Assembly (NCBI RefSeq): GCF_016863435.1
Contig: NZ_BOOW01000045.1
Coordinates: forward strand, 62,001-126,000
Direction: 5' to 3'
Source of the DNA: Sinosporangium siamense
GTDB lineage: Bacteria; Actinomycetota; Actinomycetes; Streptosporangiales; Streptosporangiaceae
Length of the DNA: 64,000 bases
Below are positions 1 through 64,000 of this stretch, one piece after another. Every line of letters starts with the position of its first letter. Positions within the stretch are counted from its first letter, which is position 1. Below the pieces are notes generated by a model. It had not been told where the DNA came from, did no database searches, and saw nothing but the letters and a program-made list of their open reading frames with translations. Made by a program: the position numbers and the translations under genes.

Positions 1-737
1 CAGATGATGGTGAGGCCGAATATGCGGTCACGGGTTTGTGTTCGTATGGCCCGTTCCCGTCCCTGACGTTCGATGTCGGGGGAGAGCCCAAGAACTCCGG
101 TGCCATCCGGGATTCCCCAGCAAGAAATTGAACTCCCGATGATGCCTCGTGATCCCGAGCCCTGGCGATGGAAGGTGTCAAAGGACGACGGGACCGAGGG
201 ACAAGCTGGACGCCATGGCGGACACGGAGGGAGCGGTCCCGGCCGTCTCGACCGCCGCCGCGACGGTGAACGGACCCGAGGACGAAGACGTGGGCTGAGT
301 GTCGGTCGACTGGCGCCGGGGCAGGAGGACGTACGACGCCTGCGGCAGAGAATCTTCAGGGCGTCGCAGACAGGTCCCACTCAATCCTGATCTTCACCCT
401 CATGCCCGTGCGGCCTGAACACCGAAATACCTTCGGAAATGCTTGGCCGACTTTCTGTAAGGGCCGATTTTCTGTAAGGGCGAGACCGCGATACTCAGCC
501 CCTACCTGCTCATTTGATCTACACCGATCGGTGGTCGTCCACCAATCGTGCCCCCTGTGGCTTGCGGGGCTAAAGTCGCAGCCGTGGCTGAAGTCAGCTA
601 TGTGCCATTGAAAGAGGCGGATTTCCTCATCCGAAGTGTTCGGTACGTATTTATTGCTAAATGTCCGCTTAATTACCGTCCACACCGAATCCTGGCTGCG
701 AAAAACTCACCCTGAGTGACGCTCCCAGCACTGCACT
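1..737. other. No supportable gene; possible decayed coding tail
   Basis: Open frames here lack codon bias, ribosome sites and recognisable domains. One plus-strand frame from about 200 to a TGA at 296-298 has acidic, alanine-rich coding character (ending EDEDVG) but no start or upstream continuation in frame. It may be the last 30 codons of a decayed gene. The segment around 600-720 is relatively AT-rich. Confidence 0.3.
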
Positions 738-755
738 ATGTCCTATATAGGACAT
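738..755. promoter_or_regulatory. 18-bp perfect palindrome, probable operator
   Basis: ATGTCCTATATAGGACAT reads the same on both strands. It lies about 145 bp upstream of the secreted carbonic-anhydrase-like gene and next to a second dyad that reuses the TGTCCT half-site. The form resembles dimeric GntR- or TetR-type operators, but no such regulator is adjacent, so the binding protein is unknown. Confidence 0.55.
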
Positions 756-797
756 GTCCTGATCTGACCTTGTCAGGACACTGAGGAGAAATATCGT
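755..797 (+). promoter_or_regulatory. Second dyad overlapping a putative promoter
   Basis: TGTCCTGA (755-762) and TCAGGACA (773-780) form an inverted repeat with a 10-bp gap. It overlaps a possible -35 TTGTCA (770-775), which is followed after 16 bp by TATCGT (792-797). A protein on this dyad would occlude the promoter. The promoter call is by eye only. Confidence 0.4.
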
Positions 798-840
798 GTA
801 GGTAGTAACGACGTAACTTCCCTAAATCCCTCTATCTACC

Positions 841-875
841 TTTCGGCGTGAAACGCCTATTTGGCGATGCCGAAA
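841..875 (+). promoter_or_regulatory. Structured 5' leader of the carbonic-anhydrase-like gene
   Basis: TTTCGGC (841-847) can pair with GCCGAAA (869-875). Inside, GGCGT and ACGCC make a smaller hairpin. The structure ends just before the ribosome site AAGTAAGGGG at about 880-890, so folding could affect initiation. I cannot match it to a known riboswitch class. Confidence 0.35.
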
Positions 876-898
876 AAAGCAAGTAAGGGGCCCCAAAG

Positions 899-1687
899 GT
901 GAAACTCCGCCGTCGTCTTACCTCCCGAGCAGCAGCAGCCGCCTATGCCGCGGTCGCTGTCACCGCCTCGATCGCTCTCGCCACCAGCGCGACAGCCACC
1001 CACCCTGTCGACAGCCCGGTCACGGTCGTCACCAATCCGACGCCGGCCACCGACACTCGGACGTGGAGCTTCAGTTACAACAACAGCTCGACTAACTACT
1101 ACCTGCACTACAGAAACACCGTCTGGGACTCTAACTACGACGCGGACGAGTCCTACTACTTGGGGGTGCCCGCAGGCGCCGGCACCTTCACCTTCACCGG
1201 CGGCACCACCTACGATCTCGTCGACATCGAGTGGCACGTGCAAGGCGAGCACCACTTCGACAACGGCGGCACCACCACCAGGCCCAAGGTGGAAGTGCAC
1301 TTTGTGCACGAAAACCCAACGGACAGCTCGGACAAGGTAATCGTCGCCGTGCATCTGACCGAGGTCGACACGGCCGACGACAACGACCTCCACGACAAGA
1401 TTCTCCGGAGTAACCGGCCGGTGCCGGGCGGGCTGTCCAAGCTGAAGACCGGCGTCACCCTGAACAACCTGCTGCCGTCCACGAGGAACACCGCCTGGCT
1501 CTATCAGGGTTCGCTGACGTCGTATCCCTACACCGATGGCGTGCAATGGGTCATTCTCAAGGACACCTCGCTGGAGATCAGCAGCACTACCCTCAGCGCC
1601 ATCCGCAACCACTGGTCAACCCACGCGCCCGACTACAACGCCAGGCCGCTGCAGACGGCCAGCCCACACCCTCTCACGCACAGATAG
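899..1687 (+). CDS. Secreted alpha-carbonic-anhydrase-like protein with altered zinc site
   Basis: 262 aa, GTG start 9 nt after a GTAAGGGG ribosome site. Residues 1-34 look like a signal peptide (RRR, then an Ala-rich core), so it is probably exported. The body matches the alpha-carbonic anhydrase fold. The segment around 106-119 corresponds to the family's QFHFH..SEH strand, VEVHFVH (131-137) to the third-ligand strand, and GSLTSYP to the conserved GSLTTPP. The first zinc histidine (His94 in human CA II numbering) is Glu111; the second and third are His113 and His134. CO2 hydration is therefore uncertain; it may bind metal differently or be a non-catalytic relative. It is a single gene, with two operator-like dyads upstream and a palindromic terminator downstream. 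Confidence 0.7.
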   Translation: MKLRRRLTSRAAAAAYAAVAVTASIALATSATATHPVDSPVTVVTNPTPATDTRTWSFSYNNSSTNYYLHYRNTVWDSNYDADESYYLGVPAGAGTFTFTGGTTYDLVDIEWHVQGEHHFDNGGTTTRPKVEVHFVHENPTDSSDKVIVAVHLTEVDTADDNDLHDKILRSNRPVPGGLSKLKTGVTLNNLLPSTRNTAWLYQGSLTSYPYTDGVQWVILKDTSLEISSTTLSAIRNHWSTHAPDYNARPLQTASPHPLTHR

Positions 1688-1726
1688 CCACAGCGCGATA
1701 ACCATAGGGCGACCACCTGGAAGGAA

Positions 1727-1760
1727 AAGTCCCGTCACGGCACGTGCCGTGACGGGACTT
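1727..1760. terminator. Bidirectional terminator: 34-bp perfect palindrome
   Basis: AAGTCCCGTCACGGCAC is followed directly by its exact reverse complement, with no unpaired loop. It lies between the ends of two convergent genes and has no T-run. In GC-rich actinobacteria such hairpins act as terminators without a U-tract, and the symmetry lets it serve both genes. Confidence 0.7.
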
Positions 1761-1944
1761 CCCGCAGGCGGAGGTCGGCCCCACCTATGACGGTTCGGCA
1801 GGCGAACGTGAAGTAACACCCTGTCGAGCGGCGTCATCCTGTTCGAGACAAGTCGTCTGCGGCCCCAATTGGAGCACCCCCGGAGCCCGGGACACCGAAA
1901 GCACGGGGGTGACCGTAGGGGAGCCGCCCGCGGACGTGGGCGTG

Positions 1945-2955
1945 CTAGCGAGGTGCGGGCTGGTTGCCGATCACTCTGTCGCGTTCGGCGTGCCAGCGAA
2001 GAGAGTCCTCGATCCCCTCTTCCAGGGACCGCTTGGCCTCCCACCCCAGGAGTTCGCGGGCGAGGTGGCTGCGAGTGTAAGCACCTGCCACGTCACCAGG
2101 CCGGGGGGCGGTCTCGACAACGGGAAGTTCGCGACCGGTGACGCCTTCGAACGCGGTGACGAGCTCCCGGACCGTGGTGCCCGTGCCCGTCCCGAGGTTG
2201 ACGGCACGATAGGGAGCGGAGGAGGTCGCGGGGTCAAAGCGGCGGACGGCCTGGAGGTGCGCGGTCGCCAGGTCCCAGACGTGGATGTAGTCGCGGATGC
2301 CCGAGCCGTCGCGGGTCGGCCAGCCGGTGCCGGTGATGGTGAACGGCTCACCCGAGTGGTAGACGTCGATCATCTTGCCGAGGGCGTGGGTGGGACGGCG
2401 GATCTGCAGGCCGGTGCGGAGCTTGGGATCCGCGCCGATGGGGTTGAAGTAGCGCAGGGAGACGACTCGGAGGCTGCCGGAGGCGGCGACGTCGCGCAGG
2501 ATCGTCTCGAAGATGGCCTTGGTGCTTGCATATGGGCTCAGCGGCTCCACAGCGGAGTCCTCGTCCACCGAGAAGTCTCCGGGGTCGGCCCGGTAAATCG
2601 ACGCCGAAGAGCTGAACAGCAGCCGCGTGCAGCCGTTGCGGGCGAGGTGCGAAAGGAAGTGGACGCCCTTGGCGACGTTCTCGCGGTAGTAGCCGAGAGG
2701 GTCGGCGACCGAGTCGGGGACGACGATCAGGGCGGCGCAGTGAATGGCCGTGTGGATGTCGGGATGGTCGGCGAAGATCCGGTCGATCAGCTCGCCGTCG
2801 GCGATGTCGCCCTCGTAGAAGGTGCGGCCCGCGGTGAACTCCCTGCGTCCGGTGACGAGGCTGTCCAGGATCACCGGCTCGATGCCGCTGTCGGCGCAGG
2901 CGGATGCGATCGTACTGCCGATAAACCCTGCACCGCCGACGATGAGGACCTTCAC
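1945..2955 (-). CDS. galE: UDP-glucose 4-epimerase (extended SDR)
   Basis: 336 aa with a GTG start and AGGAGA about 11 nt upstream. It interconverts UDP-glucose and UDP-galactose in the cytoplasm using bound NAD. GGAGFIG (7-13) is the Rossmann dinucleotide motif, SSSASIY (115-121) carries the catalytic Ser region and Tyr142-x3-Lys146 is the SDR catalytic pair. NPIGA and the C-terminal GTGTGTTV segment are typical of GalE. Length is normal for the family. It is not next to galT or galK, so it may serve polysaccharide or glycoconjugate precursors as well as galactose use. It converges on the carbonic-anhydrase-like gene across a palindromic terminator. Confidence 0.9.
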   Translation of the reverse strand: MKVLIVGGAGFIGSTIASACADSGIEPVILDSLVTGRREFTAGRTFYEGDIADGELIDRIFADHPDIHTAIHCAALIVVPDSVADPLGYYRENVAKGVHFLSHLARNGCTRLLFSSSASIYRADPGDFSVDEDSAVEPLSPYASTKAIFETILRDVAASGSLRVVSLRYFNPIGADPKLRTGLQIRRPTHALGKMIDVYHSGEPFTITGTGWPTRDGSGIRDYIHVWDLATAHLQAVRRFDPATSSAPYRAVNLGTGTGTTVRELVTAFEGVTGRELPVVETAPRPGDVAGAYTRSHLARELLGWEAKRSLEEGIEDSLRWHAERDRVIGNQPAPR

Positions 2956-3311
2956 GATTGTCGTCGTCTCCTGTTCGGGGGCATGAGCGGTCTTCCGTTC
3001 ATGCGTGTTGTTGAAGTGGCATGGCGTACGGACGCACGCCGACTTCGCGTGCTTTACAAGTGTCGTCCGCGTTCAGCGGATGTCGGATGTCGGTGGTCGG
3101 GTCTGGGACCGCCGTCCAGCGGAATCCTGTGGCGTAGTTTAGGCCGGGGTGACCGTACCCGACGTGCAAACTCGGCCTTCGCGTGCCTCGATGCGACTGG
3201 GACCGTGCAGGAATTATGGCTTGAGAAGGTTTCCTAATAAAGACTGCGGAGGGCGCTCCAGTACTCGAGAAAATGATCACGAATCACCGCTGTATCTAGC
3301 AGGATGCTTTT
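2956..3311. other. Divergent intergenic region, galE / repeat protein
   Basis: About 355 bp between two divergent starts. It must hold promoters for both genes, but I see no confident -35/-10 pair. The part next to the plus-strand gene (about 3210-3245) is relatively AT-rich. No gene is supportable. Confidence 0.4.
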
Positions 3312-4823
3312 GTGAACCATGTCCTGCGTGGTCTTGCCGCCAATCCGGCGCTCCCTCCCGAGTCGGTCGATCGGCTGATCGCGGTCGCCGATGAGGACGT
3401 CGCCGCGAGGCTGAGCGAGCGGGAGGACCTCACCCGCGTTCAGGTGCTAGCGCTGGCCGCGCGCATCGAGGGGAGTGCCGCGCGGCTCGCGGAGCGGGGG
3501 TTGGTCACCGCCGGTGATGTGGATCCCGTGGCGCAGCCGATCGCCGCCCTTGACCTGCTCGCGCAAGGGCTTGGTCGCTCGGCGTGGGCGCCCCTGTTCA
3601 CGGCCGATCCGGACGCCGAACGCCGGGAGAAGCTCGCCGCCTGCCCGAACCTGCCGCGCGATGTGGCGGAGACCCTCGCCGCAGACCCGGACATCCGCGT
3701 CGTCGCCGAACTCGCGTTATGGGCGACGCCGGACATGGCCGCCCGGCTCGCGGGGCATCCGCATGCCGAAGTCCGCCGGGCGGTGGCCGACAACGAGAAC
3801 ACGCCCCCGGCGGTGCTGTCCGCGCTGGCCACCGGCGAAGGACTCCCTCCGGTACGGCAGTGCCTGGTTTGCGATCGTGAGGCTACGCCGTACATCCACG
3901 ATCCGCATTGCCAGAGGCTCGACTGCGATCTGCCGTCCGATGCCGCTTGCGACGGTTCCCACGAGTCCACCGTCTATCAGATGCACTTAAGAGCGCTGTG
4001 GAACCCGGCCACGCCTGCCGAGGCCGTCGTGGGTTTCGCCGAGCACCCTTCGATGTTGTCCCGCCGGCCGTTGGCCGTCCGCCCGGATCTGCCCGCGGTT
4101 GTGTACGAACGGCTGGCCGACAGCCCGGAACCCGGTGTTCGTGCAGCTCTCGCCGAGAATCCCGCGATCCATCATGAACTGATTCGTGTCCTGGCCGCCG
4201 ATCCGTTTCCTGACGTGCGACGGGATCTCGCCCGCAATCCGCGGGTGCCGTTGGATGTACTCACACAGCTCGCCGGCACCACTCGGATCGGCCCCACCCT
4301 GCTGCCGCGGATCGCCGCCGCCACGCGCGACGAGATCGAGGATCTGGCCACCTCGGCGAACCCCGCCGTGCGGATGCTGGTGGCCGAGCGGCGCGATCTG
4401 CCACCCGAGGTCCGGGACGCGCTGGCCGCCGATCCCGATGCCAAGGTGGTCAGGTCCGTCGCACCTCACCCGGGCCTGTCCGAGGCATGTCTGCGGGCCA
4501 TGGTCGAACGGCATGGAGTCCGGGTCATGGCCAGGGTGGCGAGGAATCCGGACGCCTCGCCGGAGTTGCTGGAGGAGTTGACCGCGCACCGGCCGCCGGT
4601 GCGCAAAGCTCTGCGTGAGATCGCCGCACACCGGCACGCGACGGCCCCGGCACTGCTGGTGTGCCTGTCGGACCACAAGGCCAGACCCCTCGCCGCCGCT
4701 CATCCGGCCCTGCCGCCGCAGGTGATCGCCGAATTACTCGCCGATGAGGACTGGCAGGTGGTGGAGGCGGCAGCCGCCAACCCTTCCCTCCCGCCCACGG
4801 TGATGTCGACGCTGCTGCCCTAG
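3312..4823 (+). CDS. Leucine-rich-repeat-variant (LRV/HEAT-like) protein with Cys-rich insert
   Basis: 503 aa, GTG start. Most of the protein is a solenoid of roughly 24-residue repeats with the pattern LAxDPDxxVRxxVAxNPxxPxxVL, typical of leucine-rich repeat variants, which stack as alternating helices and usually mediate protein contacts. Residues about 181-220 interrupt the solenoid with Cys184, Cys187, His196, Cys200, Cys205 and Cys213, which looks like a metal-binding insert. The classic Azotobacter LrvA carries a 4Fe-4S cluster before its repeats; here the cysteines are internal. There is no signal peptide or membrane segment, so it is cytoplasmic. It stands alone with a terminator 34 bp after the stop. 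The partner is unknown. Confidence 0.75.
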   Translation: MNHVLRGLAANPALPPESVDRLIAVADEDVAARLSEREDLTRVQVLALAARIEGSAARLAERGLVTAGDVDPVAQPIAALDLLAQGLGRSAWAPLFTADPDAERREKLAACPNLPRDVAETLAADPDIRVVAELALWATPDMAARLAGHPHAEVRRAVADNENTPPAVLSALATGEGLPPVRQCLVCDREATPYIHDPHCQRLDCDLPSDAACDGSHESTVYQMHLRALWNPATPAEAVVGFAEHPSMLSRRPLAVRPDLPAVVYERLADSPEPGVRAALAENPAIHHELIRVLAADPFPDVRRDLARNPRVPLDVLTQLAGTTRIGPTLLPRIAAATRDEIEDLATSANPAVRMLVAERRDLPPEVRDALAADPDAKVVRSVAPHPGLSEACLRAMVERHGVRVMARVARNPDASPELLEELTAHRPPVRKALREIAAHRHATAPALLVCLSDHKARPLAAAHPALPPQVIAELLADEDWQVVEAAAANPSLPPTVMSTLLP

Positions 4824-4856
4824 CCGAATTCCGAACACCCCCGGGACCAGACGAGA

Positions 4857-4887
4857 TGGGCCCCACCGGGGTGACCGGCGGGGCCCA
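4857..4887 (+). terminator. Terminator of the repeat-protein gene
   Basis: Arms TGGGCCCCACCGG (4857-4869) and CCGGCGGGGCCCA (4875-4887) pair over 13 positions with one mismatch around a GGTGA loop, 34 bp after the stop codon. A short T-rich stretch (ATCTCTTT) follows. Confidence 0.7.
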
Positions 4888-5111
4888 CGGATCTCTTTAG
4901 AGCTGACCGAGAGTCAGCGCCACGCGTCTGTGGCAGGGCCGCCTGCGATGGTCAGGCGGTTGTTCACGCCGTCCTCAGTGAGGAACAGGCGTTCTCTGGC
5001 CAGTCGTGACTGGAAGGAATGATTGCTCACCGACATCGCTCCGCCGGCCCTGGAGCGCTCGCACCATAGGTAGCCGTCGTTGTTCTCCTGACGTCGCCGC
5101 CGGGCGGCTCC

Positions 5112-5265
5112 TCGGTGTTCTCGGCAGGCATGAGGCCGAGTTCTGGACCCTGGCGATCGGCACCGTGAACGGCAGGAGCCTCGCGGTGTCCGGCAGCGAA
5201 GCCGGTGACGTGCAGACCTGGGACCTGACCTCACCCGAGCCGACCGGCAGGCCCCTGGGCGACCG
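5112..5265 (+). pseudogene. Relic of a WD40-repeat protein
   Basis: About 50 codons keep one WD40-type blade: LGRHE, then VNGRSLAVSGSEAGDVQTWDL, then TGRPLGD. This is the repeat style of actinobacterial WD40 proteins. No start, kinase part or further blades are present. The frame runs straight into sequence coding on the other strand at about 5270. It is a short fragment left by rearrangement. Confidence 0.6.
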
Positions 5266-5269
5266 CGTC

Positions 5270-5546
5270 CACAGTCGCCGGTGCCGCCGAGCACGTCGGC
5301 GCGCTCGGGGGTGAGGCCGGTCAGCAGGGACACCACCGCGGTGAGGGAGCCGTCCAGCACCTTCATCGACTCGATCACTCCACGGCGGACGTGCTCGCTC
5401 TGGTGGTCCAGGTGAAGCCGGACTGCGGCAGCGACCGAGTCCATTCCGTTCCCCCTATAGGGGAGGGCGCCCTGGGGGACCGGCTCGCCGGTCGCCGGGT
5501 CGGACTTCAGTGGTGATTGCTGCTCTGCCCGTTGGATCTGTGTCAT
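5270..5546 (-). pseudogene. Truncated N-terminal part of an unknown protein
   Basis: From ATG at 5546 the minus strand encodes about 92 residues with good codon character (MDSVAAAVRLHL..., a helical segment with LTAVVSLLTGLTPERADVLGG). Similarity to normal coding use stops near 5270, exactly where the WD40 relic on the opposite strand begins, so the gene has lost its 3' end. I do not recognise the family. The frame stays open further only by chance. Confidence 0.4.
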
Positions 5547-5552
5547 CACATC

Positions 5553-5861
5553 GTCATGATCACTGTGGAGCCTAGGATCCCCAAAAGCGGGGAGCGACCG
5601 ATGCCGTGGGGCACGGGGCATTCTGCATTCCTGCCCAATTGAGCCGATCGGTTCGTTTCTGATGTTTTGACTATTTGCCGAGTGGGCCTTCCGGATTTTA
5701 TCCCGTGCCTTGGTTACCGGCGGGATACTTGGTCTTTTCCTAAGGTGTCGGGTGTTGCTGGGGGGAAGGGCGTTGGTGGTCCCATTTTTGGGATGGGGCG
5801 CCGGGTTTACGAAGCGCTCTCCGTCTGTGGTTGAACAGAGCACAGCACATTTGGGGAGCGA
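5553..5861. other. Non-coding stretch before the MFS relic
   Basis: About 300 bp without a credible gene. It includes an AT-rich segment near 5650-5700 that may hold the former promoter of the MFS relic. GGGGAGCGA just before 5862 is a preserved ribosome site. Confidence 0.35.
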
Positions 5862-6266
5862 GTGGATGGCAAAGCCGGGTCGCTGGTGGGGCTTGCGGTG
5901 GTCTCGCTGGCGCAATTGATGGTTTCGCTCGACGTGACGATTGTCGCTGTGGCGCTTCCGTCGGCGCAGGAGACGGTGGACTTGACCGACGCCTCCAGGC
6001 AATGGGTGGTGAGTGCCGACGCGCTCGCGTTCGTCGTGTCCGCGGTGGTCAGTACCTCGCAGCAGGTCGGGGGCTCGATCGGGGCCGCGTTGCTCAACAC
6101 GGTCTCGGCCGGGGCCGCCGCCGCCCATCTCGCGGAGGGCACCGGCACCGAGCAGGTCGCCCAAGTGCACGGGCTGGCTGTGGCCAGCGCGACCGGCGCC
6201 GGGGTCGCCGTCGTGGGGGCGGTGCTCTGCTATCTGCTCATCAGCTTCAGCCCTCGGCAAACCTGA
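5862..6266 (+). pseudogene. MFS (DHA2-type) transporter relic with in-frame internal deletion
   Basis: 134 codons from a GTG with a GGGGAGCGA ribosome site. Residues 1-55 are the start of a 14-TM drug:H+ antiporter: first membrane helix, LMVSLDVTIVAVALPSAQ, then the RQWV and ADALAF segment. Residues from about 56 on are the far C-terminal end of the same family: STSQQVGGSIGAALLNTV and the last helix ending in LLISF. Everything between, normally over 300 residues, is missing, yet the frame is kept. The peptide would have only two or three helices and cannot be a working transporter. Confidence 0.75.
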
Positions 6267-6425
6267 GCGGCGTCCACCTGCAGGATCCTTTGATTTGCCA
6301 TCCGACAATCGGCCAAAGGGATGAGTCAGGGGTCATTTCGGTGGCAATCTTCAGTACTTGCGAATGATCCGCTATTCCTCCCGAGGTTGGAGGAAACGGT
6401 CGTACCCAGCCAACAGCATGTGATC

Positions 6426-8045
6426 ATGACGATTGGACGGCGTACGGCAATCGCTCTTGGCGCTCTTGCCGCGCTCACTGTTTCCCTCACCCCCTTAAGC
6501 CCCGCCGCGGCGAGCCCCGCAGCGGCCCCCGCGGCGGCCCCGGGGGGCACGATCAACTGGGCACCTTGTCCCGAGAACCCCGCGGTCGACTGCGGATCCC
6601 TCACGCTGCCCATCAACCGTGACGATCCGGCGAGCCCGACCTTCGAGCTGGCCGTCGCCCGGATCAAGGCCACCGATCCCGCCGCCAGGCAGGGCTCCCT
6701 GGTCTTCAACCCGGGTGGGCCCGGCGGTGAGGGCGTGGGCATGCTCATTTACGGCGGCAACATGTTCTCGGCCGAGGTCAACCGCCGATTCGACATCATC
6801 GGGTTCGATCCCCGCGGGGTCGGGCGCAGCAGCCCCGTCCGCTGCTCCCTCGAGGTGCTCATGCGCGGGCCGTCGGCCTTCCCGGGCAACCAGGCCGACT
6901 TCGACGCGCTCGTAGCCCACAACAAGGAGCGCAGGGCCGACTGCCGCACCCGCACGGGGCCCATGTTCGACCACGTCGACACCGTCAGCACGGTGCACGA
7001 CCTGGACGCCCTGCGGGCGGCTCTGGGGGACGAGAAGCTCACTTACTACGGAGTTTCGTACGGCACGCTCATCGGCCAGCTCTACGCCGAACGTTACCCG
7101 GGCCGCATCCGCGCTCTCGCGATCGACGGCAACATGGACCACAGTCTGAACACCCGCGGGTTCCTCGACACCGAGGCGTGGGCGGTCCAGGACTCGTTCA
7201 ACGCGTTCGTGAAGTGGTGCGGCGGGAGCGCCGACTGCGCGCTCAACGGCAAGGACGTCCGCGCGGTCTGGTCGGATCTGCTCCAGCGGGCCGACCGCGG
7301 TGAACTCCGCAGCATCACCCCGCCCGAGAGCACCTACACCAGGATGCACCTGATCTCCGAGGCGTTCGGCGCGTTCTACGGCTCCGACCTGAGGCCGCTC
7401 GCGACCTTCCTGCGCGACCTCGACCGGGACGGCAGGGCCGATCCGCCCAGCTATCCCGCCGCTGCTGCCGCCGCCGCGGCGCAGGAGGTGATCGTCGACT
7501 ATCCGATGGAGATCTTCTGCCAGGACTGGCGGCTCCCCGTCCGCAACTATCGGGAGTTCGCACGCCACGTGCGGAGGTCGGAGGCCATCTCCCCCGACAT
7601 GGGTCCGAGTCCCCTCGCGCTCTCCGCCGTCGCGGGTTGCCTCGGCCACTCCGATCCGGTCAAGTATCCGCAGCGTCCACTGCGGGTGAAGGGCACGCCG
7701 CCCCTGCTCGTCTCCAGCACGCTGCACGACCCCGCGACCCCCTACATCTGGGCCACCAGCGCCGCCCGGCAGATCGGCCGGGCCGCCCGGCTCCTCACGC
7801 ATGAAGGCGGCGGCCACGGTGTCTACGGCCACGGCCAGTGCGCCACCACGGCGGTCGACAACTATCTGATCTCGCTCACCGTCCCCGCCCACGGCACCCG
7901 CTGCGCGACGGATCCGCCGGGTACGGCGGCCAAGCTCGACATCGGGCGCCCGATGCCCCGTCCGGTTACCGGCTTGCCCGGCTCGCCTGGCTCGCCCGGC
8001 TTGCCTGGCTCGCCCGGCTTGCCTGGCTGGGCCGTACGCCGCTGA
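6426..8045 (+). CDS. Secreted tripeptidyl-aminopeptidase-type alpha/beta hydrolase
   Basis: 539 aa from ATG 6426. The frame extends upstream to 6321, but this start gives a clean signal peptide (MTIGRR, hydrophobic core, AAASPAAA). It belongs to the Streptomyces tripeptidyl aminopeptidase / SlpD-E family, extracellular serine exopeptidases that release short peptides from protein N-termini. NPGGPGGEG forms the oxyanion region, GVSYG holds nucleophile Ser211, and STLHDPATP and GGHGVYG supply Asp and His; the TAP-like C-terminal domain is present. The last 25 residues are an unusual collagen-like run (GLPGSPGSPGLPGSPGLPGW), encoded by an 18-bp tandem DNA repeat at about 7973-8031. It is a single gene ending in a palindromic terminator. 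Confidence 0.88.
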   Translation: MTIGRRTAIALGALAALTVSLTPLSPAAASPAAAPAAAPGGTINWAPCPENPAVDCGSLTLPINRDDPASPTFELAVARIKATDPAARQGSLVFNPGGPGGEGVGMLIYGGNMFSAEVNRRFDIIGFDPRGVGRSSPVRCSLEVLMRGPSAFPGNQADFDALVAHNKERRADCRTRTGPMFDHVDTVSTVHDLDALRAALGDEKLTYYGVSYGTLIGQLYAERYPGRIRALAIDGNMDHSLNTRGFLDTEAWAVQDSFNAFVKWCGGSADCALNGKDVRAVWSDLLQRADRGELRSITPPESTYTRMHLISEAFGAFYGSDLRPLATFLRDLDRDGRADPPSYPAAAAAAAAQEVIVDYPMEIFCQDWRLPVRNYREFARHVRRSEAISPDMGPSPLALSAVAGCLGHSDPVKYPQRPLRVKGTPPLLVSSTLHDPATPYIWATSAARQIGRAARLLTHEGGGHGVYGHGQCATTAVDNYLISLTVPAHGTRCATDPPGTAAKLDIGRPMPRPVTGLPGSPGSPGLPGSPGLPGWAVRR

Positions 8046-8051
8046 CCCGCC

Positions 8052-8087
8052 CCGCGTGGGCCGTGACCGCGGTCACGGCCCACGCGG
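8052..8087. terminator. Bidirectional terminator: 36-bp perfect palindrome
   Basis: CCGCGTGGGCCGTGACCG is followed at once by its reverse complement, 36 bp in all and without a loop, 6 bp after the hydrolase stop and 45 bp from the convergent mgtC stop. It is the same design as the palindrome at 1727-1760. Confidence 0.72.
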
Positions 8088-8132
8088 CCTTTCACCGGAC
8101 GGCGTGTCACCGGGCGGCGCGCGGCCGGTTCG

Positions 8133-8858
8133 TCAGGGGATCGCCGCGTCGAGGTCGGTGCTTGAGACCGAAATGACGCCGTCGATGTCCGCCAGCACGG
8201 TGGCGAGTTCGTCGATCTTGCCTGGACCTTGCAGGAGGATCCAGATGGAGACCAGGCGGGGGTCCTTGCGTTCGTGTTCACGCTCCACCAGCAGATGGGC
8301 GATGACGAAGCCGTGGTCGGTGCAGACCGAGAGGACGTGCCGCAAGGCCCCCCGCCTGTCGTGGTAGACCAGATGCAGCCGCGACTGGGTGAATTTTGAG
8401 CGGGGCAGCCGGGCGGCGAGCGGGGTGAAGCCGAAGACCACCAGGAAGTGGCCGGCGGTCACGGCTATGGCCAGCAACCACAGACCGGCCCCGGCCGCCA
8501 TGCCGACCGCCGTGGTGAGCCAGATGATCGCGGCGGTGGTGAGGCCGTGCACCGCGTCCTGCCGGACGAAGATGATGCCGGCCCCGATGAAGCCGATCCC
8601 GGACACGATTTGAGCGGCGACGCGGGAGGGGTCTAGCGTCACGTGATCGCCCAGGACATCGCCGAAGCCGTATTTCGAAACCAGCATGATCAGCGCCGCG
8701 GCGAAACCGACCAGCGTGTGGGTGCGCAGCCCGGCGCTCTTCTGCCGGATCTCACGCTCCATTCCGATCGCCGTGGACAACACCAAGGCCAGGCCCAGCT
8801 CACCCAGCTGGACCCATCCCTGGCCCGCCAGTCCTCCGGCGGCGCTCGCCACTCCCAT
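8133..8858 (-). CDS. mgtC: MgtC/SapB family membrane protein
   Basis: About 241 aa from ATG 8858, preceded by GGGGAC; a longer form from 8894 is possible but less likely. The N-terminal half has four or five membrane helices with the family signature LSTAIGMEREIRQKSAG, LRTHTLVG and IVSGIGFIGAGIIF. The C-terminal half (about 160-241) is a soluble ACT-like domain. MgtC proteins support growth under magnesium limitation and, in pathogens, modulate F1Fo ATPase; the role in actinomycetes is not settled. No magnesium transporter gene is adjacent and I see no M-box leader. Confidence 0.85.
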   Translation of the reverse strand: MGVASAAGGLAGQGWVQLGELGLALVLSTAIGMEREIRQKSAGLRTHTLVGFAAALIMLVSKYGFGDVLGDHVTLDPSRVAAQIVSGIGFIGAGIIFVRQDAVHGLTTAAIIWLTTAVGMAAGAGLWLLAIAVTAGHFLVVFGFTPLAARLPRSKFTQSRLHLVYHDRRGALRHVLSVCTDHGFVIAHLLVEREHERKDPRLVSIWILLQGPGKIDELATVLADIDGVISVSSTDLDAAIP

Positions 8859-8952
8859 TCGGCCAGATGTCCCCTGCTTGTGCTGTGGGAACACCCCGGT
8901 AAATCTCTGGGAAAGGGAAAGGGGGCTCCGCCGTACTCGGTGCCGCCGGGGA

Positions 8953-9972
8953 TCAGGTGCGCCGCGCCAGCCGGATCACCGTGGCGAGGGCGGCGGCGGA
9001 GCCGAGGGCGACGGCCGCCAGGCGGCGGTGGCGGGAGAGCCACGCCTGCGGGCTGTGGGGGTGGGATCGGGCGTCGAATCGGCCGTGCGCTCCGAAGTCC
9101 CTTTCCTCGTCGTCCACGGGCTCCCACAGGTTGGTCGGCCTGTCGCGCAGGTGAGGCTCCTCGGTCTGCTGGGAACGGTAGCCGGTCTTGGCGAGATAAC
9201 GGTCGATCAGGGACGGGGCCAGCCGCTCGGCCAGCAGGGTCAGCACGGTGGTCAAGCCCACCCAATATTCCTTGCGTCCGGGATGGTCGGCGGCGAAGAC
9301 GACCGCGCGGGCCGCGATCTCCGGCTGATAGATGGGCGGCACCGGCTGCGGGCGCCTCGGCAGGCGGGCCAGGACCCAGTCGAACTGCGGGGTGTTGAGC
9401 GCGGGAAGCTGCACCATCGTCACCTGGATCTCGGTCTTGTCGTGCAGCAGCTCGCAGCGCAGCGACTCGGTGAAACCCTTAATGGCATGTTTGGCCGCGC
9501 AATATCCGGCCTGCAGGGGGATCGCCCTGTATGCCAAGGCGGACCCCACCTGGACTATGGCGCCGTGCCCGCGGGGCCGCATGTGGTCCATCGCGGCCTT
9601 GGTGCCATAGACGTAGCCCAGATAGGTGACTTCGGTGATGCGGCGGAACTCCACCGGAGTGATCTCGGCGACGGGGGCGAAGACGGTGCTGAAGGCCACG
9701 TTCACCCAGACGTCGATGGGGCCGAGCTCGTCCTCCACCCGCCGGGCCGCCTCCTCGACCTCGCGGGCGTCGGCGACGTCGACGGCGATCGGGAGGGCCC
9801 GCCCACCGGCGGCGCGGACCTCCTCGGCCGCGGCGGCGAGGCCCTTCTCGCCGCGGGCCAGCAGCGCCACGTTGTCACCTCTGGACGCGAAGAGGCGGGC
9901 CGAGGCCCGGCCGACACCGGCGCTCGCCCCGGTCACGACCACGGTGCGCGGTTCTTTGCCGGTCATGCTCAT
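8953..9972 (-). CDS. SDR-family oxidoreductase with C-terminal hydrophobic tail
   Basis: 339 aa from ATG 9972, which shares one base with the TGA of the upstream gene (TGATG), so translation is coupled. TGASAGVG (13-20) is the classical SDR cofactor motif, a GSALAYR strand precedes the active-site Tyr-x3-Lys (GYCAAKH), and the N-terminus fits NAD(P)-dependent reductases. The usual NAG motif is NVAFS. Residues about 315-339 form a hydrophobic helix ending in RLARRT, a possible membrane anchor. It is the last gene of a GH15 > enolase-superfamily > SDR operon, so its substrate is probably a sugar-derived or hydroxy-acid compound. The exact reaction is unknown. Confidence 0.8.
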   Translation of the reverse strand: MSMTGKEPRTVVVTGASAGVGRASARLFASRGDNVALLARGEKGLAAAAEEVRAAGGRALPIAVDVADAREVEEAARRVEDELGPIDVWVNVAFSTVFAPVAEITPVEFRRITEVTYLGYVYGTKAAMDHMRPRGHGAIVQVGSALAYRAIPLQAGYCAAKHAIKGFTESLRCELLHDKTEIQVTMVQLPALNTPQFDWVLARLPRRPQPVPPIYQPEIAARAVVFAADHPGRKEYWVGLTTVLTLLAERLAPSLIDRYLAKTGYRSQQTEEPHLRDRPTNLWEPVDDEERDFGAHGRFDARSHPHSPQAWLSRHRRLAAVALGSAAALATVIRLARRT

Positions 9973-11048
9973 CACCCCCTGGTGAGATATCGGTCGGCGT
10001 CGGCCGATCTCAGCTCCAAGCCGATGCCGGGGCGGGAGAGGTCGGGGGTCAGCATGCCCTCGACCGGAGCGCGGAACCCGTCGAAAAACATCGACTCGAT
10101 GCGCACGTGATCGTGGAACCATTCCAGATGCCGCACGTTCGGCGTGGCCAGCGCGACGTGCAGGTGAAGCTGCGGCGTGCAGTGGCCCGACACCTGCAGG
10201 TTCCGCGCGGCGGCGAGCCCCGCGGCGCGCTGCCACTCCAGGATGCCGCCGCAGCGGGTGACGTCGATCTGGAGGCAGTCGACGGCACCTGCCATGCGCC
10301 GGAAATAGTACAGGTCGCAGCCGTATTCGCCCGCGGTGACGTCGGGGCGTACGGCATCGCGCACCAGGCGCAGTCCGGCGAGATCGTCGGAGGACACCGG
10401 CTCCTCGAACCAGCGCACATCCCATTCGTCCATCGCCGCCGCGAGCCGGACGGCCTCCTTGGCGGTGTAGGCACCGTTGGCGTCGACGAACAGCTCCGTG
10501 TCCGCGCCGATCGCCTCACGCGCCCGGCGCACCCGCCGGACGTCCCGGTCCCGCCCGATCTTGAGCTTCACCCGGCCCATGCCGTCGTCGAGGGCCCAGC
10601 CGCCGAGCTGCTCCGCCAGCTCGGCCTCGGTGTAGCTTGTGAAGCCGCCGCTGCCGTATACCTGGACGGCCTGGACGGCCTGCCCCAGCAGGCGGCACAG
10701 CGGCACATCAAGCAAACGCGCCTTGAGATCCCACAGCGCCGTCTCCACCGCGGAGATCGCATAACCGGCGACTCCCGCCCGACCGGCGTTGCGGACCCGG
10801 TGGACCATCGCCCCAAACGCCGCCGGCACGTCGAAGGCGCACATGCCGCTCACCGTCGGCCCGAGCAGGTCGCGGACGATCGCGGCACAGGCCGCCGGGC
10901 CGTAGGTCCAGCCGAGCCCGGTCAGCCCGCCCGCCCGCGCCCGCACGAGCGTCATGGTGGTCTCGGTCCAGGCCAGCGTGCCGTCCGCCTCCGGCCGGTC
11001 GGTGGGCACGGTGTAGACGGCGGCGGTGATCTCGCCGACGGCGGTCAT
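9972..11048 (-). CDS. Enolase-superfamily (mandelate racemase type) enzyme
   Basis: 358 aa. It removes the alpha-proton of a carboxylate substrate using a Mg2+-stabilised enolate, giving dehydration or epimerisation of a sugar acid. VKLKIG supplies the KxK base, the metal ligands are the Asp of VDANGAY, the Glu of WFEEPV and the Glu of AGEYG, QIDVTRCGG follows, and SGHCTPQLH places the histidine of mandelate-racemase-type members. Length and motif order are standard. ATG 11048 overlaps the upstream TGA (ATGA), and its own stop overlaps the SDR start, so the three genes are tightly coupled. The context suggests acid-sugar metabolism; the substrate cannot be read from sequence alone. Confidence 0.85.
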   Translation of the reverse strand: MTAVGEITAAVYTVPTDRPEADGTLAWTETTMTLVRARAGGLTGLGWTYGPAACAAIVRDLLGPTVSGMCAFDVPAAFGAMVHRVRNAGRAGVAGYAISAVETALWDLKARLLDVPLCRLLGQAVQAVQVYGSGGFTSYTEAELAEQLGGWALDDGMGRVKLKIGRDRDVRRVRRAREAIGADTELFVDANGAYTAKEAVRLAAAMDEWDVRWFEEPVSSDDLAGLRLVRDAVRPDVTAGEYGCDLYYFRRMAGAVDCLQIDVTRCGGILEWQRAAGLAAARNLQVSGHCTPQLHLHVALATPNVRHLEWFHDHVRIESMFFDGFRAPVEGMLTPDLSRPGIGLELRSADADRYLTRG

Positions 11049-12826
11049 GCCGCTCTCCGCGCGCCGAGCGCCGAGGTGAGCTGCAGTGCGGTGTGGATCA
11101 GCGCGATGTGCGACAGCGCCTGGGGGAAGTTTCCGGTGAAACGGCGATTGCCGGGGTCGTACTCCTCGGCGAGCAGGCCGACGTCGTTGCGGAGACCGAG
11201 CAGGTGCTCAAAGATCTTGACCGCCTCGCCGGTCCTGCCCTGGAGGAGACGGACGTCGGCGAGCCAGAAGGTGCAGGGCAGGAACGCCGCCTCCTCGCCC
11301 GGGAGTCCGTCGGCCTCGTCCCGGGGTTTGTAGCGCCGCACGAGACCCTTCTGGCGCAGCTCGGACTCGATCGCCGCCACGGTCCCGGCTATCCGCTCGT
11401 CGCGGGCGGGCAGGAATCCCACCAGCGGCATCCGCAGCAGGGCGGCGTCCAGTGCCGGGCGGCCGTAGGACTGGGTGAAGGTCGCCCGGCGATCGTCGTA
11501 TCCGAGCCGGCAGACGTCGTCGAAGATCTCCTGCCGTAGCCGCCGCCAACGGTCCACCGGTCCTGCGAGGCCGAAGCGTTCCGCGTCCTTGACGGTGCGG
11601 TCGGCGGCGACCCAGGCCATCACCTTGGAGAACGTGAACTGCCGCGGGTGACCGCGCATCTCCCAGATTCCCTGGTCCGGTTCACGCCAGTTCGACTCCA
11701 GGAAGTCGAGCAGAGCGCGCTGCACCTCCCAGGCGTGGGCCTGAGGGCCGATACCGTTGATGCGGATGTGGTGGAAGGCGTTCATGAGTTCGCCGTAGAC
11801 GTCGAGTTGCAACTGCTCCGCCGCGGCGTTGCCGAGGCGGACGGGGCTGGAGCGCGCATATCCCGCCAGCCACGGCAACTCCATCTCGGGCACGCGCCGC
11901 TCGCCCGCCACGCCGTACATGATCTGCATCTGCTCGGGGCGCCCGGCCACGGCCCGCAGCAGCCACTCCCGCCAGGCGAAGGCCTCCTCTGCATAGCCGG
12001 CGTCCAGGAACGCGAGCAGCGCGAAGGCCGCGTCCCTGACCCAGCAGTATCGGTAGTCCCAGTTTCGCGACCCGCCGATGACCTCGGGGAGTGAGGTGGT
12101 GGGGGCGGCCACGACTCCGCCGCCCGGCGCGTAGGTCAGCGCCTTCAGAGTGATCAGCGAGCGGGTGACGGCCTTGCGGTAGGGGCCCTCCCGATCGTGC
12201 TCGCCGATCCATCGGCGCCACCAGCGTGTGGTGGTCTCTACGGCGTCGCCGATGTCGTCGATGGGGACGGCTTTGCGATCCGTTGGCGTCCAGGCCAGGT
12301 GGAACGCCACGACTTCGCCGGCCCCGACGGTGAAGTCTCCCTTGACCGCGCCGTCTGCGACGCCGAGGTCTGCTCCGCTGCTCAAGGTGAGCGAGTCGGG
12401 GCCGGCGAAGGCGTGAACGCGGCGCCCGTCGCCGTTGAACCACGGCGGGATACGGCCGTAGTCGAAGCGGGGCACGAAGGTGCAGCGCATCCGGACGTTT
12501 CCGGAGAGTCCTTCGACGCGGCGCACGAGGTCCGCCTGGCCGTCACGCACAGGCATGCAGTCGATCACGCGCACCCGGCCGCCGTCGGCGGCGAACTCCG
12601 TCTCCAGCACGAGGGTGTCGTCCCGATAGCCCCGCCGTACGGCAGAGCCACCGCCGGCCGGGGCGATTTGCCAGTAGCCGTTCTCCGGGGCGCCCAGCAA
12701 AGCCGCGAAACAGGCGCCGGAGTCGAAGCGGGGAAGGCACAACCAGTCGATGCGGCCCTCGTCGTCGACGAGCGCCGCCGTGTGGGTGTCTCCGATGAGA
12801 GCGTGGCTTTCGATCGACCGCGGCAT
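11045..12826 (-). CDS. Glycoside hydrolase family 15 (glucoamylase/trehalase-like)
   Basis: 593 aa from ATG 12826, chosen because GAGGGGAGGGCGGC lies immediately upstream. GH15 enzymes release glucose from alpha-glucans, and several actinobacterial members hydrolyse trehalose. The N-terminal beta-domain (IGDTHTAALVDDEGRIDWLCLPRFD) is followed by the (alpha/alpha)6 barrel with NWDYRYCWVRDAAF, the acid region EPDQGIWEMRG, and the base region AEEYDP...GNFPQALSH. There is no signal peptide, so it acts inside the cell. It is first in an operon with an enolase-superfamily enzyme and an SDR (ATGA overlap), and divergent from a FAD/Fe-S dehydrogenase across about 230 bp. Confidence 0.88.
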   Translation of the reverse strand: MPRSIESHALIGDTHTAALVDDEGRIDWLCLPRFDSGACFAALLGAPENGYWQIAPAGGGSAVRRGYRDDTLVLETEFAADGGRVRVIDCMPVRDGQADLVRRVEGLSGNVRMRCTFVPRFDYGRIPPWFNGDGRRVHAFAGPDSLTLSSGADLGVADGAVKGDFTVGAGEVVAFHLAWTPTDRKAVPIDDIGDAVETTTRWWRRWIGEHDREGPYRKAVTRSLITLKALTYAPGGGVVAAPTTSLPEVIGGSRNWDYRYCWVRDAAFALLAFLDAGYAEEAFAWREWLLRAVAGRPEQMQIMYGVAGERRVPEMELPWLAGYARSSPVRLGNAAAEQLQLDVYGELMNAFHHIRINGIGPQAHAWEVQRALLDFLESNWREPDQGIWEMRGHPRQFTFSKVMAWVAADRTVKDAERFGLAGPVDRWRRLRQEIFDDVCRLGYDDRRATFTQSYGRPALDAALLRMPLVGFLPARDERIAGTVAAIESELRQKGLVRRYKPRDEADGLPGEEAAFLPCTFWLADVRLLQGRTGEAVKIFEHLLGLRNDVGLLAEEYDPGNRRFTGNFPQALSHIALIHTALQLTSALGARRAA

Positions 12827-13057
12827 GCCGCCCTCCCCTCGGCCGGACGCCGGACCAGCTTGGCGCCGCCGTCCTGAGGTGGAAACCGCACCGCCTCCCT
12901 CTCCCAATGTAACCCGATTGACCAGGGGTTTCTCGCGTCACGCGTATCCTCAGTCGGTTAGTGCGGCCTGTCGTTTGGCGTCGGACTGCGGGGGTAAGGC
13001 CGCCGTTAGCCGTGATAGTTCGGAGGTGCCACGCCGAGATCGCCATCGGGGGTAGCC

Positions 13058-13174
13058 ATGCCGGAGATCGTAGGAGAAAGCCTCGCGAAACGGCTCGTCG
13101 ACTGGGGAGTCGACACCATCCTTAACCCGCAGCAGATGCCGGATGTGGTGGACCTGGCGAGGTTGGAAGCATGA
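13058..13174 (+). pseudogene. 38-codon mini-ORF, relic of a thiamine-diphosphate enzyme start
   Basis: ATG 13058 follows GGGGGTAGCC. The first 21 residues (MPEIVGESLAKRLVDWGVDTI) look like the N-terminus of pyruvate-oxidase/dehydrogenase-type ThDP enzymes. The remaining 17 (LNPQQMPDVVDLARLEA) do not continue that fold, so a large internal deletion is likely. The TGA overlaps the ATG of the next gene (ATGA), so even as a relic it may act as a translated leader coupling ribosomes onto the dehydrogenase. Family assignment rests on a short match. Confidence 0.5.
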
Positions 13175-16100
13175 GTACCGCCCGGATCGTCCTGCCGGAG
13201 CCCGTCACCCGCATTCCGGTCGCCGACGTCGACGTCGCCGCCCTGGAGCGAGACCTGCTGGCCGAAGTGGACGGCGAGGTCCGCTTCGACGCCGGATCCC
13301 GGGGCGCCTACTCGACGGACGCCTCCAACTACCGCCAGGTGCCCATCGGCGTCGTGGTGCCGAGGAACGTCGGGGCCGTGGTCGCCGCGGTTGCAGTGTG
13401 CCGGCGGCACGGGGCTCCGATCACCTCGCGCGGCGGCGGCACGAGCCTGGCGGGCGAGTGCACCAACACCGCCGTGATCATCGACTGGACGAAATACTGC
13501 CATCGCCTGCTGGAGGTTGACGCGGAAAACCGCACCTGCGTCGTCGAACCCGGCATCGTCCTGGACGTGCTCAACAAACAGCTCGAACTCACGGGGCTGG
13601 AGTTCGGCCCGGAGCCCGCGACACACAATCACTGCACGCTCGGGGGCATGATCGGCAACAACTCCTGCGGGGCGACCGCGCAACGCACGGGCAAGGTCGT
13701 CGACAACATCGTGGAGCTGGAGGTGCTGCTCTACGACGGCACCCGGATGTGGGTCGGGGAGACCGACGACGACAGATATGCCGAGATCGTCGCCCGCGAT
13801 GACCGCAGGGCGCAGGTCTACCGCGAACTGCGCGCCTTGCGCGACACCTATCTCGGCCAGATCCGGACCCGCTATCCGAAGATCCCGCGCCGTGTGTCCG
13901 GCTACAACCTCGACAGTCTCCTGCCGGAGAACCACTTCAACATCGCCCAGGCGCTGGTCGGCGCCGAGGGCACATGCGTGACGGTGCTGCGGGCCAGGCT
14001 CAAACTCGTGCCGGTCGTCAAATGTCAGACGCTGGCGTTTCTGGTCTACCCGGACATCGCCGCGGCCGGTGACGCCGTGCCTGCCATCCTGCCGTACCAC
14101 CCCATCGCCTTGGAGGGCATCGACCGCAAACTCGTCGACTACGAAAGGCGCAAACATCTCAATCCCGAAGCTCTCCGGCTCCTGCCTGAGGAGGGCGCAT
14201 ACCTGCTGGTGCAGACCGGCGGCGACACCCAGAAGGAGGCGGACGCGGCGGCCGACAGGTTGCTGCGCGGGCTGGGCAAGAAGCGCGGCGATCCCGCTGT
14301 CGGCTTTTTTGACAACCCGGAGCGCGAAAAGGAGATGTGGCTGATCCGCGAGTCCGGGCTGGGCGCCACCGCCTACGTGCCCGGCCTGGCCGACACCTGG
14401 CCCGGGTGGGAGGACTCCGCCGTCGGGCCGGACCGGCTCGGCGACTATCTGCGTGATCTGAGCGGGCTCTACGACGAGTACGGCTATAGCCAGGCTTCCC
14501 TGTACGGGCATTTCGGACAGGGTTGTGTGCACAGCCGCATTCCCTTTGACCTCATTCATCCCGCCGGTATCAGGGCCTTCCGGTCGTTCCTCGAATCGGC
14601 CGCGGATCTGGTGGCCCGCTACGGGGGCTCGCTCTCCGGGGAGCACGGCGACGGGCAGGCCCGGGCCGAGCTGCTGGCGAAGATGTACGGCGACGACCTG
14701 GTCAAGGCGTTCGGGCAGTTCAAGGCGATCTTCGACCCGGACAACCGGATGAACCCGGGGAAGGTGGCTTCGCCGTACCCCTTGGACACGAATCTGCGGC
14801 TTGGCGCCGACTACCACCACGGCGAGGTTGCCACGCATTTCGGGTATCCGGAAGACGGGGGCGGGTTCAGCAGGGCTGTACTGCGGTGTGTCGGCATCGG
14901 GAAGTGCCGCCGGCACGAAGGCGGCGTCATGTGCCCGTCGTACATGGTCACCAAGGAGGAGGAGCACTCCACCCGGGGCCGCGCCCGCCTGTTGTTCGAG
15001 ATGCTCGACGGGGTCGTGCGCGGGGGAACGATCGCCGACGGCTGGCGCTCCGCCGCCGTCAAGGACGCCCTTGATCTGTGCCTGGCCTGTAAGGGCTGCA
15101 AGGCGGACTGTCCGGTCAACGTGGACATGGCCACCTACAAGGCCGAATTCCTGTCCCACCACTACGCCCGCCGGCTGCGCCCGCGTGCGCATTACACGAT
15201 GGGCTGGCTGCCACTCGCGGCGGCGCTGGTCGTGCGCACCGCGCCGCGGCTGATCAACCTGCTGACGCATGCGCCGGGCCTGGCCTGGGCTGCGAAGAAG
15301 GCGGCCGGGGTCGACATCCGGCGGCATGTGCCATTGTTCGCCGATCAGAGCTTCCAGCGGTGGTACGCCAGACATGTTCCCCGTGGCATCGGGAAACGAG
15401 GCCAGGTGGTGTTGTGGCCCGACACCTTCACCAACCACTTCGACACCGGCGTGGCCCAGGCGGCGGTCGAGGTTCTCGAGGACGCCGGATGGCGGGTCTT
15501 CGTTCCCGATCAGACCGTCTGCTGCGGCCTGACCTGGATCTCCACCGGCCAGCTGCAAACGGCCAAGAGGGCGCTGCGGCGCACCGTCGACGTGCTCCGT
15601 CCACATCTGCGGGCCGGTGCCTTCATCGTCGGCCTGGAGCCCAGCTGTACGGCGGTCTTCCGCAGCGACGCCAAGGAGTTGTTCCCGCACGATGAGGATG
15701 TGGAGCGGCTGCGCCGGCAGACCGTGACCCTGGCCGAGCTGCTCCACGATCACACGCCCGGCTGGCGGCCGAAAGCGGTGGCGCGCAGGGTGCACGTTCA
15801 GACGCACTGTCACCATCATGCGATCATGGGCTACGACGCCGATGAGGCCGTACTCGCGGCGGCGGGGCTGGAGGCCGACGTGCTCGACTCCGGGTGCTGC
15901 GGGCTGGCCGGCAACTTCGGGTTCGAACAGGGGCACTACGAGGTCTCGGAGGCCTGTGCGGAACGGGTGCTGATGCCCGCCGTCCGGGCCGCCGCCGCCG
16001 ATGACGTGATCCTCGCCGACGGGTTCAGCTGCCGCACTCAGGTGGATCAGGGGGCCTCCGGTGGGCGCCGCGGTGTGCATCTCGCGGAGCTGCTGCGTGC

Positions 16101-16329
16101 CGGGCTGCGCGGTGACCACGGTCAAGCTCGTCCCGAACGCGTATGGTCGGACCGGCCCGAACCGCCTTCACGGGTTGTCCGTGTGCTGACCACCGTCGTG
16201 GTGATCGGCGCCTGTGCCGCGGCGGCGGCGGGCGGGTGGATCTGCGTGCGCCGGCTGATGGGAAGACGGCGTTCTCCGGACGCGGCTTCCGTCGGCAGGA
16301 CTAAACCACTCAAGCCTCACAAGAGGTAA
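13171..16329 (+). CDS. Fused FAD-linked dehydrogenase / Fe-S / CCG-domain protein
   Basis: 1052 aa. The N-terminal half (about 1-540) is a FAD-binding-4 (PCMH) plus FAD-oxidase C-terminal module of the D-lactate/glycolate/D-2-hydroxyglutarate dehydrogenase type (ITSRGGGTSLAGE, LSGEHGDG). The centre carries cluster cysteines C573, C579, C588 and the ferredoxin motif C637-x2-C640-x2-C643-x3-C647. The C-terminal part has two CCG motifs (C784-C785, C909-C910) as in GlpC/LldE. A hydrophobic helix at about 1002-1026 followed by RRLMGRRR probably anchors it to the inner face of the membrane, where electrons would pass to quinone. The substrate is most likely a 2-hydroxy acid; which one is unknown. 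Confidence 0.85.
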   Translation: MSTARIVLPEPVTRIPVADVDVAALERDLLAEVDGEVRFDAGSRGAYSTDASNYRQVPIGVVVPRNVGAVVAAVAVCRRHGAPITSRGGGTSLAGECTNTAVIIDWTKYCHRLLEVDAENRTCVVEPGIVLDVLNKQLELTGLEFGPEPATHNHCTLGGMIGNNSCGATAQRTGKVVDNIVELEVLLYDGTRMWVGETDDDRYAEIVARDDRRAQVYRELRALRDTYLGQIRTRYPKIPRRVSGYNLDSLLPENHFNIAQALVGAEGTCVTVLRARLKLVPVVKCQTLAFLVYPDIAAAGDAVPAILPYHPIALEGIDRKLVDYERRKHLNPEALRLLPEEGAYLLVQTGGDTQKEADAAADRLLRGLGKKRGDPAVGFFDNPEREKEMWLIRESGLGATAYVPGLADTWPGWEDSAVGPDRLGDYLRDLSGLYDEYGYSQASLYGHFGQGCVHSRIPFDLIHPAGIRAFRSFLESAADLVARYGGSLSGEHGDGQARAELLAKMYGDDLVKAFGQFKAIFDPDNRMNPGKVASPYPLDTNLRLGADYHHGEVATHFGYPEDGGGFSRAVLRCVGIGKCRRHEGGVMCPSYMVTKEEEHSTRGRARLLFEMLDGVVRGGTIADGWRSAAVKDALDLCLACKGCKADCPVNVDMATYKAEFLSHHYARRLRPRAHYTMGWLPLAAALVVRTAPRLINLLTHAPGLAWAAKKAAGVDIRRHVPLFADQSFQRWYARHVPRGIGKRGQVVLWPDTFTNHFDTGVAQAAVEVLEDAGWRVFVPDQTVCCGLTWISTGQLQTAKRALRRTVDVLRPHLRAGAFIVGLEPSCTAVFRSDAKELFPHDEDVERLRRQTVTLAELLHDHTPGWRPKAVARRVHVQTHCHHHAIMGYDADEAVLAAAGLEADVLDSGCCGLAGNFGFEQGHYEVSEACAERVLMPAVRAAAADDVILADGFSCRTQVDQGASGGRRGVHLAELLRAGLRGDHGQARPERVWSDRPEPPSRVVRVLTTVVVIGACAAAAAGGWICVRRLMGRRRSPDAASVGRTKPLKPHKR

Positions 16330-16340
16330 AAAACCTGGTC

Positions 16341-16529
16341 ACGAGGGGTCTGGGACCCCTTGAGTGCTTGCCCTGAGCGCGGGACTATGTAGGTGACACC
16401 CATCGACCTCGGGAAACGAGGGGCCGAATGAGGAGAGATCCTCAAACGGTGGTTGTGTTCGAAGGTGGAAGGTTTAGTGATCGAAAGATCACAAGGCCCG
16501 CCGTCGCCAAGACGGCACTCCACTTTTTT
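16341..16529 (+). ncRNA. Candidate structured RNA: five hairpins ending in a U-tract
   Basis: Five stems lie in 190 nt: AGGGGTC-TGG-GACCCCT (16344-16360, extendable by two pairs), CCTCG-GGAAA-CGAGG (16407-16421), GAGGA-GAGA-TCCTC (16430-16443), GTGATC-GAAA-GATCAC (16477-16492), and GCCGTC-GCCAA-GACGGC (16500-16516) followed by TTTTTT at 16524-16529. Two loops are GNRA tetraloops, which are common in folded RNAs. The terminal T-run is rare in this GC-rich DNA. It lies between a dehydrogenase and a sigma-factor gene with about 270 bp to spare. I cannot assign a known class. Confidence 0.45.
16500..16529 (+). terminator. Intrinsic terminator with T6
   Basis: A 6-bp GC-rich stem with a 5-nt loop, then seven bases and six T residues. 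It may end the candidate RNA or read-through from the upstream dehydrogenase gene. Confidence 0.5.
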
Positions 16530-16596
16530 CAAAGAACACGATCCAACGCCTGACGCCCCGGCCGATGGGTGCCTGTCGTATGCGTGCTGCCCCCGC

Positions 16597-16663
16597 CGCG
16601 TCTCTCCCTTTCAGGTCACCGCTCCGTGGTGCCCCTGTCGCGTCTCTCGCTTTCAGGTCACCG
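16597..16663 (+). repeat. 25-bp direct repeat upstream of the sigma-factor gene
   Basis: Copies at 16597-16621 and 16639-16663 differ at one base; both contain CTTTCAGGTCACCG. Starts are 42 bp apart, about four helical turns, so a regulator could bind both on one face of the DNA. They lie 135-200 bp upstream of the ECF sigma gene. No known motif is recognised. Confidence 0.6.
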
Positions 16664-16798
16664 TCCTCCTGATCATCGCTACGGTCACCCCATGCTGCCC
16701 TGACCGTCGCCTGCCGGCCGGTTTCCCGATCCGGCCTGTTATCGCGTTGCCCGTCCCGGACATAGACAGGTGTTGGCCAAGGGGAGAAGGGCGCAAGT

Positions 16799-17362
16799 GT
16801 GGACGAGCGGGTGACCAGATTCACCAGGTTCTTCGACATCCACTACGAGGACGTGCTGCGCTACGCGGCGCGCCGGGTGGACGAGGAGACCGCTCACGAC
16901 ATCGCCGCCGGCAGCTTTCTGATCGCCTGGCGCAAACAGCGGGAATTACCGGCGGACGACGCCGAGGTCCTGCCGTGGCTCTACGCCGTGGCTCGGCGGG
17001 TGCTGGCGAACGAGCACCGCAGGGAACGCCGGGGGAGCCGCCTCGCGGCCAAACTGGCCGGCTTTCTCGGAGCCGGGTTTCTCGGCGGGGAGACGCCCGA
17101 TCCCTCCGTTGACGTCGGCGCCACCCTGGATCTGTCTCAGGCCCTTAGTGTGCTGTCCCCCAAGGATCAGGAGATTCTCCAGCTCATCGGCTGGGAGGAA
17201 CTCACCATCCGGCAGGTGGCCGTCGTGATCGGCTGCTCTCCCGCGACCGCCGCCGTGCGGGCACACCGGGCGCGGCAGCGCCTGCTGGCCATTCTGAGCG
17301 ACCAAGGACTCCTGCTCGACTTCAGGCAGCGGGCAGGCAACGGGAGGAGCGATCGTGATTGA
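16799..17362 (+). CDS. ECF-type RNA polymerase sigma factor
   Basis: 187 aa, GTG start with AAGGGGAGAAGGG just upstream. Region 2 (about 8-75: YEDVLRYAARRVDEETAHDIAAGSF, then PWLYAVARRVLANEHRRERR) and region 4 (about 115-175: LSPKDQEILQLIGWEELTIRQVAVVIGCS) are clear, so it directs core polymerase to a small promoter set. It overlaps the next gene by 8 bp; that gene encodes a membrane CU044_5270 protein. Such pairs are common in Streptosporangiales, where the partner is thought to act like an anti-sigma or sensor protein. The signal is unknown. Confidence 0.88.
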   Translation: MDERVTRFTRFFDIHYEDVLRYAARRVDEETAHDIAAGSFLIAWRKQRELPADDAEVLPWLYAVARRVLANEHRRERRGSRLAAKLAGFLGAGFLGGETPDPSVDVGATLDLSQALSVLSPKDQEILQLIGWEELTIRQVAVVIGCSPATAAVRAHRARQRLLAILSDQGLLLDFRQRAGNGRSDRD

Positions 17363-18407
17363 CAAGTTCGACGACGTCCGACGCCTGATGCGATCTCTCG
17401 ATCCGATCCGCCGGGACCGGTTCGCCGGAGCGGCCCAGAGCCCCGAGGCGCGCGAGACGCTGCGCCGCATCGTCGCCGAGAATGCCGCGCCGAGCCGCTC
17501 CCGGCCGCCGCGCCGGCGGATCATGGTGCTGGGCGCGGCAGGTCTGGCGACGGCGTGTGCGGTGACCGTGGGGCTCGTCTCCTGGACCACACCCCTGCAA
17601 TATCCAGCGACACCAGAAATATTGACCTATACCCTGGCCGGGCACTCCGTGTCGCAAGACGACACGCTGCCCTCCGCCCGCCGGGCCCTCCTCGCCCTGG
17701 CCGAGACCGCCGCCGGTCAACCTGCCCGCCCGGTGCCGCCGGGGGCCGCCTACAGCCACGTGTCGCGTAACGAGTGGAACCTCATCACCTCGTTCTCGCA
17801 CGGGAGGACCACCTCCGAGATCGTGCCCGCGGTGGTGGAGCAGTGGACCCCGCTGCGCCGCGAGGGCCGGATACGCAGGATCTCCAGCCCAGGCCATCCG
17901 CTGGCCACGAGGTATGAGGGCGAGGCCGCCGCCGGCACCGCCGTACGGCCCGTGTTGGAGGAGACCTTCCCGGTGGACGCCGGCCACTTCCCGCCGGTGA
18001 GCGCATTGCCCGGGGACCTTCACAAGGCACTGCTGGACAGGGTGAACCTGCCGGAGGCCGGCGAGACACACCGTTTGGTGCAGAGCGTCATCGCCCTGCA
18101 CCTCCAGCAGACCGTGCCCCCCGGCGACGCCGCCAGGCTGTGGCGGCTGCTCGCCGAACGCCCCGACCTGAAACACCTCGGCACCGTCGTCGACCGCGCC
18201 GGCCGCAAGGGGGAGGCCGTCGCCCTCGACGAGAAGTACTCCCTTCCCCGGCGATGGGCCTTGATCATCGCCCCGGAGACGGGGGAGTTGCTCGCGGTGG
18301 AGGAGATGCTCACGGAGAACGCCGGCAAACTGAACCTCGACGTGCCGGCGGTCATCGGCTACAAGCTCCTGCTGAACGGGGACTACGCACAGAACCCGGG
18401 TAGCTGA
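17355..18407 (+). CDS. CU044_5270 family membrane protein (probable sigma partner)
   Basis: 350 aa, GTG start inside the sigma gene (8-bp overlap). The cytoplasmic N-terminus (1-55; FDDVRRLMRSLDP, a basic stretch RSRPPRRR) resembles the short sigma-binding tail of membrane anti-sigma factors. One membrane helix lies at about 57-77. The rest is outside the cell and matches the CU044_5270 domain, found almost only next to actinobacterial ECF sigma genes. A role in restraining or tuning the adjacent sigma factor is inferred from context; no zinc-binding HxxxCxxC motif is present. Confidence 0.72.
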   Translation: MIDKFDDVRRLMRSLDPIRRDRFAGAAQSPEARETLRRIVAENAAPSRSRPPRRRIMVLGAAGLATACAVTVGLVSWTTPLQYPATPEILTYTLAGHSVSQDDTLPSARRALLALAETAAGQPARPVPPGAAYSHVSRNEWNLITSFSHGRTTSEIVPAVVEQWTPLRREGRIRRISSPGHPLATRYEGEAAAGTAVRPVLEETFPVDAGHFPPVSALPGDLHKALLDRVNLPEAGETHRLVQSVIALHLQQTVPPGDAARLWRLLAERPDLKHLGTVVDRAGRKGEAVALDEKYSLPRRWALIIAPETGELLAVEEMLTENAGKLNLDVPAVIGYKLLLNGDYAQNPGS

Positions 18408-18411
18408 ACGC

Positions 18412-18449
18412 CTTCGGCCCCGGGAGGGGATTCTCTCCCGGGGCCGAAG
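18412..18449. terminator. Bidirectional terminator
   Basis: CTTCGGCCCCGGGAG (18412-18426) pairs perfectly with CTCCCGGGGCCGAAG (18435-18449) around the loop GGGGATTCT. It lies between convergent stops, four bp after one and six bp before the other. The loop resembles that of the terminator at 50257-50291. Confidence 0.85.
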
Positions 18450-18455
18450 AGACCA

Positions 18456-18995
18456 TCAGCAGTTGGCGCTGGTGTTCGCTAGGTAGATCCAGCGCCAGCT
18501 TGCCAGGCCGCCACTGGTGGAAATCGACGAATATTGCGGATAGCAGGATGCCGCGCTGCTGGAGACGTTTTTCATGGCGGCGTCATCGCCTCTGCGGTTG
18601 TAGTAGGAGCCCCAGGAGTTGAGACCCCAGTCGCGGAGATTCTGCCAGACGCCGGCGTCGTAGAACTGGAGACGCCTTCCGGTGCTGGGATAATAAGTGT
18701 CCTCCCACCAGCATGCCCAGCCGGCGGGGCAGTCGTTCATCGCCTGAACGGTTATCTCGCTACACGAGGAGGGGCTGGCGAGCACGACCCGTGCATTGCC
18801 GTTTTCGTAGGCGACGGTTCGTGCGTCGACGACGTCACCTCCGGGCTTGTCCGCCAACTGCTGCGCAACGGCTTCCTTTCGGTCGGATTCACATTGGGTC
18901 GGTGTGGGGGCGGCTTGCGCCGGATGAACAAGAAACATTCCGGCTGACAGCGCCAAGGCTAGTCCCATGCCGAGGGCTCGTGTTTTCCGGGCCAT
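18456..18995 (-). CDS. Secreted peptidase inhibitor family I36 protein
   Basis: 179 aa from ATG 18995. An ATG two codons earlier (19001) sits against the AAAGGA ribosome site, so the second one has proper spacing. The signal peptide ends near PAQAA. The mature part has the I36 pattern of a small metalloproteinase-inhibitor domain (CPAGWACWWED, LQFYDAG, NLRDWGLNSWG..YNRRGDDA) related to Streptomyces SMPI, with several cysteines likely paired in disulfides. It is probably released to block metalloproteases of competitors or of the cell itself. It converges on the sigma-factor operon. Confidence 0.82.
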   Translation of the reverse strand: MARKTRALGMGLALALSAGMFLVHPAQAAPTPTQCESDRKEAVAQQLADKPGGDVVDARTVAYENGNARVVLASPSSCSEITVQAMNDCPAGWACWWEDTYYPSTGRRLQFYDAGVWQNLRDWGLNSWGSYYNRRGDDAAMKNVSSSAASCYPQYSSISTSGGLASWRWIYLANTSANC

Positions 18996-19428
18996 GAGCA
19001 TCCTTTCGTTGTCAACGACGATGCGCGGCTGATGATCAGACGCCCTTACATGTCTAACTCGATCACCGGAAAACTTAAAGATCTACGGCTCAATCCTGCA
19101 CCTATGGACAGAATTCGGTGACAGATGGGGAAACTTTCCTTCGGGATGTAATGACGGTATAGGTGCCGGACATAGATGGTTGAGTTCCACATTTGTCCCG
19201 GTGGGAGGCTGGTCTATTTATGCAGGGGCCGATGGATATGCCGGCGCCGCAGTTTCGCCAGGTCGGAGGCGCGGAATGGTTGCACCCGGGATATGGGGGG
19301 TGCGCCTGGCTCGGGGTGTGGTTATAGGATCGGCCTCTCCCGCCGTCTCTCGATCGCAGTGGACTTCCGTAAATGCCGTTTCCGTCTGGGGGTGGTGCGT
19401 ATTTTTATCGGGAAAAACAGAGGAGCTT
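18996..19428. other. Divergent intergenic region
   Basis: About 430 bp between the I36 gene and vanZ. The first 170 bp are relatively AT-rich and presumably hold the I36 promoter. The rest stays open in the vanZ frame from 19180, but the strong AGAGGAG ribosome site at about 19419-19425 places the vanZ start at 19429. I see no other gene. Confidence 0.4.
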
Positions 19429-20496
19429 ATGCTTTCCGTGGTTCTGGGAAGAAGCTGGCTGCTTGTCGGGGTGTTGGTGGCGTTGTTCCTGGTGACCGTG
19501 CCCTTCGGAGTTCTCTGGGCGACGCGGAGAAAGGGGCCGAGGACGCCGGTTGTTCTCTTCGCCCTGGCGGCGTCGATCGTCCTGGCGGCCACGCTCACAC
19601 CCGTCGGCCTGGGAGATGCGCAGTGGCGCTACTGCACCGTCACCTCGCCCTGGGACGGCGTCCTCAACGAGTCGGGCATGCTCAACGTGGTGTTGTTCAT
19701 GCCGTTCACCCTGTTCCTGACGCTGATCACCAGCAGGCCTGCGATGTCCGCCGCCACCGGCGCCGTGAGCTCGGTCGCGATCGAGACGGTCCAGGCGTTG
19801 GCTCCCCACCTGGGCCGGCTGTGCGATACCTCCGACATCGCGGCGAACACGCTCGGTGCGATGGGCGGATCGGTCGTGGCGTTGGCCCTTATGCGCTGGT
19901 TCACCGTGGATTACGGGGCGAAGTCCGCCCTCCCGCTTTGGGGGACGCTCGTTGTCGCCGTGCCGGCGGTGGCGTTTGCCGGTGTCGTGGTGGAGTTCCA
20001 GGGTGGCGTCGCCGGCCCTGCTCAGCAGTGGGAGAGGGGCGTCGTGTCCCTGCTCGGCGCGGACGCCGTGAACCGTCGCCGCCGGATGAGCGGTTCCCAC
20101 GGCCAGGACGGGAAAGCGGTGCAGTACGGGTCGGCGGAAGAACGGGGGCCGGCCGAGTGCCTAGTCGCCCTGCGCGCGGCGCCCCCCTGTGAGAGGGCCG
20201 TGCAGAACCTCATGCGTGAAGGCGACTCCCGCCAGCCGGGCCGCAAGCACCAGCGCCCCGTCGACCGCCGGACGATGCACCACGCTCTCATCCCACTCGT
20301 CGTCATCAGAGGGCGGATAGGCGGGATCGAGACCGGCGTGCCCCATCTCCTCCAGCAGGCGCTCCGGATCACTCCCATATCGCCATGCCGGTTTCCTCGG
20401 ATCGAAACCGGTCACTTCATCGCCGTCCACGGCATAGATGAAGTAGTCGCTCGCGTAGTCGTGCCGCAAGACCGACACCATCTCTGTCCCGCGTGA
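19429..20496 (+). CDS. VanZ-family membrane protein with an over-long C-terminus
   Basis: 355 aa from ATG 19429 with AGAGGAG upstream. Residues 1-190 are a VanZ domain of four or five helices with the family motif around CDTSDIAANTLGA. VanZ of enterococci gives low-level teicoplanin resistance; the biochemical role of most relatives is unknown. From about residue 210 the chain is Arg/Pro-rich without domain character, and its last 112 codons lie antisense to the convergent DUF6461 gene. This suggests a lost stop or frameshift near 20100, so the natural protein was probably about 200 residues. Confidence 0.7.
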   Translation: MLSVVLGRSWLLVGVLVALFLVTVPFGVLWATRRKGPRTPVVLFALAASIVLAATLTPVGLGDAQWRYCTVTSPWDGVLNESGMLNVVLFMPFTLFLTLITSRPAMSAATGAVSSVAIETVQALAPHLGRLCDTSDIAANTLGAMGGSVVALALMRWFTVDYGAKSALPLWGTLVVAVPAVAFAGVVVEFQGGVAGPAQQWERGVVSLLGADAVNRRRRMSGSHGQDGKAVQYGSAEERGPAECLVALRAAPPCERAVQNLMREGDSRQPGRKHQRPVDRRTMHHALIPLVVIRGRIGGIETGVPHLLQQALRITPISPCRFPRIETGHFIAVHGIDEVVARVVVPQDRHHLCPA

Positions 20497-20769
20497 GAGC
20501 GCCGACACTGCGGCGGAGTCAGGAGCCCTGCCCTGGTTCCGGCCGATCAGCACGACCCAGTCACCGAGACGCCCCGCCAGGACCGTGCCGGGGAACAGGC
20601 CCTTGTCCACCAACTCGGCGTAACTCAACGGCCGAATGCTCTCCTCAACGGCACCCGTGCGCCGCAGAGCCTCCGCCTCTGTTAGACCGCGCACAAAGGT
20701 CAAGCACCAGACGTCCCCCAGGTCCCAACCATGGGACACCCATCGCACGTCAGCATGCTCGATCTCCAC
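20161..20769 (-). CDS. DUF6461 family protein
   Basis: 202 aa, GTG start. The N-terminal WCLTFVRGLTEAEALRRTG and the following GDWVVLIGRNQG match the DUF6461 pattern, in which an actinobacterial immunity- or sensor-like protein compares a residue pattern over about 180 aa. Function is unknown. Codon bias is strong here, whereas the overlapping C-terminal part of the vanZ frame has none, so this gene is the real one in the overlap. No signal peptide; cytoplasmic. Confidence 0.7.
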   Translation of the reverse strand: MEIEHADVRWVSHGWDLGDVWCLTFVRGLTEAEALRRTGAVEESIRPLSYAELVDKGLFPGTVLAGRLGDWVVLIGRNQGRAPDSAAVSALSRGTEMVSVLRHDYASDYFIYAVDGDEVTGFDPRKPAWRYGSDPERLLEEMGHAGLDPAYPPSDDDEWDESVVHRPAVDGALVLAARLAGVAFTHEVLHGPLTGGRRAQGD

Positions 20770-21099
20770 GCTGGTATTCCCCGCTCCGTTGTCCTACGCG
20801 AAGCACACTATGTCCGCCCGGCTTCGGGGTGGATCGGAAACCGGCGATGGGACGCGCGACCCTCTTTCCCTGCCTGTCCTGGAACCGAGTGGGGTGCGAC
20901 TACACACCCCGCACGCTGCGCCGCCTCAGCGGAGCTTGATGCCTGGTATGGCGGGGTTTGTCCCGTCGGGCGCCCCCTTTTGAGGTGGCACCGGCGGCGA
21001 GTGGGACGCCCCGGGCGGTGGTGGAGTCCACCGCCGGCTGGCGGAGTGGGCCCGTGGCTCTCAGCGCACCCCTATTGCCCCGAGAGCCCAGGCCGAGGC
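20770..21099. other. Intergenic region without a supportable gene
   Basis: About 330 bp upstream of the DUF6461 gene and downstream of the SRPBCC gene. Open frames lack codon bias and ribosome sites. A short GC-rich dyad around 21018-21050 could act as a terminator for the SRPBCC gene but is imperfect. Confidence 0.35.
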
Positions 21100-21564
21100 T
21101 CACACGGCGGGCGGGGGCGGGACCTCGCCGCGCCAGCCGCCGCTTTCCTGGCCGCGGTGTTCAATGAACCGGGCGAAACGCTGGAGGTCACCCTTGACCC
21201 GGTGGGACAGGAGGCCTGCGGCGTCCGCTAGGTTCTCGGCCGCCCCTTCGGGCTCGGTCTCCAGCTCCAGGCTGACGCGGGTGCCTCCGTCGCGGAGCGC
21301 GTGAAAGGTGACGACGCCGGCGTGCCGGGGGCCGGCGATCGACGCCCAGGCGATCTTCTCGTCGGGCCGCTGTTCCGTGATGCGAGCGTCGAACTCACGC
21401 TCCACGCCGCCGATCTTGATCTTCCAGTGCGTCATGGTGTCGCCGTGCTGAACGACGGACTCCACACCTTCCATGAAGTGGGGGAAGGACTCGAACTGGG
21501 TCCACTGGTTGTAGGCGGTGCGGACGGGGACGGCGACGTCGACGGACTGGGTGATGGTGCTCAT
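21100..21564 (-). CDS. SRPBCC-fold (polyketide cyclase/dehydrase-like) protein
   Basis: 154 aa. VDVAVPVRTAYNQWTQFESFPHFMEGVESV is the start of the START/Bet v1-like cavity found in the coenzyme Q-binding COQ10/SRPBCC group. The strands around HWKIKIGGVEREFDARITEQ and the long C-terminal helix are in place. These proteins bind small hydrophobic ligands; in actinomycetes many are stress-induced and of unknown ligand. It stands alone with no polyketide synthase nearby, so a role in antibiotic biosynthesis is unlikely. Confidence 0.8.
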   Translation of the reverse strand: MSTITQSVDVAVPVRTAYNQWTQFESFPHFMEGVESVVQHGDTMTHWKIKIGGVEREFDARITEQRPDEKIAWASIAGPRHAGVVTFHALRDGGTRVSLELETEPEGAAENLADAAGLLSHRVKGDLQRFARFIEHRGQESGGWRGEVPPPPAV

Positions 21565-21953
21565 CGATGATCCTCTCGTCGTGTTCTGCTGTCCTGACCG
21601 ACGCTGTGTACGGCATAGCGCCGGAAAGGTTCCGAATACCCGCCCTTTGCCCCTTTATGCGCTTGGTGCGTTCCGCCACCCCCGCCGCTAGCGGTTCTTG
21701 GCCCTGCGGTCGACGCCCCCCGGTTGGCGGCGAGTTCGCGGCCATGGCCATTCTGGAGACGCGCACCGGCGCGCGGCTGGGCGGCTCCCGTCTCGCTGTG
21801 ATCATCGGTGGACCCGGTTAGGGATCTTCTCCAAGACAGGACTCCGACGGTCGCACCTCAATCTCCCACCGTGTGGGGAAAAAGGGTGGAAAACAACAGA
21901 CTGGTGGGGCTGGTGGGATGTTTTCTGGCTGGGTCTCGGGGCAGCCGTAGGGG
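21565..21953. other. Divergent intergenic region
   Basis: About 390 bp between the SRPBCC gene and the decarboxylase gene. It should contain both promoters; I see no clear boxes. The stretch 21860-21900 is relatively A-rich just upstream of the decarboxylase start. Confidence 0.35.
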
Positions 21954-23414
21954 ATGGACCACGCGCAGGCGCCGGTGTTGGAGGCATTGGTCGACTACCA
22001 CCGGCTTGGTCAGTTGCCGTTTACGCCTCCGGGGCACAAGCAGGGGCGTGGGGTGGATCCGCGGGTTGTCGAGGTGCTGGGGGAGGCCGTCTTCCGGTCG
22101 GATGTGCTGGTGATGAGTGGCCTGGACGATCGCACTTCCTCCTGGTCGGCGCTGTTGCGGGCCCAGGAGTTGATGGCTCATGCCGTACACGCCGAGCACA
22201 CGTTTTTCTCCACCTGTGGCAGCTCCCTGTCGATCAAGGCGGCCCTGCTGTCGGCGGCGGGTCCGCGTGAGAAGCTGCTGGTGAGCCGGGACGCCCACAA
22301 GTCGGTGATAGCGGGGCTGATTCTGTCGGGTGTCGAGCCGGTGTGGGTGGATCCGCAGTGGGACGCCGAGCTGCATCTGGCGCATCCGCCCTCGCCTGCG
22401 GCGTTCGAGGCGATGTTCGCCGAGCATCCCGATGCCAAGGGTGCGCTGGTGGTCAGTCCCACGCCATATGGGACCTGCGCCGATCTGGTGGCGATCAGTC
22501 GGGTTTGCCACGAGCACGGTACGCCCTTGATCGTGGACGAGGCATGGGGGGCGCATCTGCCGTTCCATCCGGATCTGCCGATCTGGGCGATGAACGCCGG
22601 GGCGGACGTCTGCGTCACCTCGATCCACAAGATGGGGGCGGGGCTGGAACAGGGGTCGGTCTTCCACCTGCAGGGGCTTCTGATCAAGCCCGAGGTGCTC
22701 AAGGCACGTGCCGATCTGCTGAGCACCACGAGTCCGTCGGTGCTGATCTACGCGGCGATGGACGGCTGGCGCCGCCAGATGGCCGAGCAGGGGCGCGCCC
22801 TGTACGACCACACCCTGGCCCTGGCCGAGGCCACCCGGGCGGCGATCGACGCCATCGAGGGGCTTGCGGTGCAGGGCAGGGAGCACCTCTGCGGTGTGGA
22901 TCGGGCCTTCGACATGGACCCGTTGCAGGTGGTCATCGACGTCGGGGCGCTGAACCAGACGGGCTACAGCATGGCGGACTGGCTGCGCCGGCACCGGCGG
23001 ATCAATGTGGGGCTGGCCGACCACCGCCGGATCTGCGCCCAGCTCACCCACGCCGACGACGCCCACTCCACGGGCCTGCTCGTGGCCGGGCTTCGCGCCA
23101 TGGTGGAGGCGGCGGCGGCGATGCCCGCCGCGGCCCCCGTTGAGCTGCTCTCCCCGCGGCAAATGCGGCTGGAGCAGGTCATGCCGCCGCGTGACGCGTT
23201 CTTCGGCCCCACCGAGCAGGTCTCCGCCGACGAGGCCGCCGGGCGGATCGCGGCGGAGATGGTCACTCCGTACCCGCCGGGTGTGCCTGCCGTCGTGCCG
23301 GGGGAGCGTATTACCGGTGAGATTCTGCGCTATCTGCGCAGTGGTGTGGCGGCGGGCATGGTGATCCCCGACGCGGTGGATCCCACGGTGGGGACTGTGC
23401 GCGTAGTGCTCTGA
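21954..23414 (+). CDS. Orn/Lys/Arg decarboxylase family PLP enzyme
   Basis: 486 aa with a GTAGGGG site before ATG. It is a fold-type I PLP enzyme of the short, Bacillus SpeA-like group: FTPPGHKQG near the start, TFFSTCGSS phosphate loop, VDEAWGAH (PLP ring Asp) and TSIHKMG with Lys226 as the Schiff-base lysine. The C-terminal domain with TPYPPGVP is complete. It converts a basic amino acid to a polyamine precursor (cadaverine, putrescine or agmatine). Which one cannot be told from sequence. It lies about 2.5 kb upstream of an amine-oxidase cluster that could consume such amines, but no shared promoter is evident. Confidence 0.85.
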   Translation: MDHAQAPVLEALVDYHRLGQLPFTPPGHKQGRGVDPRVVEVLGEAVFRSDVLVMSGLDDRTSSWSALLRAQELMAHAVHAEHTFFSTCGSSLSIKAALLSAAGPREKLLVSRDAHKSVIAGLILSGVEPVWVDPQWDAELHLAHPPSPAAFEAMFAEHPDAKGALVVSPTPYGTCADLVAISRVCHEHGTPLIVDEAWGAHLPFHPDLPIWAMNAGADVCVTSIHKMGAGLEQGSVFHLQGLLIKPEVLKARADLLSTTSPSVLIYAAMDGWRRQMAEQGRALYDHTLALAEATRAAIDAIEGLAVQGREHLCGVDRAFDMDPLQVVIDVGALNQTGYSMADWLRRHRRINVGLADHRRICAQLTHADDAHSTGLLVAGLRAMVEAAAAMPAAAPVELLSPRQMRLEQVMPPRDAFFGPTEQVSADEAAGRIAAEMVTPYPPGVPAVVPGERITGEILRYLRSGVAAGMVIPDAVDPTVGTVRVVL

Positions 23415-23597
23415 TCGAAGGCCGTTTCCACAAGAGTTGCTTTTCCTGGCGTACGGCGCATCTTTTCCCAGATGGCGGGCAGGGCCAGAAGAAGGACAAG
23501 TCATCCGCTATGGGAGCGCATCACACCAGCGGTCCTTCCAAAAGGGCTGGTCAACGGCCGACAGTGATCTATCGGCGGGCCCCATCTGGAGCAGAAA

Positions 23598-25658
23598 ATG
23601 ACTCACCACACATCTGATGACAAGAACCACGCTCTCACCGACGATCGCGTCAAGGCCGATGAGCGTGCGCGTCTCACCACAGACCAGGGCACACGCGTCT
23701 CAGACACCGACAATTCACTACGTGCGGGAGAACGCGGCCCCACCCTCATGGACGACTTCCACATGCGTGAGAAGATCACGCACTTCGACCATGAGCGTAT
23801 CCCCGAACGTGTCGTGCACGCCCGGGGAGCAGGCGCCTACGGCAAATTCCAGGTGACGTCACCGCTCACGGAGTTCACCACCGCTGAGTTTCTCACCGAC
23901 CCCAAGGTGGAGACGTCGGTGTTCGTGAGGTTCTCCACCGTCGCCGGGTCGCGCGGCTCGGCCGACACCGTGCGCGACGTGCGGGGATTCGCCGTCAAGT
24001 TCTACACCCGGCAGGGAAACTTCGACCTGGTCGGCAACAACATGCCGGTGTTCTTCATCCAGGACGGGATCAAGTTTCCGGACTTCGTGCACGCGGTCAA
24101 ACCCGAGCCGAACAACGAGATCCCGCAGGCGTCCTCCGCACACGACACGCTGTGGGACTTCGTCGGGCTGCAGCCCGAGACCACGCACATGATGATGTGG
24201 ATGATGTCGGATCGGGCCCTGCCGCGCAGCTACCGCATGATGCAGGGGTTCGGCGTGCACACCTTCCGGCTCGTCAACGCCGAGGGGAAGTCCACCTTCG
24301 TCAAGTTCCACTGGATTCCCCGGCTCGGCACCCACTCGCTGGTCTGGGACGAGACCCAGAAGATCGCCGGCATGGACCCCGACTTCAACCGCCGGGACCT
24401 GTGGGAGTCCATCGAGTCGGGCGACTTCCCCGAATGGGACCTCGGGGTGCAACTGGTGCCGGAGGTGGATGAGCACGCCTTCGACTTCGACCTGCTGGAC
24501 CCCACGAAGATCATCCCAGAGGAGATCGTCCCGGTGCGGCTCGTCGGGCGCCTGGTCCTGGACCGCAACCCCGACAACTTCTTCGCCGAGACCGAACAGG
24601 TGGCTTTCCACCTGGGAAACCTGGTGCCTGGTGTCGACGTCACCGACGACCCGCTGCTGCAGGCCAGGTTGTTCTCCTACCTCGACACCCAGCTCATCCG
24701 CCTGGGCGGGCCCAACTTCCCGCAACTGCCGGTCAACCGGCCCCTGGCCGAGGTGCGAAACCACCAGCGCGACGGCTACCACCAGAGCGCCCTTCACCAG
24801 GGGCAGGCCGCCTATCACCCGAACTCGTTGTCGGGCGGCTGTCCGGCGATCGCCGAGCAGGGCGCCTACGTCCACTACCCCGAACACGTGGCGGGACCGA
24901 AGATCCGCAAGCGGGCGGAGAGCTTCGCCGACCACTACAGCCAGGCCACGCTGTTCTGGAACAGCATGTCGGCCTGGGAGAAGGAACACATCGTGGCGGC
25001 CTTCCGCTTCGAACTCGGCAAGGTGACACACCTCCACGTACGCGAACGCGTCGTGGCCAACCTCAACAACGTCGACCACGACCTGGCCGTGGAGGTGGCC
25101 CAGGGAGTCGGCGTCGCGCCTCCAGAAGAGAAGACGCTCAACCACGGGAGGAGCTCGCCGGCGCTCAGCCAGTCCCGCCAGCCGCAGAGCCCCGACACCA
25201 GGAAGGTCGCCGTGCTCGCCTCGGAGGGGGTCGACGCGGCAGACGTGCTGGCGCTGTCGGGGGCCATCACCGGCGCGGGAGCGATCTGCGAACTGCTCGC
25301 GCCGCACGACGGCACGGTCGTCACCACCGAGGAGGGCCGCCTGCCGGTGACCAAGGCACTGCCCACCGTGGCCTCGGTCTTCTACGACGCGGTGGTCGTC
25401 CCGGGTGGCGAGGGCAGCGCACACCTGCTCGCCAAGGACGGCAAAGCCTTGCACTTCCTGGCTGAGGCCTTCAAACACGGCAAGACCGTCGCGGCGGTCG
25501 GCGCGGGCCGGCAGCTGCTGCAAGCCGCCCACCTGGACGGCGACGGCGGGGGCGTGGTCACCGGCGTGGAGACGTCCGCCGAATTCCTCGACCAGCTGGT
25601 CGCCGCTCTCGGCCTCCACCGGCACTGGAACCGGGAGCTCAACAGCGTTCCGGCCTGA
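23598..25658 (+). CDS. katE: Large-subunit catalase (HPII type)
   Basis: 686 aa with GGAGCAG upstream. A heme catalase that breaks hydrogen peroxide into water and oxygen. His74 in RVVHARGAGAYG and Asn147 in LVGNN are the distal catalytic residues, and Tyr361 in RLFSYLDTQ is the proximal heme ligand. Residues about 530-686 form the extra DJ-1/PfpI-like domain that marks the large-subunit (clade 2) group. The following gene cluster begins with a copper amine oxidase and contains several flavin oxidoreductases, some of which may release peroxide. The catalase may protect against it, though its promoter is separate. Confidence 0.93.
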   Translation: MTHHTSDDKNHALTDDRVKADERARLTTDQGTRVSDTDNSLRAGERGPTLMDDFHMREKITHFDHERIPERVVHARGAGAYGKFQVTSPLTEFTTAEFLTDPKVETSVFVRFSTVAGSRGSADTVRDVRGFAVKFYTRQGNFDLVGNNMPVFFIQDGIKFPDFVHAVKPEPNNEIPQASSAHDTLWDFVGLQPETTHMMMWMMSDRALPRSYRMMQGFGVHTFRLVNAEGKSTFVKFHWIPRLGTHSLVWDETQKIAGMDPDFNRRDLWESIESGDFPEWDLGVQLVPEVDEHAFDFDLLDPTKIIPEEIVPVRLVGRLVLDRNPDNFFAETEQVAFHLGNLVPGVDVTDDPLLQARLFSYLDTQLIRLGGPNFPQLPVNRPLAEVRNHQRDGYHQSALHQGQAAYHPNSLSGGCPAIAEQGAYVHYPEHVAGPKIRKRAESFADHYSQATLFWNSMSAWEKEHIVAAFRFELGKVTHLHVRERVVANLNNVDHDLAVEVAQGVGVAPPEEKTLNHGRSSPALSQSRQPQSPDTRKVAVLASEGVDAADVLALSGAITGAGAICELLAPHDGTVVTTEEGRLPVTKALPTVASVFYDAVVVPGGEGSAHLLAKDGKALHFLAEAFKHGKTVAAVGAGRQLLQAAHLDGDGGGVVTGVETSAEFLDQLVAALGLHRHWNRELNSVPA

Positions 25659-25703
25659 CCCGGTGGCCAGCGGTGCCGGGTGATCAAGATCGCAGACAAG
25701 TTC

Positions 25704-25718
25704 ATAAGCTCCGCTTAT
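25704..25718. promoter_or_regulatory. LysR-type operator 1 (ATAA-N7-TTAT)
   Basis: ATAAGCTCCGCTTAT is a dyad that contains the LysR consensus T-N11-A. It lies 183 bp upstream of the amine-oxidase start. Extended to CATCCC it closely resembles the site at 35860 (ATAACCGTCGCTTAT then CACCCC), and the same spacing occurs at 33997 next to the lysR gene. Confidence 0.62.
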
Positions 25719-25900
25719 CATCCCGCGCACAGACCTTCTTGGACGTCCCTCACGATGCATGTCAAGGTCGTTCCAACCAGCCGAAATCCCGGAAAAGACC
25801 CGGGAAAGAATGGACGACCTGTCGCCTGGGCTCCGCCGTACTCGGACCGTGTGACCTGTGCGAACGGTCGTTCTCTCGTGCTTCGTGAGGAGACGGTTAT

Positions 25901-27892
25901 TTGTCCAGCACCCTTGGATATGGCGAGGACCTCGGTGCGGCCGGGCCCGCCCATCCGCTCGAACCGCTGAGCCCGGAGGAGATCGGGCGCGCCTCCGCCA
26001 TCCTCGCGCGCGATCGTGGGCTCAAAGACGACCACCGGTTCGTGTTCATCGAGTTGCACGAGCCGCCCAAGGAGGTCGTCAACGGGTTCCGTGCCGGGGA
26101 CACGTGGGCCAGGCAGGCGTTCGTCGTGCTGCGGGACCGCACCTTCCACCGGACGCTTGAGGCCGTCGTCGACCTGTCCGCCGACAGCGTGGTCAGCCTT
26201 ACGGAGATCCCCGACGCTCAGGCGCCGATGACCAAATACGAGCTGGCGAACTGCAGAGCCGTGATTCGCGCGGATCCCCGCTGGCAGGAGGCGATGCGCA
26301 AGCGCGGCGTCACCGACTTCTCCCTGGTCACCATCGACAAGTGGGCCAGCGGATACACCGGTCCCGAGGACGCGCCCGAGCGGCGGCGCATCGCGCGGCC
26401 GCTCACCTACGTCAAGGACTCGCCGCGCGGCAACGCCTACGCCAGGCCGGTGGAGAACCTCGTCGTCACGGTCGACCTGGACGCGATGGAGGTGCTCGAC
26501 GTCACCGACACCGGTGTGGTCGCGCTCCCACCGACCAACGGCGACTACCGGCCGGACCAGATCGCCGATCCGCGTAACACCCCGGTCTTCGAGTCGGTGC
26601 GCGAGCCGATGAAGCCGATCGTCGTCGAACAGCCGGAAGGGCGCTCGTTCACGATCGACGGGCACGCGCTGACCTGGGCGAACTGGCGGCTTCGGATCGG
26701 CTACACCCCCCGCGAGGGGCTGGTGCTGCACCAGATCTCCTACGCCGACCGCGGGGTCGAACGCCCGGTGATCTACCGGGCGTCGCTCTCCGAGATGTAC
26801 GTGCCGTACGGCGACCCTGGCGACACCCACTGGAACAAGAACGTCTTCGACGAGGGTGAGTACGGCCTCGGCGGCATGGCCAACAGCCTCGTGCTGGGGT
26901 GCGACTGCCTGGGCGACATCGCCTACATGGACGCCTACGTCAACGACCAGACCGGGCAGGCGGTGCGGATCCCGAACGCCATCTGCATCCACGAGGAGGA
27001 CGCCGGCATCGGGTGGAAGCACACCGACACCGACGGCGCCGGCTTCGTGCGCCGCAACCGGCGGCTTGTGATCTCGGTGTTTACGACGGTCGGCAACTAC
27101 GACTACGGGTTCTACTGGTATCTGTATCTCGACGGGTCGATCGAGTTCGAGTCCAAGCTCACCGGAATTCTGTCCACCGGTGCCGTGGAGGCCGGCGTCA
27201 CCCCCGGATACGGCACTCTTGTCGCGCCCGGGCTTTACGGCCCCAACCACCAGCATTTCTTCGGCCTCCGCCTCGACATGGCGGTCGACGGCGAACGCAA
27301 CGACTTCTACGCCGTGCACAGCGAGGCCGCCCCCGACGAGGAGAACCCCTGGGGGAACGCCTGGCGGCAGGTCGTGACCCACCTTGACACCGAGCACGCG
27401 GCCCGCCAGCTGGCCGACCCGGCCGCGGGCAAGGCGTGGCTCGTCGCGAACTCCGAAAAGCGCAACGCGCTGGGGTCCCTGATCGCCTACAAGGTCGAGC
27501 TGGGGGGCTCCCTCACCATGCCGTTCGCCCGGCCCGGCTCGCAGCAGGCCAACCGCGGCGGCTTTACGGCGAAGCACATCTGGGCCACCCCGTACGACTC
27601 GCGCGAACGTTACGCGGCGGGGGAATACGTGGCGCAGCACCCCGGTGGCGACGGCCTGCCGGCCTACACCGAGGGCAACCGTTCGCTCGCCGCCGCCGAC
27701 CTGGTCATCTGGCCTGTGCTCTGCGCGCACCACGTCACACGCCCCGAGGACTGGCCGGTCATGCCGGTCGCCACCGTGGGGCTGCACCTCAAGCCGGTCG
27801 GGTTCTTCGACGGCAACCCCATGCTCGACCTGCCCGCCGAGCGCGGCCACGGTGAGGCCGCCGCGTGCCACACCGACGGTCACCGGCACTGA
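25901..27892 (+). CDS. Copper-containing amine oxidase
   Basis: 663 aa from a TTG start with GAGGAGA about 9 nt upstream. It oxidises a primary amine to the aldehyde with release of ammonia and hydrogen peroxide. VGNYDYG contains Tyr400, the precursor of the topaquinone cofactor; Asp317 (NVFDEGEY) is the catalytic base; His450, His452 (NHQHF) and His629 bind copper. In Arthrobacter phenylethylamine oxidase the residue two before the base is the gate Tyr296; here it is Val315, which may change substrate size. No signal peptide, so it is cytoplasmic like other Arthrobacter-type enzymes. It is the first gene of the LysR-linked cluster. Confidence 0.92.
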   Translation: MSSTLGYGEDLGAAGPAHPLEPLSPEEIGRASAILARDRGLKDDHRFVFIELHEPPKEVVNGFRAGDTWARQAFVVLRDRTFHRTLEAVVDLSADSVVSLTEIPDAQAPMTKYELANCRAVIRADPRWQEAMRKRGVTDFSLVTIDKWASGYTGPEDAPERRRIARPLTYVKDSPRGNAYARPVENLVVTVDLDAMEVLDVTDTGVVALPPTNGDYRPDQIADPRNTPVFESVREPMKPIVVEQPEGRSFTIDGHALTWANWRLRIGYTPREGLVLHQISYADRGVERPVIYRASLSEMYVPYGDPGDTHWNKNVFDEGEYGLGGMANSLVLGCDCLGDIAYMDAYVNDQTGQAVRIPNAICIHEEDAGIGWKHTDTDGAGFVRRNRRLVISVFTTVGNYDYGFYWYLYLDGSIEFESKLTGILSTGAVEAGVTPGYGTLVAPGLYGPNHQHFFGLRLDMAVDGERNDFYAVHSEAAPDEENPWGNAWRQVVTHLDTEHAARQLADPAAGKAWLVANSEKRNALGSLIAYKVELGGSLTMPFARPGSQQANRGGFTAKHIWATPYDSRERYAAGEYVAQHPGGDGLPAYTEGNRSLAAADLVIWPVLCAHHVTRPEDWPVMPVATVGLHLKPVGFFDGNPMLDLPAERGHGEAAACHTDGHRH

Positions 27893-27904
27893 GCGGCGCG
27901 TCCC

Positions 27905-28348
27905 GTGGTTCAACCGTCGCGCCGGGCGCGGGTGCCGGTCATGGTCGCGGCGGTGTGCGCCGTCTCGCAGGCCGCGCTGCACCTGCTGTTCATCGGCTCG
28001 CTTCCCGGGCCGACCGCCGTGCTCACGGTCGTGCTGGCCCTCGCGTGCGCGCTCTGCGCGATCGAGGTGTGGCTGCGGCCACGTCCTCACGCGTGGGCGA
28101 TGATGCTCGTCCTCAGCGTCACCATGATCGTCGTACACATCGGCCTCGGCCATGACGGCGCGGTGACGCACACGGCGGGCCACCACGGGGGCCATCTTGA
28201 CGAACGGACTCCGCTGACAGGCTTCGCGGGTCTCGCGATGAGCGCGGCGATGTGGCTCGCCCTCGCCGAGACGGTCCTGGCCGCCGGGGTGCTGCTGGGG
28301 GTCGCCTGGCGCCGGATCACTCCAGGAAGGAACAGAACGTGTCCATGA
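27905..28348 (+). CDS. Small His-rich integral membrane protein
   Basis: 147 aa, GTG start 13 bp after the amine-oxidase stop, so the two are co-transcribed. Four membrane helices are visible (about 13-33, 37-56, 62-80, 108-132). Between helices 3 and 4 lies a His-rich loop (HIGLGHDG..HTAGHHGGH) of seven histidines in about 25 residues, which suggests metal binding. Next to a copper enzyme this could be a copper-handling protein, but no CopD/PcoD or other named family is recognised with certainty. Confidence 0.6.
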   Translation: MVQPSRRARVPVMVAAVCAVSQAALHLLFIGSLPGPTAVLTVVLALACALCAIEVWLRPRPHAWAMMLVLSVTMIVVHIGLGHDGAVTHTAGHHGGHLDERTPLTGFAGLAMSAAMWLALAETVLAAGVLLGVAWRRITPGRNRTCP

Positions 28349-28433
28349 CGAGACCACGATAAACCGCCGGGCGGCGCCAGCGGGGGAACGCCACCTGTCC
28401 GATCAGCGAACGCCGTCGCGTATGCGGAGGAGC

Positions 28434-29570
28434 ATGTCCGTGAAGACTGGATGGGTCTACAAAGACGAGTACAACTGGTACGACATGGGGAGAAGCCCAG
28501 GGCTGATCCCTCCCGGGAGATTCGTCGAACCAGGCGATCACCTAGATCAACCGGACACCCGCCGCCGCGCCGCCTCGCTGGTCCACACAAGCGGGCTGGC
28601 CGAGCGTCTGACGCCGCTGCGGGTGGCCCCGGCGAGCGACACCGAGCTACTGCGGGTGCACACCCGCGACTACCTGGATTTCCTGATCGAGCAGGACGCC
28701 CTCCCCAAGGGCGGTTACGCGGACCGGGGAATCTGGCGCACACCGTTCGGCCCGGGCGATCTGGAGATCGCCCGGCTGAGCGCCGGCGGGGTCGTCGCCG
28801 CCGCCAGGGCCGTGATGGAAGGCACGGTGCAGAACGCATATGCACTCGTGCGCCCGCCCGGCCACCACGCCCTCCCCGACCGGGGCATGGCTCTCTGCGT
28901 GTTCGCCAACGTGGCTCTCGCCGTACAGGCCGTGCGCCACGAGTACGGCGTGAGCCGCGTCGCAGTGATCGACTGGGACGTTCACCACGGCAACGGCACG
29001 CAGGAGATCTTCTGGGACGACCCGGACGTGCTGACCGTGTCGATCCATCAGGACCGGCTTCTGCAACTCAGCACAGGAGACGCCGACGAGGTGGGCGGCC
29101 CCGGCGCGCTCGGCGCGTGTGTGAACGTCCCCCTTCCGCCGGGGTCGGGAACACATGCCTACCGGGAGGCGTTCCGCAGGATCGTCATCCCGAGAGTGCG
29201 CGACTTCGGCCCCGAGCTGATCGTGGTGGCCAGTGGCTACGACGCGTCCTTCTTCGACCCCAACGGCCACATGCTGCTGGGGGTCAGGGACTACCGGTGG
29301 ATGACCGAACAGGTCATGGAACTGGCAGCCGGCACCTGTGAGGGGCGGCTCGTCGTGGCCCACGAAGGCGGCTACTCGCCGTGGTATGTCCCCTTCTGCA
29401 TGCTCGCCGTCGTCGAGACGCTGGCCGGGGAGCTGACCGAGGTGGGGGATCCCGTGGGGTTCATCGTCGAGGGGAATCCCTTTCAGGAGATCTCACCGGA
29501 CCAGGCACGCGCCGTCGACCGCGTCGAGGCGGCGCTGAACGCGGCCACACATCCGCGGCCGGCGTCATGA
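28434..29570 (+). CDS. Histone-deacetylase-fold amidohydrolase (class II HDAC / acetylpolyamine type)
   Basis: About 378 aa. The SD sequence GGAGGAG at 28426-28432 leaves two choices, ATG 28434 (very close) or GTG 28440 (better spacing). It is a zinc amidohydrolase: RPPGHHA (catalytic His pair), VIDWDVHHGNG (zinc Asp and His), ASGYDASFFDPNG (third zinc ligand) and HEGGYS near the end. Bacterial members deacetylate acetylpolyamines or other acylated amines; few act on proteins. Next to an amine oxidase and an importer, removal of an acyl group from an imported amine before oxidation is plausible. Its stop overlaps the next gene (ATGA). Confidence 0.87.
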   Translation: MSVKTGWVYKDEYNWYDMGRSPGLIPPGRFVEPGDHLDQPDTRRRAASLVHTSGLAERLTPLRVAPASDTELLRVHTRDYLDFLIEQDALPKGGYADRGIWRTPFGPGDLEIARLSAGGVVAAARAVMEGTVQNAYALVRPPGHHALPDRGMALCVFANVALAVQAVRHEYGVSRVAVIDWDVHHGNGTQEIFWDDPDVLTVSIHQDRLLQLSTGDADEVGGPGALGACVNVPLPPGSGTHAYREAFRRIVIPRVRDFGPELIVVASGYDASFFDPNGHMLLGVRDYRWMTEQVMELAAGTCEGRLVVAHEGGYSPWYVPFCMLAVVETLAGELTEVGDPVGFIVEGNPFQEISPDQARAVDRVEAALNAATHPRPAS

Positions 29571-30337
29571 GGGCCTCGTGGCGGCGCGGACTGATCGGGA
29601 CCGCCGCCTTCACGGCGCTTCTCGAACTCCTTCCGCGCACGGGCCTGGTCGACCCCGGCTATCTGCCGACGGCGAGCACGATCGCCGGAGCCCTGGCCGG
29701 CGAACTCTCCCGCGAGGCGTTCTGGTCCGCGCTCCTCGACACCGTGCGGGGCTGGGCCACCGGGCTGGGCGTCGCGATCGTCACCGGCGTCGCCGTAGGA
29801 GTCGTCGTCGGCGTCGTGCCGGGGCTTCGGGCGCTGACCGCGTCGACAGTCGAGTTCCTGCGCCCCATCCCGTCGGTGGCGCTGATTCCGCTCGCCGTCC
29901 TGATGTTCGGCACCAGCATGGAATCCACCCTGATGCTGATCGTCTACGCGAGTTTCTGGCAGGTCCTCGTGCAGGTCCTCGACGGGGTGCGCGACATCGA
30001 CCCGGTCACGCACGAGACCGCGCGCAGTTACGGCTTCGGGGTGTTCACCCGGATCCGGGTCGTCGTCTGGCCCACGGCGCTGCCCCATGTCATGACCGGC
30101 ATGCGCCTGGCGGCGACGGTCGCGCTCGTGCTCGCGATCACCGGTGAACTGGTCATCGGATCCCCGGGCCTCGGCCGCCAGATCGCCCTCGCGCAGTCCG
30201 CCGGCGCCGTCGAGACGATGTACGGCCTCGTGGTCGTCGCCGGCCTGTTCGGGGTCGTGGTGAACCTGTCGATCCGGGCCGCCGAGCGCCGCGCCCTGCG
30301 CTGGCACGTTTCAGTACGCCGAGAGAACGCCGTGTGA
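29567..30337 (+). CDS. ABC importer permease (NitT/TauT type), first subunit
   Basis: 256 aa from ATG 29567, overlapping the HDAC-fold gene by 4 bp; the frame is open earlier but the overlap fixes the start. About six membrane helices and the EAA-like loop (ETARSYGFGVFTRIRVVVWPTALPH) that contacts the ATPase mark it as a BPD-transport permease of the nitrate/sulfonate/taurine group. It forms the importer with the next three genes; two permeases suggest a heterodimer. The substrate is probably the compound degraded by the surrounding enzymes. Confidence 0.88.
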   Translation: MRASWRRGLIGTAAFTALLELLPRTGLVDPGYLPTASTIAGALAGELSREAFWSALLDTVRGWATGLGVAIVTGVAVGVVVGVVPGLRALTASTVEFLRPIPSVALIPLAVLMFGTSMESTLMLIVYASFWQVLVQVLDGVRDIDPVTHETARSYGFGVFTRIRVVVWPTALPHVMTGMRLAATVALVLAITGELVIGSPGLGRQIALAQSAGAVETMYGLVVVAGLFGVVVNLSIRAAERRALRWHVSVRRENAV

Positions 30338-30363
30338 CACGCGTCTCCACGCCGAGAGAACGC
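30316..30363 (+). repeat. 15-bp direct repeat at the permease junction
   Basis: ACGCCGAGAGAACGC occurs at 30316-30330 (end of the first permease gene) and at 30349-30363 (ribosome site of the second). It looks like a small duplication that supplied a new leader for the second gene. Confidence 0.7.
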
Positions 30364-30365
30364 AT

Positions 30366-31130
30366 ATGAGATTCATCCGTTCCATCGCCATCGTCACGAT
30401 CCTGCCCGCCGGCCTCGTCACCGCATGGTGGTTCGTCTCACTGGGCAGCGACAACTTCTTCTGGCCGCCGCTGCGCGACATCCTCGGCACGGTGCCCTCG
30501 ACCTGGCTCGAAGGACGCCTGCAGGCCGACGTCGGACCCTCGCTGCTGCGGCTCGCCGTGGGATATCTGCTCGCCCTGCTCATCGGAGTGCCGACCGGCC
30601 TGGCCATCGGTCTCTCGACTCCGTTGCGGCAATATTGCGAACCGGTCTTCGAGTTCCTGCGGTCGATTCCCCCGCCGGTCCTGGTTCCCGTCATCATCCT
30701 CTTCGCCGGCATCGGCGACACCATGAAGGTCGTCGTCATCGCGTTCGGCTGCGTGTGGCCGATCCTGCTCAACTCAGTCGAAGGCGCCAGGGCCATCGAC
30801 GAGGTGCTTCACGACACCACGCGGATCTATCGCCTAAGCCCGGTGTCGAGATTCCGGCACCTGCTGCTGCGCGGCGCGAGCCCGCACATCGTCACCGGGG
30901 CGCGCCAGGCCCTGTCGATCGCCGTCATCCTCGTGGTCATCAGCGAGATGTTCGCGGCGAGCAACGGGCTCGGATTCACCATCGTGCAGTTCCAGCGGTC
31001 GTTCGCCATCCCGCAGATGTGGTCCGGCATCCTGCTGCTCGGCGCCATCGGGGTGACCCTCGCGTTCGTCTTCAGACTCGTCGAGAACCGCGTCCTGGCC
31101 TGGTATTTCGGCCTTCGCCGTAAGCAATAG
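30366..31130 (+). CDS. ABC importer permease (NitT/TauT type), second subunit
   Basis: 254 aa, with GAGAGAA upstream of ATG. Six membrane helices and an EAA-like loop (DTTRIYRLSPVSRFRHLLLRGASPH) are present. It is similar in plan but not near-identical to the preceding permease. The pair, one ATPase and one lipoprotein complete a high-affinity importer. The 28-bp gap to the first permease contains the second copy of a 15-bp repeat. Confidence 0.88.
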   Translation: MRFIRSIAIVTILPAGLVTAWWFVSLGSDNFFWPPLRDILGTVPSTWLEGRLQADVGPSLLRLAVGYLLALLIGVPTGLAIGLSTPLRQYCEPVFEFLRSIPPPVLVPVIILFAGIGDTMKVVVIAFGCVWPILLNSVEGARAIDEVLHDTTRIYRLSPVSRFRHLLLRGASPHIVTGARQALSIAVILVVISEMFAASNGLGFTIVQFQRSFAIPQMWSGILLLGAIGVTLAFVFRLVENRVLAWYFGLRRKQ

Positions 31131-31197
31131 AACCCGCACGACAGGTCGCGGGCGACGGCTCTCAGGCGACAGGTCGCAAGCAAAAAGAAGGGGCCCC

Positions 31198-32046
31198 ATG
31201 ACCCTCACACCCGTGCTCGCCGTGGACCACGTCAAGAAGGTCTACACGACCGGCACCCGTCACGTCGAAGCCGTCCGGGACCTGCACTTCGATGTGGCGC
31301 GGGGCGAACTCGTCTGCGTCGTCGGCCCCTCGGGCGCCGGCAAGACGACACTCCTGCGGTGCATCGCGGGGCTGATGGACGTCACGGCGGGCGAGGTCCG
31401 GCTGGAGGGCTCGGCCATCTCCGGCCCGCCCCGCGGCATGGCGGTCGTCTTCCAGGAATACGGGCGCAGCCTGTTTCCGTGGATGACGGTCCGCGGCAAC
31501 GTCGAACTGCCGCTCAAGGAGAAGAAGGTTCCCCGCGCCCGGCGCACCGTCCTGGTCGACGAGGCGCTCGCCACGGTGGGGCTCGACCACGTCCACGACT
31601 CCTACCCCTGGCAGCTCTCCGGCGGCATGCAGCAGCGCGTCGCCATCGCCAGGGCCGTGGCCTACGAGCCGCACATCCTTTTGATGGACGAGCCGTTCGC
31701 CGCCGTCGACGCGCAGACGCGCGCCGACCTGGAGGACCTCATCCGCGAGTTGTGGGCGCGGCTGCGGGTCACGGTCCTGTTCGTCACCCACGACATCGAC
31801 GAGGCCGTCTACCTCGGCGAACGCGTGCTCGTGTTGTCGAACTCGCCCACGGTCGTCCTTGAGGACGTACGGATCGACCTGCCCGGCGAGCGCGACCAAC
31901 TCGGCACGAGGGCCCTCCCGAGGTTCGCCGAGCTCCGCGCCCACGTCTACGGACTCGTTCAACAGGCCAAACGGGGCGTGCGGGCCGTTCCGGCCGACGC
32001 GAGCCCGGCCGGCCAAACCTTGCAATACGAAAGGAAGCCCTCATGA
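31198..32046 (+). CDS. ABC importer ATP-binding protein (NitT/TauT type)
   Basis: 282 aa, with AAAGAAGGGG before ATG. All ATPase motifs are intact: Walker A GPSGAGKTT, Q-loop VFQEYGRS, signature LSGGMQQR, Walker B ILLMDEPF, and H-loop FVTHDIDEA. Sequence style is SsuB/TauB/NrtD. It energises the two permeases just upstream. Its last codons overlap the binding-protein gene (ATGA), so subunit ratios are linked by translation. Confidence 0.92.
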   Translation: MTLTPVLAVDHVKKVYTTGTRHVEAVRDLHFDVARGELVCVVGPSGAGKTTLLRCIAGLMDVTAGEVRLEGSAISGPPRGMAVVFQEYGRSLFPWMTVRGNVELPLKEKKVPRARRTVLVDEALATVGLDHVHDSYPWQLSGGMQQRVAIARAVAYEPHILLMDEPFAAVDAQTRADLEDLIRELWARLRVTVLFVTHDIDEAVYLGERVLVLSNSPTVVLEDVRIDLPGERDQLGTRALPRFAELRAHVYGLVQQAKRGVRAVPADASPAGQTLQYERKPS

Positions 32047-33002
32047 AACGTGTGGGGAAAACGCTCTCGGCCATGGTGGCGCTCACTGTCGCGGCGGCCT
32101 GCGGGGGAGGGGGAGAGGAGGCCGGCGGGTTAAAGGAGGTGACCATCGGTCTCGTGCCCGCCGCCGTCACGGCTGCCATCCATGTGGGCATCGACCAGAA
32201 GTTCTTCGAAGCCGAGGGACTGAAACTGACCGTCGAGACGGGGCAGGGCGGGGCCGCACTCCTCCCCGCCGTCTCGTCGGGGCAGATGGAGTTCGCCTCC
32301 AGCACGCCGGTCTCGCTGCTGCTGGCCAGGGACCGGGGGCTGGACGTGCGCGTCATCGCCCCGTGGACGGGTGACGGCACGTCGGCCGGCGGCACGGTCA
32401 AGTCGTCGAACGTCGTGCTCGCCAAGGATCCCGCCGTACGGTCCGCCAAGGATCTGGAAGGCCGGACCGTGGCCATCAACGCGCTCCGCAGTGTCGGCGA
32501 CCTGACGATCCGCGAGGCCGTGCGCCACGCCGGCGGCAATCCGGACCGGGTCAGTTTCGTCGAGATGGGATTCGCGGACATGCCGGGCGCCCTTGCCCAG
32601 GGGCACGTCGACGGGATCTGGACGGCCGAGCCCTTCATCAGCACCTTGGTCGCCAAGGGGAACCACGCGGTGAAGGAGACGAACAACTCCGACGCCGTCC
32701 CCGACATGGCGACCCAGCTCATCTTCACGTCGAAGAAGCTGGCCGACAATGATCCCGAGCTTGTGGCCGCCATGACGCGTGCGCTGAACAAGACCCTGGT
32801 GCACGTGAAGGAGAACCCCGAGAAGGTGCGGGCGCATGTGCCCACCGTTCTCAAGCAGCTCGACCCGGAGATCGTCAAGCGGCTCGATCTCGACGTGTTC
32901 GAGACCGAGGTGCGCCGCGCCCCGCTTGAGCGCATCGGTCAGTTGCTGGAGCTGGAGAAGTGGATCAACTCTCCGGCGGACGTCGGCGGGCTGCTGCCTT
33001 GA
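32043..33002 (+). CDS. ABC substrate-binding lipoprotein (NMT1/SsuA-like)
   Basis: 319 aa. Signal peptide with lipobox AAAC (Cys20), so it is tethered outside the membrane. The two-lobe fold typical of SsuA/THI5-like proteins is seen: VTIGLVPAAVTAAIHVGIDQKFFEAEGL at the start, SGQMEFASSTP, FADMPGALAQGHVDGIWTAEPF. It delivers the ligand to the permeases. The family binds aliphatic sulfonates, nitrate, pyrimidine precursors or aromatic acids; residues that would decide are not readable by eye. It is the last gene before the convergent lysR. Confidence 0.88.
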   Translation: MKRVGKTLSAMVALTVAAACGGGGEEAGGLKEVTIGLVPAAVTAAIHVGIDQKFFEAEGLKLTVETGQGGAALLPAVSSGQMEFASSTPVSLLLARDRGLDVRVIAPWTGDGTSAGGTVKSSNVVLAKDPAVRSAKDLEGRTVAINALRSVGDLTIREAVRHAGGNPDRVSFVEMGFADMPGALAQGHVDGIWTAEPFISTLVAKGNHAVKETNNSDAVPDMATQLIFTSKKLADNDPELVAAMTRALNKTLVHVKENPEKVRAHVPTVLKQLDPEIVKRLDLDVFETEVRRAPLERIGQLLELEKWINSPADVGGLLP

Positions 33003-33071
33003 GCCCAGGCGGCGGTGGCCGCGTGGGGCCGTGGAGGCTTCACCGTACAGGACAGAGCCGATTCGAGGCGC

Positions 33072-33998
33072 TCAGCCGGTCTCCGTCCGAGGAATGGTGG
33101 TCGCGGCGAACGTGGATCTGATCAAGCCGATCAGCGGCCGTGTGAAGGGGTGCGGTGCGTCGCGGTGCTGCGCGACCACGATGTCGAGCACCTCATCCTC
33201 GATCGGGACAAAAGCCAGGTCGTCCCAGCCGGGAGGCTGGTTGGGCACCACGGTGACGCCGAGGCCCGCGCGCACGAGGCCGAGCATGGTCTCGGCGTTG
33301 GCCGCCGAGACGACGATGTTGGGTGTGAACCCGTGCTTGACGCACAGGGCCACGAAGTTCTCGGCGTACAGGCCGGTGGCCCCGACCCACGCCTGGCCCG
33401 CGAGCTCGGTGAGATCCACCGACTCCCTGGCGGCGAGCGGATGGTCGGCGCGCACGGCGACGAACCGCTGAGTGCTCCCGACCCGCATCAGGTGGAGCGC
33501 CGAGGTGTCGAGGTCGAGCACGTCCGGCAGATGGAAGATGGCCAGATCGATCATCTGGTTGCGGATCGCGTGGAGCAGGTCGTCGAAGACATACGACTCG
33601 AGCACGACCTTCAGCTCGGGTGAGTCACGCTCGACCATGGCCATCAGCTTGGGGATCTCCGTGCGCGCCCAGGTCGTGATGTAGCCGATCCTGATCCGGC
33701 TCTCACTCGGGCGAAGCGCCATCTGGATCGGTCGCAGGGTGTCGCGCAGGTCGCCCAGCGCACGCTCGGCGGCGCGGAGCAGCTCCGTGCCCTCCGCGGT
33801 CAGACGCACGCCGGAGGAGGAACGGTCCAAAAGCGTGAATCCGAGTTGCCGTTCCAGTTTCTTGATCTGCTGGCTCACCGCGGGCTGCGAGACGTAAAGG
33901 ATCTCGGCCGCCCGCCGGTAGCTCAGCTCGCGTCCGACCACGACAAAGGTTTCGAGGATGCGCAGGTCGAAGCCCAGCCTGGTCGCCGAGAAGGTCAT
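33072..33998 (-). CDS. LysR-type transcriptional regulator of the cluster
   Basis: 308 aa. An N-terminal winged helix (residues 8-67: LRILETFVVVGRELSYRRAAEILYVSQPAVSQQIKKLE) and a two-lobe co-inducer domain (about 95-300) are complete. It lies on the minus strand inside a plus-strand cluster and diverges from the flavoprotein gene across 93 bp. A T-N11-A dyad (33997-34011) touches its own start codon, which fits autorepression plus activation of the neighbour. Two matching dyads at 25704 and 35860 extend the likely regulon to the amine oxidase and SDR blocks. The co-inducer is presumably the substrate or an intermediate. Confidence 0.9.
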   Translation of the reverse strand: MTFSATRLGFDLRILETFVVVGRELSYRRAAEILYVSQPAVSQQIKKLERQLGFTLLDRSSSGVRLTAEGTELLRAAERALGDLRDTLRPIQMALRPSESRIRIGYITTWARTEIPKLMAMVERDSPELKVVLESYVFDDLLHAIRNQMIDLAIFHLPDVLDLDTSALHLMRVGSTQRFVAVRADHPLAARESVDLTELAGQAWVGATGLYAENFVALCVKHGFTPNIVVSAANAETMLGLVRAGLGVTVVPNQPPGWDDLAFVPIEDEVLDIVVAQHRDAPHPFTRPLIGLIRSTFAATTIPRTETG

Positions 33999-34011
33999 AA
34001 CCCCAGCTTAT
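33997..34011. promoter_or_regulatory. LysR-type operator 2 (ATAA-N7-TTAT), at the lysR start
   Basis: ATAACCCCAGCTTAT contains T-N11-A and overlaps the lysR initiation codon. It lies 81 bp before the divergent flavoprotein gene. A second weaker dyad, TTTCA (34061-34065) and TGAAA (34079-34083), lies nearer the flavoprotein start and may be an additional site. Confidence 0.65.
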
Positions 34012-34091
34012 CGGCACTGGTCCACTCCGTCTTGGAGGGATGAGCTGCAACTTTCAATCATTTCAACGGACAGTTCGCTGAAAGGAGTCCC

Positions 34092-35843
34092 ATGACGCAA
34101 CGCAAGCGTTCGATCGTCGTCACGTCCGTGCGGGACATCCCGGAGGACGGCGAGTACGACGTCGTGGTGCTGGGGGCCGGCGCGGCGGGACTCGCCGCCG
34201 CGCTGTTCGCCGGGTTGCGCGGCGCACGCGTCTTGATCGTCGAAAGCAGTGAGCACATCGGCGGCACAAGCGCGCTCACCGCGGGCACACTCTGGCTGCC
34301 GGGCGCGCACCCCGCCGACGGCAGGCCGGCCGAGGAGGACCGGCGGCTCGCGGGCCGCTACCTCGAACGCGCGCTAGGCGATGACTCCCTCACTCACCTG
34401 CGGGAACGTTTCCTCGGCGAGGCGGCGGAAGCCGTCGCCCTCCTGGAGCGCCGCACGCTGGTGAGCTTCGTCCGGCGCGATCACCACCCCGACTATCTGG
34501 GCTCCGTCGAGGGGGCGGCGGTCTCCGGGCGGGCGCTCGAGGCCGTCGACTTCGACGGCAGGCTCCTCGGCCCCGACCTGAGGTTCGTGCGCCCGCCGCT
34601 GCGGAACTTCACCATCCTGGGCGGCCTGGCGCCGGGCCGGGACGAGGTACGGCGCTACTCGGTGATCGCGGCCCGGCCGGTGAGCCGGGAGGCGCTGGTG
34701 AACGCCGTCACCGCGCTCCCGCGTGTCGTGCGGCACCTGGTCGACCTGCTGGTCTACCGGCGCACATCCCGGCTGACCCTGGGCAACGCGTTGATCGGCC
34801 GCCTGCTCGCCTCACTGAGACGGCTCGGCACGGCCCGCGTCGTCGTGAACGCCGAACCGGTGGAGCTCGCCCGCGGCCCCGGCGGGGCGCACACCGTCAA
34901 GATCACCGACGGGCGGGCGACCAGGACCGTCCGTGCGGCGCGGGCATTGATCAGCGCCACCGGCGGGTTCTCCCGAGGGGTACGGAGAACGGAGGTCCTC
35001 GGCGACCTCCCGCTGGAGTGGAGCGCCGTGGCCGGCAGCGCGAAGGCCACCGCCCACAGCCTGCTCGAAAGCGCAGGGGCCGTCTTCGGACGGCAGGGCA
35101 CCGACGCGTTCTGGGCCCCGGTCTCGCTGACACCCGGACGTCACGGCGGGAAACCTGATCCCTATCCGCATTTCGCGCTCGACCGCGGCAAACCCGGCTT
35201 CGTCATCGTCGACCGGCTGGGAAGGCGTTACCTGAACGAGGCTTCGCCGTACCACGTGGTGGGGGAGCGGATGCTCGCGCACGGCGAGCGGGACGGGCTG
35301 CCCAGCTATCTGATCGCCGATCACCGGGCCGTCATGCGTTATGGAATCGGCGCGGTCAGGCCGGGAGGATGGGGCACCAGGCGGCGGCTGCGCGACGGCT
35401 ATCTCACGCGCGCCCGCGACCTGGACGATCTCGGCGACCGGCTGGGCATGCCGCCGGGGCGGCTGCGCGAGACGGTGCGGCGGTTCAACACCTTCGCCGG
35501 ACAGGGGAAGGACCCCGACTTCGGGCGCGGGGACGACCCCTACCAGCGCGGCCTCGGCGACGCCCGGCATCGGCCGAATCCCTCGCTGGGCTCCCTCACG
35601 CGGCCGCCGTTCTACGCCGTCCGGATCTTTCCGGGCGACATCGGCTCCGCCTCGGGGTTCGTCACCGACGAGAACGCCCGCGCGCTCGACGCCGGCGGGC
35701 GGCCCATCGACGGGCTCTACGTGCTCGGCAGCGACATGCGCTCGATCATGGGAGGCGGATATCCGGGTCCCGGCATCACCCTCGGTCCCGCGATCGTGTT
35801 CGCCTATCTCGCGGTCGAAGACGCGCTCACGCGAAGCGGGTGA
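34092..35843 (+). CDS. FAD-dependent dehydrogenase (fumarate reductase / ketosteroid-dehydrogenase family)
   Basis: 583 aa with AAAGGAG before ATG. VVVLGAGAAGLAAALFA is the N-terminal FAD Rossmann motif with the acidic end VESSE. IGGTSALTAGTLWLPG, and near the C-terminus GGGYPGPGITLGPAIVFAYLA, are the FAD-binding signatures shared by 3-ketosteroid-delta1-dehydrogenases and urocanate/fumarate reductases. It probably introduces or reduces a C=C bond next to a carbonyl. The first gene after the divergent LysR site, so it is a likely direct target. The nearby genes show no steroid pathway, so a steroid substrate is not favoured. Confidence 0.82.
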   Translation: MTQRKRSIVVTSVRDIPEDGEYDVVVLGAGAAGLAAALFAGLRGARVLIVESSEHIGGTSALTAGTLWLPGAHPADGRPAEEDRRLAGRYLERALGDDSLTHLRERFLGEAAEAVALLERRTLVSFVRRDHHPDYLGSVEGAAVSGRALEAVDFDGRLLGPDLRFVRPPLRNFTILGGLAPGRDEVRRYSVIAARPVSREALVNAVTALPRVVRHLVDLLVYRRTSRLTLGNALIGRLLASLRRLGTARVVVNAEPVELARGPGGAHTVKITDGRATRTVRAARALISATGGFSRGVRRTEVLGDLPLEWSAVAGSAKATAHSLLESAGAVFGRQGTDAFWAPVSLTPGRHGGKPDPYPHFALDRGKPGFVIVDRLGRRYLNEASPYHVVGERMLAHGERDGLPSYLIADHRAVMRYGIGAVRPGGWGTRRRLRDGYLTRARDLDDLGDRLGMPPGRLRETVRRFNTFAGQGKDPDFGRGDDPYQRGLGDARHRPNPSLGSLTRPPFYAVRIFPGDIGSASGFVTDENARALDAGGRPIDGLYVLGSDMRSIMGGGYPGPGITLGPAIVFAYLAVEDALTRSG

Positions 35844-35859
35844 CTCTCGTTGCCCGACA

Positions 35860-35874
35860 ATAACCGTCGCTTAT
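35860..35874. promoter_or_regulatory. LysR-type operator 3 (ATAA-N7-TTAT)
   Basis: ATAACCGTCGCTTAT followed by CACCCC lies in the 87-bp gap before the SDR gene, 57 bp upstream of its ATG. It is nearly the same as the site at 25704 over 21 positions. This suggests an internal LysR-controlled promoter for the long downstream block. Confidence 0.62.
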
Positions 35875-35930
35875 CACCCCTGTCGCGCTCGATATTGGAC
35901 GCGCCGAGGCCGACTGGAGAAGGTTCAGAC

Positions 35931-36662
35931 ATGCCAATTCACGATGCGGGGACACCTGGTGCCGCGGTCGTCACCGGAGGCGCGCGCGGGATCGGCGCCG
36001 CCTGCGCCGCCCGGCTCACCGCGAATGGGCAGCCGGTCGTCGTCTGGGATCGCGAGGCCCCCGAGCACGCGATCCAAGGCGTCGACTACGTGCCGGTGGA
36101 CGTCGGCAAGGCGGACGACGTCGCTCGTGCGGCGTCGGCGCTCGGCCGGGTCGACCTGCTGATCAACGCGGCGGGCGTCACCGGGTTCGGGCGGGCGGAG
36201 GACATCACTCCGGAGTTGTGGCGCGAGGTGCTGGAGAGCAACCTGTACGGGTCGTTCCACACGGCGCACGCGCTCTTCGCCGCACTTCGCCGGGCCAAGG
36301 GGCAGATCGTCAACATCGCCTCGATCACCGCGGGTGTTCCCGGAGAGGGCAGAGTCGCCTACTGCACCTCGAAGGCGGGCGTGGTGACGATGACCAAGGT
36401 GCTCGCCCTGGAGTGGGCGGCCCACGGCATCCGGGTGAACTGCGTCAGCCCGGGATACACGAGAACCCGCATGGTGCAGGACGCGTTGAACGCCGGCCAT
36501 CTCGACGAGCGGGCCATTCTCCGCCGCACGCCTCAAGGGCGTCTCGCCGAGCCAGGGGAGATCGCCGACGCCGTGCTCCTGCTCACCGACGAGCGACTCT
36601 CCCACGTGACCGGCGACAACCTCGTGATCGACGGCGGATGGTCGGTCAACGGCGCCTACTGA
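35931..36662 (+). CDS. SDR-family oxidoreductase
   Basis: 243 aa from ATG 35931, chosen for the GGAGAAGG site; the frame is open from 35850 but without an SD. TGGARGIG cofactor loop, NAAG after strand 4, catalytic Ser in NIASITAG and Tyr-x3-Lys in YCTSKAG, and the C-terminal GDNLVIDGGW are all typical of classical NAD(P)-dependent SDRs such as FabG-like alcohol dehydrogenases. It probably oxidises an alcohol or reduces a ketone intermediate of the cluster. The APC permease follows after a 92-bp gap with small repeats. Confidence 0.87.
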   Translation: MPIHDAGTPGAAVVTGGARGIGAACAARLTANGQPVVVWDREAPEHAIQGVDYVPVDVGKADDVARAASALGRVDLLINAAGVTGFGRAEDITPELWREVLESNLYGSFHTAHALFAALRRAKGQIVNIASITAGVPGEGRVAYCTSKAGVVTMTKVLALEWAAHGIRVNCVSPGYTRTRMVQDALNAGHLDERAILRRTPQGRLAEPGEIADAVLLLTDERLSHVTGDNLVIDGGWSVNGAY

Positions 36663-36696
36663 AGCCGGGCCACCTCCGTCCACCGACCAGCACAGC

Positions 36697-36738
36697 AGTG
36701 CAGCAACAACAGTGCAGCAACAACAGTGTGTAGCAACA
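36697..36738 (+). repeat. 14-bp tandem repeat before the permease gene
   Basis: AGTGCAGCAACAAC is present twice exactly (36697-36710, 36711-36724) and a third time in degenerate form. The unit is AC-rich, unlike its surroundings, and sits just before the GGTAAGGAG ribosome site; it would give an unstructured leader. Confidence 0.75.
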
Positions 36739-36754
36739 AAGGTAAGGAGCCTCA

Positions 36755-38230
36755 ATGGGCAACAGCACAGTTGCACCAGAAGGCAAGGAGACACCGGCCC
36801 GTCTCTCCGGCTCGCTCGGGGTCGTCTCCATCGTGTTCATGGTTGTCGCGGCCGCGTCGCCGCTCGTTGTCGTCGGTAGCGTCTCCCCGCTTGGCATTAT
36901 GATCGGCAACGGCGTCGGCTTCCCGGCGCTGTTCGCGATCGGCGCCGTCATCCTCGTGCTCTTCGCAGTGGGGCTTACGACGATGACGCGCCACGTGCCC
37001 AAACCGGGTGCGTTCTTTACTTTCGTCGGCTACGGCCTCGGACCCGCCGCCGGTATCGTTGCCGCGTGGCTCGCGATCCTGGCCTACACCTCCGTGCAGA
37101 TCGCTGTGCACGCCTACATGGGATATGTCCTTAGCGGCGCCCTGAGCTCGCTGGGTGGCCCGGCGCTGCCGTGGTGGTTGTGCTCGCTGCTGGTCATCGC
37201 CCTGGTCGGTTATCTCGGCTATCGCAACATCGACCTGTCGAGTAAGGTCCTCGGCTTCATGCTCGTGCTTGAGGTCGGCATCGTGCTCGCCCTGGTGGTC
37301 GCGGTGCTCATCACCGGCGGCGACTCCGGGCTCGACCTGTCGCCCTTCGACCCGGCCAACATCGTGAGCGGCTCGCCCGGCATCGGGCTGATGTTCGCGA
37401 TGGGGTCGTTCATCGGTTTCGAGGCGACGGTCGTCTTCCGCGACGAGGCACGCGATCCCACCCGCACCATCCCCCGCTCGACATACGCCGCCGTGATCGG
37501 CATCGGCGTCTTCTACACCCTCGCCGCCTGGTCGATCGTCATGGCCTGGGGCTCGGACAAGGTGGTCGCCAAGGCCACGGAGGACCCCGGCACCATGATC
37601 TTCGCGACCATGCACCGCTACCTCGGCGTGCTCGGCGAGAAGGGCGTCAACTTCCTGCTGATCACCGCGATGCTGGCGTGTGTGCTGGCCTTCCACAACG
37701 TGCTCGCGCGCTACCAGCACTCGATGGCGAACGCGGGGGTCCTACCGCGCGCGTTGTCCGGCATCCACCCGCGGCACCGGTCGCCGCACACGTCGTCGCT
37801 CGTGCAGACGGTCACCGCGGGGGCGCTGATCGCGGTCTTCGCGGTCCTCGGCCTGGACCCGGTCTTCGCGGTGTTCACACCGCTCGGCGGCGTCACGAAC
37901 CTGGCGATCGCCCTGCTGATCACGCTGACATCCGTCGCGATCCTGGTCTACTTCGCCAAGACGAAGGTCGACAGGCGCCCCTGGAACACCGTGATCGCCC
38001 CCGTGCTGGGCCTCATCGGCATGGTCGCCGCGGCGGTCCTGATCGTCGCGTATTTCCCGCTGCTTGTCGGCGACGTCGACGCCGAGGGCAACCAGGTGGT
38101 CGGCGGCGTGACGATCCTGCTGCTCGGACTGATCGCCGCCTTCCCCGTCCTAGCGCTGATCCAGGCAGCCGTGATCAAGAAGCGTAACCCCGCCTCCTAC
38201 GAGGAGATGATCGAGCGCGTCGGCGCTTGA
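36755..38230 (+). CDS. APC-superfamily amino acid/amine permease
   Basis: 491 aa with GGTAAGGAG upstream. About 12 membrane helices; the first carries SIVFMVVAAASPLVVVGSVSPLGIMIGNG, with the unwound glycine-rich motif of APC transporters, and MGSFIGFEATVVFRDEARDPTRTIPRS is the conserved helix-6 to loop region. It imports or exchanges an amino acid or amine by proton symport. Together with the ABC system it gives the cluster two transport routes, perhaps for the acylated and free forms of the substrate. The C-terminus is cytoplasmic and short. Confidence 0.88.
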   Translation: MGNSTVAPEGKETPARLSGSLGVVSIVFMVVAAASPLVVVGSVSPLGIMIGNGVGFPALFAIGAVILVLFAVGLTTMTRHVPKPGAFFTFVGYGLGPAAGIVAAWLAILAYTSVQIAVHAYMGYVLSGALSSLGGPALPWWLCSLLVIALVGYLGYRNIDLSSKVLGFMLVLEVGIVLALVVAVLITGGDSGLDLSPFDPANIVSGSPGIGLMFAMGSFIGFEATVVFRDEARDPTRTIPRSTYAAVIGIGVFYTLAAWSIVMAWGSDKVVAKATEDPGTMIFATMHRYLGVLGEKGVNFLLITAMLACVLAFHNVLARYQHSMANAGVLPRALSGIHPRHRSPHTSSLVQTVTAGALIAVFAVLGLDPVFAVFTPLGGVTNLAIALLITLTSVAILVYFAKTKVDRRPWNTVIAPVLGLIGMVAAAVLIVAYFPLLVGDVDAEGNQVVGGVTILLLGLIAAFPVLALIQAAVIKKRNPASYEEMIERVGA

Positions 38231-38245
38231 CCGGAAAGGAACCCT

Positions 38246-38338
38246 ATGAGCACCACGGACATCGATGCACCCGCCGCGTGCGCGCCACCCCCGGGGGCCG
38301 GTGTCGAGGGCCCGCACCCGCACGGGTGGGTGAGGTAG
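38246..38338 (+). CDS. 30-codon small ORF between permease and amidase
   Basis: ATG 38246 is preceded by GGAAAGGA at ideal spacing. The product has 30 residues (MSTTDIDAPAAC, then a Pro/Gly-rich tail with HPHGW) and no membrane segment. The stop is 3 bp before the GTG of the amidase, whose own ribosome site (GGTGAGG) lies within it, so translation of one may promote the other. It may be a leader peptide, a tiny functional protein, or the remains of a longer gene. No family is recognised. Confidence 0.45.
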   Translation: MSTTDIDAPAACAPPPGAGVEGPHPHGWVR

Positions 38339-38341
38339 ATC

Positions 38342-39709
38342 GTGCCTGAAGACAAGGCGGTCACCCAGCCGAGCGTGCGCGAGCTGCGCCGCGGGATCCG
38401 CGCGGGCGAGACGAGCGCGCTGGAGTCGGTCGAGAGGTCGCTCGCCGCGATCGACGCCCTCGACGCCGGACTGCACTCCTTCATTTGGGTCGACCGCGAC
38501 GCGGCCCGCGCGGAGGCCCGGCGGGTCGACGCCGAGCTGGCGGCCGGACGCGACCTGCCCCTCGCGGGCGTCACGGTCGGTGTGAAGGACAACATCGACG
38601 TCGGGGGGCGGGTGACGCAGGCCGGCAGCCGCGTGCTGGCCGGGCGTGTCCCCACGGAGGACGCGACTGTCGTCGCCCGGTTGCGGGCGGCGGGCGCGGT
38701 TGTCGTCGGCAGCACCAACATGCACGAGTTCGCGCTCGGCGGCACCAGCGAGAACCCGCACTTCGGCACGGTCAACAACCCGCTCGGCGCGGGTCTGTCG
38801 CCCGGCGGCTCGTCGGGCGGCTCGGCGGCGGCGGTCGCGGCCGGTCTCACCATGGTCGCCCTGGGCACCGACACGTGCGGTTCGATCCGTATGCCCGCCT
38901 CACTCACCGGGACGGTGGGGATGCGCCCCACGGCGTGGACCGTGCCGCTGCACGGAGTCGTCCCGCTCGCCCTCAGCATGGACACGGCCGGCCCGATGAC
39001 CCGGACGATCGGCGACAACGTGGAGATCCTCCAGGTCCTCTCCGGCCGCACACTGCGGCGACCGCGAGCGGCCCGTGTCCGCCTGCTCACCCACCGGCTG
39101 GACGACGTGGCGAACGCCGTGCGGGAGACCATGGCCGAAGTGGTCGACAATCTCCGCGGCCGGGTGCGGCTCGACCGCGACGCGGACACCGGATGGGTGC
39201 CGGAGAGCGTCGACGTCGCGGTCACCACCTTCCTGCGCGAGGCGGCCGACCTGCACGAGGTGTGGCTGCGGGAACGTCCGGACGAATACGGCGCGGACGT
39301 GCGCGGCTCTCTGGAGCAGGGCACGCTCATCTCCCGCGACGACTATCTGAACGCGGCGGCCCGCCGGTTCGAACTCGCGCACCGCGCCCGCCGCGGTCTC
39401 GGCCCGGACGGAATCCTCGTGCTGCCGGTCTTCCCGTTCACGAGGGTCACGCAATACACCGACACCGTCGAGACGGCTCCGGGGAGCTTCGAGGATCGTG
39501 ACGCCGCCATGCTCCGCTACATCAGCGCGGCCGCCGTCACCGGCCTGCCCGCCCTGAGCGTCCCCGGCGGGCACGACCCGGACGGACTGCCGATCGGCGT
39601 GCAGTTGATCGGCGCTCCAGGCACGGAGGCAGAGTTGTACGGCCTGGCCAGGCTGATCGTCGCCGGAAACGCACTCGACGACGCACATGACGGTGAGGAT
39701 GTTTCGTGA
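38342..39709 (+). CDS. Amidase-signature family hydrolase
   Basis: 455 aa, GTG start. The Ser-cisSer-Lys triad is complete: Lys in VGVKDNID, the first Ser in SPGGSSGGSAAA, and the nucleophile in GTDTCGSIRMPA. Amidase-signature enzymes cleave amides or short-chain carbamoyl groups; some are allophanate or aryl-acyl amidases. The C-terminal region lacks the extra domain of allophanate hydrolase. With the HDAC-fold enzyme it is the second amide-cleaving enzyme in the cluster. Its TGA overlaps the next GTG (GTGA). Confidence 0.88.
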   Translation: MPEDKAVTQPSVRELRRGIRAGETSALESVERSLAAIDALDAGLHSFIWVDRDAARAEARRVDAELAAGRDLPLAGVTVGVKDNIDVGGRVTQAGSRVLAGRVPTEDATVVARLRAAGAVVVGSTNMHEFALGGTSENPHFGTVNNPLGAGLSPGGSSGGSAAAVAAGLTMVALGTDTCGSIRMPASLTGTVGMRPTAWTVPLHGVVPLALSMDTAGPMTRTIGDNVEILQVLSGRTLRRPRAARVRLLTHRLDDVANAVRETMAEVVDNLRGRVRLDRDADTGWVPESVDVAVTTFLREAADLHEVWLRERPDEYGADVRGSLEQGTLISRDDYLNAAARRFELAHRARRGLGPDGILVLPVFPFTRVTQYTDTVETAPGSFEDRDAAMLRYISAAAVTGLPALSVPGGHDPDGLPIGVQLIGAPGTEAELYGLARLIVAGNALDDAHDGEDVS

Positions 39710-41121
39710 CCTTTAGCGAGCCGGACGACCCCGGAGGCCGCGGACCGGCCGTGCGTGTCGGACGGCCCGGGGGAGACGTCGTCCACGAGGAGGCCGGCGC
39801 GGTTCCCGTCGCCGCCACTTTCGACGTGGTCGTCGTGGGCGGCGGCCCTGCAGGGGTGTGCGCGGCGATCGCCTCGGCCAGGACGGGCGCGCGCACCGCA
39901 CTGGTCGAGCGGGCCGCCTTCCTCGGCGGCACCGCCACCGGCGCGATGGTCGCGAGCTTCATGGGCTTCTTCTGGAACGACCTGCGCGTCGTGGGCGGCA
40001 TCCCGCTGGAGGTGACCGAACGCCTTGTCGCCCGCGGCGCTTCCCCCGGGTTCGGGCGTTACGTGCTGGCCGAGGCCAGCGACAACCCCGTGAACGTGAT
40101 CACCTTCCCGTTCGACCCGGAAGTGCTCAAGATCGTGCTCGACGAGATGCTGGTCGAGGCGGGCGTCACCCCCTATCTCCACGCGCAGGCCGTCGAGCCC
40201 GTGATGGAACGCTCCGGGTGCGTGGGCGTCGTCTACCAGGGCCCGGTGGAGCGCAGGGCGCTCCTCGCCACGACGGTGATCGACGCGAGCGCCCACGGCT
40301 CGATCGCGGTCAAAGCGGGTGCGGAGCGGGAGAGCGCACGCGACGACCCCCGGAAACGCCAGCCGATGACGCAGATCGCCCGCGTCGTCGGGGTCGACGT
40401 GGGGCGGTTCAGGGCCCTGCCGCGCGAGGAGAAGCAGCGCATCGCCGAGGAGGGGCTGCGCCGGGGCGTGCTGGCCCAGAAACTGCTGCCGGTCCTCAGC
40501 TCACCGCACGGCGACGACGCCATCGTCTTGATGACCCGCGTCACCGGCCGCGACGGCACCGACGAGTCCGAGCTTGGGCTGGCAGAGATCGAGGGACGCC
40601 GGATGATCGACGGGCTGATCCCCTTCCTCCGCGGAGAGCTGCCCGGCTTCGAGAACGCGCGTCTCGGCACGCTGGCCTCCTGGATCGGGGTGCGGGAGAC
40701 CTGGCGGGTCATCGGCCACTACGTCATGGACGAGCACGACGTCCTGGCGGGCACGGCCTTCGAGGACACGATCGCGCTCGGGTCGGGGCCGCTCGACATC
40801 CATCACCACCGCGGCGACGGGATCTCGCTCGTCGTGCCCGACCGGCCGTTCCCCATCCCCTACCGCGCCCTTGTGCCGCGCGGGGTCGACGGCATGCTCG
40901 TCGCGGGCCGCTGCGTGTCGGCCACCCGCAAGGGAATGGCGGGGCTGCGGCACATGGGCACGGCCATGGCCCTCGGCCAGGCGTCGGGGACGGCGGCGGC
41001 GCTCAGCGCCGGCAAGGCCGTCGCGCCGCAGGCACTCGACACAGCCGTGCTGGCGGCGGCGCTCACCCGCGACGGTGCTCTTCTCGACGCCGCGGCGGCT
41101 GTGCCGTTCGAAGAGCCGTGA
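39706..41121 (+). CDS. FAD-dependent oxidoreductase (FAD_oxidored family), first copy
   Basis: 471 aa, GTG start overlapping the amidase stop. After an atypical 36-residue N-terminal extension comes VVVVGGGPAGVCAAIASARTG (FAD ADP-binding loop), then FLGGTATGAMV. MLVAGRCVSATRKGMAGLRHMGTAMALGQASGTAAAL at about 400-440 is the C-terminal FAD signature of the PF12831 group. The reactions of this family are almost unknown. A second member lies 2.1 kb downstream, so the two may act on successive intermediates or form a heteromer. Confidence 0.82.
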   Translation: MTFSEPDDPGGRGPAVRVGRPGGDVVHEEAGAVPVAATFDVVVVGGGPAGVCAAIASARTGARTALVERAAFLGGTATGAMVASFMGFFWNDLRVVGGIPLEVTERLVARGASPGFGRYVLAEASDNPVNVITFPFDPEVLKIVLDEMLVEAGVTPYLHAQAVEPVMERSGCVGVVYQGPVERRALLATTVIDASAHGSIAVKAGAERESARDDPRKRQPMTQIARVVGVDVGRFRALPREEKQRIAEEGLRRGVLAQKLLPVLSSPHGDDAIVLMTRVTGRDGTDESELGLAEIEGRRMIDGLIPFLRGELPGFENARLGTLASWIGVRETWRVIGHYVMDEHDVLAGTAFEDTIALGSGPLDIHHHRGDGISLVVPDRPFPIPYRALVPRGVDGMLVAGRCVSATRKGMAGLRHMGTAMALGQASGTAAALSAGKAVAPQALDTAVLAAALTRDGALLDAAAAVPFEEP

Positions 41122-41167
41122 TCGGGCTTTTCCACGGGAGCAACGACAGGACTGGAGAGACGCGGAG

Positions 41168-42730
41168 ATGAAAGAACGGGACGAGTTCGACTACATCGTC
41201 GTCGGAACGGGCTCGGCGGGCAGTGTGATCGCGCGGCGGCTGGTGGACGCAGGCGTCGGCGACATCCTTGTCGTCGAGGCCGGAGGCAGCGACCGCGGCG
41301 TCGAATCGCTCAGCGATCCGGGTTCCTGGCGCACACTCTGGGGTGGTCCCTACGACTGGAACTACAAGACCACCCCACAACGCGGTTTGCAGGGCAGGGA
41401 GCTGAGTTTGCCGCGTGGCAAGGTGCTGGGCGGAAGCAGTTCCGTCAATGGGATGATCTATGTCCGCGGCCACCGGCGCGATTACGACGCGTGGGAGTTC
41501 GACGGCTGCTACGGCTGGGGATGGGACTCCGTCTTCCCGCTTTTCCTCCGCAGTGAACGCCATCTGCTAGGGGAGACACCCTGGCACGGCGCCGCCGGGC
41601 CGCTTTCCGTCACCCCCGTGTCCCGCGACAACCCTGTGAGCCAGGCCTTCATCGAAGGCGCGAAGGCGATCGGCATTCCCGAGAACTTCGACTTCAACGG
41701 CGAGACGATGGAAGGCGCCGGAACGGTGGACCTGACCGTCGGCTCGGGGCGCCGCGCGTCGACCTCACGCGCCTTTCTCTGGCCGGTCCTGGATAGTCCC
41801 CGTCTGACCCTGCTCACCGGGACGAGAGTCGAAAGCCTCGTGCTGGAAGGCGGCAGGTGTGTGGGTGTCCGGCTCGTCGACGAGTCCGGCGGTTCACGCA
41901 CGGTGCGCGCCCGCCGGGAAGTCGTTCTGTCGGCCGGTGTCGTCGAGTCGCCCGCCATTCTGCTCCGATCCGGAATCGGTCCCGAACGGGAGCTGACCCG
42001 GCTCGGAATCGACGTCGAAGCCGACTCGCCCGGTGTGGGGGAGAACCTCCACGACCATGCGCTCGCCCCGGTCCTGTTCGGCTCCCCCGAACCACTGCCC
42101 TCACCGGGCGGCAACATGATGGACACGGTGCTTTTCTGGCGGAGCCACGAGCAGATGGCCGTCCCCGATCTGCAGCCGATTCTCCTGCACTTCATCAAGC
42201 CGGTGGACGGATATCCGGTGCCGGAGTTCGGATTCACCATCGGCGCCGGAATCATGCGCCCCAAATCCCGCGGCCGCATCACGCTGCGCTCGGCCGACCT
42301 CTCCGACCCGCCTGTCATCGATCCCGCCTACCTGACCCAGCGCTACGACGTCGAGGCCATGATGTCCGCCGTCGAGATCGCACTGGCGATCGCCGGCACC
42401 GGTGCCTTCGAGCCGCTCAAAGCCTCGCTCGTCGCCCCCGCGGAACCGGGGCTGTCACGCGCGGAGCTGGAGAGATATGTACGGCAGACGTGCATCACCT
42501 ATCACCACCAGGTGGGCACCTGCCGGATGGGCAGCGACGACGCCTCGGTCGTCGACCCCGAACTGCGGGTGCGCGGCGTCGAGGGCGTCCGTGTCGCCGA
42601 CGCCTCGATCATGCCCGCCGTGCCGAGCGTGAACACCCACGCCCCCGCCGTGATGGTCGGCGAGAAGGCCGCCGACCTGCTCCTCGGCGACAAGCTCCGC
42701 ATCAGCGCCACCTCGGAGTACACCGCATGA
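41168..42730 (+). CDS. GMC-family oxidoreductase
   Basis: 520 aa from ATG 41168 with GGAGAG upstream; the frame is open well before it but without an SD. YIVVGTGSAGSVIARRL is the FAD motif, LPRGKVLGGSSSVNGMIYVRG is GMC signature 1, and SAGVVESPAILLRSGIGP is signature 2. The active-site base is in YHHQVGTCRMG; the second residue is the His of VNTHAP where many relatives have Asn. GMC enzymes oxidise primary alcohols (choline, pyridoxine, aryl alcohols, polyethylene glycol). The substrate here is unknown. Stop overlaps the next start (ATGA). Confidence 0.88.
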   Translation: MKERDEFDYIVVGTGSAGSVIARRLVDAGVGDILVVEAGGSDRGVESLSDPGSWRTLWGGPYDWNYKTTPQRGLQGRELSLPRGKVLGGSSSVNGMIYVRGHRRDYDAWEFDGCYGWGWDSVFPLFLRSERHLLGETPWHGAAGPLSVTPVSRDNPVSQAFIEGAKAIGIPENFDFNGETMEGAGTVDLTVGSGRRASTSRAFLWPVLDSPRLTLLTGTRVESLVLEGGRCVGVRLVDESGGSRTVRARREVVLSAGVVESPAILLRSGIGPERELTRLGIDVEADSPGVGENLHDHALAPVLFGSPEPLPSPGGNMMDTVLFWRSHEQMAVPDLQPILLHFIKPVDGYPVPEFGFTIGAGIMRPKSRGRITLRSADLSDPPVIDPAYLTQRYDVEAMMSAVEIALAIAGTGAFEPLKASLVAPAEPGLSRAELERYVRQTCITYHHQVGTCRMGSDDASVVDPELRVRGVEGVRVADASIMPAVPSVNTHAPAVMVGEKAADLLLGDKLRISATSEYTA

Positions 42731-43185
42731 CACAGCACATCACCCGGACGGTCGTCTCCGGCAGGAGAGCACTGACCGCCGTCGAGGCCGCGTTGCACCA
42801 CGCGGGCGACGTCAGGATCACCGTTGTCGTCGTGGACCGGGCGGGAGTTCTCGTCGCCGCGTGCCGGCACGAGGACGCATTGCCCGCCACCTCCGACCTC
42901 GCACTGGCGAAGGCACGCGCCGCGGCCGGATTCGCCAAACCCGCCGAAGCGCTCGCCGGCGTCGTGCAGCCGGGGGCACCGTACTTTGGTCTGCCCGCGG
43001 CGGTCGCCGCACCGATCGCGACATTCGCCGGGGGGCTGCCGTTGCTGGACGACGGCTACTGCTTCGGCGCCGTCGGTGTCAGCGGCGGCACCGGAGAGCA
43101 AGACGCCGATATCGCGAGGGTGGCCGTGTCGGCCTACCTCGATCAGGCGCAGCCGTCCGCCGATCCGGCACACAGCAATGAGTAA
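42727..43185 (+). CDS. GlcG/HbpS-family protein (heme-binding-like)
   Basis: 152 aa from ATG 42727. The family pattern is clear: ITVVVVDRAGVLVAACRHEDA, then LALAKARAAAGF, then GGLPLLDDGYCFGAVGVSGGTGEQD. Relatives include Streptomyces HbpS (extracellular heme sensor) and GlcG of glycolate operons; many sit beside flavin dehydrogenases in catabolic operons and may act as small-molecule binders or accessory subunits. There is no signal peptide, so unlike HbpS it stays in the cell. It overlaps both neighbours, which suggests a complex with one of the flanking flavoproteins. Confidence 0.8.
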   Translation: MTQHITRTVVSGRRALTAVEAALHHAGDVRITVVVVDRAGVLVAACRHEDALPATSDLALAKARAAAGFAKPAEALAGVVQPGAPYFGLPAAVAAPIATFAGGLPLLDDGYCFGAVGVSGGTGEQDADIARVAVSAYLDQAQPSADPAHSNE

Positions 43186-44836
43186 CCAGCAACTGGAGCC
43201 CCGCGTGGAATCACCACAACGGTTCGACGTCGCCGTCTACGGCGGAGGCCTCGGCGGTGTCGCCGCCGCGCTCGCCGCCGTGAAGACCGGCGCCACCGTT
43301 CTTCTCGTCGTCCCCGGCGAATGGATCGGCGGACAGGTCTCGGCTCAGGCCGTGCCGCCGGACGAGCATCCCTGGATCGAGTCGCTGGGATGCTCCGCGA
43401 GTTATCGTGCTTTCCGCGACGCCGTACGCCGCTTCTACTTTGAGAAGTATCCGGTCGCCGCACGCGCACGGAACCGGCCCGGCTTCAACCCCGGGCTGGG
43501 CAATGTCGGCCCGCTCACCCATGAGCCCTATGTCGCGCAGCTGGTGCTGGAAAGCGAGCTCTACCCGTGGATGAGCCGCGGGCGGCTGCGTGTGCTCAAG
43601 CATTCCACGCTGACCGAGGCGCACGTCGACGGCGACAGAATCCGTTCGATCGGCGTACGAACCCGCGGCGGCGCGGTGCGGGAATACGAGGCGCGTTATT
43701 TCCTCGACGCCAGTGAACTCGGCGACCTCATCGACAAGGCGGCGGTCGAGCACGTCATCGGCGCCGAGAGCCGGGACGAGACGGGCGAGCTCCACGCGCT
43801 CGACGTCGCCGACCCGCTCGACCAGCAGGCCATGACCTGGGCGATGATCGTGGGATATGTCCCGGACGGCGACTTCACCATCGACCGCCCGGAGCAGTAC
43901 GACTACTGGCGTGCCTACCGGCCGGAGTTCTGGCCGGGCCCCTTCCTCGGGTGGCAGATCTCCGACTATGTGACCCACACACCGCGTCCACGCCCGCTCT
44001 TCACCAACGAGGTGAACGAGTCGGGGGTCCGTTACGACCTGTGGTCGTCCCGCCGCATCCTGGCCTCCCACCAGTTCGACGGCCGCTGGGAGTCCGACCT
44101 GTCCGCGGCGGTGTGGCCAATGATGGACTACTTCGACCGCCCGCTGCTCGGCGTCGGCGAAGAGGGGAAGGCACTGGCCCTGGAAGGCGCCCGTCAGCTT
44201 TCACTCTCGCTGATCTATTGGATTCAGACCGAGGCGCCCCGCCACGACGGCGGGCACGGCTATCCGGGACTGCGGCCCCGCCCCGACCTCACCGGCACCG
44301 AGGACGGCCTGGCCATGGAGCCGTACATCCGGGAGGCGCGCCGGATCCGGGCCCGGTTCACCGTCACCGAGTCCCACGTCGGCGTGGAGGCACGCGAGGG
44401 GCGGGCGGGCGCGGAGGCGTTCCCCGACACCGTGGGAATCGGCGCCTACCGGATGGACCTCCATCCGTCGACGTCCGGGCGCAACAGCGTGGACATCGAC
44501 ACCTGGCCGTTCCAGATCCCGCTCGGCGCACTGCTTCCCGTGCGGGTGTCGAACCTGATCGCCGCCGCCAAGAACATCGGCACCACCCACATCACCAACG
44601 GCGCCTACCGGGTGCATCCCGTGGAATGGGCGATCGGGGAGGCGGCGGGGGCGCTCGCCGCGTTCTGCGTGCTTGAGGGCACGACCCCGCCGCAGGTGCA
44701 CGCGCGTGAGCGCACACTCGCCGACTACCAGCGCCTGCTGCGGACACAACTCGACGTTCCGCTTGAGTGGCCCAAGATCGGCGCGCTGACCCCGATGAGC
44801 CGCTTCGGCTACGTCAAACCCGCCAGTGCGTCGTGA
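43178..44836 (+). CDS. FAD-dependent oxidoreductase (FAD_oxidored family), second copy
   Basis: 552 aa from ATG 43178, overlapping the previous gene by 8 bp. DVAVYGGGLGGVAAALAAVKTG is the FAD loop, and WIGGQVSAQAVPPDEHPWIES is typical of the subgroup annotated as FAD-dependent oxidoreductases near xanthan-lyase or glycoside genes. The C-terminal NLIAAAKNIGTTHITNGAYRVHPVEWAIGEAAGALAAF contains the second flavin contact. It is longer than the first copy and shares only the flavin regions, so it is not a recent duplicate. The reaction is unknown. Confidence 0.82.
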   Translation: MSNQQLEPRVESPQRFDVAVYGGGLGGVAAALAAVKTGATVLLVVPGEWIGGQVSAQAVPPDEHPWIESLGCSASYRAFRDAVRRFYFEKYPVAARARNRPGFNPGLGNVGPLTHEPYVAQLVLESELYPWMSRGRLRVLKHSTLTEAHVDGDRIRSIGVRTRGGAVREYEARYFLDASELGDLIDKAAVEHVIGAESRDETGELHALDVADPLDQQAMTWAMIVGYVPDGDFTIDRPEQYDYWRAYRPEFWPGPFLGWQISDYVTHTPRPRPLFTNEVNESGVRYDLWSSRRILASHQFDGRWESDLSAAVWPMMDYFDRPLLGVGEEGKALALEGARQLSLSLIYWIQTEAPRHDGGHGYPGLRPRPDLTGTEDGLAMEPYIREARRIRARFTVTESHVGVEAREGRAGAEAFPDTVGIGAYRMDLHPSTSGRNSVDIDTWPFQIPLGALLPVRVSNLIAAAKNIGTTHITNGAYRVHPVEWAIGEAAGALAAFCVLEGTTPPQVHARERTLADYQRLLRTQLDVPLEWPKIGALTPMSRFGYVKPASAS

Positions 44837-44848
44837 CCAGGAGACCTC

Positions 44849-45142
44849 ATGACTTTGTATGCCGTGCGATATGAGTACGCCGAAGGCAGCGCGGCGCGAC
44901 GTGATCAATATCGGCCGGTCCACGTTGATTTCCTGCGCGAACTCTTCGCGGCGGAGGTGCTGGTGCTGAGCGGGCGCCTGGAGGACGAGGACCGCCCCGG
45001 AGCACTGATCATCCTGCACGCGCACGACGCGACCGCGGTGGAGCAGGCCCTCGACCAAGACCCCTTCTGGTCGGCCGGAGTGATCGAACAACGAGACATC
45101 AGGGAGTGGAACGTGGCGTTCGCAAAGGTACCCCTCGAATGA
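44849..45142 (+). CDS. YciI-like / muconolactone-isomerase-fold small protein
   Basis: 97 aa with GGAGAC upstream. YAVRYEYAEG at the start, RDQYRPVHVDFLRELF (conserved His and Arg region), then VLSGRLEDEDRPGALIILHA and DPFWSAGVIEQRDIREWNV give the YciI ferredoxin-like fold. The Asp-His pair of this fold supports isomerase or lyase roles in catabolic operons, as in TftG. It could convert a product of the flavoenzymes upstream. The stop overlaps the next start (ATGA). Confidence 0.8.
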   Translation: MTLYAVRYEYAEGSAARRDQYRPVHVDFLRELFAAEVLVLSGRLEDEDRPGALIILHAHDATAVEQALDQDPFWSAGVIEQRDIREWNVAFAKVPLE

Positions 45143-46185
45143 CGATGAAGGTCGCCAACACCGTCTCCGCACATCGGCTCGAATATCAAGAGCGGCCGAT
45201 ACCGGCCCTCAGCGAGGGCACCGCGCTGATCCGCGTGGAGCACGTCACGCTCTGCGGGACCGACTCACACATCTGGCAGGGCGAATATCTCAACCCCTTC
45301 CCGATCGTGCAGGGACACGAGTTCGCCGGACGTGTCGAGCAGGTGGCGGGGGACACCCCGATCACGCCCGGCGAGGCCGTCGTGGTGTCCCCCGTCCGCT
45401 CCTGCGGAACCTGTCACCCCTGCCGCATCGGCCGCGCCAACGTGTGCCAGCGTGTCTCGGTGCTCGGCTGCTACGAGGACGGCGCCCTGGCCCACTATGT
45501 CCTCGCACCGATCGAGACCCTGCGGAAGGTGCCCCCCGGCCTGCCCGGCGAACTCGCCCCGCTGAGCGAGCCGGCGAGCATCGCCATGCAGGCGGTCCGC
45601 CGCAGCCGCGCCGAGGCGGGCGAACTCGCCCTCGTCATCGGATGCGGGCCGATCGGCCTGATCGCCACCCTTTACCTGCACGAACTCGGCGTCGACGTCG
45701 TCGCCGCCGACACCCTGCCCGCCCGCGCGGAGTCGGCCAAGCACTTCGGCGCGGTCGCGAGCGTCACGGTCGACCCCACAGCCCCCTTCCCTACGGGTCC
45801 ACAGATCTCCACCCTCGCCGCGGCCGATCCGGCCAGACCGGTGACGATCGTGATCGAGGCGACGGGATCCCCCGCGGCCTTCGCCGCGGCATTGGACGTC
45901 GCCGCACCCACGGGCCGGGTCGTGATGGTCGGCATCTCCGACCGGGACACCCGAATCCCGATGCGGACGATCCCGCTGAAGGAGCTCGACGTTCTCGGCA
46001 GCCGCAACAGCCTCGACCTGATCGGAGACGGCCTTCAGCTCATCGCACGACATCAAGACCGGTTCACCCACCTCATCACCCACCGCTTCGGCTTCCACCA
46101 GGTCGAGCAGGCGTTCAACACCATGCACACCGAGGCGGAAAACGTGCGCAAGGTCCTGATAACCATGGACGGCGCCGACCGATAA
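45139..46185 (+). CDS. Zinc-dependent alcohol dehydrogenase (MDR superfamily)
   Basis: 348 aa from ATG 45139. Catalytic zinc ligands: LCGTDSHIW (Cys, and the first part of the site), GHEFAG (His-Glu). The structural zinc loop SCGTCHPCRIGRANVC has all four cysteines. VIGCGPIGLIA is the NAD(P) motif. It resembles threonine or sorbitol dehydrogenases and would oxidise a secondary alcohol in the last steps of the pathway. It is the final gene of the co-directional cluster; a 122-bp gap with no operator follows before cobM. Confidence 0.88.
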   Translation: MTMKVANTVSAHRLEYQERPIPALSEGTALIRVEHVTLCGTDSHIWQGEYLNPFPIVQGHEFAGRVEQVAGDTPITPGEAVVVSPVRSCGTCHPCRIGRANVCQRVSVLGCYEDGALAHYVLAPIETLRKVPPGLPGELAPLSEPASIAMQAVRRSRAEAGELALVIGCGPIGLIATLYLHELGVDVVAADTLPARAESAKHFGAVASVTVDPTAPFPTGPQISTLAAADPARPVTIVIEATGSPAAFAAALDVAAPTGRVVMVGISDRDTRIPMRTIPLKELDVLGSRNSLDLIGDGLQLIARHQDRFTHLITHRFGFHQVEQAFNTMHTEAENVRKVLITMDGADR

Positions 46186-46307
46186 GGACCGCAGGCCGGG
46201 CGTCTTGCTCGGGCGGATACAGTGTGCTCTCGGAGGCGGGCCGAGCGGCTTCCCATAAGCGTGGGGGTTCGCGGGCCGGGCAGTCGGGTGGCGCGAAAGG
46301 ATCAGGG

Positions 46308-47072
46308 GTGACCGTTCACTTCATCGGAGCCGGTCCCGGAGCGGCCGATCTGCTGACGCTCCGGGCCGTGCGGATGCTTGAGCGGGCGGACGTCTGCCTC
46401 TATCCCGGCACCTACATCGACGAGCACGTGTTGTCGCACTGCCGTGCCGGCGCCCGGCTGATCGACACCCACCACCTCGATCTCGACCAGATCGTCGGCC
46501 ACCTCGTCGAGTCCCACCTGGCCGGTCATGACGTGGTCCGGCTGTGTTCGGGGGATCCGTCGATCTACTCGGCTCTGGCCGAGCAGACCAGCCGGCTGGA
46601 CGCGCAGGGTGTGCCGTGGGACGTGTCTCCGGGGGTGCCCGCCTACGCGGCCGCCGCCGCGCTGCTGGGCAAGGAGCTGACAGTGCCGTTCCTCGCCCAG
46701 TCCGTCGTGCTCACGCGCACGCAGGCTCGGTCGACGGCGATGCCGGAGACCGAGTCACTCGCGGCGTTCGCCGCCACCCGGGCCACCCTGGTGCTGCACC
46801 TGGCGATCACCCGCGTCAGGCAGTTGGCGGGTGAGCTCGCCGAGGAATACGGCGCCGGCTGCCCGGCCGCGGTGGTGGCCTACGCCTCCCAGCCCGCCGA
46901 GGTGATCCTCACCGGCACACTGGCCGACATCGCCGATCAGGTCGAGGCCCACGGACTCAGGCAGGCCGCCGTCATCCTCGTGGGCCCCGCACTGGACGCG
47001 GCCTCCCGCCACGGCCGGGAGTCATATCTCTACGATCCCCGGCGTCCCCGGAAGGTCATGCCCGGAGGGTGA
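46308..47072 (+). CDS. cobM: Precorrin-4 C11-methyltransferase
   Basis: 254 aa, GTG start after GAAAGGATCAGG. A SAM-dependent corrin-ring methylase of the aerobic cobalamin pathway: VHFIGAGPGAADLLTLRA (glycine loop), YPGTYID, LCSGDPSIYSALAEQ, and VSPGVPAYAAAAALLGKELTVP that is typical of CobM/CbiF. The frame is open upstream through the previous gene, but similarity and the SD place the start here. It is isolated from other ring methylases except cobF 0.8 kb away. I see no B12-box upstream. Confidence 0.9.
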   Translation: MTVHFIGAGPGAADLLTLRAVRMLERADVCLYPGTYIDEHVLSHCRAGARLIDTHHLDLDQIVGHLVESHLAGHDVVRLCSGDPSIYSALAEQTSRLDAQGVPWDVSPGVPAYAAAAALLGKELTVPFLAQSVVLTRTQARSTAMPETESLAAFAATRATLVLHLAITRVRQLAGELAEEYGAGCPAAVVAYASQPAEVILTGTLADIADQVEAHGLRQAAVILVGPALDAASRHGRESYLYDPRRPRKVMPGG

Positions 47073-47079
47073 ATCCTTC

Positions 47080-47631
47080 CTACCCCCGGGGGGCCCACTG
47101 GGTTTCTGCGGCGCCCGCCGAGTGGTTGGCGGCGCGGGCCATCACAAACAAAAGGTCCGCCAATCGGTTCAGATAAGCCAGAACATATTCGCTCACGCCC
47201 TCCTGCCGGTTGAGCTGGGCGGCCCTGCGCTCGGCGCGGCGGCAGACCGTTCGCGCCACGTGCAGTTGTGCCGCCGCCTGAACCCCGCCCGGCAGGATGA
47301 AGTTTCGCAGCGGCGGAACCCGCGCGTCCAACTCGTCGATCATCCCTTCGAGCGCCTGGATCTCGTCGCCGGACAGCCGGGGGAGCGACGTGCCCGACCC
47401 TTCACGGCTCGGCGCCATCAGCTCCCCGCCCACGACGAAGAGGTTGTTCTGCGCGGTCTCCAGCATCCGCCCGATGTCTCCGGGAAGGCCCATGGCGATC
47501 GCGAGGCCGATCAGCGCATTGCATTCGTCGACGCTGCCGATCGCCTCGATTCGCGCGGTGTCCTTGCCGACCCGCTTCCCTCCCCAAATTCCGGTCTCAC
47601 CCTTGTCCCCGCCGCGTGTGTAAAGCTTCAT
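47080..47631 (-). CDS. Cob(I)alamin adenosyltransferase, PduO type
   Basis: 183 aa from ATG 47631 with AAGGGAT upstream. It transfers the adenosyl group of ATP to reduced cobalt, giving adenosylcobalamin. MKLYTRGGDKGETGIWGGKRVGKD is the ATP-binding N-terminus; EAIGSVDECNALIGLA, and the C-terminal VCRRAERRA and YLNRLADLLFVMAR, are diagnostic for the PduO/MMAB family. The open frame upstream of the start is not coding. It converges on cobM with 7 bp between stops and diverges from cobF across 265 bp. Confidence 0.92.
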   Translation of the reverse strand: MKLYTRGGDKGETGIWGGKRVGKDTARIEAIGSVDECNALIGLAIAMGLPGDIGRMLETAQNNLFVVGGELMAPSREGSGTSLPRLSGDEIQALEGMIDELDARVPPLRNFILPGGVQAAAQLHVARTVCRRAERRAAQLNRQEGVSEYVLAYLNRLADLLFVMARAANHSAGAAETQWAPRG

Positions 47632-47896
47632 ATCGATCCCTTCGAAATGTCGCCCGCTGCATGTGAAATGAGAATTTGGAGTTGCCGGGATATTCCACCT
47701 TGGATGATCGAGTGACAGCCTACGGCACCGCGGACCCTGTGACATGGACAAGCGGCGCCACCGCGACCGGCTCCAGGCGCCGCACGCTGACCCGCAGCCG
47801 CTCCTGCGGCCGGGGCGTGGAAAACTTAGCCGGCGGCTTGACCACGGCGGGGATCGCGTCCACGGCCGACCATGGAGAGGAATGGGGGTTTCGCAC

Positions 47897-48664
47897 ATGC
47901 GGAAGATCTTCATCATCGGCATCGGCGCCGGAGACCCACGGCAAATGACCGTGGAGGCGATCGAACGGCTCAATGAAGCGGAGGTCTTCTTCTTCCTCGA
48001 CAAGGGGGACAACAAGCGGGACTTGGTGGAGGCACGGCAGGCGATTCTGGACCGCTTCGTGGAACGATCGGACTACCGGGTCGTCACCTCGGCCGACGTC
48101 GGCCGCGACCGCGACCCCGCCGACTACGTCGCGACGGTGGCCGACTGGCACAACCGCAGATCCGACCTGTATGAGCGGATGTTCCTCGACGAACTACCCG
48201 AGCACGGGATCGGCGCGATCCTGGCCTGGGGCGACCCCACGCTCTACGACAACGTCATCGCGGTGCTGGAGGAGGTCAGGTCACGCGGCCGGGTGGCCTT
48301 CGACTACGAGGTCGTTCCCGGCATCAGCAGCGTCTCCACCCTGGTGGCGCGGCATCGCACGAGCCTCAACCAGGTCGGCAAGTCCGTGCTCGTCACCACG
48401 GGACGCCGCCTGGCCGCCGAGGGATTCCCGAGCGACGTCGACGACGTCGTCGTCATGCTGGACGCGCACTGCTCGTTCACGACCCTGGACGACGGGGATC
48501 TGCACATCTACTGGGGTGCCTACCTCGGCACACCGGATGAGATCGTCATCGCCGGACCGCTGGGGGAGGTCGGCGCGCGGATCGTCGCCGTCCGGGCCGA
48601 GGCCCGCGAGCGTAAGGGCTGGATCATGGACACTTATCTGCTGCGCCGCCGCTCCGGCTCGTGA
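47897..48664 (+). CDS. cobF: Precorrin-6A synthase (deacetylating)
   Basis: 255 aa from ATG 47897; an in-frame ATG at 47882 nearer the GGAGAGG site is an alternative that adds five residues. It methylates C1 and removes the acetate of precorrin-5 in the aerobic pathway. KIFIIGIGAGDPRQMTVEAIERLNEAEVFFFLDKG is the CobF signature; LAWGDPTLYDN and VVPGISSVSTLVARHRTSLN follow the SAM methylase plan. The 265-bp upstream region is shared with the adenosyltransferase; I could not find a cobalamin-riboswitch box in it. Confidence 0.9.
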   Translation: MRKIFIIGIGAGDPRQMTVEAIERLNEAEVFFFLDKGDNKRDLVEARQAILDRFVERSDYRVVTSADVGRDRDPADYVATVADWHNRRSDLYERMFLDELPEHGIGAILAWGDPTLYDNVIAVLEEVRSRGRVAFDYEVVPGISSVSTLVARHRTSLNQVGKSVLVTTGRRLAAEGFPSDVDDVVVMLDAHCSFTTLDDGDLHIYWGAYLGTPDEIVIAGPLGEVGARIVAVRAEARERKGWIMDTYLLRRRSGS

Positions 48665-48689
48665 TCGGCGTTTTCCCGCAGGCGATTTC

Positions 48690-49060
48690 ATGGCAGGCGT
48701 TGTCGTGAACTCCCCGTAGATTTCGGCGGCTCTTGCCCCGGAGGTCGTGGTGCGGTTGAACCGGCGGTGCGCAGGCGCCGATCGTGACCTGTCCGCCGGG
48801 CGCCTTCCGCCCCGAGCACGGAGGGGGCGGCGGTCGCCTCCCGGTAGCCAAGTTCGAGCGTGCCGGTCATCACCGCGTCGACGTCGAGGACGCCGCACAT
48901 CGGGTGCCCGTTTCGGCTGTCGTGCGAGGTAGAGCAGGCCGGCGCACTCCGCATGCACCGCGCCGCCGCTCCTCGCGAAAGCGGAGACGTGCTCTTGCAG
49001 GGTGAGCGGGTCGGGTACGGCGAAGCCGTGTCTGCCGTTTACGGCGGCTTCGCCGTACAT
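48690..49060 (-). pseudogene. cobB: Frameshifted C-terminal relic of cobyrinate a,c-diamide synthase
   Basis: Three pieces of the glutamine-amidotransferase domain follow one another in different minus-strand frames. About 49060-48925 encodes NGRHGFAVPDPLTLQEHVSAF and the nucleophile strand HAECAGLLYL. About 48930-48830 encodes MCGVLDVDAVMTGTLELGYREA. About 48760-48730 encodes FNRTTTS, matching the CobB GHEFHRTT motif. At least two frameshifts and a missing N-terminal half make it non-functional. It lies tail-to-tail with cobF, so the locus once held a fuller cobalamin cluster. Confidence 0.78.
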
Positions 49061-49184
49061 TCATATTGATCAAATATCTGAAAATCCACTCGAAGGTGCA
49101 CCTCCGGGACTTCCGGCGGCTTTTGTGGTAAATCCATTTCGTGTATGCGTGATGGCCGTTATAGATATTTTGGGAATTTAGACT

Positions 49185-49281
49185 TGACCCCCGGCCGGGT
49201 TCCGACCACGATACTCTCACCGCACCTCAGCCCGACCGGAAATGGTCGTGCTCTCCACTCCACACCGCCCCGGCGTGGAGT
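49185..49281 (+). promoter_or_regulatory. Possible promoter and leader hairpin of the secreted barrel protein
   Basis: TTGACC (49185-49190) and GATACT (49210-49215) have a 19-bp gap, wide but usable. ACTCCAC (49257-49263) and GTGGAGT (49275-49281) form a leader hairpin 15 nt before the ribosome site. No known riboswitch is recognised. Confidence 0.3.
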
Positions 49282-49304
49282 CCATTCTTGCCACAGGGGG
49301 TGTA

Positions 49305-50246
49305 GTGAAATTCTTTAGATCGATGCTCGTCGCACTGCCCGTCGTGCTGGCCGCCGGCGTGCTCACGCCCGCGGCGGCGGCCGCGTCGGTGACATCCTCC
49401 GGGCGCACGACGGCGTGCGCTCCGGCGAGCGCCGTCGACAAGGCCGTGCGCTATATCAAGGCTCAGCAGCAGCCCGACGGCTCCTTCCCGAGTGTGGGGC
49501 AGACGTCGACCGCCGACGCGGTTTACGCGCTCGTCGCGCTCGGGGTCGACCCGTCGACGGTCAGGCGCGACGGCAAGTCGGCCGTCGACTGGATATACAG
49601 CCAGACCACGAGCATCCCCAACGCCGGTGTCGCGGCGAAGTTCCTGCTCGCGCTGGCTCTCGCGAAGAAGCCGACGGTCGCGCCCGACGGCTTCGACTTC
49701 AAAAACCGCGTCAAGAGTGCATACGACCCGGCCACCGGTCTCTACGACACCAACCCCACGGGCAACGCCTACGCGCTGGCCGCTCTTCGCGCGGTGGGTG
49801 AGCGTCCGCCGTCCAGGGCGCTGCGGGCCTGGGAGGACCTTCAGCAGCCGGACGGCGGCTGGAGTGCTTACCGGCCTGCCGCCGAGACCGACACCAACAC
49901 GACCGCGGTGAGCCTGGTCGCCCTCAAGGCCAACGGCAGGAGCCGCACGATCCCGGCGGCACTGCGATATCTGCGCACGCAGCAGAGCGCCGACGCGGGT
50001 TTCACCTTCTCCACGGCATACGGCACGGCCAGCGATGCCAATTCCACCGGCCTGGTGATCCTCGCCCTGCGCGCGACGGGGCAGAACTTCAGGAATTGGC
50101 GGAAAGGCAACGCCGACCCCGCCGGGCGGCTGCTGGACCTCCAGAATCCGAGCGGGGCCTTCCGCTACAACGACGAAAGCCCGGGCGACAACGCGTTCGC
50201 GACGTTCCAGGCGGGCCAGGCCCTCGGCCTGATCCGCTGCCGCTGA
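49305..50246 (+). CDS. Secreted prenyltransferase/terpene-cyclase-like alpha-barrel repeat protein
   Basis: 313 aa from GTG 49305 after CAGGGGG. Signal peptide of about 27 residues (FFRSMLVALPVVLAAGV..PAAAAA). The mature chain has repeated alpha-hairpins with QQPDGSFPS, DLQQPDGGWSAY, RTQQSADAGFTF and DLQNPSGAFRY, each about 45-60 residues apart, the QxxDGxW signature of (alpha/alpha)6 barrels. Catalytic DXDD or zinc motifs of cyclases and prenyltransferases are absent. The same fold binds B12 in transcobalamin and intrinsic factor, and homologues sit beside cobalt/B12 genes in Streptomyces. Given the cob genes next door, a corrinoid-binding role is a reasonable but untested inference. Confidence 0.72.
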   Translation: MKFFRSMLVALPVVLAAGVLTPAAAAASVTSSGRTTACAPASAVDKAVRYIKAQQQPDGSFPSVGQTSTADAVYALVALGVDPSTVRRDGKSAVDWIYSQTTSIPNAGVAAKFLLALALAKKPTVAPDGFDFKNRVKSAYDPATGLYDTNPTGNAYALAALRAVGERPPSRALRAWEDLQQPDGGWSAYRPAAETDTNTTAVSLVALKANGRSRTIPAALRYLRTQQSADAGFTFSTAYGTASDANSTGLVILALRATGQNFRNWRKGNADPAGRLLDLQNPSGAFRYNDESPGDNAFATFQAGQALGLIRCR

Positions 50247-50256
50247 GCGGTCACCT

Positions 50257-50291
50257 CGACGGCGGGCGAAGGGATTCTCCGCCCGCCGTCG
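50257..50291. terminator. Bidirectional terminator
   Basis: CGACGGCGGGCG (50257-50268) pairs perfectly with CGCCCGCCGTCG (50280-50291) around AAGGGATTCTC. It lies 10 bp after the barrel-protein stop and 55 bp before the convergent MFS stop. Confidence 0.85.
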
Positions 50292-50345
50292 CCGCTTAGA
50301 CCTTGGCGTTATCCGTCAAATCGATTAACGGGCATAAATCCATGT

Positions 50346-51587
50346 CTAGTGGGACGAGGGCATGGACTGGGGTGCACCGAGGTCTGCCGGGGCGCGATCG
50401 CCGGACGGGAAGCGCCTGACCGAGATCACCATCAGCGACAACGTCAGCAGCAGGATCACGCTCGCCGCGACCGCGGGCCCGAGGCCGCCGTGGAGTTCGA
50501 GCGCCACGCCGCCGAGGGCGCCGGCCAGGGCGATGCCGACGTACAGACCGCTGGTGTTCAGCGCCACCGCCTCGGTGCCGGCGTCGCCGGCCAGGCGCAG
50601 CGCCCGGGTGTTCATGGGAGGGTTGAAGCCCCACCCGCCAAAACCCCACACGGCGAGGGTCGTCAGCAGCAGCCACACCGGCGCCGAGCCCTGCCCCAGA
50701 AGGCCGATGACCGCGAGCCCTGCCGTCGCGACCGCCTGCACGCCGAAGGTGAACAGCAGCGCACGGTCCGCTCCCCACCTGTCGGTCAGCCTGCCGCCGG
50801 CGAAGGTGCCGAAGGCCCCCGCGACGCCCACCACGGCGATGCTCAGCGCCACCAGCGTGCCACCCCGGCCGGTCAGGTCGTGGGTGATCGGGGCGATGTA
50901 GGTATAGGTCATCAGCCCGCCGCTCGCCCCCATGACCGTGCCCAGCACGCCGAGTAGCACCGCCGGCCGGCTCAAGGCGCGCAGTTGTGCCCCGACCCCG
51001 AGCTCGGGTGCGCCGGGGAGCCGCGGCAGCAGCACGGACGCCGCGGCGACCACCGCGCACGTGAACAGCGCCACCGCCGCGAACGTCGAGCGCCAGCCGA
51101 ACGCCGAGCCGAGGAGCGTCCCGATCGGCACCCCGGCGAAGAGCGACATGGTCAGCCCGGCGGCCACCACGCCCATCGTCCGGCCAACCCGCTCAGGCGC
51201 CGCCAGCCGGCCCGCCATCCCGAACACCGCGGGGGTGATCGCCGCCGCCACGAGCGCCGCCAGCACCCGCAGGGCCATCAGCGCGGCATAGGCCGGGGCC
51301 AGCGCCGTCACGACGTTGACGACCGCGAAGACGGCAAGTCCCCCCACCACCAGGGTCTTGCGCGGCCATCGCGCCGTCAGCACCGCTAGCGGGGGCGCGG
51401 CCAGCGCATAGGTGATGGAGAAGACCGTCACGAGCTGCCCCGCCGCCGCCTCGCTCACGTCCAGGTCGGCCGCGATCTCCGGCAGGACTCCGGCGATGAC
51501 GAAGTCATCCGTACCGATCACAAACGTCGCCAGGAGCAGGACCAAGAGCCAGCCGTGTCCTCGCACGCCCTTGTTGTCAGCGTTCAT
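50346..51587 (-). CDS. MFS drug-efflux transporter (DHA1, Cmx/CmlR-like)
   Basis: 413 aa with 12 membrane helices. GTDDFVIAGVLPEIAADLDVS in helix 1 and the loop RWPRKTLVVGG are characteristic of the DHA1 group that includes chloramphenicol exporters. Proton-driven export of a drug or metabolite is likely. No ribosome site precedes ATG 51587. A MerR-type promoter (51597-51626) would start transcription only a few bases away, so the mRNA is probably leaderless. The MerR gene lies immediately upstream on the same strand. Confidence 0.87.
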   Translation of the reverse strand: MNADNKGVRGHGWLLVLLLATFVIGTDDFVIAGVLPEIAADLDVSEAAAGQLVTVFSITYALAAPPLAVLTARWPRKTLVVGGLAVFAVVNVVTALAPAYAALMALRVLAALVAAAITPAVFGMAGRLAAPERVGRTMGVVAAGLTMSLFAGVPIGTLLGSAFGWRSTFAAVALFTCAVVAAASVLLPRLPGAPELGVGAQLRALSRPAVLLGVLGTVMGASGGLMTYTYIAPITHDLTGRGGTLVALSIAVVGVAGAFGTFAGGRLTDRWGADRALLFTFGVQAVATAGLAVIGLLGQGSAPVWLLLTTLAVWGFGGWGFNPPMNTRALRLAGDAGTEAVALNTSGLYVGIALAGALGGVALELHGGLGPAVAASVILLLTLSLMVISVRRFPSGDRAPADLGAPQSMPSSH

Positions 51588-51596
51588 GCGTGCACG

Positions 51597-51626
51597 CTAA
51601 AAGCGTGACACCGGTGTCAAGGTCAA
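51597..51626 (-). promoter_or_regulatory. MerR-type promoter with operator in the spacer
   Basis: On the minus strand TTGACC (51626-51621) and TTTTAG (51602-51597) are 18 bp apart. The spacer contains the perfect palindrome TGACACCGGTGTCA (51606-51619). A dyad centred between -35 and -10 is the hallmark of MerR-family control, where the regulator untwists the DNA. The -35 overlaps the merR stop codon. Confidence 0.72.
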
Positions 51627-51988
51627 ACGGGCGGCCCGGTGATCGCCGTGTGATGCACGGCCAGGCGTGTGCGTTGCTCCTGGAGTTGCTCGATCCGGCG
51701 GTCCACCTCGGCCAGCCGCCGGCGTGCGGTCTCCCCTTCGGCGGCGCATCGCGGGGATTCGTGCAGGGGCCGGTCCAGGCAGCCGTGGGCCGCGTATGCC
51801 CCGACGTCCTCGATGTTCAGACCGGAGTCCAGGAGGTGCTTGATGTTGCTCGCGCGGACGACCGCCGACTCGTCGAAGTCGCGATATCCGTTCTCCGCGC
51901 GCACCGACGACAGCAGGCCCTGCTGCTCGTAGTAGCGCAGGGAGCGAGCGCTCGTCCCCACGAGTCTGGCCAGCTCTCCGATGCGCAC
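51623..51988 (-). CDS. MerR-family transcriptional regulator
   Basis: 121 aa from GTG 51988, chosen for the GGAGGGGAGGCG site just before it. RIGELARLVGTSARSLRYYEQQGLL is the winged-helix start, ENGYRDFDESAVVRASNIKHLLDSGLNIEDVGAY the second part, then a dimerising helix with QLQEQRTRLAVHH. There is no large ligand-binding domain; two cysteines (in GCLD and PRCAAE) lie in the linker. It resembles the short MerR regulators found next to efflux pumps and probably controls the MFS gene downstream through the dyad in its promoter. Confidence 0.87.
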   Translation of the reverse strand: MRIGELARLVGTSARSLRYYEQQGLLSSVRAENGYRDFDESAVVRASNIKHLLDSGLNIEDVGAYAAHGCLDRPLHESPRCAAEGETARRRLAEVDRRIEQLQEQRTRLAVHHTAITGPPV

Positions 51989-52035
51989 AGCCGCCTCCCC
52001 TCCGCCTTGGCCGGTCGCAGGCGAGTCTATGCGGG

Positions 52036-52205
52036 CGGGCACGTCAGGGGTTCTGGCCGGTCGCGCGGAGGAGGCGGCGGCGGGCACGTCAGGGGTTCTG
52101 GCCGGTCGCGTGGAGGCGGCGGCGGGCGTGTCAGGGGCTTGGCCGGTCGCGTGGAGGCGGCGGCGGGCGCGTCAGGGGGCTTGGCCGGTCGCGCGGAGGA
52201 GGCGG
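52036..52205. repeat. Four tandem 41-45 bp repeats
   Basis: Units start at 52036, 52081, 52123 and 52164 and share the core GGCCGGTCGCG(C/T)GGAGG. The unit at the right edge is the 3' end of the WYL gene: on the minus strand it encodes RATGQAP and the TGA stop. The array therefore copies the end of that gene three more times toward merR, probably by slippage. Confidence 0.85.
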
Positions 52206-52640
52206 CGGGCGGCGCCGGTCAGATAGTGCCGGAAGTCCTCGGGATCTTCGACGGTGAACTCGACGTCGGTGAGCACGAGCACGACGGCGAGCCATTTGTA
52301 GGAGTCGACCTCGGCGATGTAACGGCAGGTGTGATCGTCGATCGGGTGGAGTGTCCCGTCGACGCGGTGCAGACGCGTCGCGGCGTCGCGCGCGCCGGTG
52401 TGCAGCGTGAGCGTGATCCGGTGGGCGGCAGGCCCGCGGAAACGCTCCCGCAGATGATCGGCGAGATCGCCGGGCGGCAGGGCTCGCGCACGGAAGGTCT
52501 CACCTGTCGTGGCCGGCTCGGTGATGCGGTCGAGCCGGAAGGTGCGCCAGTCGTGCCGGTCGAGATCCCACCCGAACAGATACCACCGTTGCCGCAGGCG
52601 CACGAGCCGCATCGGCTCGACCGTCCGCCGCGACGGCTCC
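52172..52640 (-). pseudogene. WYL-domain regulator lacking its DNA-binding half
   Basis: About 155 codons remain: RTVEPMRLVRLRQRWYLFGWDLDRHDWRTFRLDRI is the core of the WYL domain, followed by a full WCX-type C-terminal region ending in RRLLRATGQAP. WYL regulators of the YafY/DeoR type normally have an N-terminal HTH of about 150 residues. Here coding similarity stops at about 52640, where a beheaded UvrA-like gene starts on the other strand. The deletion removed both gene starts and their shared promoter. Confidence 0.8.
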
Positions 52641-52642
52641 CT

Positions 52643-54685
52643 GTCGTCGACCAGCGCAGGTTCACCGGAAACGCCCGCTCCACCGTCGGCACGGCGAGCG
52701 ACCTCGCGCCGCTGCTGCGGCTCGCCTTCTCCCGTGCCGGCCGGCCCTCCGCCGGGTTCACCCCCGCCTACTCGTTCAACGACCCCACCGGCATGTGCCC
52801 CTGCTGCGAGGGGCTGGGCGTCGTCGACATCGACCTTGAGGCACTGCTCGACCGTTCGAAGAGCCTGCGCGAGGGCGCGATCCGATTCCCCACCTTCGCG
52901 CCGGGGACCTACCGGTGGAAACGCCTCGTGCATTCCGGCCTCGTCGACGCGGACCTGGCTCTCTCCGAGCTGCCGCCCGACGATCTGCGGACCCTGCTGT
53001 ACGGCGAGGGCCTGCGGCTCGCCAACCCCGACCCGGAATATCCGGCGACGTCAAAGTTCGACGGCGTCATGCCGCGCCTGCGCAACTCCTACCTCCGCCG
53101 GACCCCGTCACGGCTCACCGACGACGAGCGCGAGGCCCTCGCCGCGGTGGTGACCCGGCGCACATGTCCCGGCTGCGCGGGAACACGCCTCAACGAAGCG
53201 GCCCGGGCCAGCCTGATCGACGGCCGGTCGATCGCCGACTGGTCGGCCCTGCCGATCGTCGAGCTGCGGCACGTCGTCGCCTCGGTCGCCGCGCCCGCCC
53301 TCGCCCCGCTCCTCACGGCCGTCCGGGACCGGCTCGACGCCCTCGACGCGGTCGGCCTCGGCCACCTGAGCCTTGACCGCGACTCCAGCACCCTGTCCGG
53401 CGGCGAGGCCCAGCGCGTGAAGATCGTCCGCCACCTCGGCAGCGCCCTCAGCGACGCCTGCTACGTCTTCGACGAGCCGAGTACGGGGCTGCACCCGCAC
53501 GACGTGCACCGGTTGCTCGACCTGCTCAACCGGCTCCGCGACGCGGGCAACACGATCCTGGTCGTCGAGCACCACCCGGCGGTCATCGCCGCGGCCGACC
53601 ACGTCATCGATCTCGGGCCGCGGGCGGGAGCACTCGGCGGCGCCGTGCAGTTCGAAGGCACCCCGGCGGAGCTGCGGCGCACCGGCACGCCGACCGGCCG
53701 GGTGCTGCGTGCCCCGATCCGCCTCCGCCGGCACCCCCGGACCGCACGCGGAACGGTGACGATCGCACACGCCCGTGCGCACAACCTCCGCGACGTCACC
53801 GCCGAGGTGCCGCTCGGTGTGCTGACCGTGGTCACCGGGGTGGCCGGCTCAGGCAAGAGCACGCTCTTCGCGTCGGAACTGCCTCGTCAGCACCCCGGCT
53901 TCACGGTCGTCGCCCAGGCGTCGCTGCGCGGTGGCCTCAGGTCGACCCCGGTCACCGTACTCGGCGTCGCCGGCACGATCCGTGAGACCTTCGGCCGGGC
54001 CGCGGGGCTGCACCCGTCGTGGTTCAGCCCCAATGCCCGCGGCGCGTGCCCGGTCTGCAAGGGCAAAGGCGTCATCATCACCGATCTCGCCTTCCTCAAC
54101 GATGTGCAGACCACCTGCGACGCCTGCGCCGGCACGCGGTTCAATCCCACCGCGCTGGCCGCCACCCTGCGGAGCCACACCATCGCCGACGCTCTCGCCA
54201 TGGGCCCCGCGAAAGCCGCGGCGCTCTTCGCGGGCCGGCCGGACGTCGCCCCGCGGCTCGGCTGGCTGGAGCGCGTCGGACTCGGCTATCTGTCGATCGG
54301 CCAGAGCCTCGACACCATGTCCGGCGGAGAACGGCAACGCCTTCAACTCGCCCGCCACCTCAGCGACCTCCGTGACCCCCGCAGTGGCCGGATCGTCCTC
54401 GACGAACCGACCGCCGGGCTGCACGGCGCCGACGTCGACCGCCTCCTCGCGCTGTTCGACGACCTCGTCGGGGAGGGTGCCACCGTCATCGCCATCGAGC
54501 ACAACCAGCGTGTCGTCGCGCACGCCGACCACGTCGTCGACATCGGGCCGGGCGCGGGCATGCACGGCGGCGAGGTCGTCTTTCAGGGCCCGCCCGAGGC
54601 CCTGATCGACTGCGACTCCTCGGTGACCGGCCGATATCTCCGCAAGGCACTCGATGAGCTCGGCGAGAGTCCGCCCTCACTTTAG
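52643..54685 (+). pseudogene. UvrA-like ABC ATPase, 5'-truncated
   Basis: 681 codons from VVDQRRFTGNARSTVGTASDL to the stop. This is an actinobacterial stand-alone UvrA paralogue of the DrrC/drug-resistance type. The zinc modules CPCCEGLG, CPGCAG and CPVCKGKG are present. So are both signature motifs (LSGGEAQR, MSGGERQR), both Walker B regions, and the second Walker A (TGVAGSGKST). The first 100 or so residues with Walker A of the first ATPase site are missing. An open frame continues upstream only because it runs antisense to the WYL gene. The protein is unlikely to be made or active. Confidence 0.82.
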
Positions 54686-54795
54686 AGCCTAGGGGGTTCC
54701 CGGGCCGGCCCTCGAAGGGCTCATGGCGCGGACCCGCGTCATCGACGCGTCGGCGGGGGAAACCTTGGGCACGCGCGGGATCTCGCCTGCCGGGA

Positions 54796-55395
54796 TCAGT
54801 CGCCGGACGGGGCGGCCGGGCGGTAGACGCACAGGTTGACGCCCCGCTCGCTGGTGGTGACGGAGACCAGTTCGAGGGTGCGCTTGCCGCCGTCCCCGGG
54901 GAAGATGCTCTTGCCGCCGCCGAGGAGCACCGGCATGATCATGAGGCGGAGCTCGTCGGCCAGCCCCTCTTGGACGAGGTTGCGGGCGAGGGTGGCGCTG
55001 CCCATGACCACCATGTCGCCGCCGGGGGCCTCGCGCAGCTCGCGGATGCGCTCCACGGCGTCGCCTTTGGGGATGCGGACTGAGTTGTCCCACGTCAGCG
55101 CGTTGTCGGCGAGGGTGTCGGACACGACGTACTTCCGGATGGTGTTGATCCGGTCGGAGAACGGATCGCCCTTGCGGCTGGGCCAGGCCCCCGCCATCGT
55201 CTGCCAGGTGCGGCGGCCGAGGAGCATGGAGTCGGCCTTCGACAGCACGTCGTCGAAGGCGCCTCCCGTGAGCTCGTCGAAGAAGGGGTGGCTCCAGCCG
55301 CCGTGGGCGAAACCACCGTCGGTGTCCTCCCCGGGGCCGCCGGGGGCCTGGACGACGCCGTCGAGGCTCATGAACTCGATGATGACGATGCGCAT
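54796..55395 (-). CDS. Dihydrofolate-reductase-like (RibD C-terminal) family protein
   Basis: 199 aa from ATG 55395. FMSLDGVVQAPGG at the start, LLGRRTWQTMAGAWP, and MVVMGSATLARNLVQEGLADELRLMIMPVLLGGGKSIFP are standard for the YyaP/YwjB group. It resembles dihydrofolate reductase but is not the housekeeping enzyme; the physiological reduction catalysed is unknown. It lies 38 bp downstream of the AHSA1 gene and is probably the third gene of the ArsR operon, a gene order often seen in actinomycetes. Confidence 0.85.
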   Translation of the reverse strand: MRIVIIEFMSLDGVVQAPGGPGEDTDGGFAHGGWSHPFFDELTGGAFDDVLSKADSMLLGRRTWQTMAGAWPSRKGDPFSDRINTIRKYVVSDTLADNALTWDNSVRIPKGDAVERIRELREAPGGDMVVMGSATLARNLVQEGLADELRLMIMPVLLGGGKSIFPGDGGKRTLELVSVTTSERGVNLCVYRPAAPSGD

Positions 55396-55433
55396 GGTGT
55401 TTCTCTTACTTTCGTGTCTTTGACGGTGAACGG

Positions 55434-56165
55434 TCAGCCGAAGTTCTGGGTCGTCCAGGCATCCCACGCGGGCTGCTCGTCGCGGCCCGCGAAGTTCTGG
55501 TGGCCGAGGACGAGGGCGTCGCCGCGGTCGCTGCCCGAGTGGATGAAGCGATAGAGGCCCTCGGCCGTGCGAATCCCCAGGTTGACGGGCAGGTTCGCGT
55601 AGAAGACGACACCGGTGGAGCCATCCGGGAGATGGACGGTCTCGCCCTCCTCGACGTGCTGGGCGAGGCCGAGCGACTCGGTGACGGTCTTCCAGACGGT
55701 TTCCGGGCCGCCGGCACCGAACCTCGCCACCGTGGTGACCGACGGAGTGCGCCCGGCGAAGTGGCGCAGATATTGCCGGAGCGTCTCCAGGTAGATGGGC
55801 CAGCCCGCCTTCATCGCCTCGAATTCGGTCTCCCAGTCGTCGCCGAGCACGCCGTGCTGCACGAGCCGCAGCACGGTGGTGCCGCCGCCGCGCCCCTCGA
55901 CGAGATATTCGATCGCCATGAACCGCCCGTCGGGGGACTCCTCACCGCGGGTGGCGAGGCGGGCGCCCGGCTCGTAGGCGGTGATGACGGCCCGCTGGGT
56001 GTGGCCCAGCATGGAGAGGTTGGCCGGCCCGCCCTCCTCGGCGCCGAGCTCGCTGCGCCCCATGAACCACGAGTCGAAGCCCGGCCCGGTCGAGATGGCC
56101 TCCCAGACCTGCTCGGGTGTGGCGTTGAGTTCGAGCTCCTGGTTCAGCTCAAAGGGATGTGTCAT
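55434..56165 (-). CDS. SRPBCC/AHSA1-type protein, duplicated-domain form
   Basis: 243 aa. The first part (about 1-145) is an AHSA1-like ligand cavity: ELELNATPEQVWEAISTGPGFDSWFMGRSE, LATRGEES, VLRLVQHGVLGDDWETEFEAMKAGWPIYLETLRQYL. The second part (about 150-243) is a shorter unit that may complete the fold. Family members pair with ArsR regulators whose ligand they may sense or remove. Its ATG overlaps the TGA of the regulator (ATGA), so the two are co-translated. Confidence 0.85.
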   Translation of the reverse strand: MTHPFELNQELELNATPEQVWEAISTGPGFDSWFMGRSELGAEEGGPANLSMLGHTQRAVITAYEPGARLATRGEESPDGRFMAIEYLVEGRGGGTTVLRLVQHGVLGDDWETEFEAMKAGWPIYLETLRQYLRHFAGRTPSVTTVARFGAGGPETVWKTVTESLGLAQHVEEGETVHLPDGSTGVVFYANLPVNLGIRTAEGLYRFIHSGSDRGDALVLGHQNFAGRDEQPAWDAWTTQNFG

Positions 56166-56749
56166 GACTTGTCCTTCATGCTCGGATGGACGGCGACGAC
56201 GATCCTGTGGTCACGGCCGCGCTCGGCGGACTGGTCGTGATATTTCGCGACGAGGGCTGAGACGGCCCCGGCGAGCTCCTCGGCGAACGCCGCCCGGTCG
56301 GCCGCCGAGGCGAAACGCACCTCACCGTCGATCGCGAAGGTCGCCAGGCGCTTGCGCGCTTGGGTGGCCCCCTTGATGAGCGCCCCGACATCGCGCACCA
56401 GCCGGGCCGCGACGGCCAGCAACCAGCTCGCCGACAGGTTGTCGGGGGAGCGCGAGGGGTCGGGCTGGACCGACGCCAGCGCGGTCGGCGAGATCACATA
56501 GGAGGCGGCGGTCGCACGCATGATGCGCTCGTTGACGTTGCCCTTGCGCCGCTCCTCGATCATCTCGACGAGCCCGTGGGCCTCAAGCGCCTTGAGGTGG
56601 TAGTTGACCTTCTGGCGGGGCAGGCCGACCTTGGCGGCCAACGAGGTCGCCGAGCCGGGCTCGCTGAGCTCGGCCAGCAGTCTGGCCCTGATGGGGTCCA
56701 GTGAGACCTCGGCCGCGGCCGGGTCCTCGATCACGACGACGTCCTGCAT
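56162..56749 (-). CDS. ArsR-like winged-helix transcriptional regulator
   Basis: 195 aa from ATG 56749. The HTH (about 20-90: LDPIRARLLAELSEPGSATSLAAKVGLPRQKVNYHLKALEAHGLV) is of the HTH_20/ArsR type without the CxC or His clusters of metal sensors. The C-terminal half is helical and probably forms the dimer or ligand part. A promoter at 56756-56785 puts the start of transcription at or next to the ATG, so the transcript is likely leaderless. An inverted repeat in the promoter suggests autorepression of this three-gene operon. Confidence 0.83.
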   Translation of the reverse strand: MQDVVVIEDPAAAEVSLDPIRARLLAELSEPGSATSLAAKVGLPRQKVNYHLKALEAHGLVEMIEERRKGNVNERIMRATAASYVISPTALASVQPDPSRSPDNLSASWLLAVAARLVRDVGALIKGATQARKRLATFAIDGEVRFASAADRAAFAEELAGAVSALVAKYHDQSAERGRDHRIVVAVHPSMKDKS

Positions 56750-56755
56750 GCCTTC

Positions 56756-56785
56756 AGAGTAGCCACCGACAATTTTTCTTGTCAA
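56756..56785 (-). promoter_or_regulatory. Promoter with ArsR-type operator, leaderless start
   Basis: TTGACA (56785-56780) and TACTCT (56761-56756) are 18 bp apart on the minus strand. GACAA (56768-56772) and TTGTC (56779-56783) form an inverted repeat that lies in the spacer and -35. The ATG at 56749 is 7 bp past the -10, the usual distance to a transcription start, so the mRNA has no leader. Confidence 0.7.
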
Positions 56786-57040
56786 GACAGCGTTCCTCGT
56801 CGGTGATCCGCCGGGGTACGGCGGAGTCGGGTCGGGCTCATGCCGTACACCTCGCCGCCGATCGCCGGTGGAGGCGAAGTGACCTGGGGCTTCTCAAATG
56901 GATGACTCGCAGTCATTCGCACGGTTTGGGTGGACGCGCGGCATTCTGCTGGCTAAGATCGCGGGTGCTGTTCCGGCAACGGATCCTGCTCGGGGCCAGG
57001 GATCTGTACGACCTGTGAAAGGCAGGATCCGGAGATTCTT

Positions 57041-57175
57041 CCGTTGCTTTTTCGGGACCCCGAAAGAGTGGGTCCCCACCGCATCCTCGGACGGCTCGGC
57101 GCGGGTGGCATGGGCGTCGCGCCGGCCGGAATGGAGCGTTCCGCGCGCCGCACGTGGAACAGCCCCCTCCGGTGA
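57041..57175 (+). pseudogene. Relic of a second Ser/Thr kinase N-terminus
   Basis: In one frame the sequence reads PLLFRDPERVGPHRILGRLG then AGGMGV, the standard opening of actinobacterial kinases up to the glycine loop, then turns to unrelated residues and a stop at 57173-57175. The end overlaps the start of the intact kinase in another frame. It is the remains of a neighbouring or duplicated kinase gene after deletion. Confidence 0.7.
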
Positions 57176-58878
57176 GACTGAATCCCCTCGTCGACGGCGA
57201 CCCGGCCAAGGTCGGCGGTTACGCCATTGTGGGACGGCTCGGTGTGGGCGGCATGGGGATCGTCTACGCCGGCGTGTCGGCGAACGGCGCGCGGGTGGCG
57301 GTCAAGCTCGTGCACGACGCCGTCGCGGCCGACCCCGAGTTCCGCTCCCGGTTCGCCCGGGAGGTGCGCGTGATGCGGCGCGTCGGCGGGCGGTGCGTCG
57401 TGCCCGTGCTCGACGCCGACCCGCACGCGGCCCGGCCGTGGATGGCCACAGAGTTCGTGCCCGGCCCGACGCTCGACCAGCGTGTCCACGAACGGCGGCC
57501 GCTGGAGGGTGACGTGCTCTTCGGCCTGGCCGCCGGTCTGGCCGAGGCGCTGCGCGCCATCCACACGGCCGGTGTCGTGCACCGCGATCTGAAGCCGTCG
57601 AACGTCATCCTGGGCCCGCACGGCCCGCGCCTGCTGGACTTCGGCATCGCCTCGACCCTGGACGGGACGGTGCTGACCCGCACCGGCCTCGTCGTCGGCT
57701 CCCCGGGGTGGATCAGCCCGGAGGAATACGTGGGGGAGGACGCGGGCGGCGCGGCCGACGTGTACGGCTGGGGCCTCCTTGTCGCTTACGCGTCAAGCGG
57801 GCGTCTGCCGTACGGCACGGCCCGTCCGGAGGTGCTGGCGCTGCGCGTGATGCGGGACCCGGTCGACACCTCCGCCGTGCCGGAGAGGCTGCGGGAACTC
57901 GTCGACGCCGCCCTCGACAAGTCCCCGGCGCGGCGGCCCGCCACATCCGAGCTGCTCGCGTCGGTCGCCGACGCCTGGCGGCGGCAGCGCGGCCAGGCGA
58001 TCGTCCTCGTGCGGGACGACCCCGCCGCCGACATCACGACCCACCTCCAGCGCACATGGGCCCCGCCCGTGGCCGGCAGCGTGGCGCCCTGGCCCGCGCC
58101 GGAGACCCCGTGGCACGCACGCCCGCTCCTCTGGGTGGCCGCCGGCGCCGCCGCGGTGGGGGTTCTCGGCCTGATCGTGGCGGAGCATGACGAGAGGCCG
58201 CGGGAACGGTCCTCCGTCACCTCGCAGGTGCCGGGCGGCCGCGGGGCCGCGGTCCCGCCCCCCGCTCCGATCCCGGCGGTCCCCGCCCGTGCGCAGCCGA
58301 CGACGGCGCTCTTCAACGGCATAACCCTCCGGGTTCCCGGGGGCTGGAGACTCGTCAAGGTCCATGAGGACGTCGCCTGCCTGGAGTCGCCGAACTCGCG
58401 GGGGAGCAACGGCGCCTGGGACTACCCCTGCCGCCCGGACGCCATGCGGATCGAGACGTTCTCCACGCCGGAAAAATGGCCGGGAAGGTCGATCGGCGAT
58501 CTCGTGAACGGCTGGCGTTTCGACGGTGAGTTCGTGCTTCCCTGCTTCTCCGGCGGCACGGCCACCAGGAAGGCGGGACTTCCGGCCCGTAAGGCGAACG
58601 GGGACGCCGCCTATGGGCACGTCACCGACTACGACTCAACGGTCGGCGGGAAGCTGCTCACCTCCGGAATGACGTCCTTGAGCGACGGCAGGAACGCCGT
58701 GCACCGGAAGTGGCGCCTCCGGTGCTCTCACGGGTCCTACACCAGCAGGGTCTGGTATCTCCCCAAGTCCCAGGTCGCCTTCGTCGTCCCGAGCGTCAAG
58801 AGCGTGGACGAAGCCGCCTTCGAACAGGTCGTGGCCTCGGCGAACATCGACGGATTGACCCGCGGACCGGCCGGCTGA
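57154..58878 (+). CDS. Membrane Ser/Thr protein kinase (PknB/Hanks type)
   Basis: 574 aa, GTG start with no strong SD. The kinase domain (about 20-280) has the glycine loop GRLGVGGMGIVY, VAVKLV lysine, HRDLKPSNV catalytic loop, DFGIAS metal loop, and SPGWISPEEY where most relatives have APE. A Pro-rich juxtamembrane part leads to one helix at about 325-346. The outer domain (about 370-574) has at least four cysteines and no PASTA repeats, so the ligand is not muropeptide by that route. A second kinase start is left as a relic just upstream. Confidence 0.88.
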   Translation: MEQPPPVRLNPLVDGDPAKVGGYAIVGRLGVGGMGIVYAGVSANGARVAVKLVHDAVAADPEFRSRFAREVRVMRRVGGRCVVPVLDADPHAARPWMATEFVPGPTLDQRVHERRPLEGDVLFGLAAGLAEALRAIHTAGVVHRDLKPSNVILGPHGPRLLDFGIASTLDGTVLTRTGLVVGSPGWISPEEYVGEDAGGAADVYGWGLLVAYASSGRLPYGTARPEVLALRVMRDPVDTSAVPERLRELVDAALDKSPARRPATSELLASVADAWRRQRGQAIVLVRDDPAADITTHLQRTWAPPVAGSVAPWPAPETPWHARPLLWVAAGAAAVGVLGLIVAEHDERPRERSSVTSQVPGGRGAAVPPPAPIPAVPARAQPTTALFNGITLRVPGGWRLVKVHEDVACLESPNSRGSNGAWDYPCRPDAMRIETFSTPEKWPGRSIGDLVNGWRFDGEFVLPCFSGGTATRKAGLPARKANGDAAYGHVTDYDSTVGGKLLTSGMTSLSDGRNAVHRKWRLRCSHGSYTSRVWYLPKSQVAFVVPSVKSVDEAAFEQVVASANIDGLTRGPAG

Positions 58879-58999
58879 CTGCCCGAAAACGAGCCAATGC
58901 TCATCCATCCGGTGCCTGTGCGTCACTCACACAACAACTACAGGTCACGCGGGGTCGAGAGATTCGGGGTGTAGGCCGCCTCTCATCCCGAGGAGACCC

Positions 59000-59839
59000 A
59001 TGTTCCGGCGCCTGAGCCTCATGGTCACAACCATCCTTGCCGTTCTGGCGGTGTCCGGCACCGCCGTGGCAGCCGCCGTCAAACCGCCGCAGGCGGTCGT
59101 CAACGTCGCTCACCGTGGCGCGTCGGCGTATGCGCCCGAGAACACCATCGCCGCCTTCGAGCTGGCGAGCAGACAGGGAGCGCATTTCTATGAGATCGAC
59201 GTTCAGCAGACCAAGGACCACGAAATTGTCCTGATGCACGACACCACCCTGACCCGCACCACCGACGTGGAAACGGTCTTCCCCGACCGGGCGCCGTGGC
59301 GGGTCTCCGACTTCACCCTCGACGAGATCCGCAAGCTCGACGCGGGATCGTGGTTCTCCGAGGAGTTCGAGGGCGAAGCCGTGCCCACTCTTGCCGAGAC
59401 GCTGCGCGCCATGAACGGGCGGCGGCTCGGACTGCTTCTGGAGATCAAGGCCCCCGAGCTCTATCCGGGCATCGAGCGGAACGTCGCCGACGACCTGCGG
59501 GACCTCCCGTCGTGGCTGCGCCGCGGCCGCACCGTCATGCAGTCGTTCAACTGGACCTCGATGCGCACCTTCCACCAGGTCCTGCCCGGCGTCCCGGTCG
59601 GCCTGCTCGGCACCCCGCCGGTCGAGCAACTGCCGGAGTTGTCGAGCTTCGCCAAGCAGATCAACCCTCACTACAGCACCGTCACGCCGGACTATGTCCA
59701 GCGTGTGCAGGACCTCGGCATGGAGGTCCACACCTGGACCGTTGACGATCCGGAGGTCATGCGCCGCATGATCTCGCACGGGGTGAACGGCGTCATCACC
59801 AACAAGCCCGACGTGCTCCGCGACATCCTCGACAGCTGA
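59000..59839 (+). CDS. Secreted glycerophosphodiester phosphodiesterase
   Basis: 279 aa with GAGGAGA upstream. Signal peptide (1-26, ending AVAAAV). It cleaves glycerophosphodiesters to glycerol-3-phosphate and an alcohol. VAHRGASAYAPENT has the catalytic His-Arg and the metal Glu, YEIDVQQTKD the second metal pair (Glu, Asp), and VLMHDTTLTRTT the second catalytic His; VHTWTVDDPE and GVNGVITNKPDVL end the barrel. It acts outside the cell, probably in phosphate or lipid scavenging. No Pho box is evident. Confidence 0.92.
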   Translation: MFRRLSLMVTTILAVLAVSGTAVAAAVKPPQAVVNVAHRGASAYAPENTIAAFELASRQGAHFYEIDVQQTKDHEIVLMHDTTLTRTTDVETVFPDRAPWRVSDFTLDEIRKLDAGSWFSEEFEGEAVPTLAETLRAMNGRRLGLLLEIKAPELYPGIERNVADDLRDLPSWLRRGRTVMQSFNWTSMRTFHQVLPGVPVGLLGTPPVEQLPELSSFAKQINPHYSTVTPDYVQRVQDLGMEVHTWTVDDPEVMRRMISHGVNGVITNKPDVLRDILDS

Positions 59840-59850
59840 CATCCCCCGGA

Positions 59851-59891
59851 AGGTGGGTACGGCAGGGCCCTGCCGTACCCACCTGCTTTTT
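59851..59891. terminator. 34-bp perfect palindrome with T5
   Basis: AGGTGGGTACGGCAGGG is followed directly by its reverse complement (59851-59884), then GCTTTTT. It lies 11 bp after the phosphodiesterase stop and 14 bp before the convergent stop. This is the third loopless palindrome in the window and the only one with a T-run. Confidence 0.85.
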
Positions 59892-59897
59892 ATGCGA

Positions 59898-60638
59898 TTA
59901 CCGGACCAGGGTCGGCAGGTGAAAGTCGCCCTCGCGGCGGTATGCTTCGGCGAAGGTGTAATGCCCGTGGTGGCCGATGCCGTGGTAGATGTGCACGGCC
60001 CTGTCGAGCGCGCGGTGCACGGCCCGGCCGCGCTCCAGGTCGCTGCCGATCTCCGCGAACCCCGGCACGAGGGCCTCGGCGTCCCCAGGGGCCAGGGCCT
60101 CGCTCCAATGGCGGCCGGAGAACTCCATCTGCGACTCAAGCATGTCCATCGCGGAGCACTTCTGCTCCCAGTGGGGCGCGATGTTGACCACGCAGTTGGG
60201 CCGGGACGGGGTCATGTAGTAGATCGTCGGCACCGGATGCGGCTCCAGGCCGTCGTCGGCGGCGAACTCGCGGCTCGCCAGCCCGAGCGCCTCAAGGATC
60301 AAGGTCATCGCGGGGCGGCGGTCGGGGTCGAGGTCGGCCAGGGAGTGCTCGGGATCCTGGGTGATCACGATGCTGGGGCGCACCGTGCGGATCACGCGGA
60401 CCAGCGCACGCTTGTGCTCCTCGTCGACCGCCACATATCCGTTGCGGAAACCGAGGAAGTCGGGCTCCTGCACACCGAGGACGCCGGCGGCCTTCCGGAC
60501 GTCGGCTCTCATGCGCTCGCGGCACAGCATGAGCGTCGCGAACGACTCCCCTCCGGCGGCGACGTTGGCGGCCAGCGCACCCCCGCACTCCACCAGCTCC
60601 ATGCCGTAGACACCGATCAGCAACACACGCTCACCCAT
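59898..60638 (-). CDS. PIG-L/LmbE-fold protein lacking the metal site
   Basis: 246 aa. ATG 60638 overlaps the end of the MFS gene, so it is co-translated. The fold of N-acetylglucosaminyl deacetylases is recognisable (VLLIG, GGALAANVAAGGES, RADVRKAAGVLGV, FLGFRNGYV, VIRTVRPSIVITQDPEHSLADLDPDRRPA). But the hallmark AHPDD is replaced by residues 10-14 (V-Y-G-M-E), and the second His motif HPDHRA reads DPDRRPA. The zinc ligands are therefore gone. It may bind a glycoconjugate without cleaving it or work in some other way. It follows an ArsR-MFS pair. Confidence 0.72.
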   Translation of the reverse strand: MGERVLLIGVYGMELVECGGALAANVAAGGESFATLMLCRERMRADVRKAAGVLGVQEPDFLGFRNGYVAVDEEHKRALVRVIRTVRPSIVITQDPEHSLADLDPDRRPAMTLILEALGLASREFAADDGLEPHPVPTIYYMTPSRPNCVVNIAPHWEQKCSAMDMLESQMEFSGRHWSEALAPGDAEALVPGFAEIGSDLERGRAVHRALDRAVHIYHGIGHHGHYTFAEAYRREGDFHLPTLVR

Positions 60639-62052
60639 GGGTTCGCTCCTTCGACTCGCTCACCTTGCTATATCCCCTTATACCCCCCCGCCGTATAGGT
60701 CGGCAACGTCCGAGGGCGGGCCAGGTGGCGTGGTGCTGGTCGATGACGTAGTCGTGGCCGTGCCGCCACCCGCCGCCCACGGCCTCGGCGCCGGCCAGGT
60801 GGGGATGGTCCGCGGACAGGTCGATGTGAAGGTGGTCCAGCCGCACCGGGTCGCGGGAAGGCCAGGTCAGCGCAGCCGCGACGGCGGCGGCCAGGGCGAC
60901 CCCGCCCAGCGCGGCGGCGGCGGCGGGCAGGCCCGCCGCCGTGGCGAGCCACCCGGCCAGGGGATAGGTCAGCAGCCAGCACGCGTGCGACAGGGAGAAG
61001 TGCGCGGCGAAGGCGGCGGGCAGATCGGGATCGGCGCACGAACGGCGGATCACCCGGCCGCTCGGGGTCAGTACGGCGGAGCCGGCGAAGCCGATCGCCG
61101 CCCAGGCGGCCAGGAGCGCGGGCCAGGACCACGGCCCGGGGGAGGCGGCGGTGAGCGCAGTGACGGCGGCCATCGCGGCGGGCAGCGCGAAGGCGGCGGG
61201 CAGCATCACGCCGCGATCGCTCACCCGGGTGAGCAGGCGCGGCAGCAGGAGTGCGGCGAGCATCGAGCCCGCGCCGTAGGCGCCGAGCGCCAGGGAGACG
61301 GCCTCGGCCGGGCGCTCGAAATGGTGGCGGACCACGACGACGGTGTTGACCAGGACCATCGCCCCCGCGGCCGCCACAGCCAGGTCCAGCGCGAGCAGGG
61401 CGCGCAGGCGCGGTGTGCGCCACCAGAGGCGGGCGCCGAAGACGGCTCTGCCGTACACCCCGCTGGTGCGCTCCACCGGGGAGGGCCGCGGCAGGACGAC
61501 CGAGACGACGAGGGCGGCGGAGGCCGCGAAGCCGGCGGCGGTGCCGGTGAACAACCACGAGTAGGGGAGCACGACGAGGAGCGCGGTGGCGACGGCCGGG
61601 CTGAGCAGGCTCTCCAGGTCGTAGGCGAGGCGGGACATCGACAACGCGCGGGTGTAGTCGCGTTCGGCGGGGAGCACCTGGGGGATGACGGCCTGGAACG
61701 TCGGGGTGAACGCCGCAGACGCCGCCTGCAGCAGGAAGATCAGCACGTAGATCTGCCAGATCTGGGTGATCAGCGGCAGGGTGAGGGCGACCGCGGCCCG
61801 GATGAGGTCCGCCCCGACCATGAGCGTCCGCCTGGGCAGGCGGTCGGCCAGGGCGCCGATCACGGGGGAGATGGTGACATAGGTGACCATCTTGATCGTG
61901 AGCGCCGTGCCGAGGACCGCCGAGGCGTTGTCGCCCGCGAGGTCGTAGGCGAGGAGACTGAGTGCCACGGTCGCCAGCCCCGTGCCCAGGAGGGCGACGG
62001 CCTGGGCGGTGAACAGGTGGCGGTATGTGCGGTTCCGTAACACGGACAACAT
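60631..62052 (-). CDS. MFS transporter with His-rich C-terminal tail
   Basis: 473 aa from ATG 62052 with GGGAGG at good spacing; the frame is open further upstream without an SD. About 12 helices; the opening RNRTYRHLFTAQAVALLGTGLATVALSLLAYDLAG and ADRLPRRTLMVGADLIRAA are typical of MFS members next to ArsR genes. After the last helix comes a cytoplasmic tail with DHLHIDLSADHPH and WRHGHDYVIDQHH, about 11 histidines. With an ArsR/SmtB sensor upstream this points to export of a transition metal such as nickel, cobalt or zinc. Confidence 0.85.
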   Translation of the reverse strand: MLSVLRNRTYRHLFTAQAVALLGTGLATVALSLLAYDLAGDNASAVLGTALTIKMVTYVTISPVIGALADRLPRRTLMVGADLIRAAVALTLPLITQIWQIYVLIFLLQAASAAFTPTFQAVIPQVLPAERDYTRALSMSRLAYDLESLLSPAVATALLVVLPYSWLFTGTAAGFAASAALVVSVVLPRPSPVERTSGVYGRAVFGARLWWRTPRLRALLALDLAVAAAGAMVLVNTVVVVRHHFERPAEAVSLALGAYGAGSMLAALLLPRLLTRVSDRGVMLPAAFALPAAMAAVTALTAASPGPWSWPALLAAWAAIGFAGSAVLTPSGRVIRRSCADPDLPAAFAAHFSLSHACWLLTYPLAGWLATAAGLPAAAAALGGVALAAAVAAALTWPSRDPVRLDHLHIDLSADHPHLAGAEAVGGGWRHGHDYVIDQHHATWPALGRCRPIRRGGIRGYSKVSESKERTHG

Positions 62053-62074
62053 CGACGGCCTCCCGGAGGTCAAC

Positions 62075-62094
62075 ATGTGCATACGTGTGCACAT
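62075..62094. promoter_or_regulatory. ArsR/SmtB-type operator before the MFS gene
   Basis: ATGTGCA (62075-62081) and TGCACAT (62088-62094) are inverted with a 6-bp centre, 23 bp upstream of the MFS start, next to the AT-rich ATTAACCATA segment that could hold the -10. The dyad resembles operators of metal-sensing ArsR/SmtB repressors. Confidence 0.6.
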
Positions 62095-62135
62095 ATTAAC
62101 CATAGCTCTACCAGGGGCGTAGTCCTCAGTCACGC

Positions 62136-62486
62136 TCAGTCGTGTGGCGGAAGGGAACGGATCTGGTGGTCGGCGACGTTCATCGCCTCCTCCACAAGCC
62201 GCCGCAGATGGCCGTGGCGCAATGAGTAGTAGACGTGACGCCCGTCCCTGCGCGTGGTCACCAGGCCCGCGAGCCGGAGCTTCGCCAGATGCTGGCTCAC
62301 CGACGGGCGCGGCGCGCCGCACTCCTCGGTGAGCGTGGTGACGTCGGCCTCACCCCGGCCCAGACGGTGCAGGAGCGCCAGGCGGGTGCGATCGGCGAGC
62401 AGGACGAGCACAGACGCGGCGACCTCCAGCCGTTCGCCGTCGGCCTGCGAACCGTGTGCACCTGCCAGGTGCGCGCTTGTGCTCAT
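62136..62486 (-). CDS. ArsR/SmtB-family metal-sensor repressor
   Basis: 116 aa. The winged helix (about 20-90) has LADRTRLALLHRLGRGEADVTTLTEECGAPRPSVSQHLAKLRLAGLV. The alpha-5 helix HGHLRRLVEEAMNVADHQ and a final HD carry the histidines seen in nickel/cobalt sensors NmtR and KmtR; a His near the N-terminus (SAHLAGAHG) may complete the site. It lies 83 bp upstream of the MFS gene and probably represses it at the 62075 dyad, releasing on metal binding. Confidence 0.85.
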   Translation of the reverse strand: MSTSAHLAGAHGSQADGERLEVAASVLVLLADRTRLALLHRLGRGEADVTTLTEECGAPRPSVSQHLAKLRLAGLVTTRRDGRHVYYSLRHGHLRRLVEEAMNVADHQIRSLPPHD

Positions 62487-62578
62487 GTGCCCATCGTAGG
62501 ACCGTGCCCCGGCCCCGTCCGAGGATCAGCGCCCGCTTCTGCCGTCCGGGTGGAGCACAACCTTGATCCCCCCGTCGG

Positions 62579-62905
62579 CACCTTGCCCTCCGCCGCCATC
62601 TGACCCTGCATCTCAGCGGCGCCCGGGTCATGCGGCACGAACACCCCCACCGCACTGATCGAACCGGTGAACCGGACGGCGTCGATCAGCGTGTTGAGCG
62701 GCCCGCCGGCGTCCTCACGCCCCTGCGGGTCGTGGGCCTGGTAACCCACGCATTCGCAGCCGTTGTCCGCGCCCATGCCGAGCGTCGTCTCCTTGACGAC
62801 CTCGACCGGGTGCTGTTCGGCGGGATTGATGGGAGTGGCCCCCATCTCCTCCGCGACACGCAGCCGGTCGGGATGATGATCGGCCACCCACACCCGGCCC
62901 GCCCC
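62579..62905 (-). pseudogene. Relic of glutathione-independent formaldehyde dehydrogenase
   Basis: 109 codons match the middle of the zinc-dependent FdhA family: GRVWVADHHPDRLRVAEEMGAT, GADNGCECVGYQAHDPQG and VRFTGSISAVGVFVPHDPGA. Neither the zinc-site N-terminal half nor the C-terminal third is present. The left edge joins unrelated sequence inside the arsR promoter region and the right edge ends near 62905, so it is a deletion remnant. Confidence 0.8.
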
Positions 62906-63043
62906 GCGAGACAATGCCTCTACCTTTCCCCCTTCCACCCAGCCCCCCGGCGAAACACGTCGCTGGACATCGGGGTCAGGTCACTTCGCGCGGCCGACAT
63001 CTTTAACGTGACAAGGACATAGATATGAATTTATGGAGGCAAG

Positions 63044-63634
63044 ATGACAGGTGACTATCGGCAGATACGGGCCGACTACGACGAGAACGGGATTACCGTC
63101 TATCAGGCTTACGGGCCGCATATCGCGATCCCTGCTGCGAAGTCCGGGCGTTTCCCCGAGACCTGGAGCCGGCAGCGGATGACGTGGATCAAACCGTCGT
63201 TCCTCTGGATGATGTACCGCTCCGGCTGGGCCGGTAAGCCGGGCCAGGAGCACGTGGTGGCGGTGCGGCTGCGCCGCGAGGGGTTCGAGGACGCCCTGCG
63301 CAACGCCGGACTGAGCCACTACGACCGGAAAGCGCACGCCGACCACGACGCCTGGGCCCGCACCCGGCATCGCCAGGTGCGTGTGCAGTGGGACCCCGAG
63401 CGCGATCTGCACTTGCATGCGCTGCCGCACCGGTCACTCCAGGTGGGGCTGTCGGGGGCGTACGCGGCGCGTTACGCCGATGAATGGATCCTCGACATCA
63501 CCGACATCACCGACACGGTCAACGAGGTGCGCCGTCTGGTGGCCGACGGCGACCTGTCCGGGGCGGCGGAGCGCCTCCCGCTGGAGCGGCCTTATCCCGT
63601 CTCCGCCGACATCGCCACGACATTGGGGATGTGA
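63044..63634 (+). CDS. DUF4291 family protein
   Basis: 196 aa with GGAGGCAAG before ATG. RQIRADYDENGITVYQAYGPHIAIPA, then RMTWIKPSFLWMMYRSGWA, and VQWDPERDLHLHALPHRSLQVGL are the conserved blocks of DUF4291. The family is widespread in bacteria and fungi and has no assigned biochemical role; length is normal. No signal peptide. It converges on the TetR gene with only 3 bp between stop codons. Confidence 0.88.
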   Translation: MTGDYRQIRADYDENGITVYQAYGPHIAIPAAKSGRFPETWSRQRMTWIKPSFLWMMYRSGWAGKPGQEHVVAVRLRREGFEDALRNAGLSHYDRKAHADHDAWARTRHRQVRVQWDPERDLHLHALPHRSLQVGLSGAYAARYADEWILDITDITDTVNEVRRLVADGDLSGAAERLPLERPYPVSADIATTLGM

Positions 63635-63637
63635 CCG

Positions 63638-64000
63638 TCACCTCTTGAGGAGTTCGCGCGCGAGCGCCTCACTCCACCATCGCTCGATCTGGTCGGGCGA
63701 CCAGCCGCGCTCGACGGCAAGGGTCGTATAGACGTCGATGTTGCACATGCCCGCATATATGTCGACAGCGGTGGGGACGTCCAGGCCGTCGCGGAGTGTG
63801 CCGGCCGGCCAGGAGCCGAACACCCGGATCCGCGTCTCGTCCCCCCGCCGCCTGGCGTCGCCGTATGTCGTGGCGAACGCGGGCTCGGAACGCGCGGCCT
63901 CCCGCACAAGGTTGATAAGGCCTCCCGCGCGCTCGAAGAGCCGCCTGTCGTAGGCGGCCATCGCCGCGAGCTGGCGGGCCGGGCCGGCGGCGGGATCCTC
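63638..64000 (-). CDS. TetR-family regulator, C-terminal part (cut by window end)
   Basis: The last 120 codons of a gene that continues past 64000; the frame is open to the edge. The segment FERAGGLINLVREAARSEPAFATTYGDARRRGDETRIRVF, then DGLDVPTAVDIYAGMCNIDVYTTLAVERGWSPDQIERWWSEALARELL, is the ligand-binding and dimer domain of TetR/AcrR regulators. The internal ATG at 63961 is not the real start. The DNA-binding half and target are outside the window. Confidence 0.78.
   Translation of the reverse strand, partial: EDPAAGPARQLAAMAAYDRRLFERAGGLINLVREAARSEPAFATTYGDARRRGDETRIRVFGSWPAGTLRDGLDVPTAVDIYAGMCNIDVYTTLAVERGWSPDQIERWWSEALARELLKR

Follow-up and report, generated by a model that had tools for sequence, protein, structure and literature searches.

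A gene cluster of Sinosporangium siamense contains three copies of the inverted repeat ATAA-N7-TTAT within 10.2 kb, which, judged by sequence and its conservation, are very likely operators of the adjacent LysR-type regulator and form a local regulon. Copies of the site precede the gene blocks, and related bacteria have retained them; the LysR encoded nearby therefore very probably switches these blocks together. The cluster probably serves amine degradation, and a literature search found no paper on it. The window analyzed here is the whole 64-kb stretch of DNA, and each site in it is composed of a dyad and a second element:

25704..25718, + strand: predicted operator 1, ATAA-N7-TTAT dyad preceding the copper amine oxidase unit; conserved in Sinosporangium album
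25739..25744, + strand: TTGGAC of operator 1, 20 bp past the dyad; proposed activation site and -35 box
33997..34011, + strand: predicted operator 2, dyad over the lysR start codon, toward the FAD oxidoreductase gene; same position in S. album and Jiangella endophytica
34032..34037, + strand: TTGGAG of operator 2; the S. album counterpart is TTGGAC
35860..35874, + strand: predicted operator 3, dyad following the FAD gene and preceding the short-chain dehydrogenase (SDR) gene; also in S. album, with a degraded copy in J. endophytica
35895..35900, + strand: TTGGAC of operator 3, at the same offset as in operators 1 and 2

The coordinates, arms and N7 spacing given for the dyads in a preliminary description of this DNA are all correct, and the T-N11-A consensus of LysR-type operators is present in the 15-bp dyad at all three sites. 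The fixed A/T positions are as rare by chance as had been claimed, since shuffled versions of the window contain a mean of 0.01 such sites. Placement in non-coding gaps holds for site 1 (gap 25659-25900) and site 3 (gap 35844-35930), but site 2 is partly coding, because its first two bases also belong to the start codon of lysR (CAT at 33996-33998 of the + strand). Sites 1 and 3, described as alike over 21 bp, agree at 17 of 21 positions counted from the sequence. The statement that there is no fourth copy is valid for the window, but the genome carries four other copies of the bare 15-mer (contigs C12, C14, C28 and C36). A looser 16-bp pattern with three mismatches allowed gave eight matches in the window against 5.2 expected, and 18 of 100 shuffles reached eight, so no hidden weaker copies were seen there.

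The TTGGA element is absent from the preliminary description. It begins exactly 35 bases from the first A of every window site (25739, 34032 and 35895); when three 70-base window stretches were drawn at random 20,000 times, a run of at least five identical bases at one offset arose 12 times. All seven perfect sites of the window, S. album and J. endophytica have TTGGA at this fixed distance, followed by C in six cases and by G in one, namely window site 2. The element lies 30 bp from the dyad centre and is a putative activation site. At operator 3, the distance from the dyad centre to the start codon (ATG) of the SDR gene, read from the sequence, is 64 bp. Both distances would fit a dyad centred near -65 of the target start site, as predicted for a LysR-type operator.

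The regulatory gene and the three putative transcription units are as follows:

33072..33998, - strand: lysR, LysR-type transcriptional regulator, 308 aa (Pfam HTH_1, 1.6e-21; LysR_substrate, 1.1e-30)
25901..27892, + strand: copper amine oxidase, TTG start, head of unit 1 (Pfam Cu_amine_oxid; NCBIfam NF008559 above cut-off)
27905..28348, + strand: small protein, unit 1 (no Pfam match at E <= 1e-8; S. album relative 54% identical)
28422..29570, + strand: HDAC-like amidohydrolase, unit 1 (Pfam Hist_deacetyl)
29567..30337, + strand: ABC transporter permease 1, unit 1 (BPD_transp_1)
30366..31130, + strand: ABC transporter permease 2, unit 1 (BPD_transp_1)
31198..32046, + strand: ABC transporter ATPase, unit 1 (ABC_tran)
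32043..33002, + strand: NMT1/SsuA-like solute-binding protein, end of unit 1 (domain matches)
34092..35843, + strand: FAD-binding oxidoreductase, ketosteroid-dehydrogenase-like, unit 2 (FAD_binding_2; NCBIfam matches below cut-off)
35931..36662, + strand: SDR, head of unit 3 (domain match; start read from the sequence)
36755..46185, + strand: rest of putative unit 3, seven genes (domain matches; S. album synteny)

The best solved-structure matches of the HDAC-like amidohydrolase are dimethoate hydrolase and HDAH-type enzymes. Behind the SDR gene, putative unit 3 encodes, in order, an amino-acid permease, an amidase, a FAD oxidoreductase, a GMC oxidoreductase, an HbpS-like protein, a second FAD oxidoreductase and a zinc alcohol dehydrogenase; these genes may be co-transcribed, with a gap of about 300 bp preceding the last of them. 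Uncharacterized genes for a copper amine oxidase, an HDAC-like amidohydrolase, an ABC importer, flavoenzymes, an SDR and an amidase would thus belong to one predicted pathway under one regulator, and an inducer of this LysR would give a handle on the substrate.

The lysR product has the N-terminal winged helix-turn-helix and the substrate-binding domain of LysR-type regulators. Its best PDB sequence matches are BenM and CatM (E-values of 2e-20 and weaker), to which the kinship is distant. Both are catabolic LysR-type activators, and their site is ATAC-N7-GTAT.

Conservation of the sites extends to another order. In S. album, whose LysR is 91% identical to that of the window, three composites (dyad plus TTGGA) occupy syntenic places. 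J. endophytica belongs to a different order and its LysR is 62% identical; here a perfect composite lies across the lysR start, directed toward the copper amine oxidase gene, and a degraded site, positioned as site 3, follows the FAD gene and precedes the next operon. Related loci therefore bear out the expected conservation, with lysR placed alike in each. A trait of LysR operators, a dyad at the start of the regulator gene or close to it with a divergent target, is found at site 2 in the window, S. album and Jiangella. A profile was built from the seven perfect sites, which score high by construction (52.8-54.0 for those of the window); the next distinct place in the window scored 2.1 and site 1 reversed 9.8. 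The degraded Jiangella site, the one further match not used in building the profile, scored 25.3. It heads a different ABC operon, of sugar type as named by eye, and neither the SDR nor the amino-acid permease of the window was matched at more than 40% identity within the Jiangella stretch compared. The orthologous LysR with its cluster was seen in only three genomes, two of them congeneric.

The composite is also found beside other LysR genes. In a family-wide scan of 341 genomes it occurred at 43 places, against 6 for the control. Among the 28 non-orthologous family loci fetched and examined (of 37), a lysR gene starts 9-10 bp from the dyad in 26, and two have no lysR gene. The trinucleotide GTC precedes TTGGAC in all 28, invariant though outside the search pattern, and a GATAAC-like hexamer stands at spacing 19 in 21. 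At the class level, two of four new non-orthologous loci (L122 and L124) had no lysR start at the site, as determined by script. These actinobacterial lysR/SDR divergent pairs resemble the window in the dyad, the 20-bp gap to TTGGA and the lysR start at the dyad; they differ in that each genome has a single composite, the LysR is only about 27-30% identical and the target is usually an SDR. A specific composite pattern of 13-14 bases marks a predicted LysR operator in most family loci examined, and can help to assign regulons and start codons where genomes are G+C-rich.

Since LysR proteins of other genera with such low identity are encoded beside the same composite, several of them are evidently able to use it. 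The window sites might then be operators of another regulator, either a LysR paralogue or a global factor, which also acts on lysR, and a first look with the LysR query gave 36 candidates in the own genome. We consider this improbable: the only three composites of the genome lie within these 10.2 kb, one of them on the start of this lysR, and of 22 genomes of the Jiangella family a single one has the composite, which is also the only one with the LysR orthologue. In a set of 79 LysR loci, a rough specificity control with many members from other phyla, a composite facing away from lysR between -150 and +30 of its start was present in two, both of them the orthologues. The single regulon proposed in the preliminary description is supported, as a prediction, by this rarity together with the conservation.

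Another reading is that no regulator is shared and that the dyads are A/T-rich palindromes arisen by chance or standard promoter boxes. The bare 15-mer occurs at seven places in the 8.86-Mb genome, the same number as its backward control, and was dropped as genome-wide evidence. Near a lysR start it was found in seven of the 79 loci, and the five non-orthologous copies lie in sequences that look A/T-rich by eye. The four loci elsewhere in the genome (L001-L004, about 3 kb each) encode no relative of the window LysR (tblastn, E <= 1e-4). The signal is the clustering of the sites, three of the seven bare 15-mer places being here, and the second element, rather than the bare count. Scanning for random matches thus gave a weaker pass for the 15-mer than for the composite, which showed no excess; allowing up to two mismatches, the TTGGAC composite had two further places in this genome versus four for the backward control. 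Against coincidence stand the window expectation, the identical TTGGA offset, the family-wide count and, above all, conservation across two orders, which already largely refutes this very improbable reading.

Hardly more credible is a role of the dyads as hairpins in RNA, for termination or attenuation: a 6-bp stem is possible at site 1 (ATAAGC/GCTTAT), but a C-C pair beside the arms limits it to 4 bp at sites 2 and 3, no Rfam match reached the gathering score, none of seven terminator-like matches overlaps a site, and an RNA stem needs no fixed distance to TTGGA.

Regulation by LysR operators is an ordinary control type, and this case, unusually well supported, belongs to a known kind. Each operator would be bipartite, with a high-affinity ATAA-N7-TTAT dyad as the regulatory binding site and, 30 bp downstream centre to centre, TTGGAC as the promoter -35 box, probably also a low-affinity activation site for a second dimer. 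TTGGAC agrees with the sigma-70 -35 consensus at three of six positions, and the proposed -10 hexamers at spacing 18 (CAAGGT, AATCAT and GAAGGT) are weak. The proposed promoters were all missed by a consensus promoter scan, whose single match overlaps site 1 and is near chance (1 versus a mean of 0.5). The operator 1 module would head the amine oxidase/amidohydrolase/ABC unit and the operator 3 module the SDR unit. The dyad of operator 2 covers the lysR start codon, so lysR may be autorepressed, and stands upstream of the FAD gene, the divergent target. A co-inducer, probably the substrate (an amine or amide) or a product, would shift the tetramer, which would then recruit RNA polymerase to all three promoters.

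The same 15-bp dyad, beside a divergent lysR-type gene, is described for Escherichia coli CynR, where it was predicted by phylogenetic footprinting, the prediction including sequences that others had put forward before (PMC5002191). The cynR-cynTSX intergenic region holds three dyads, the first centred at -66 from the target start site, whereas here one dyad with TTGGAC stands at each of three promoters. The window LysR, moreover, scores 111.4 bits against the NCBIfam CynR equivalog NF008416, below its cut-off of 277. For BhbR1 of Pigmentiphaga kullae, footprinting placed a site near -65, and a putative activation site covers the -35 box (PMC12016517). This 15-bp imperfect dyad with T-N11-A, controlling a catabolic operon, resembles our sites, but has ATA-N9-TAT arms and another substrate, and was experimentally footprinted (PMC12016517).

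In Jiangella, the genes that form separate blocks in the window mostly lie on one strand, behind the lysR-facing site. We tentatively suggest, as a rather doubtful possibility, that the operator-promoter module (dyad, 20-bp gap, TTGGAC, weak -10) was copied as a unit during rearrangement of the cluster, an ancestral single divergent lysR/amine-oxidase promoter, as in Jiangella, giving rise to two in Sinosporangium. The sequence comparison is only suggestive of duplication. The amine-oxidase promoters of the window and Jiangella are similar past TTGGAC, with 7 of 1000 shuffles as good (uncorrected for 28 pairs in two regions), and a non-corresponding pair, window site 3 and S. album site 2, is equally similar (5 of 1000). 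In Sinosporangium one derived promoter would have been kept by lysR and the other by the amine oxidase gene; if so, the unity of the regulon has outlasted that of the operon.

The window contains three copies of ATAA-N7-TTAT, where 0.01 copies are expected from shuffles; this confirms the places given in the preliminary description and the lack of a fourth copy. The three sites are as follows.

25704-25718: site 1, in the gap ahead of the copper amine oxidase gene (head of unit 1)
33997-34011: site 2, facing the divergent FAD oxidoreductase gene (unit 2) and covering the first two bases of the start codon of lysR (33072..33998, minus strand; 308-aa LysR-type regulator)
35860-35874: site 3, between the FAD oxidoreductase gene and the short-chain dehydrogenase (SDR) gene that heads unit 3

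The placement of every site in a non-coding gap thus holds for sites 1 and 3, but not strictly for site 2. The bare 15-mer is not enriched in the 8.86-Mb genome, because its 7 places equal the number obtained with the backward version of the pattern, used as a control. Three of the seven fall within one 10.2-kb stretch, and no relative of the LysR (E <= 1e-4) is encoded at the loci of the other four. In all three sites of the window a second element, TTGGA, starts exactly 35 bases past the first A of the dyad; when 20,000 triples of 70-base stretches were drawn at random from the window, 12 had an equally long common run at any single offset. The composite ATAA-N7-TTAT-N20-TTGGA has three places in the genome, all in the window cluster; an excess of random genomic matches, a concern for the bare pattern, is not seen for the composite. 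Extending it to TTGGAC and allowing up to two mismatches added two places, versus four for the backward control. At G000:C36:170930-171081 of the same genome, the start of a bare dyad is separated by 111 bp from that of a two-mismatch composite; this locus (L004) encodes no relative of the LysR.

Among the best 79 loci of a longer list, the close relatives of the LysR were those of Sinosporangium album (91%) and Jiangella endophytica (62%), the remainder reaching at most 35%. Conservation in related loci is borne out in both organisms. S. album carries three composites at positions corresponding to those of the window, with constant arms and TTGGA and differing spacers (identical aligned columns in the three gaps: 159/245, 77/149 and 67/89). 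The S. album lysR-FAD gap (L038, minus strand, about 9868-9925) is 56 bp longer than that of the window and contains two copies of CATAAGCAGGT and one variant, resembling operator half-sites.

J. endophytica belongs to a different order. Its amine oxidase gene lies directly opposite lysR, and one perfect composite covers the lysR start. Behind this composite, genes for an amidohydrolase, two permeases, an ATPase, a solute-binding protein and two FAD proteins follow on one strand, with amidase, GMC, HbpS-like, FAD and alcohol dehydrogenase genes farther along. Most genes of the seemingly separate blocks of the window are therefore consecutive there, which supports their proposed linkage; the SDR and the amino-acid permease have no match above 40% identity in the Jiangella stretch compared. 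A profile made from the seven perfect sites revealed a degraded composite, ATCA-N7-TTAT-N20-TTGGAC (score 25.3; the perfect site read in reverse scored 16.1 and the next distinct place 7.2). It lies directly past a FAD gene and ahead of an ABC operon identified by eye as sugar-type, a position corresponding to site 3.

In the Jiangella family, the composite and a LysR orthologue (E <= 1e-60) were each found in 1 of 22 genomes, the same one. In a class-wide sample of 394 genomes, with five candidates scored per listed genome, the LysR was detected at E <= 1e-50 in two, its own and that of Jiangella; both are among the nine that carry the composite with TTGGAC (control places, 1).

Within the family of the window organism, 43 composite places were identified in 39 of 341 genomes (control places, 6). 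Of 37 such places outside its genus, 28 were examined as loci, and 26 of them show the start of a LysR-type gene 9-10 bases from the arm, directed away from TTGGA. Two of the 26 have, like the window, an earlier in-frame start overlapping the arm. No LysR-type gene starts at the composite in L016 and L035. Among four further class-level loci, a LysR-type start is present at the composite in L125 and L126 (by eye) and absent in L122 and L124 (script). In the 26 family loci plus L125 and L126, GTC, which is outside the search pattern, immediately precedes TTGGAC in 28/28, and a GATAAC- or CATAAC-like hexamer lies 19 bp past it in 21/28. The script detected an SDR motif in the target of 24/28; in L029 and L037, where it misread the target start, the target is also an SDR by eye. 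The script-picked target start is 66 bp from the dyad centre in 7/28 (64 bp for the window SDR). As a rough control, among the best 79 LysR loci listed, the composite stands at the lysR start in the two orthologues only. The divergent lysR/SDR pair that recurs among the family loci L008-L037 has a promoter that hardly varies (dyad, GTCTTGGAC, GATAAC-like hexamer); in some of these loci the position of the target start codon would suit a leaderless transcript.

According to an excerpt of PMC12016517, LysR systems combine a dyad near -65 with an activation site that lies at the -35 box or overlaps it. The dyad centre is 30 bp from TTGGA, which would put TTGGAC at -35, given a dyad at -65. For Escherichia coli CynR, the part of PMC5002191 consulted gives ATAA-n7-TTAT, predicted by phylogenetic footprinting, with the first copy centred at -66; this dyad is identical to that of the window. 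From this geometry, the CynR match and the overlap with the lysR start, the three sites are therefore taken as operators of the adjacent LysR; we infer binding, start sites, autorepression and an inducer. The LysR would activate the three units from these sites and, through site 2 over its own start, repress lysR in autoregulation. TTGGAC agrees poorly with the sigma-70 consensus, and a promoter scan did not find the proposed promoters, as might be expected of activator-dependent ones. The original proposal is well supported as a prediction and the case for it stronger than first stated; its novelty is modest, since this kind of system is well known.

Two genes precede site 1 on the same strand.

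21954-23414: Orn/Lys/Arg decarboxylase-like gene, upstream of site 1
23598-25658: long catalase gene, just upstream of site 1

Neither has a listed match above 40% identity in the compared stretches of S. album and Jiangella, which suggests that site 1 marks the beginning of the conserved cluster. Unit 1 comprises the copper amine oxidase, an HDAC-like amidohydrolase and an ABC importer, while units 2 and 3 encode flavoenzymes, the SDR, a permease, an amidase and an alcohol dehydrogenase. The best solved matches of the HDAC-like protein (28422-29570) include dimethoate hydrolase, HDAH-type amidohydrolases and propanil hydrolase, a possible hint that its substrates are amides or anilides. A plausible route is that an amide is imported, hydrolysed to an amine and oxidised.
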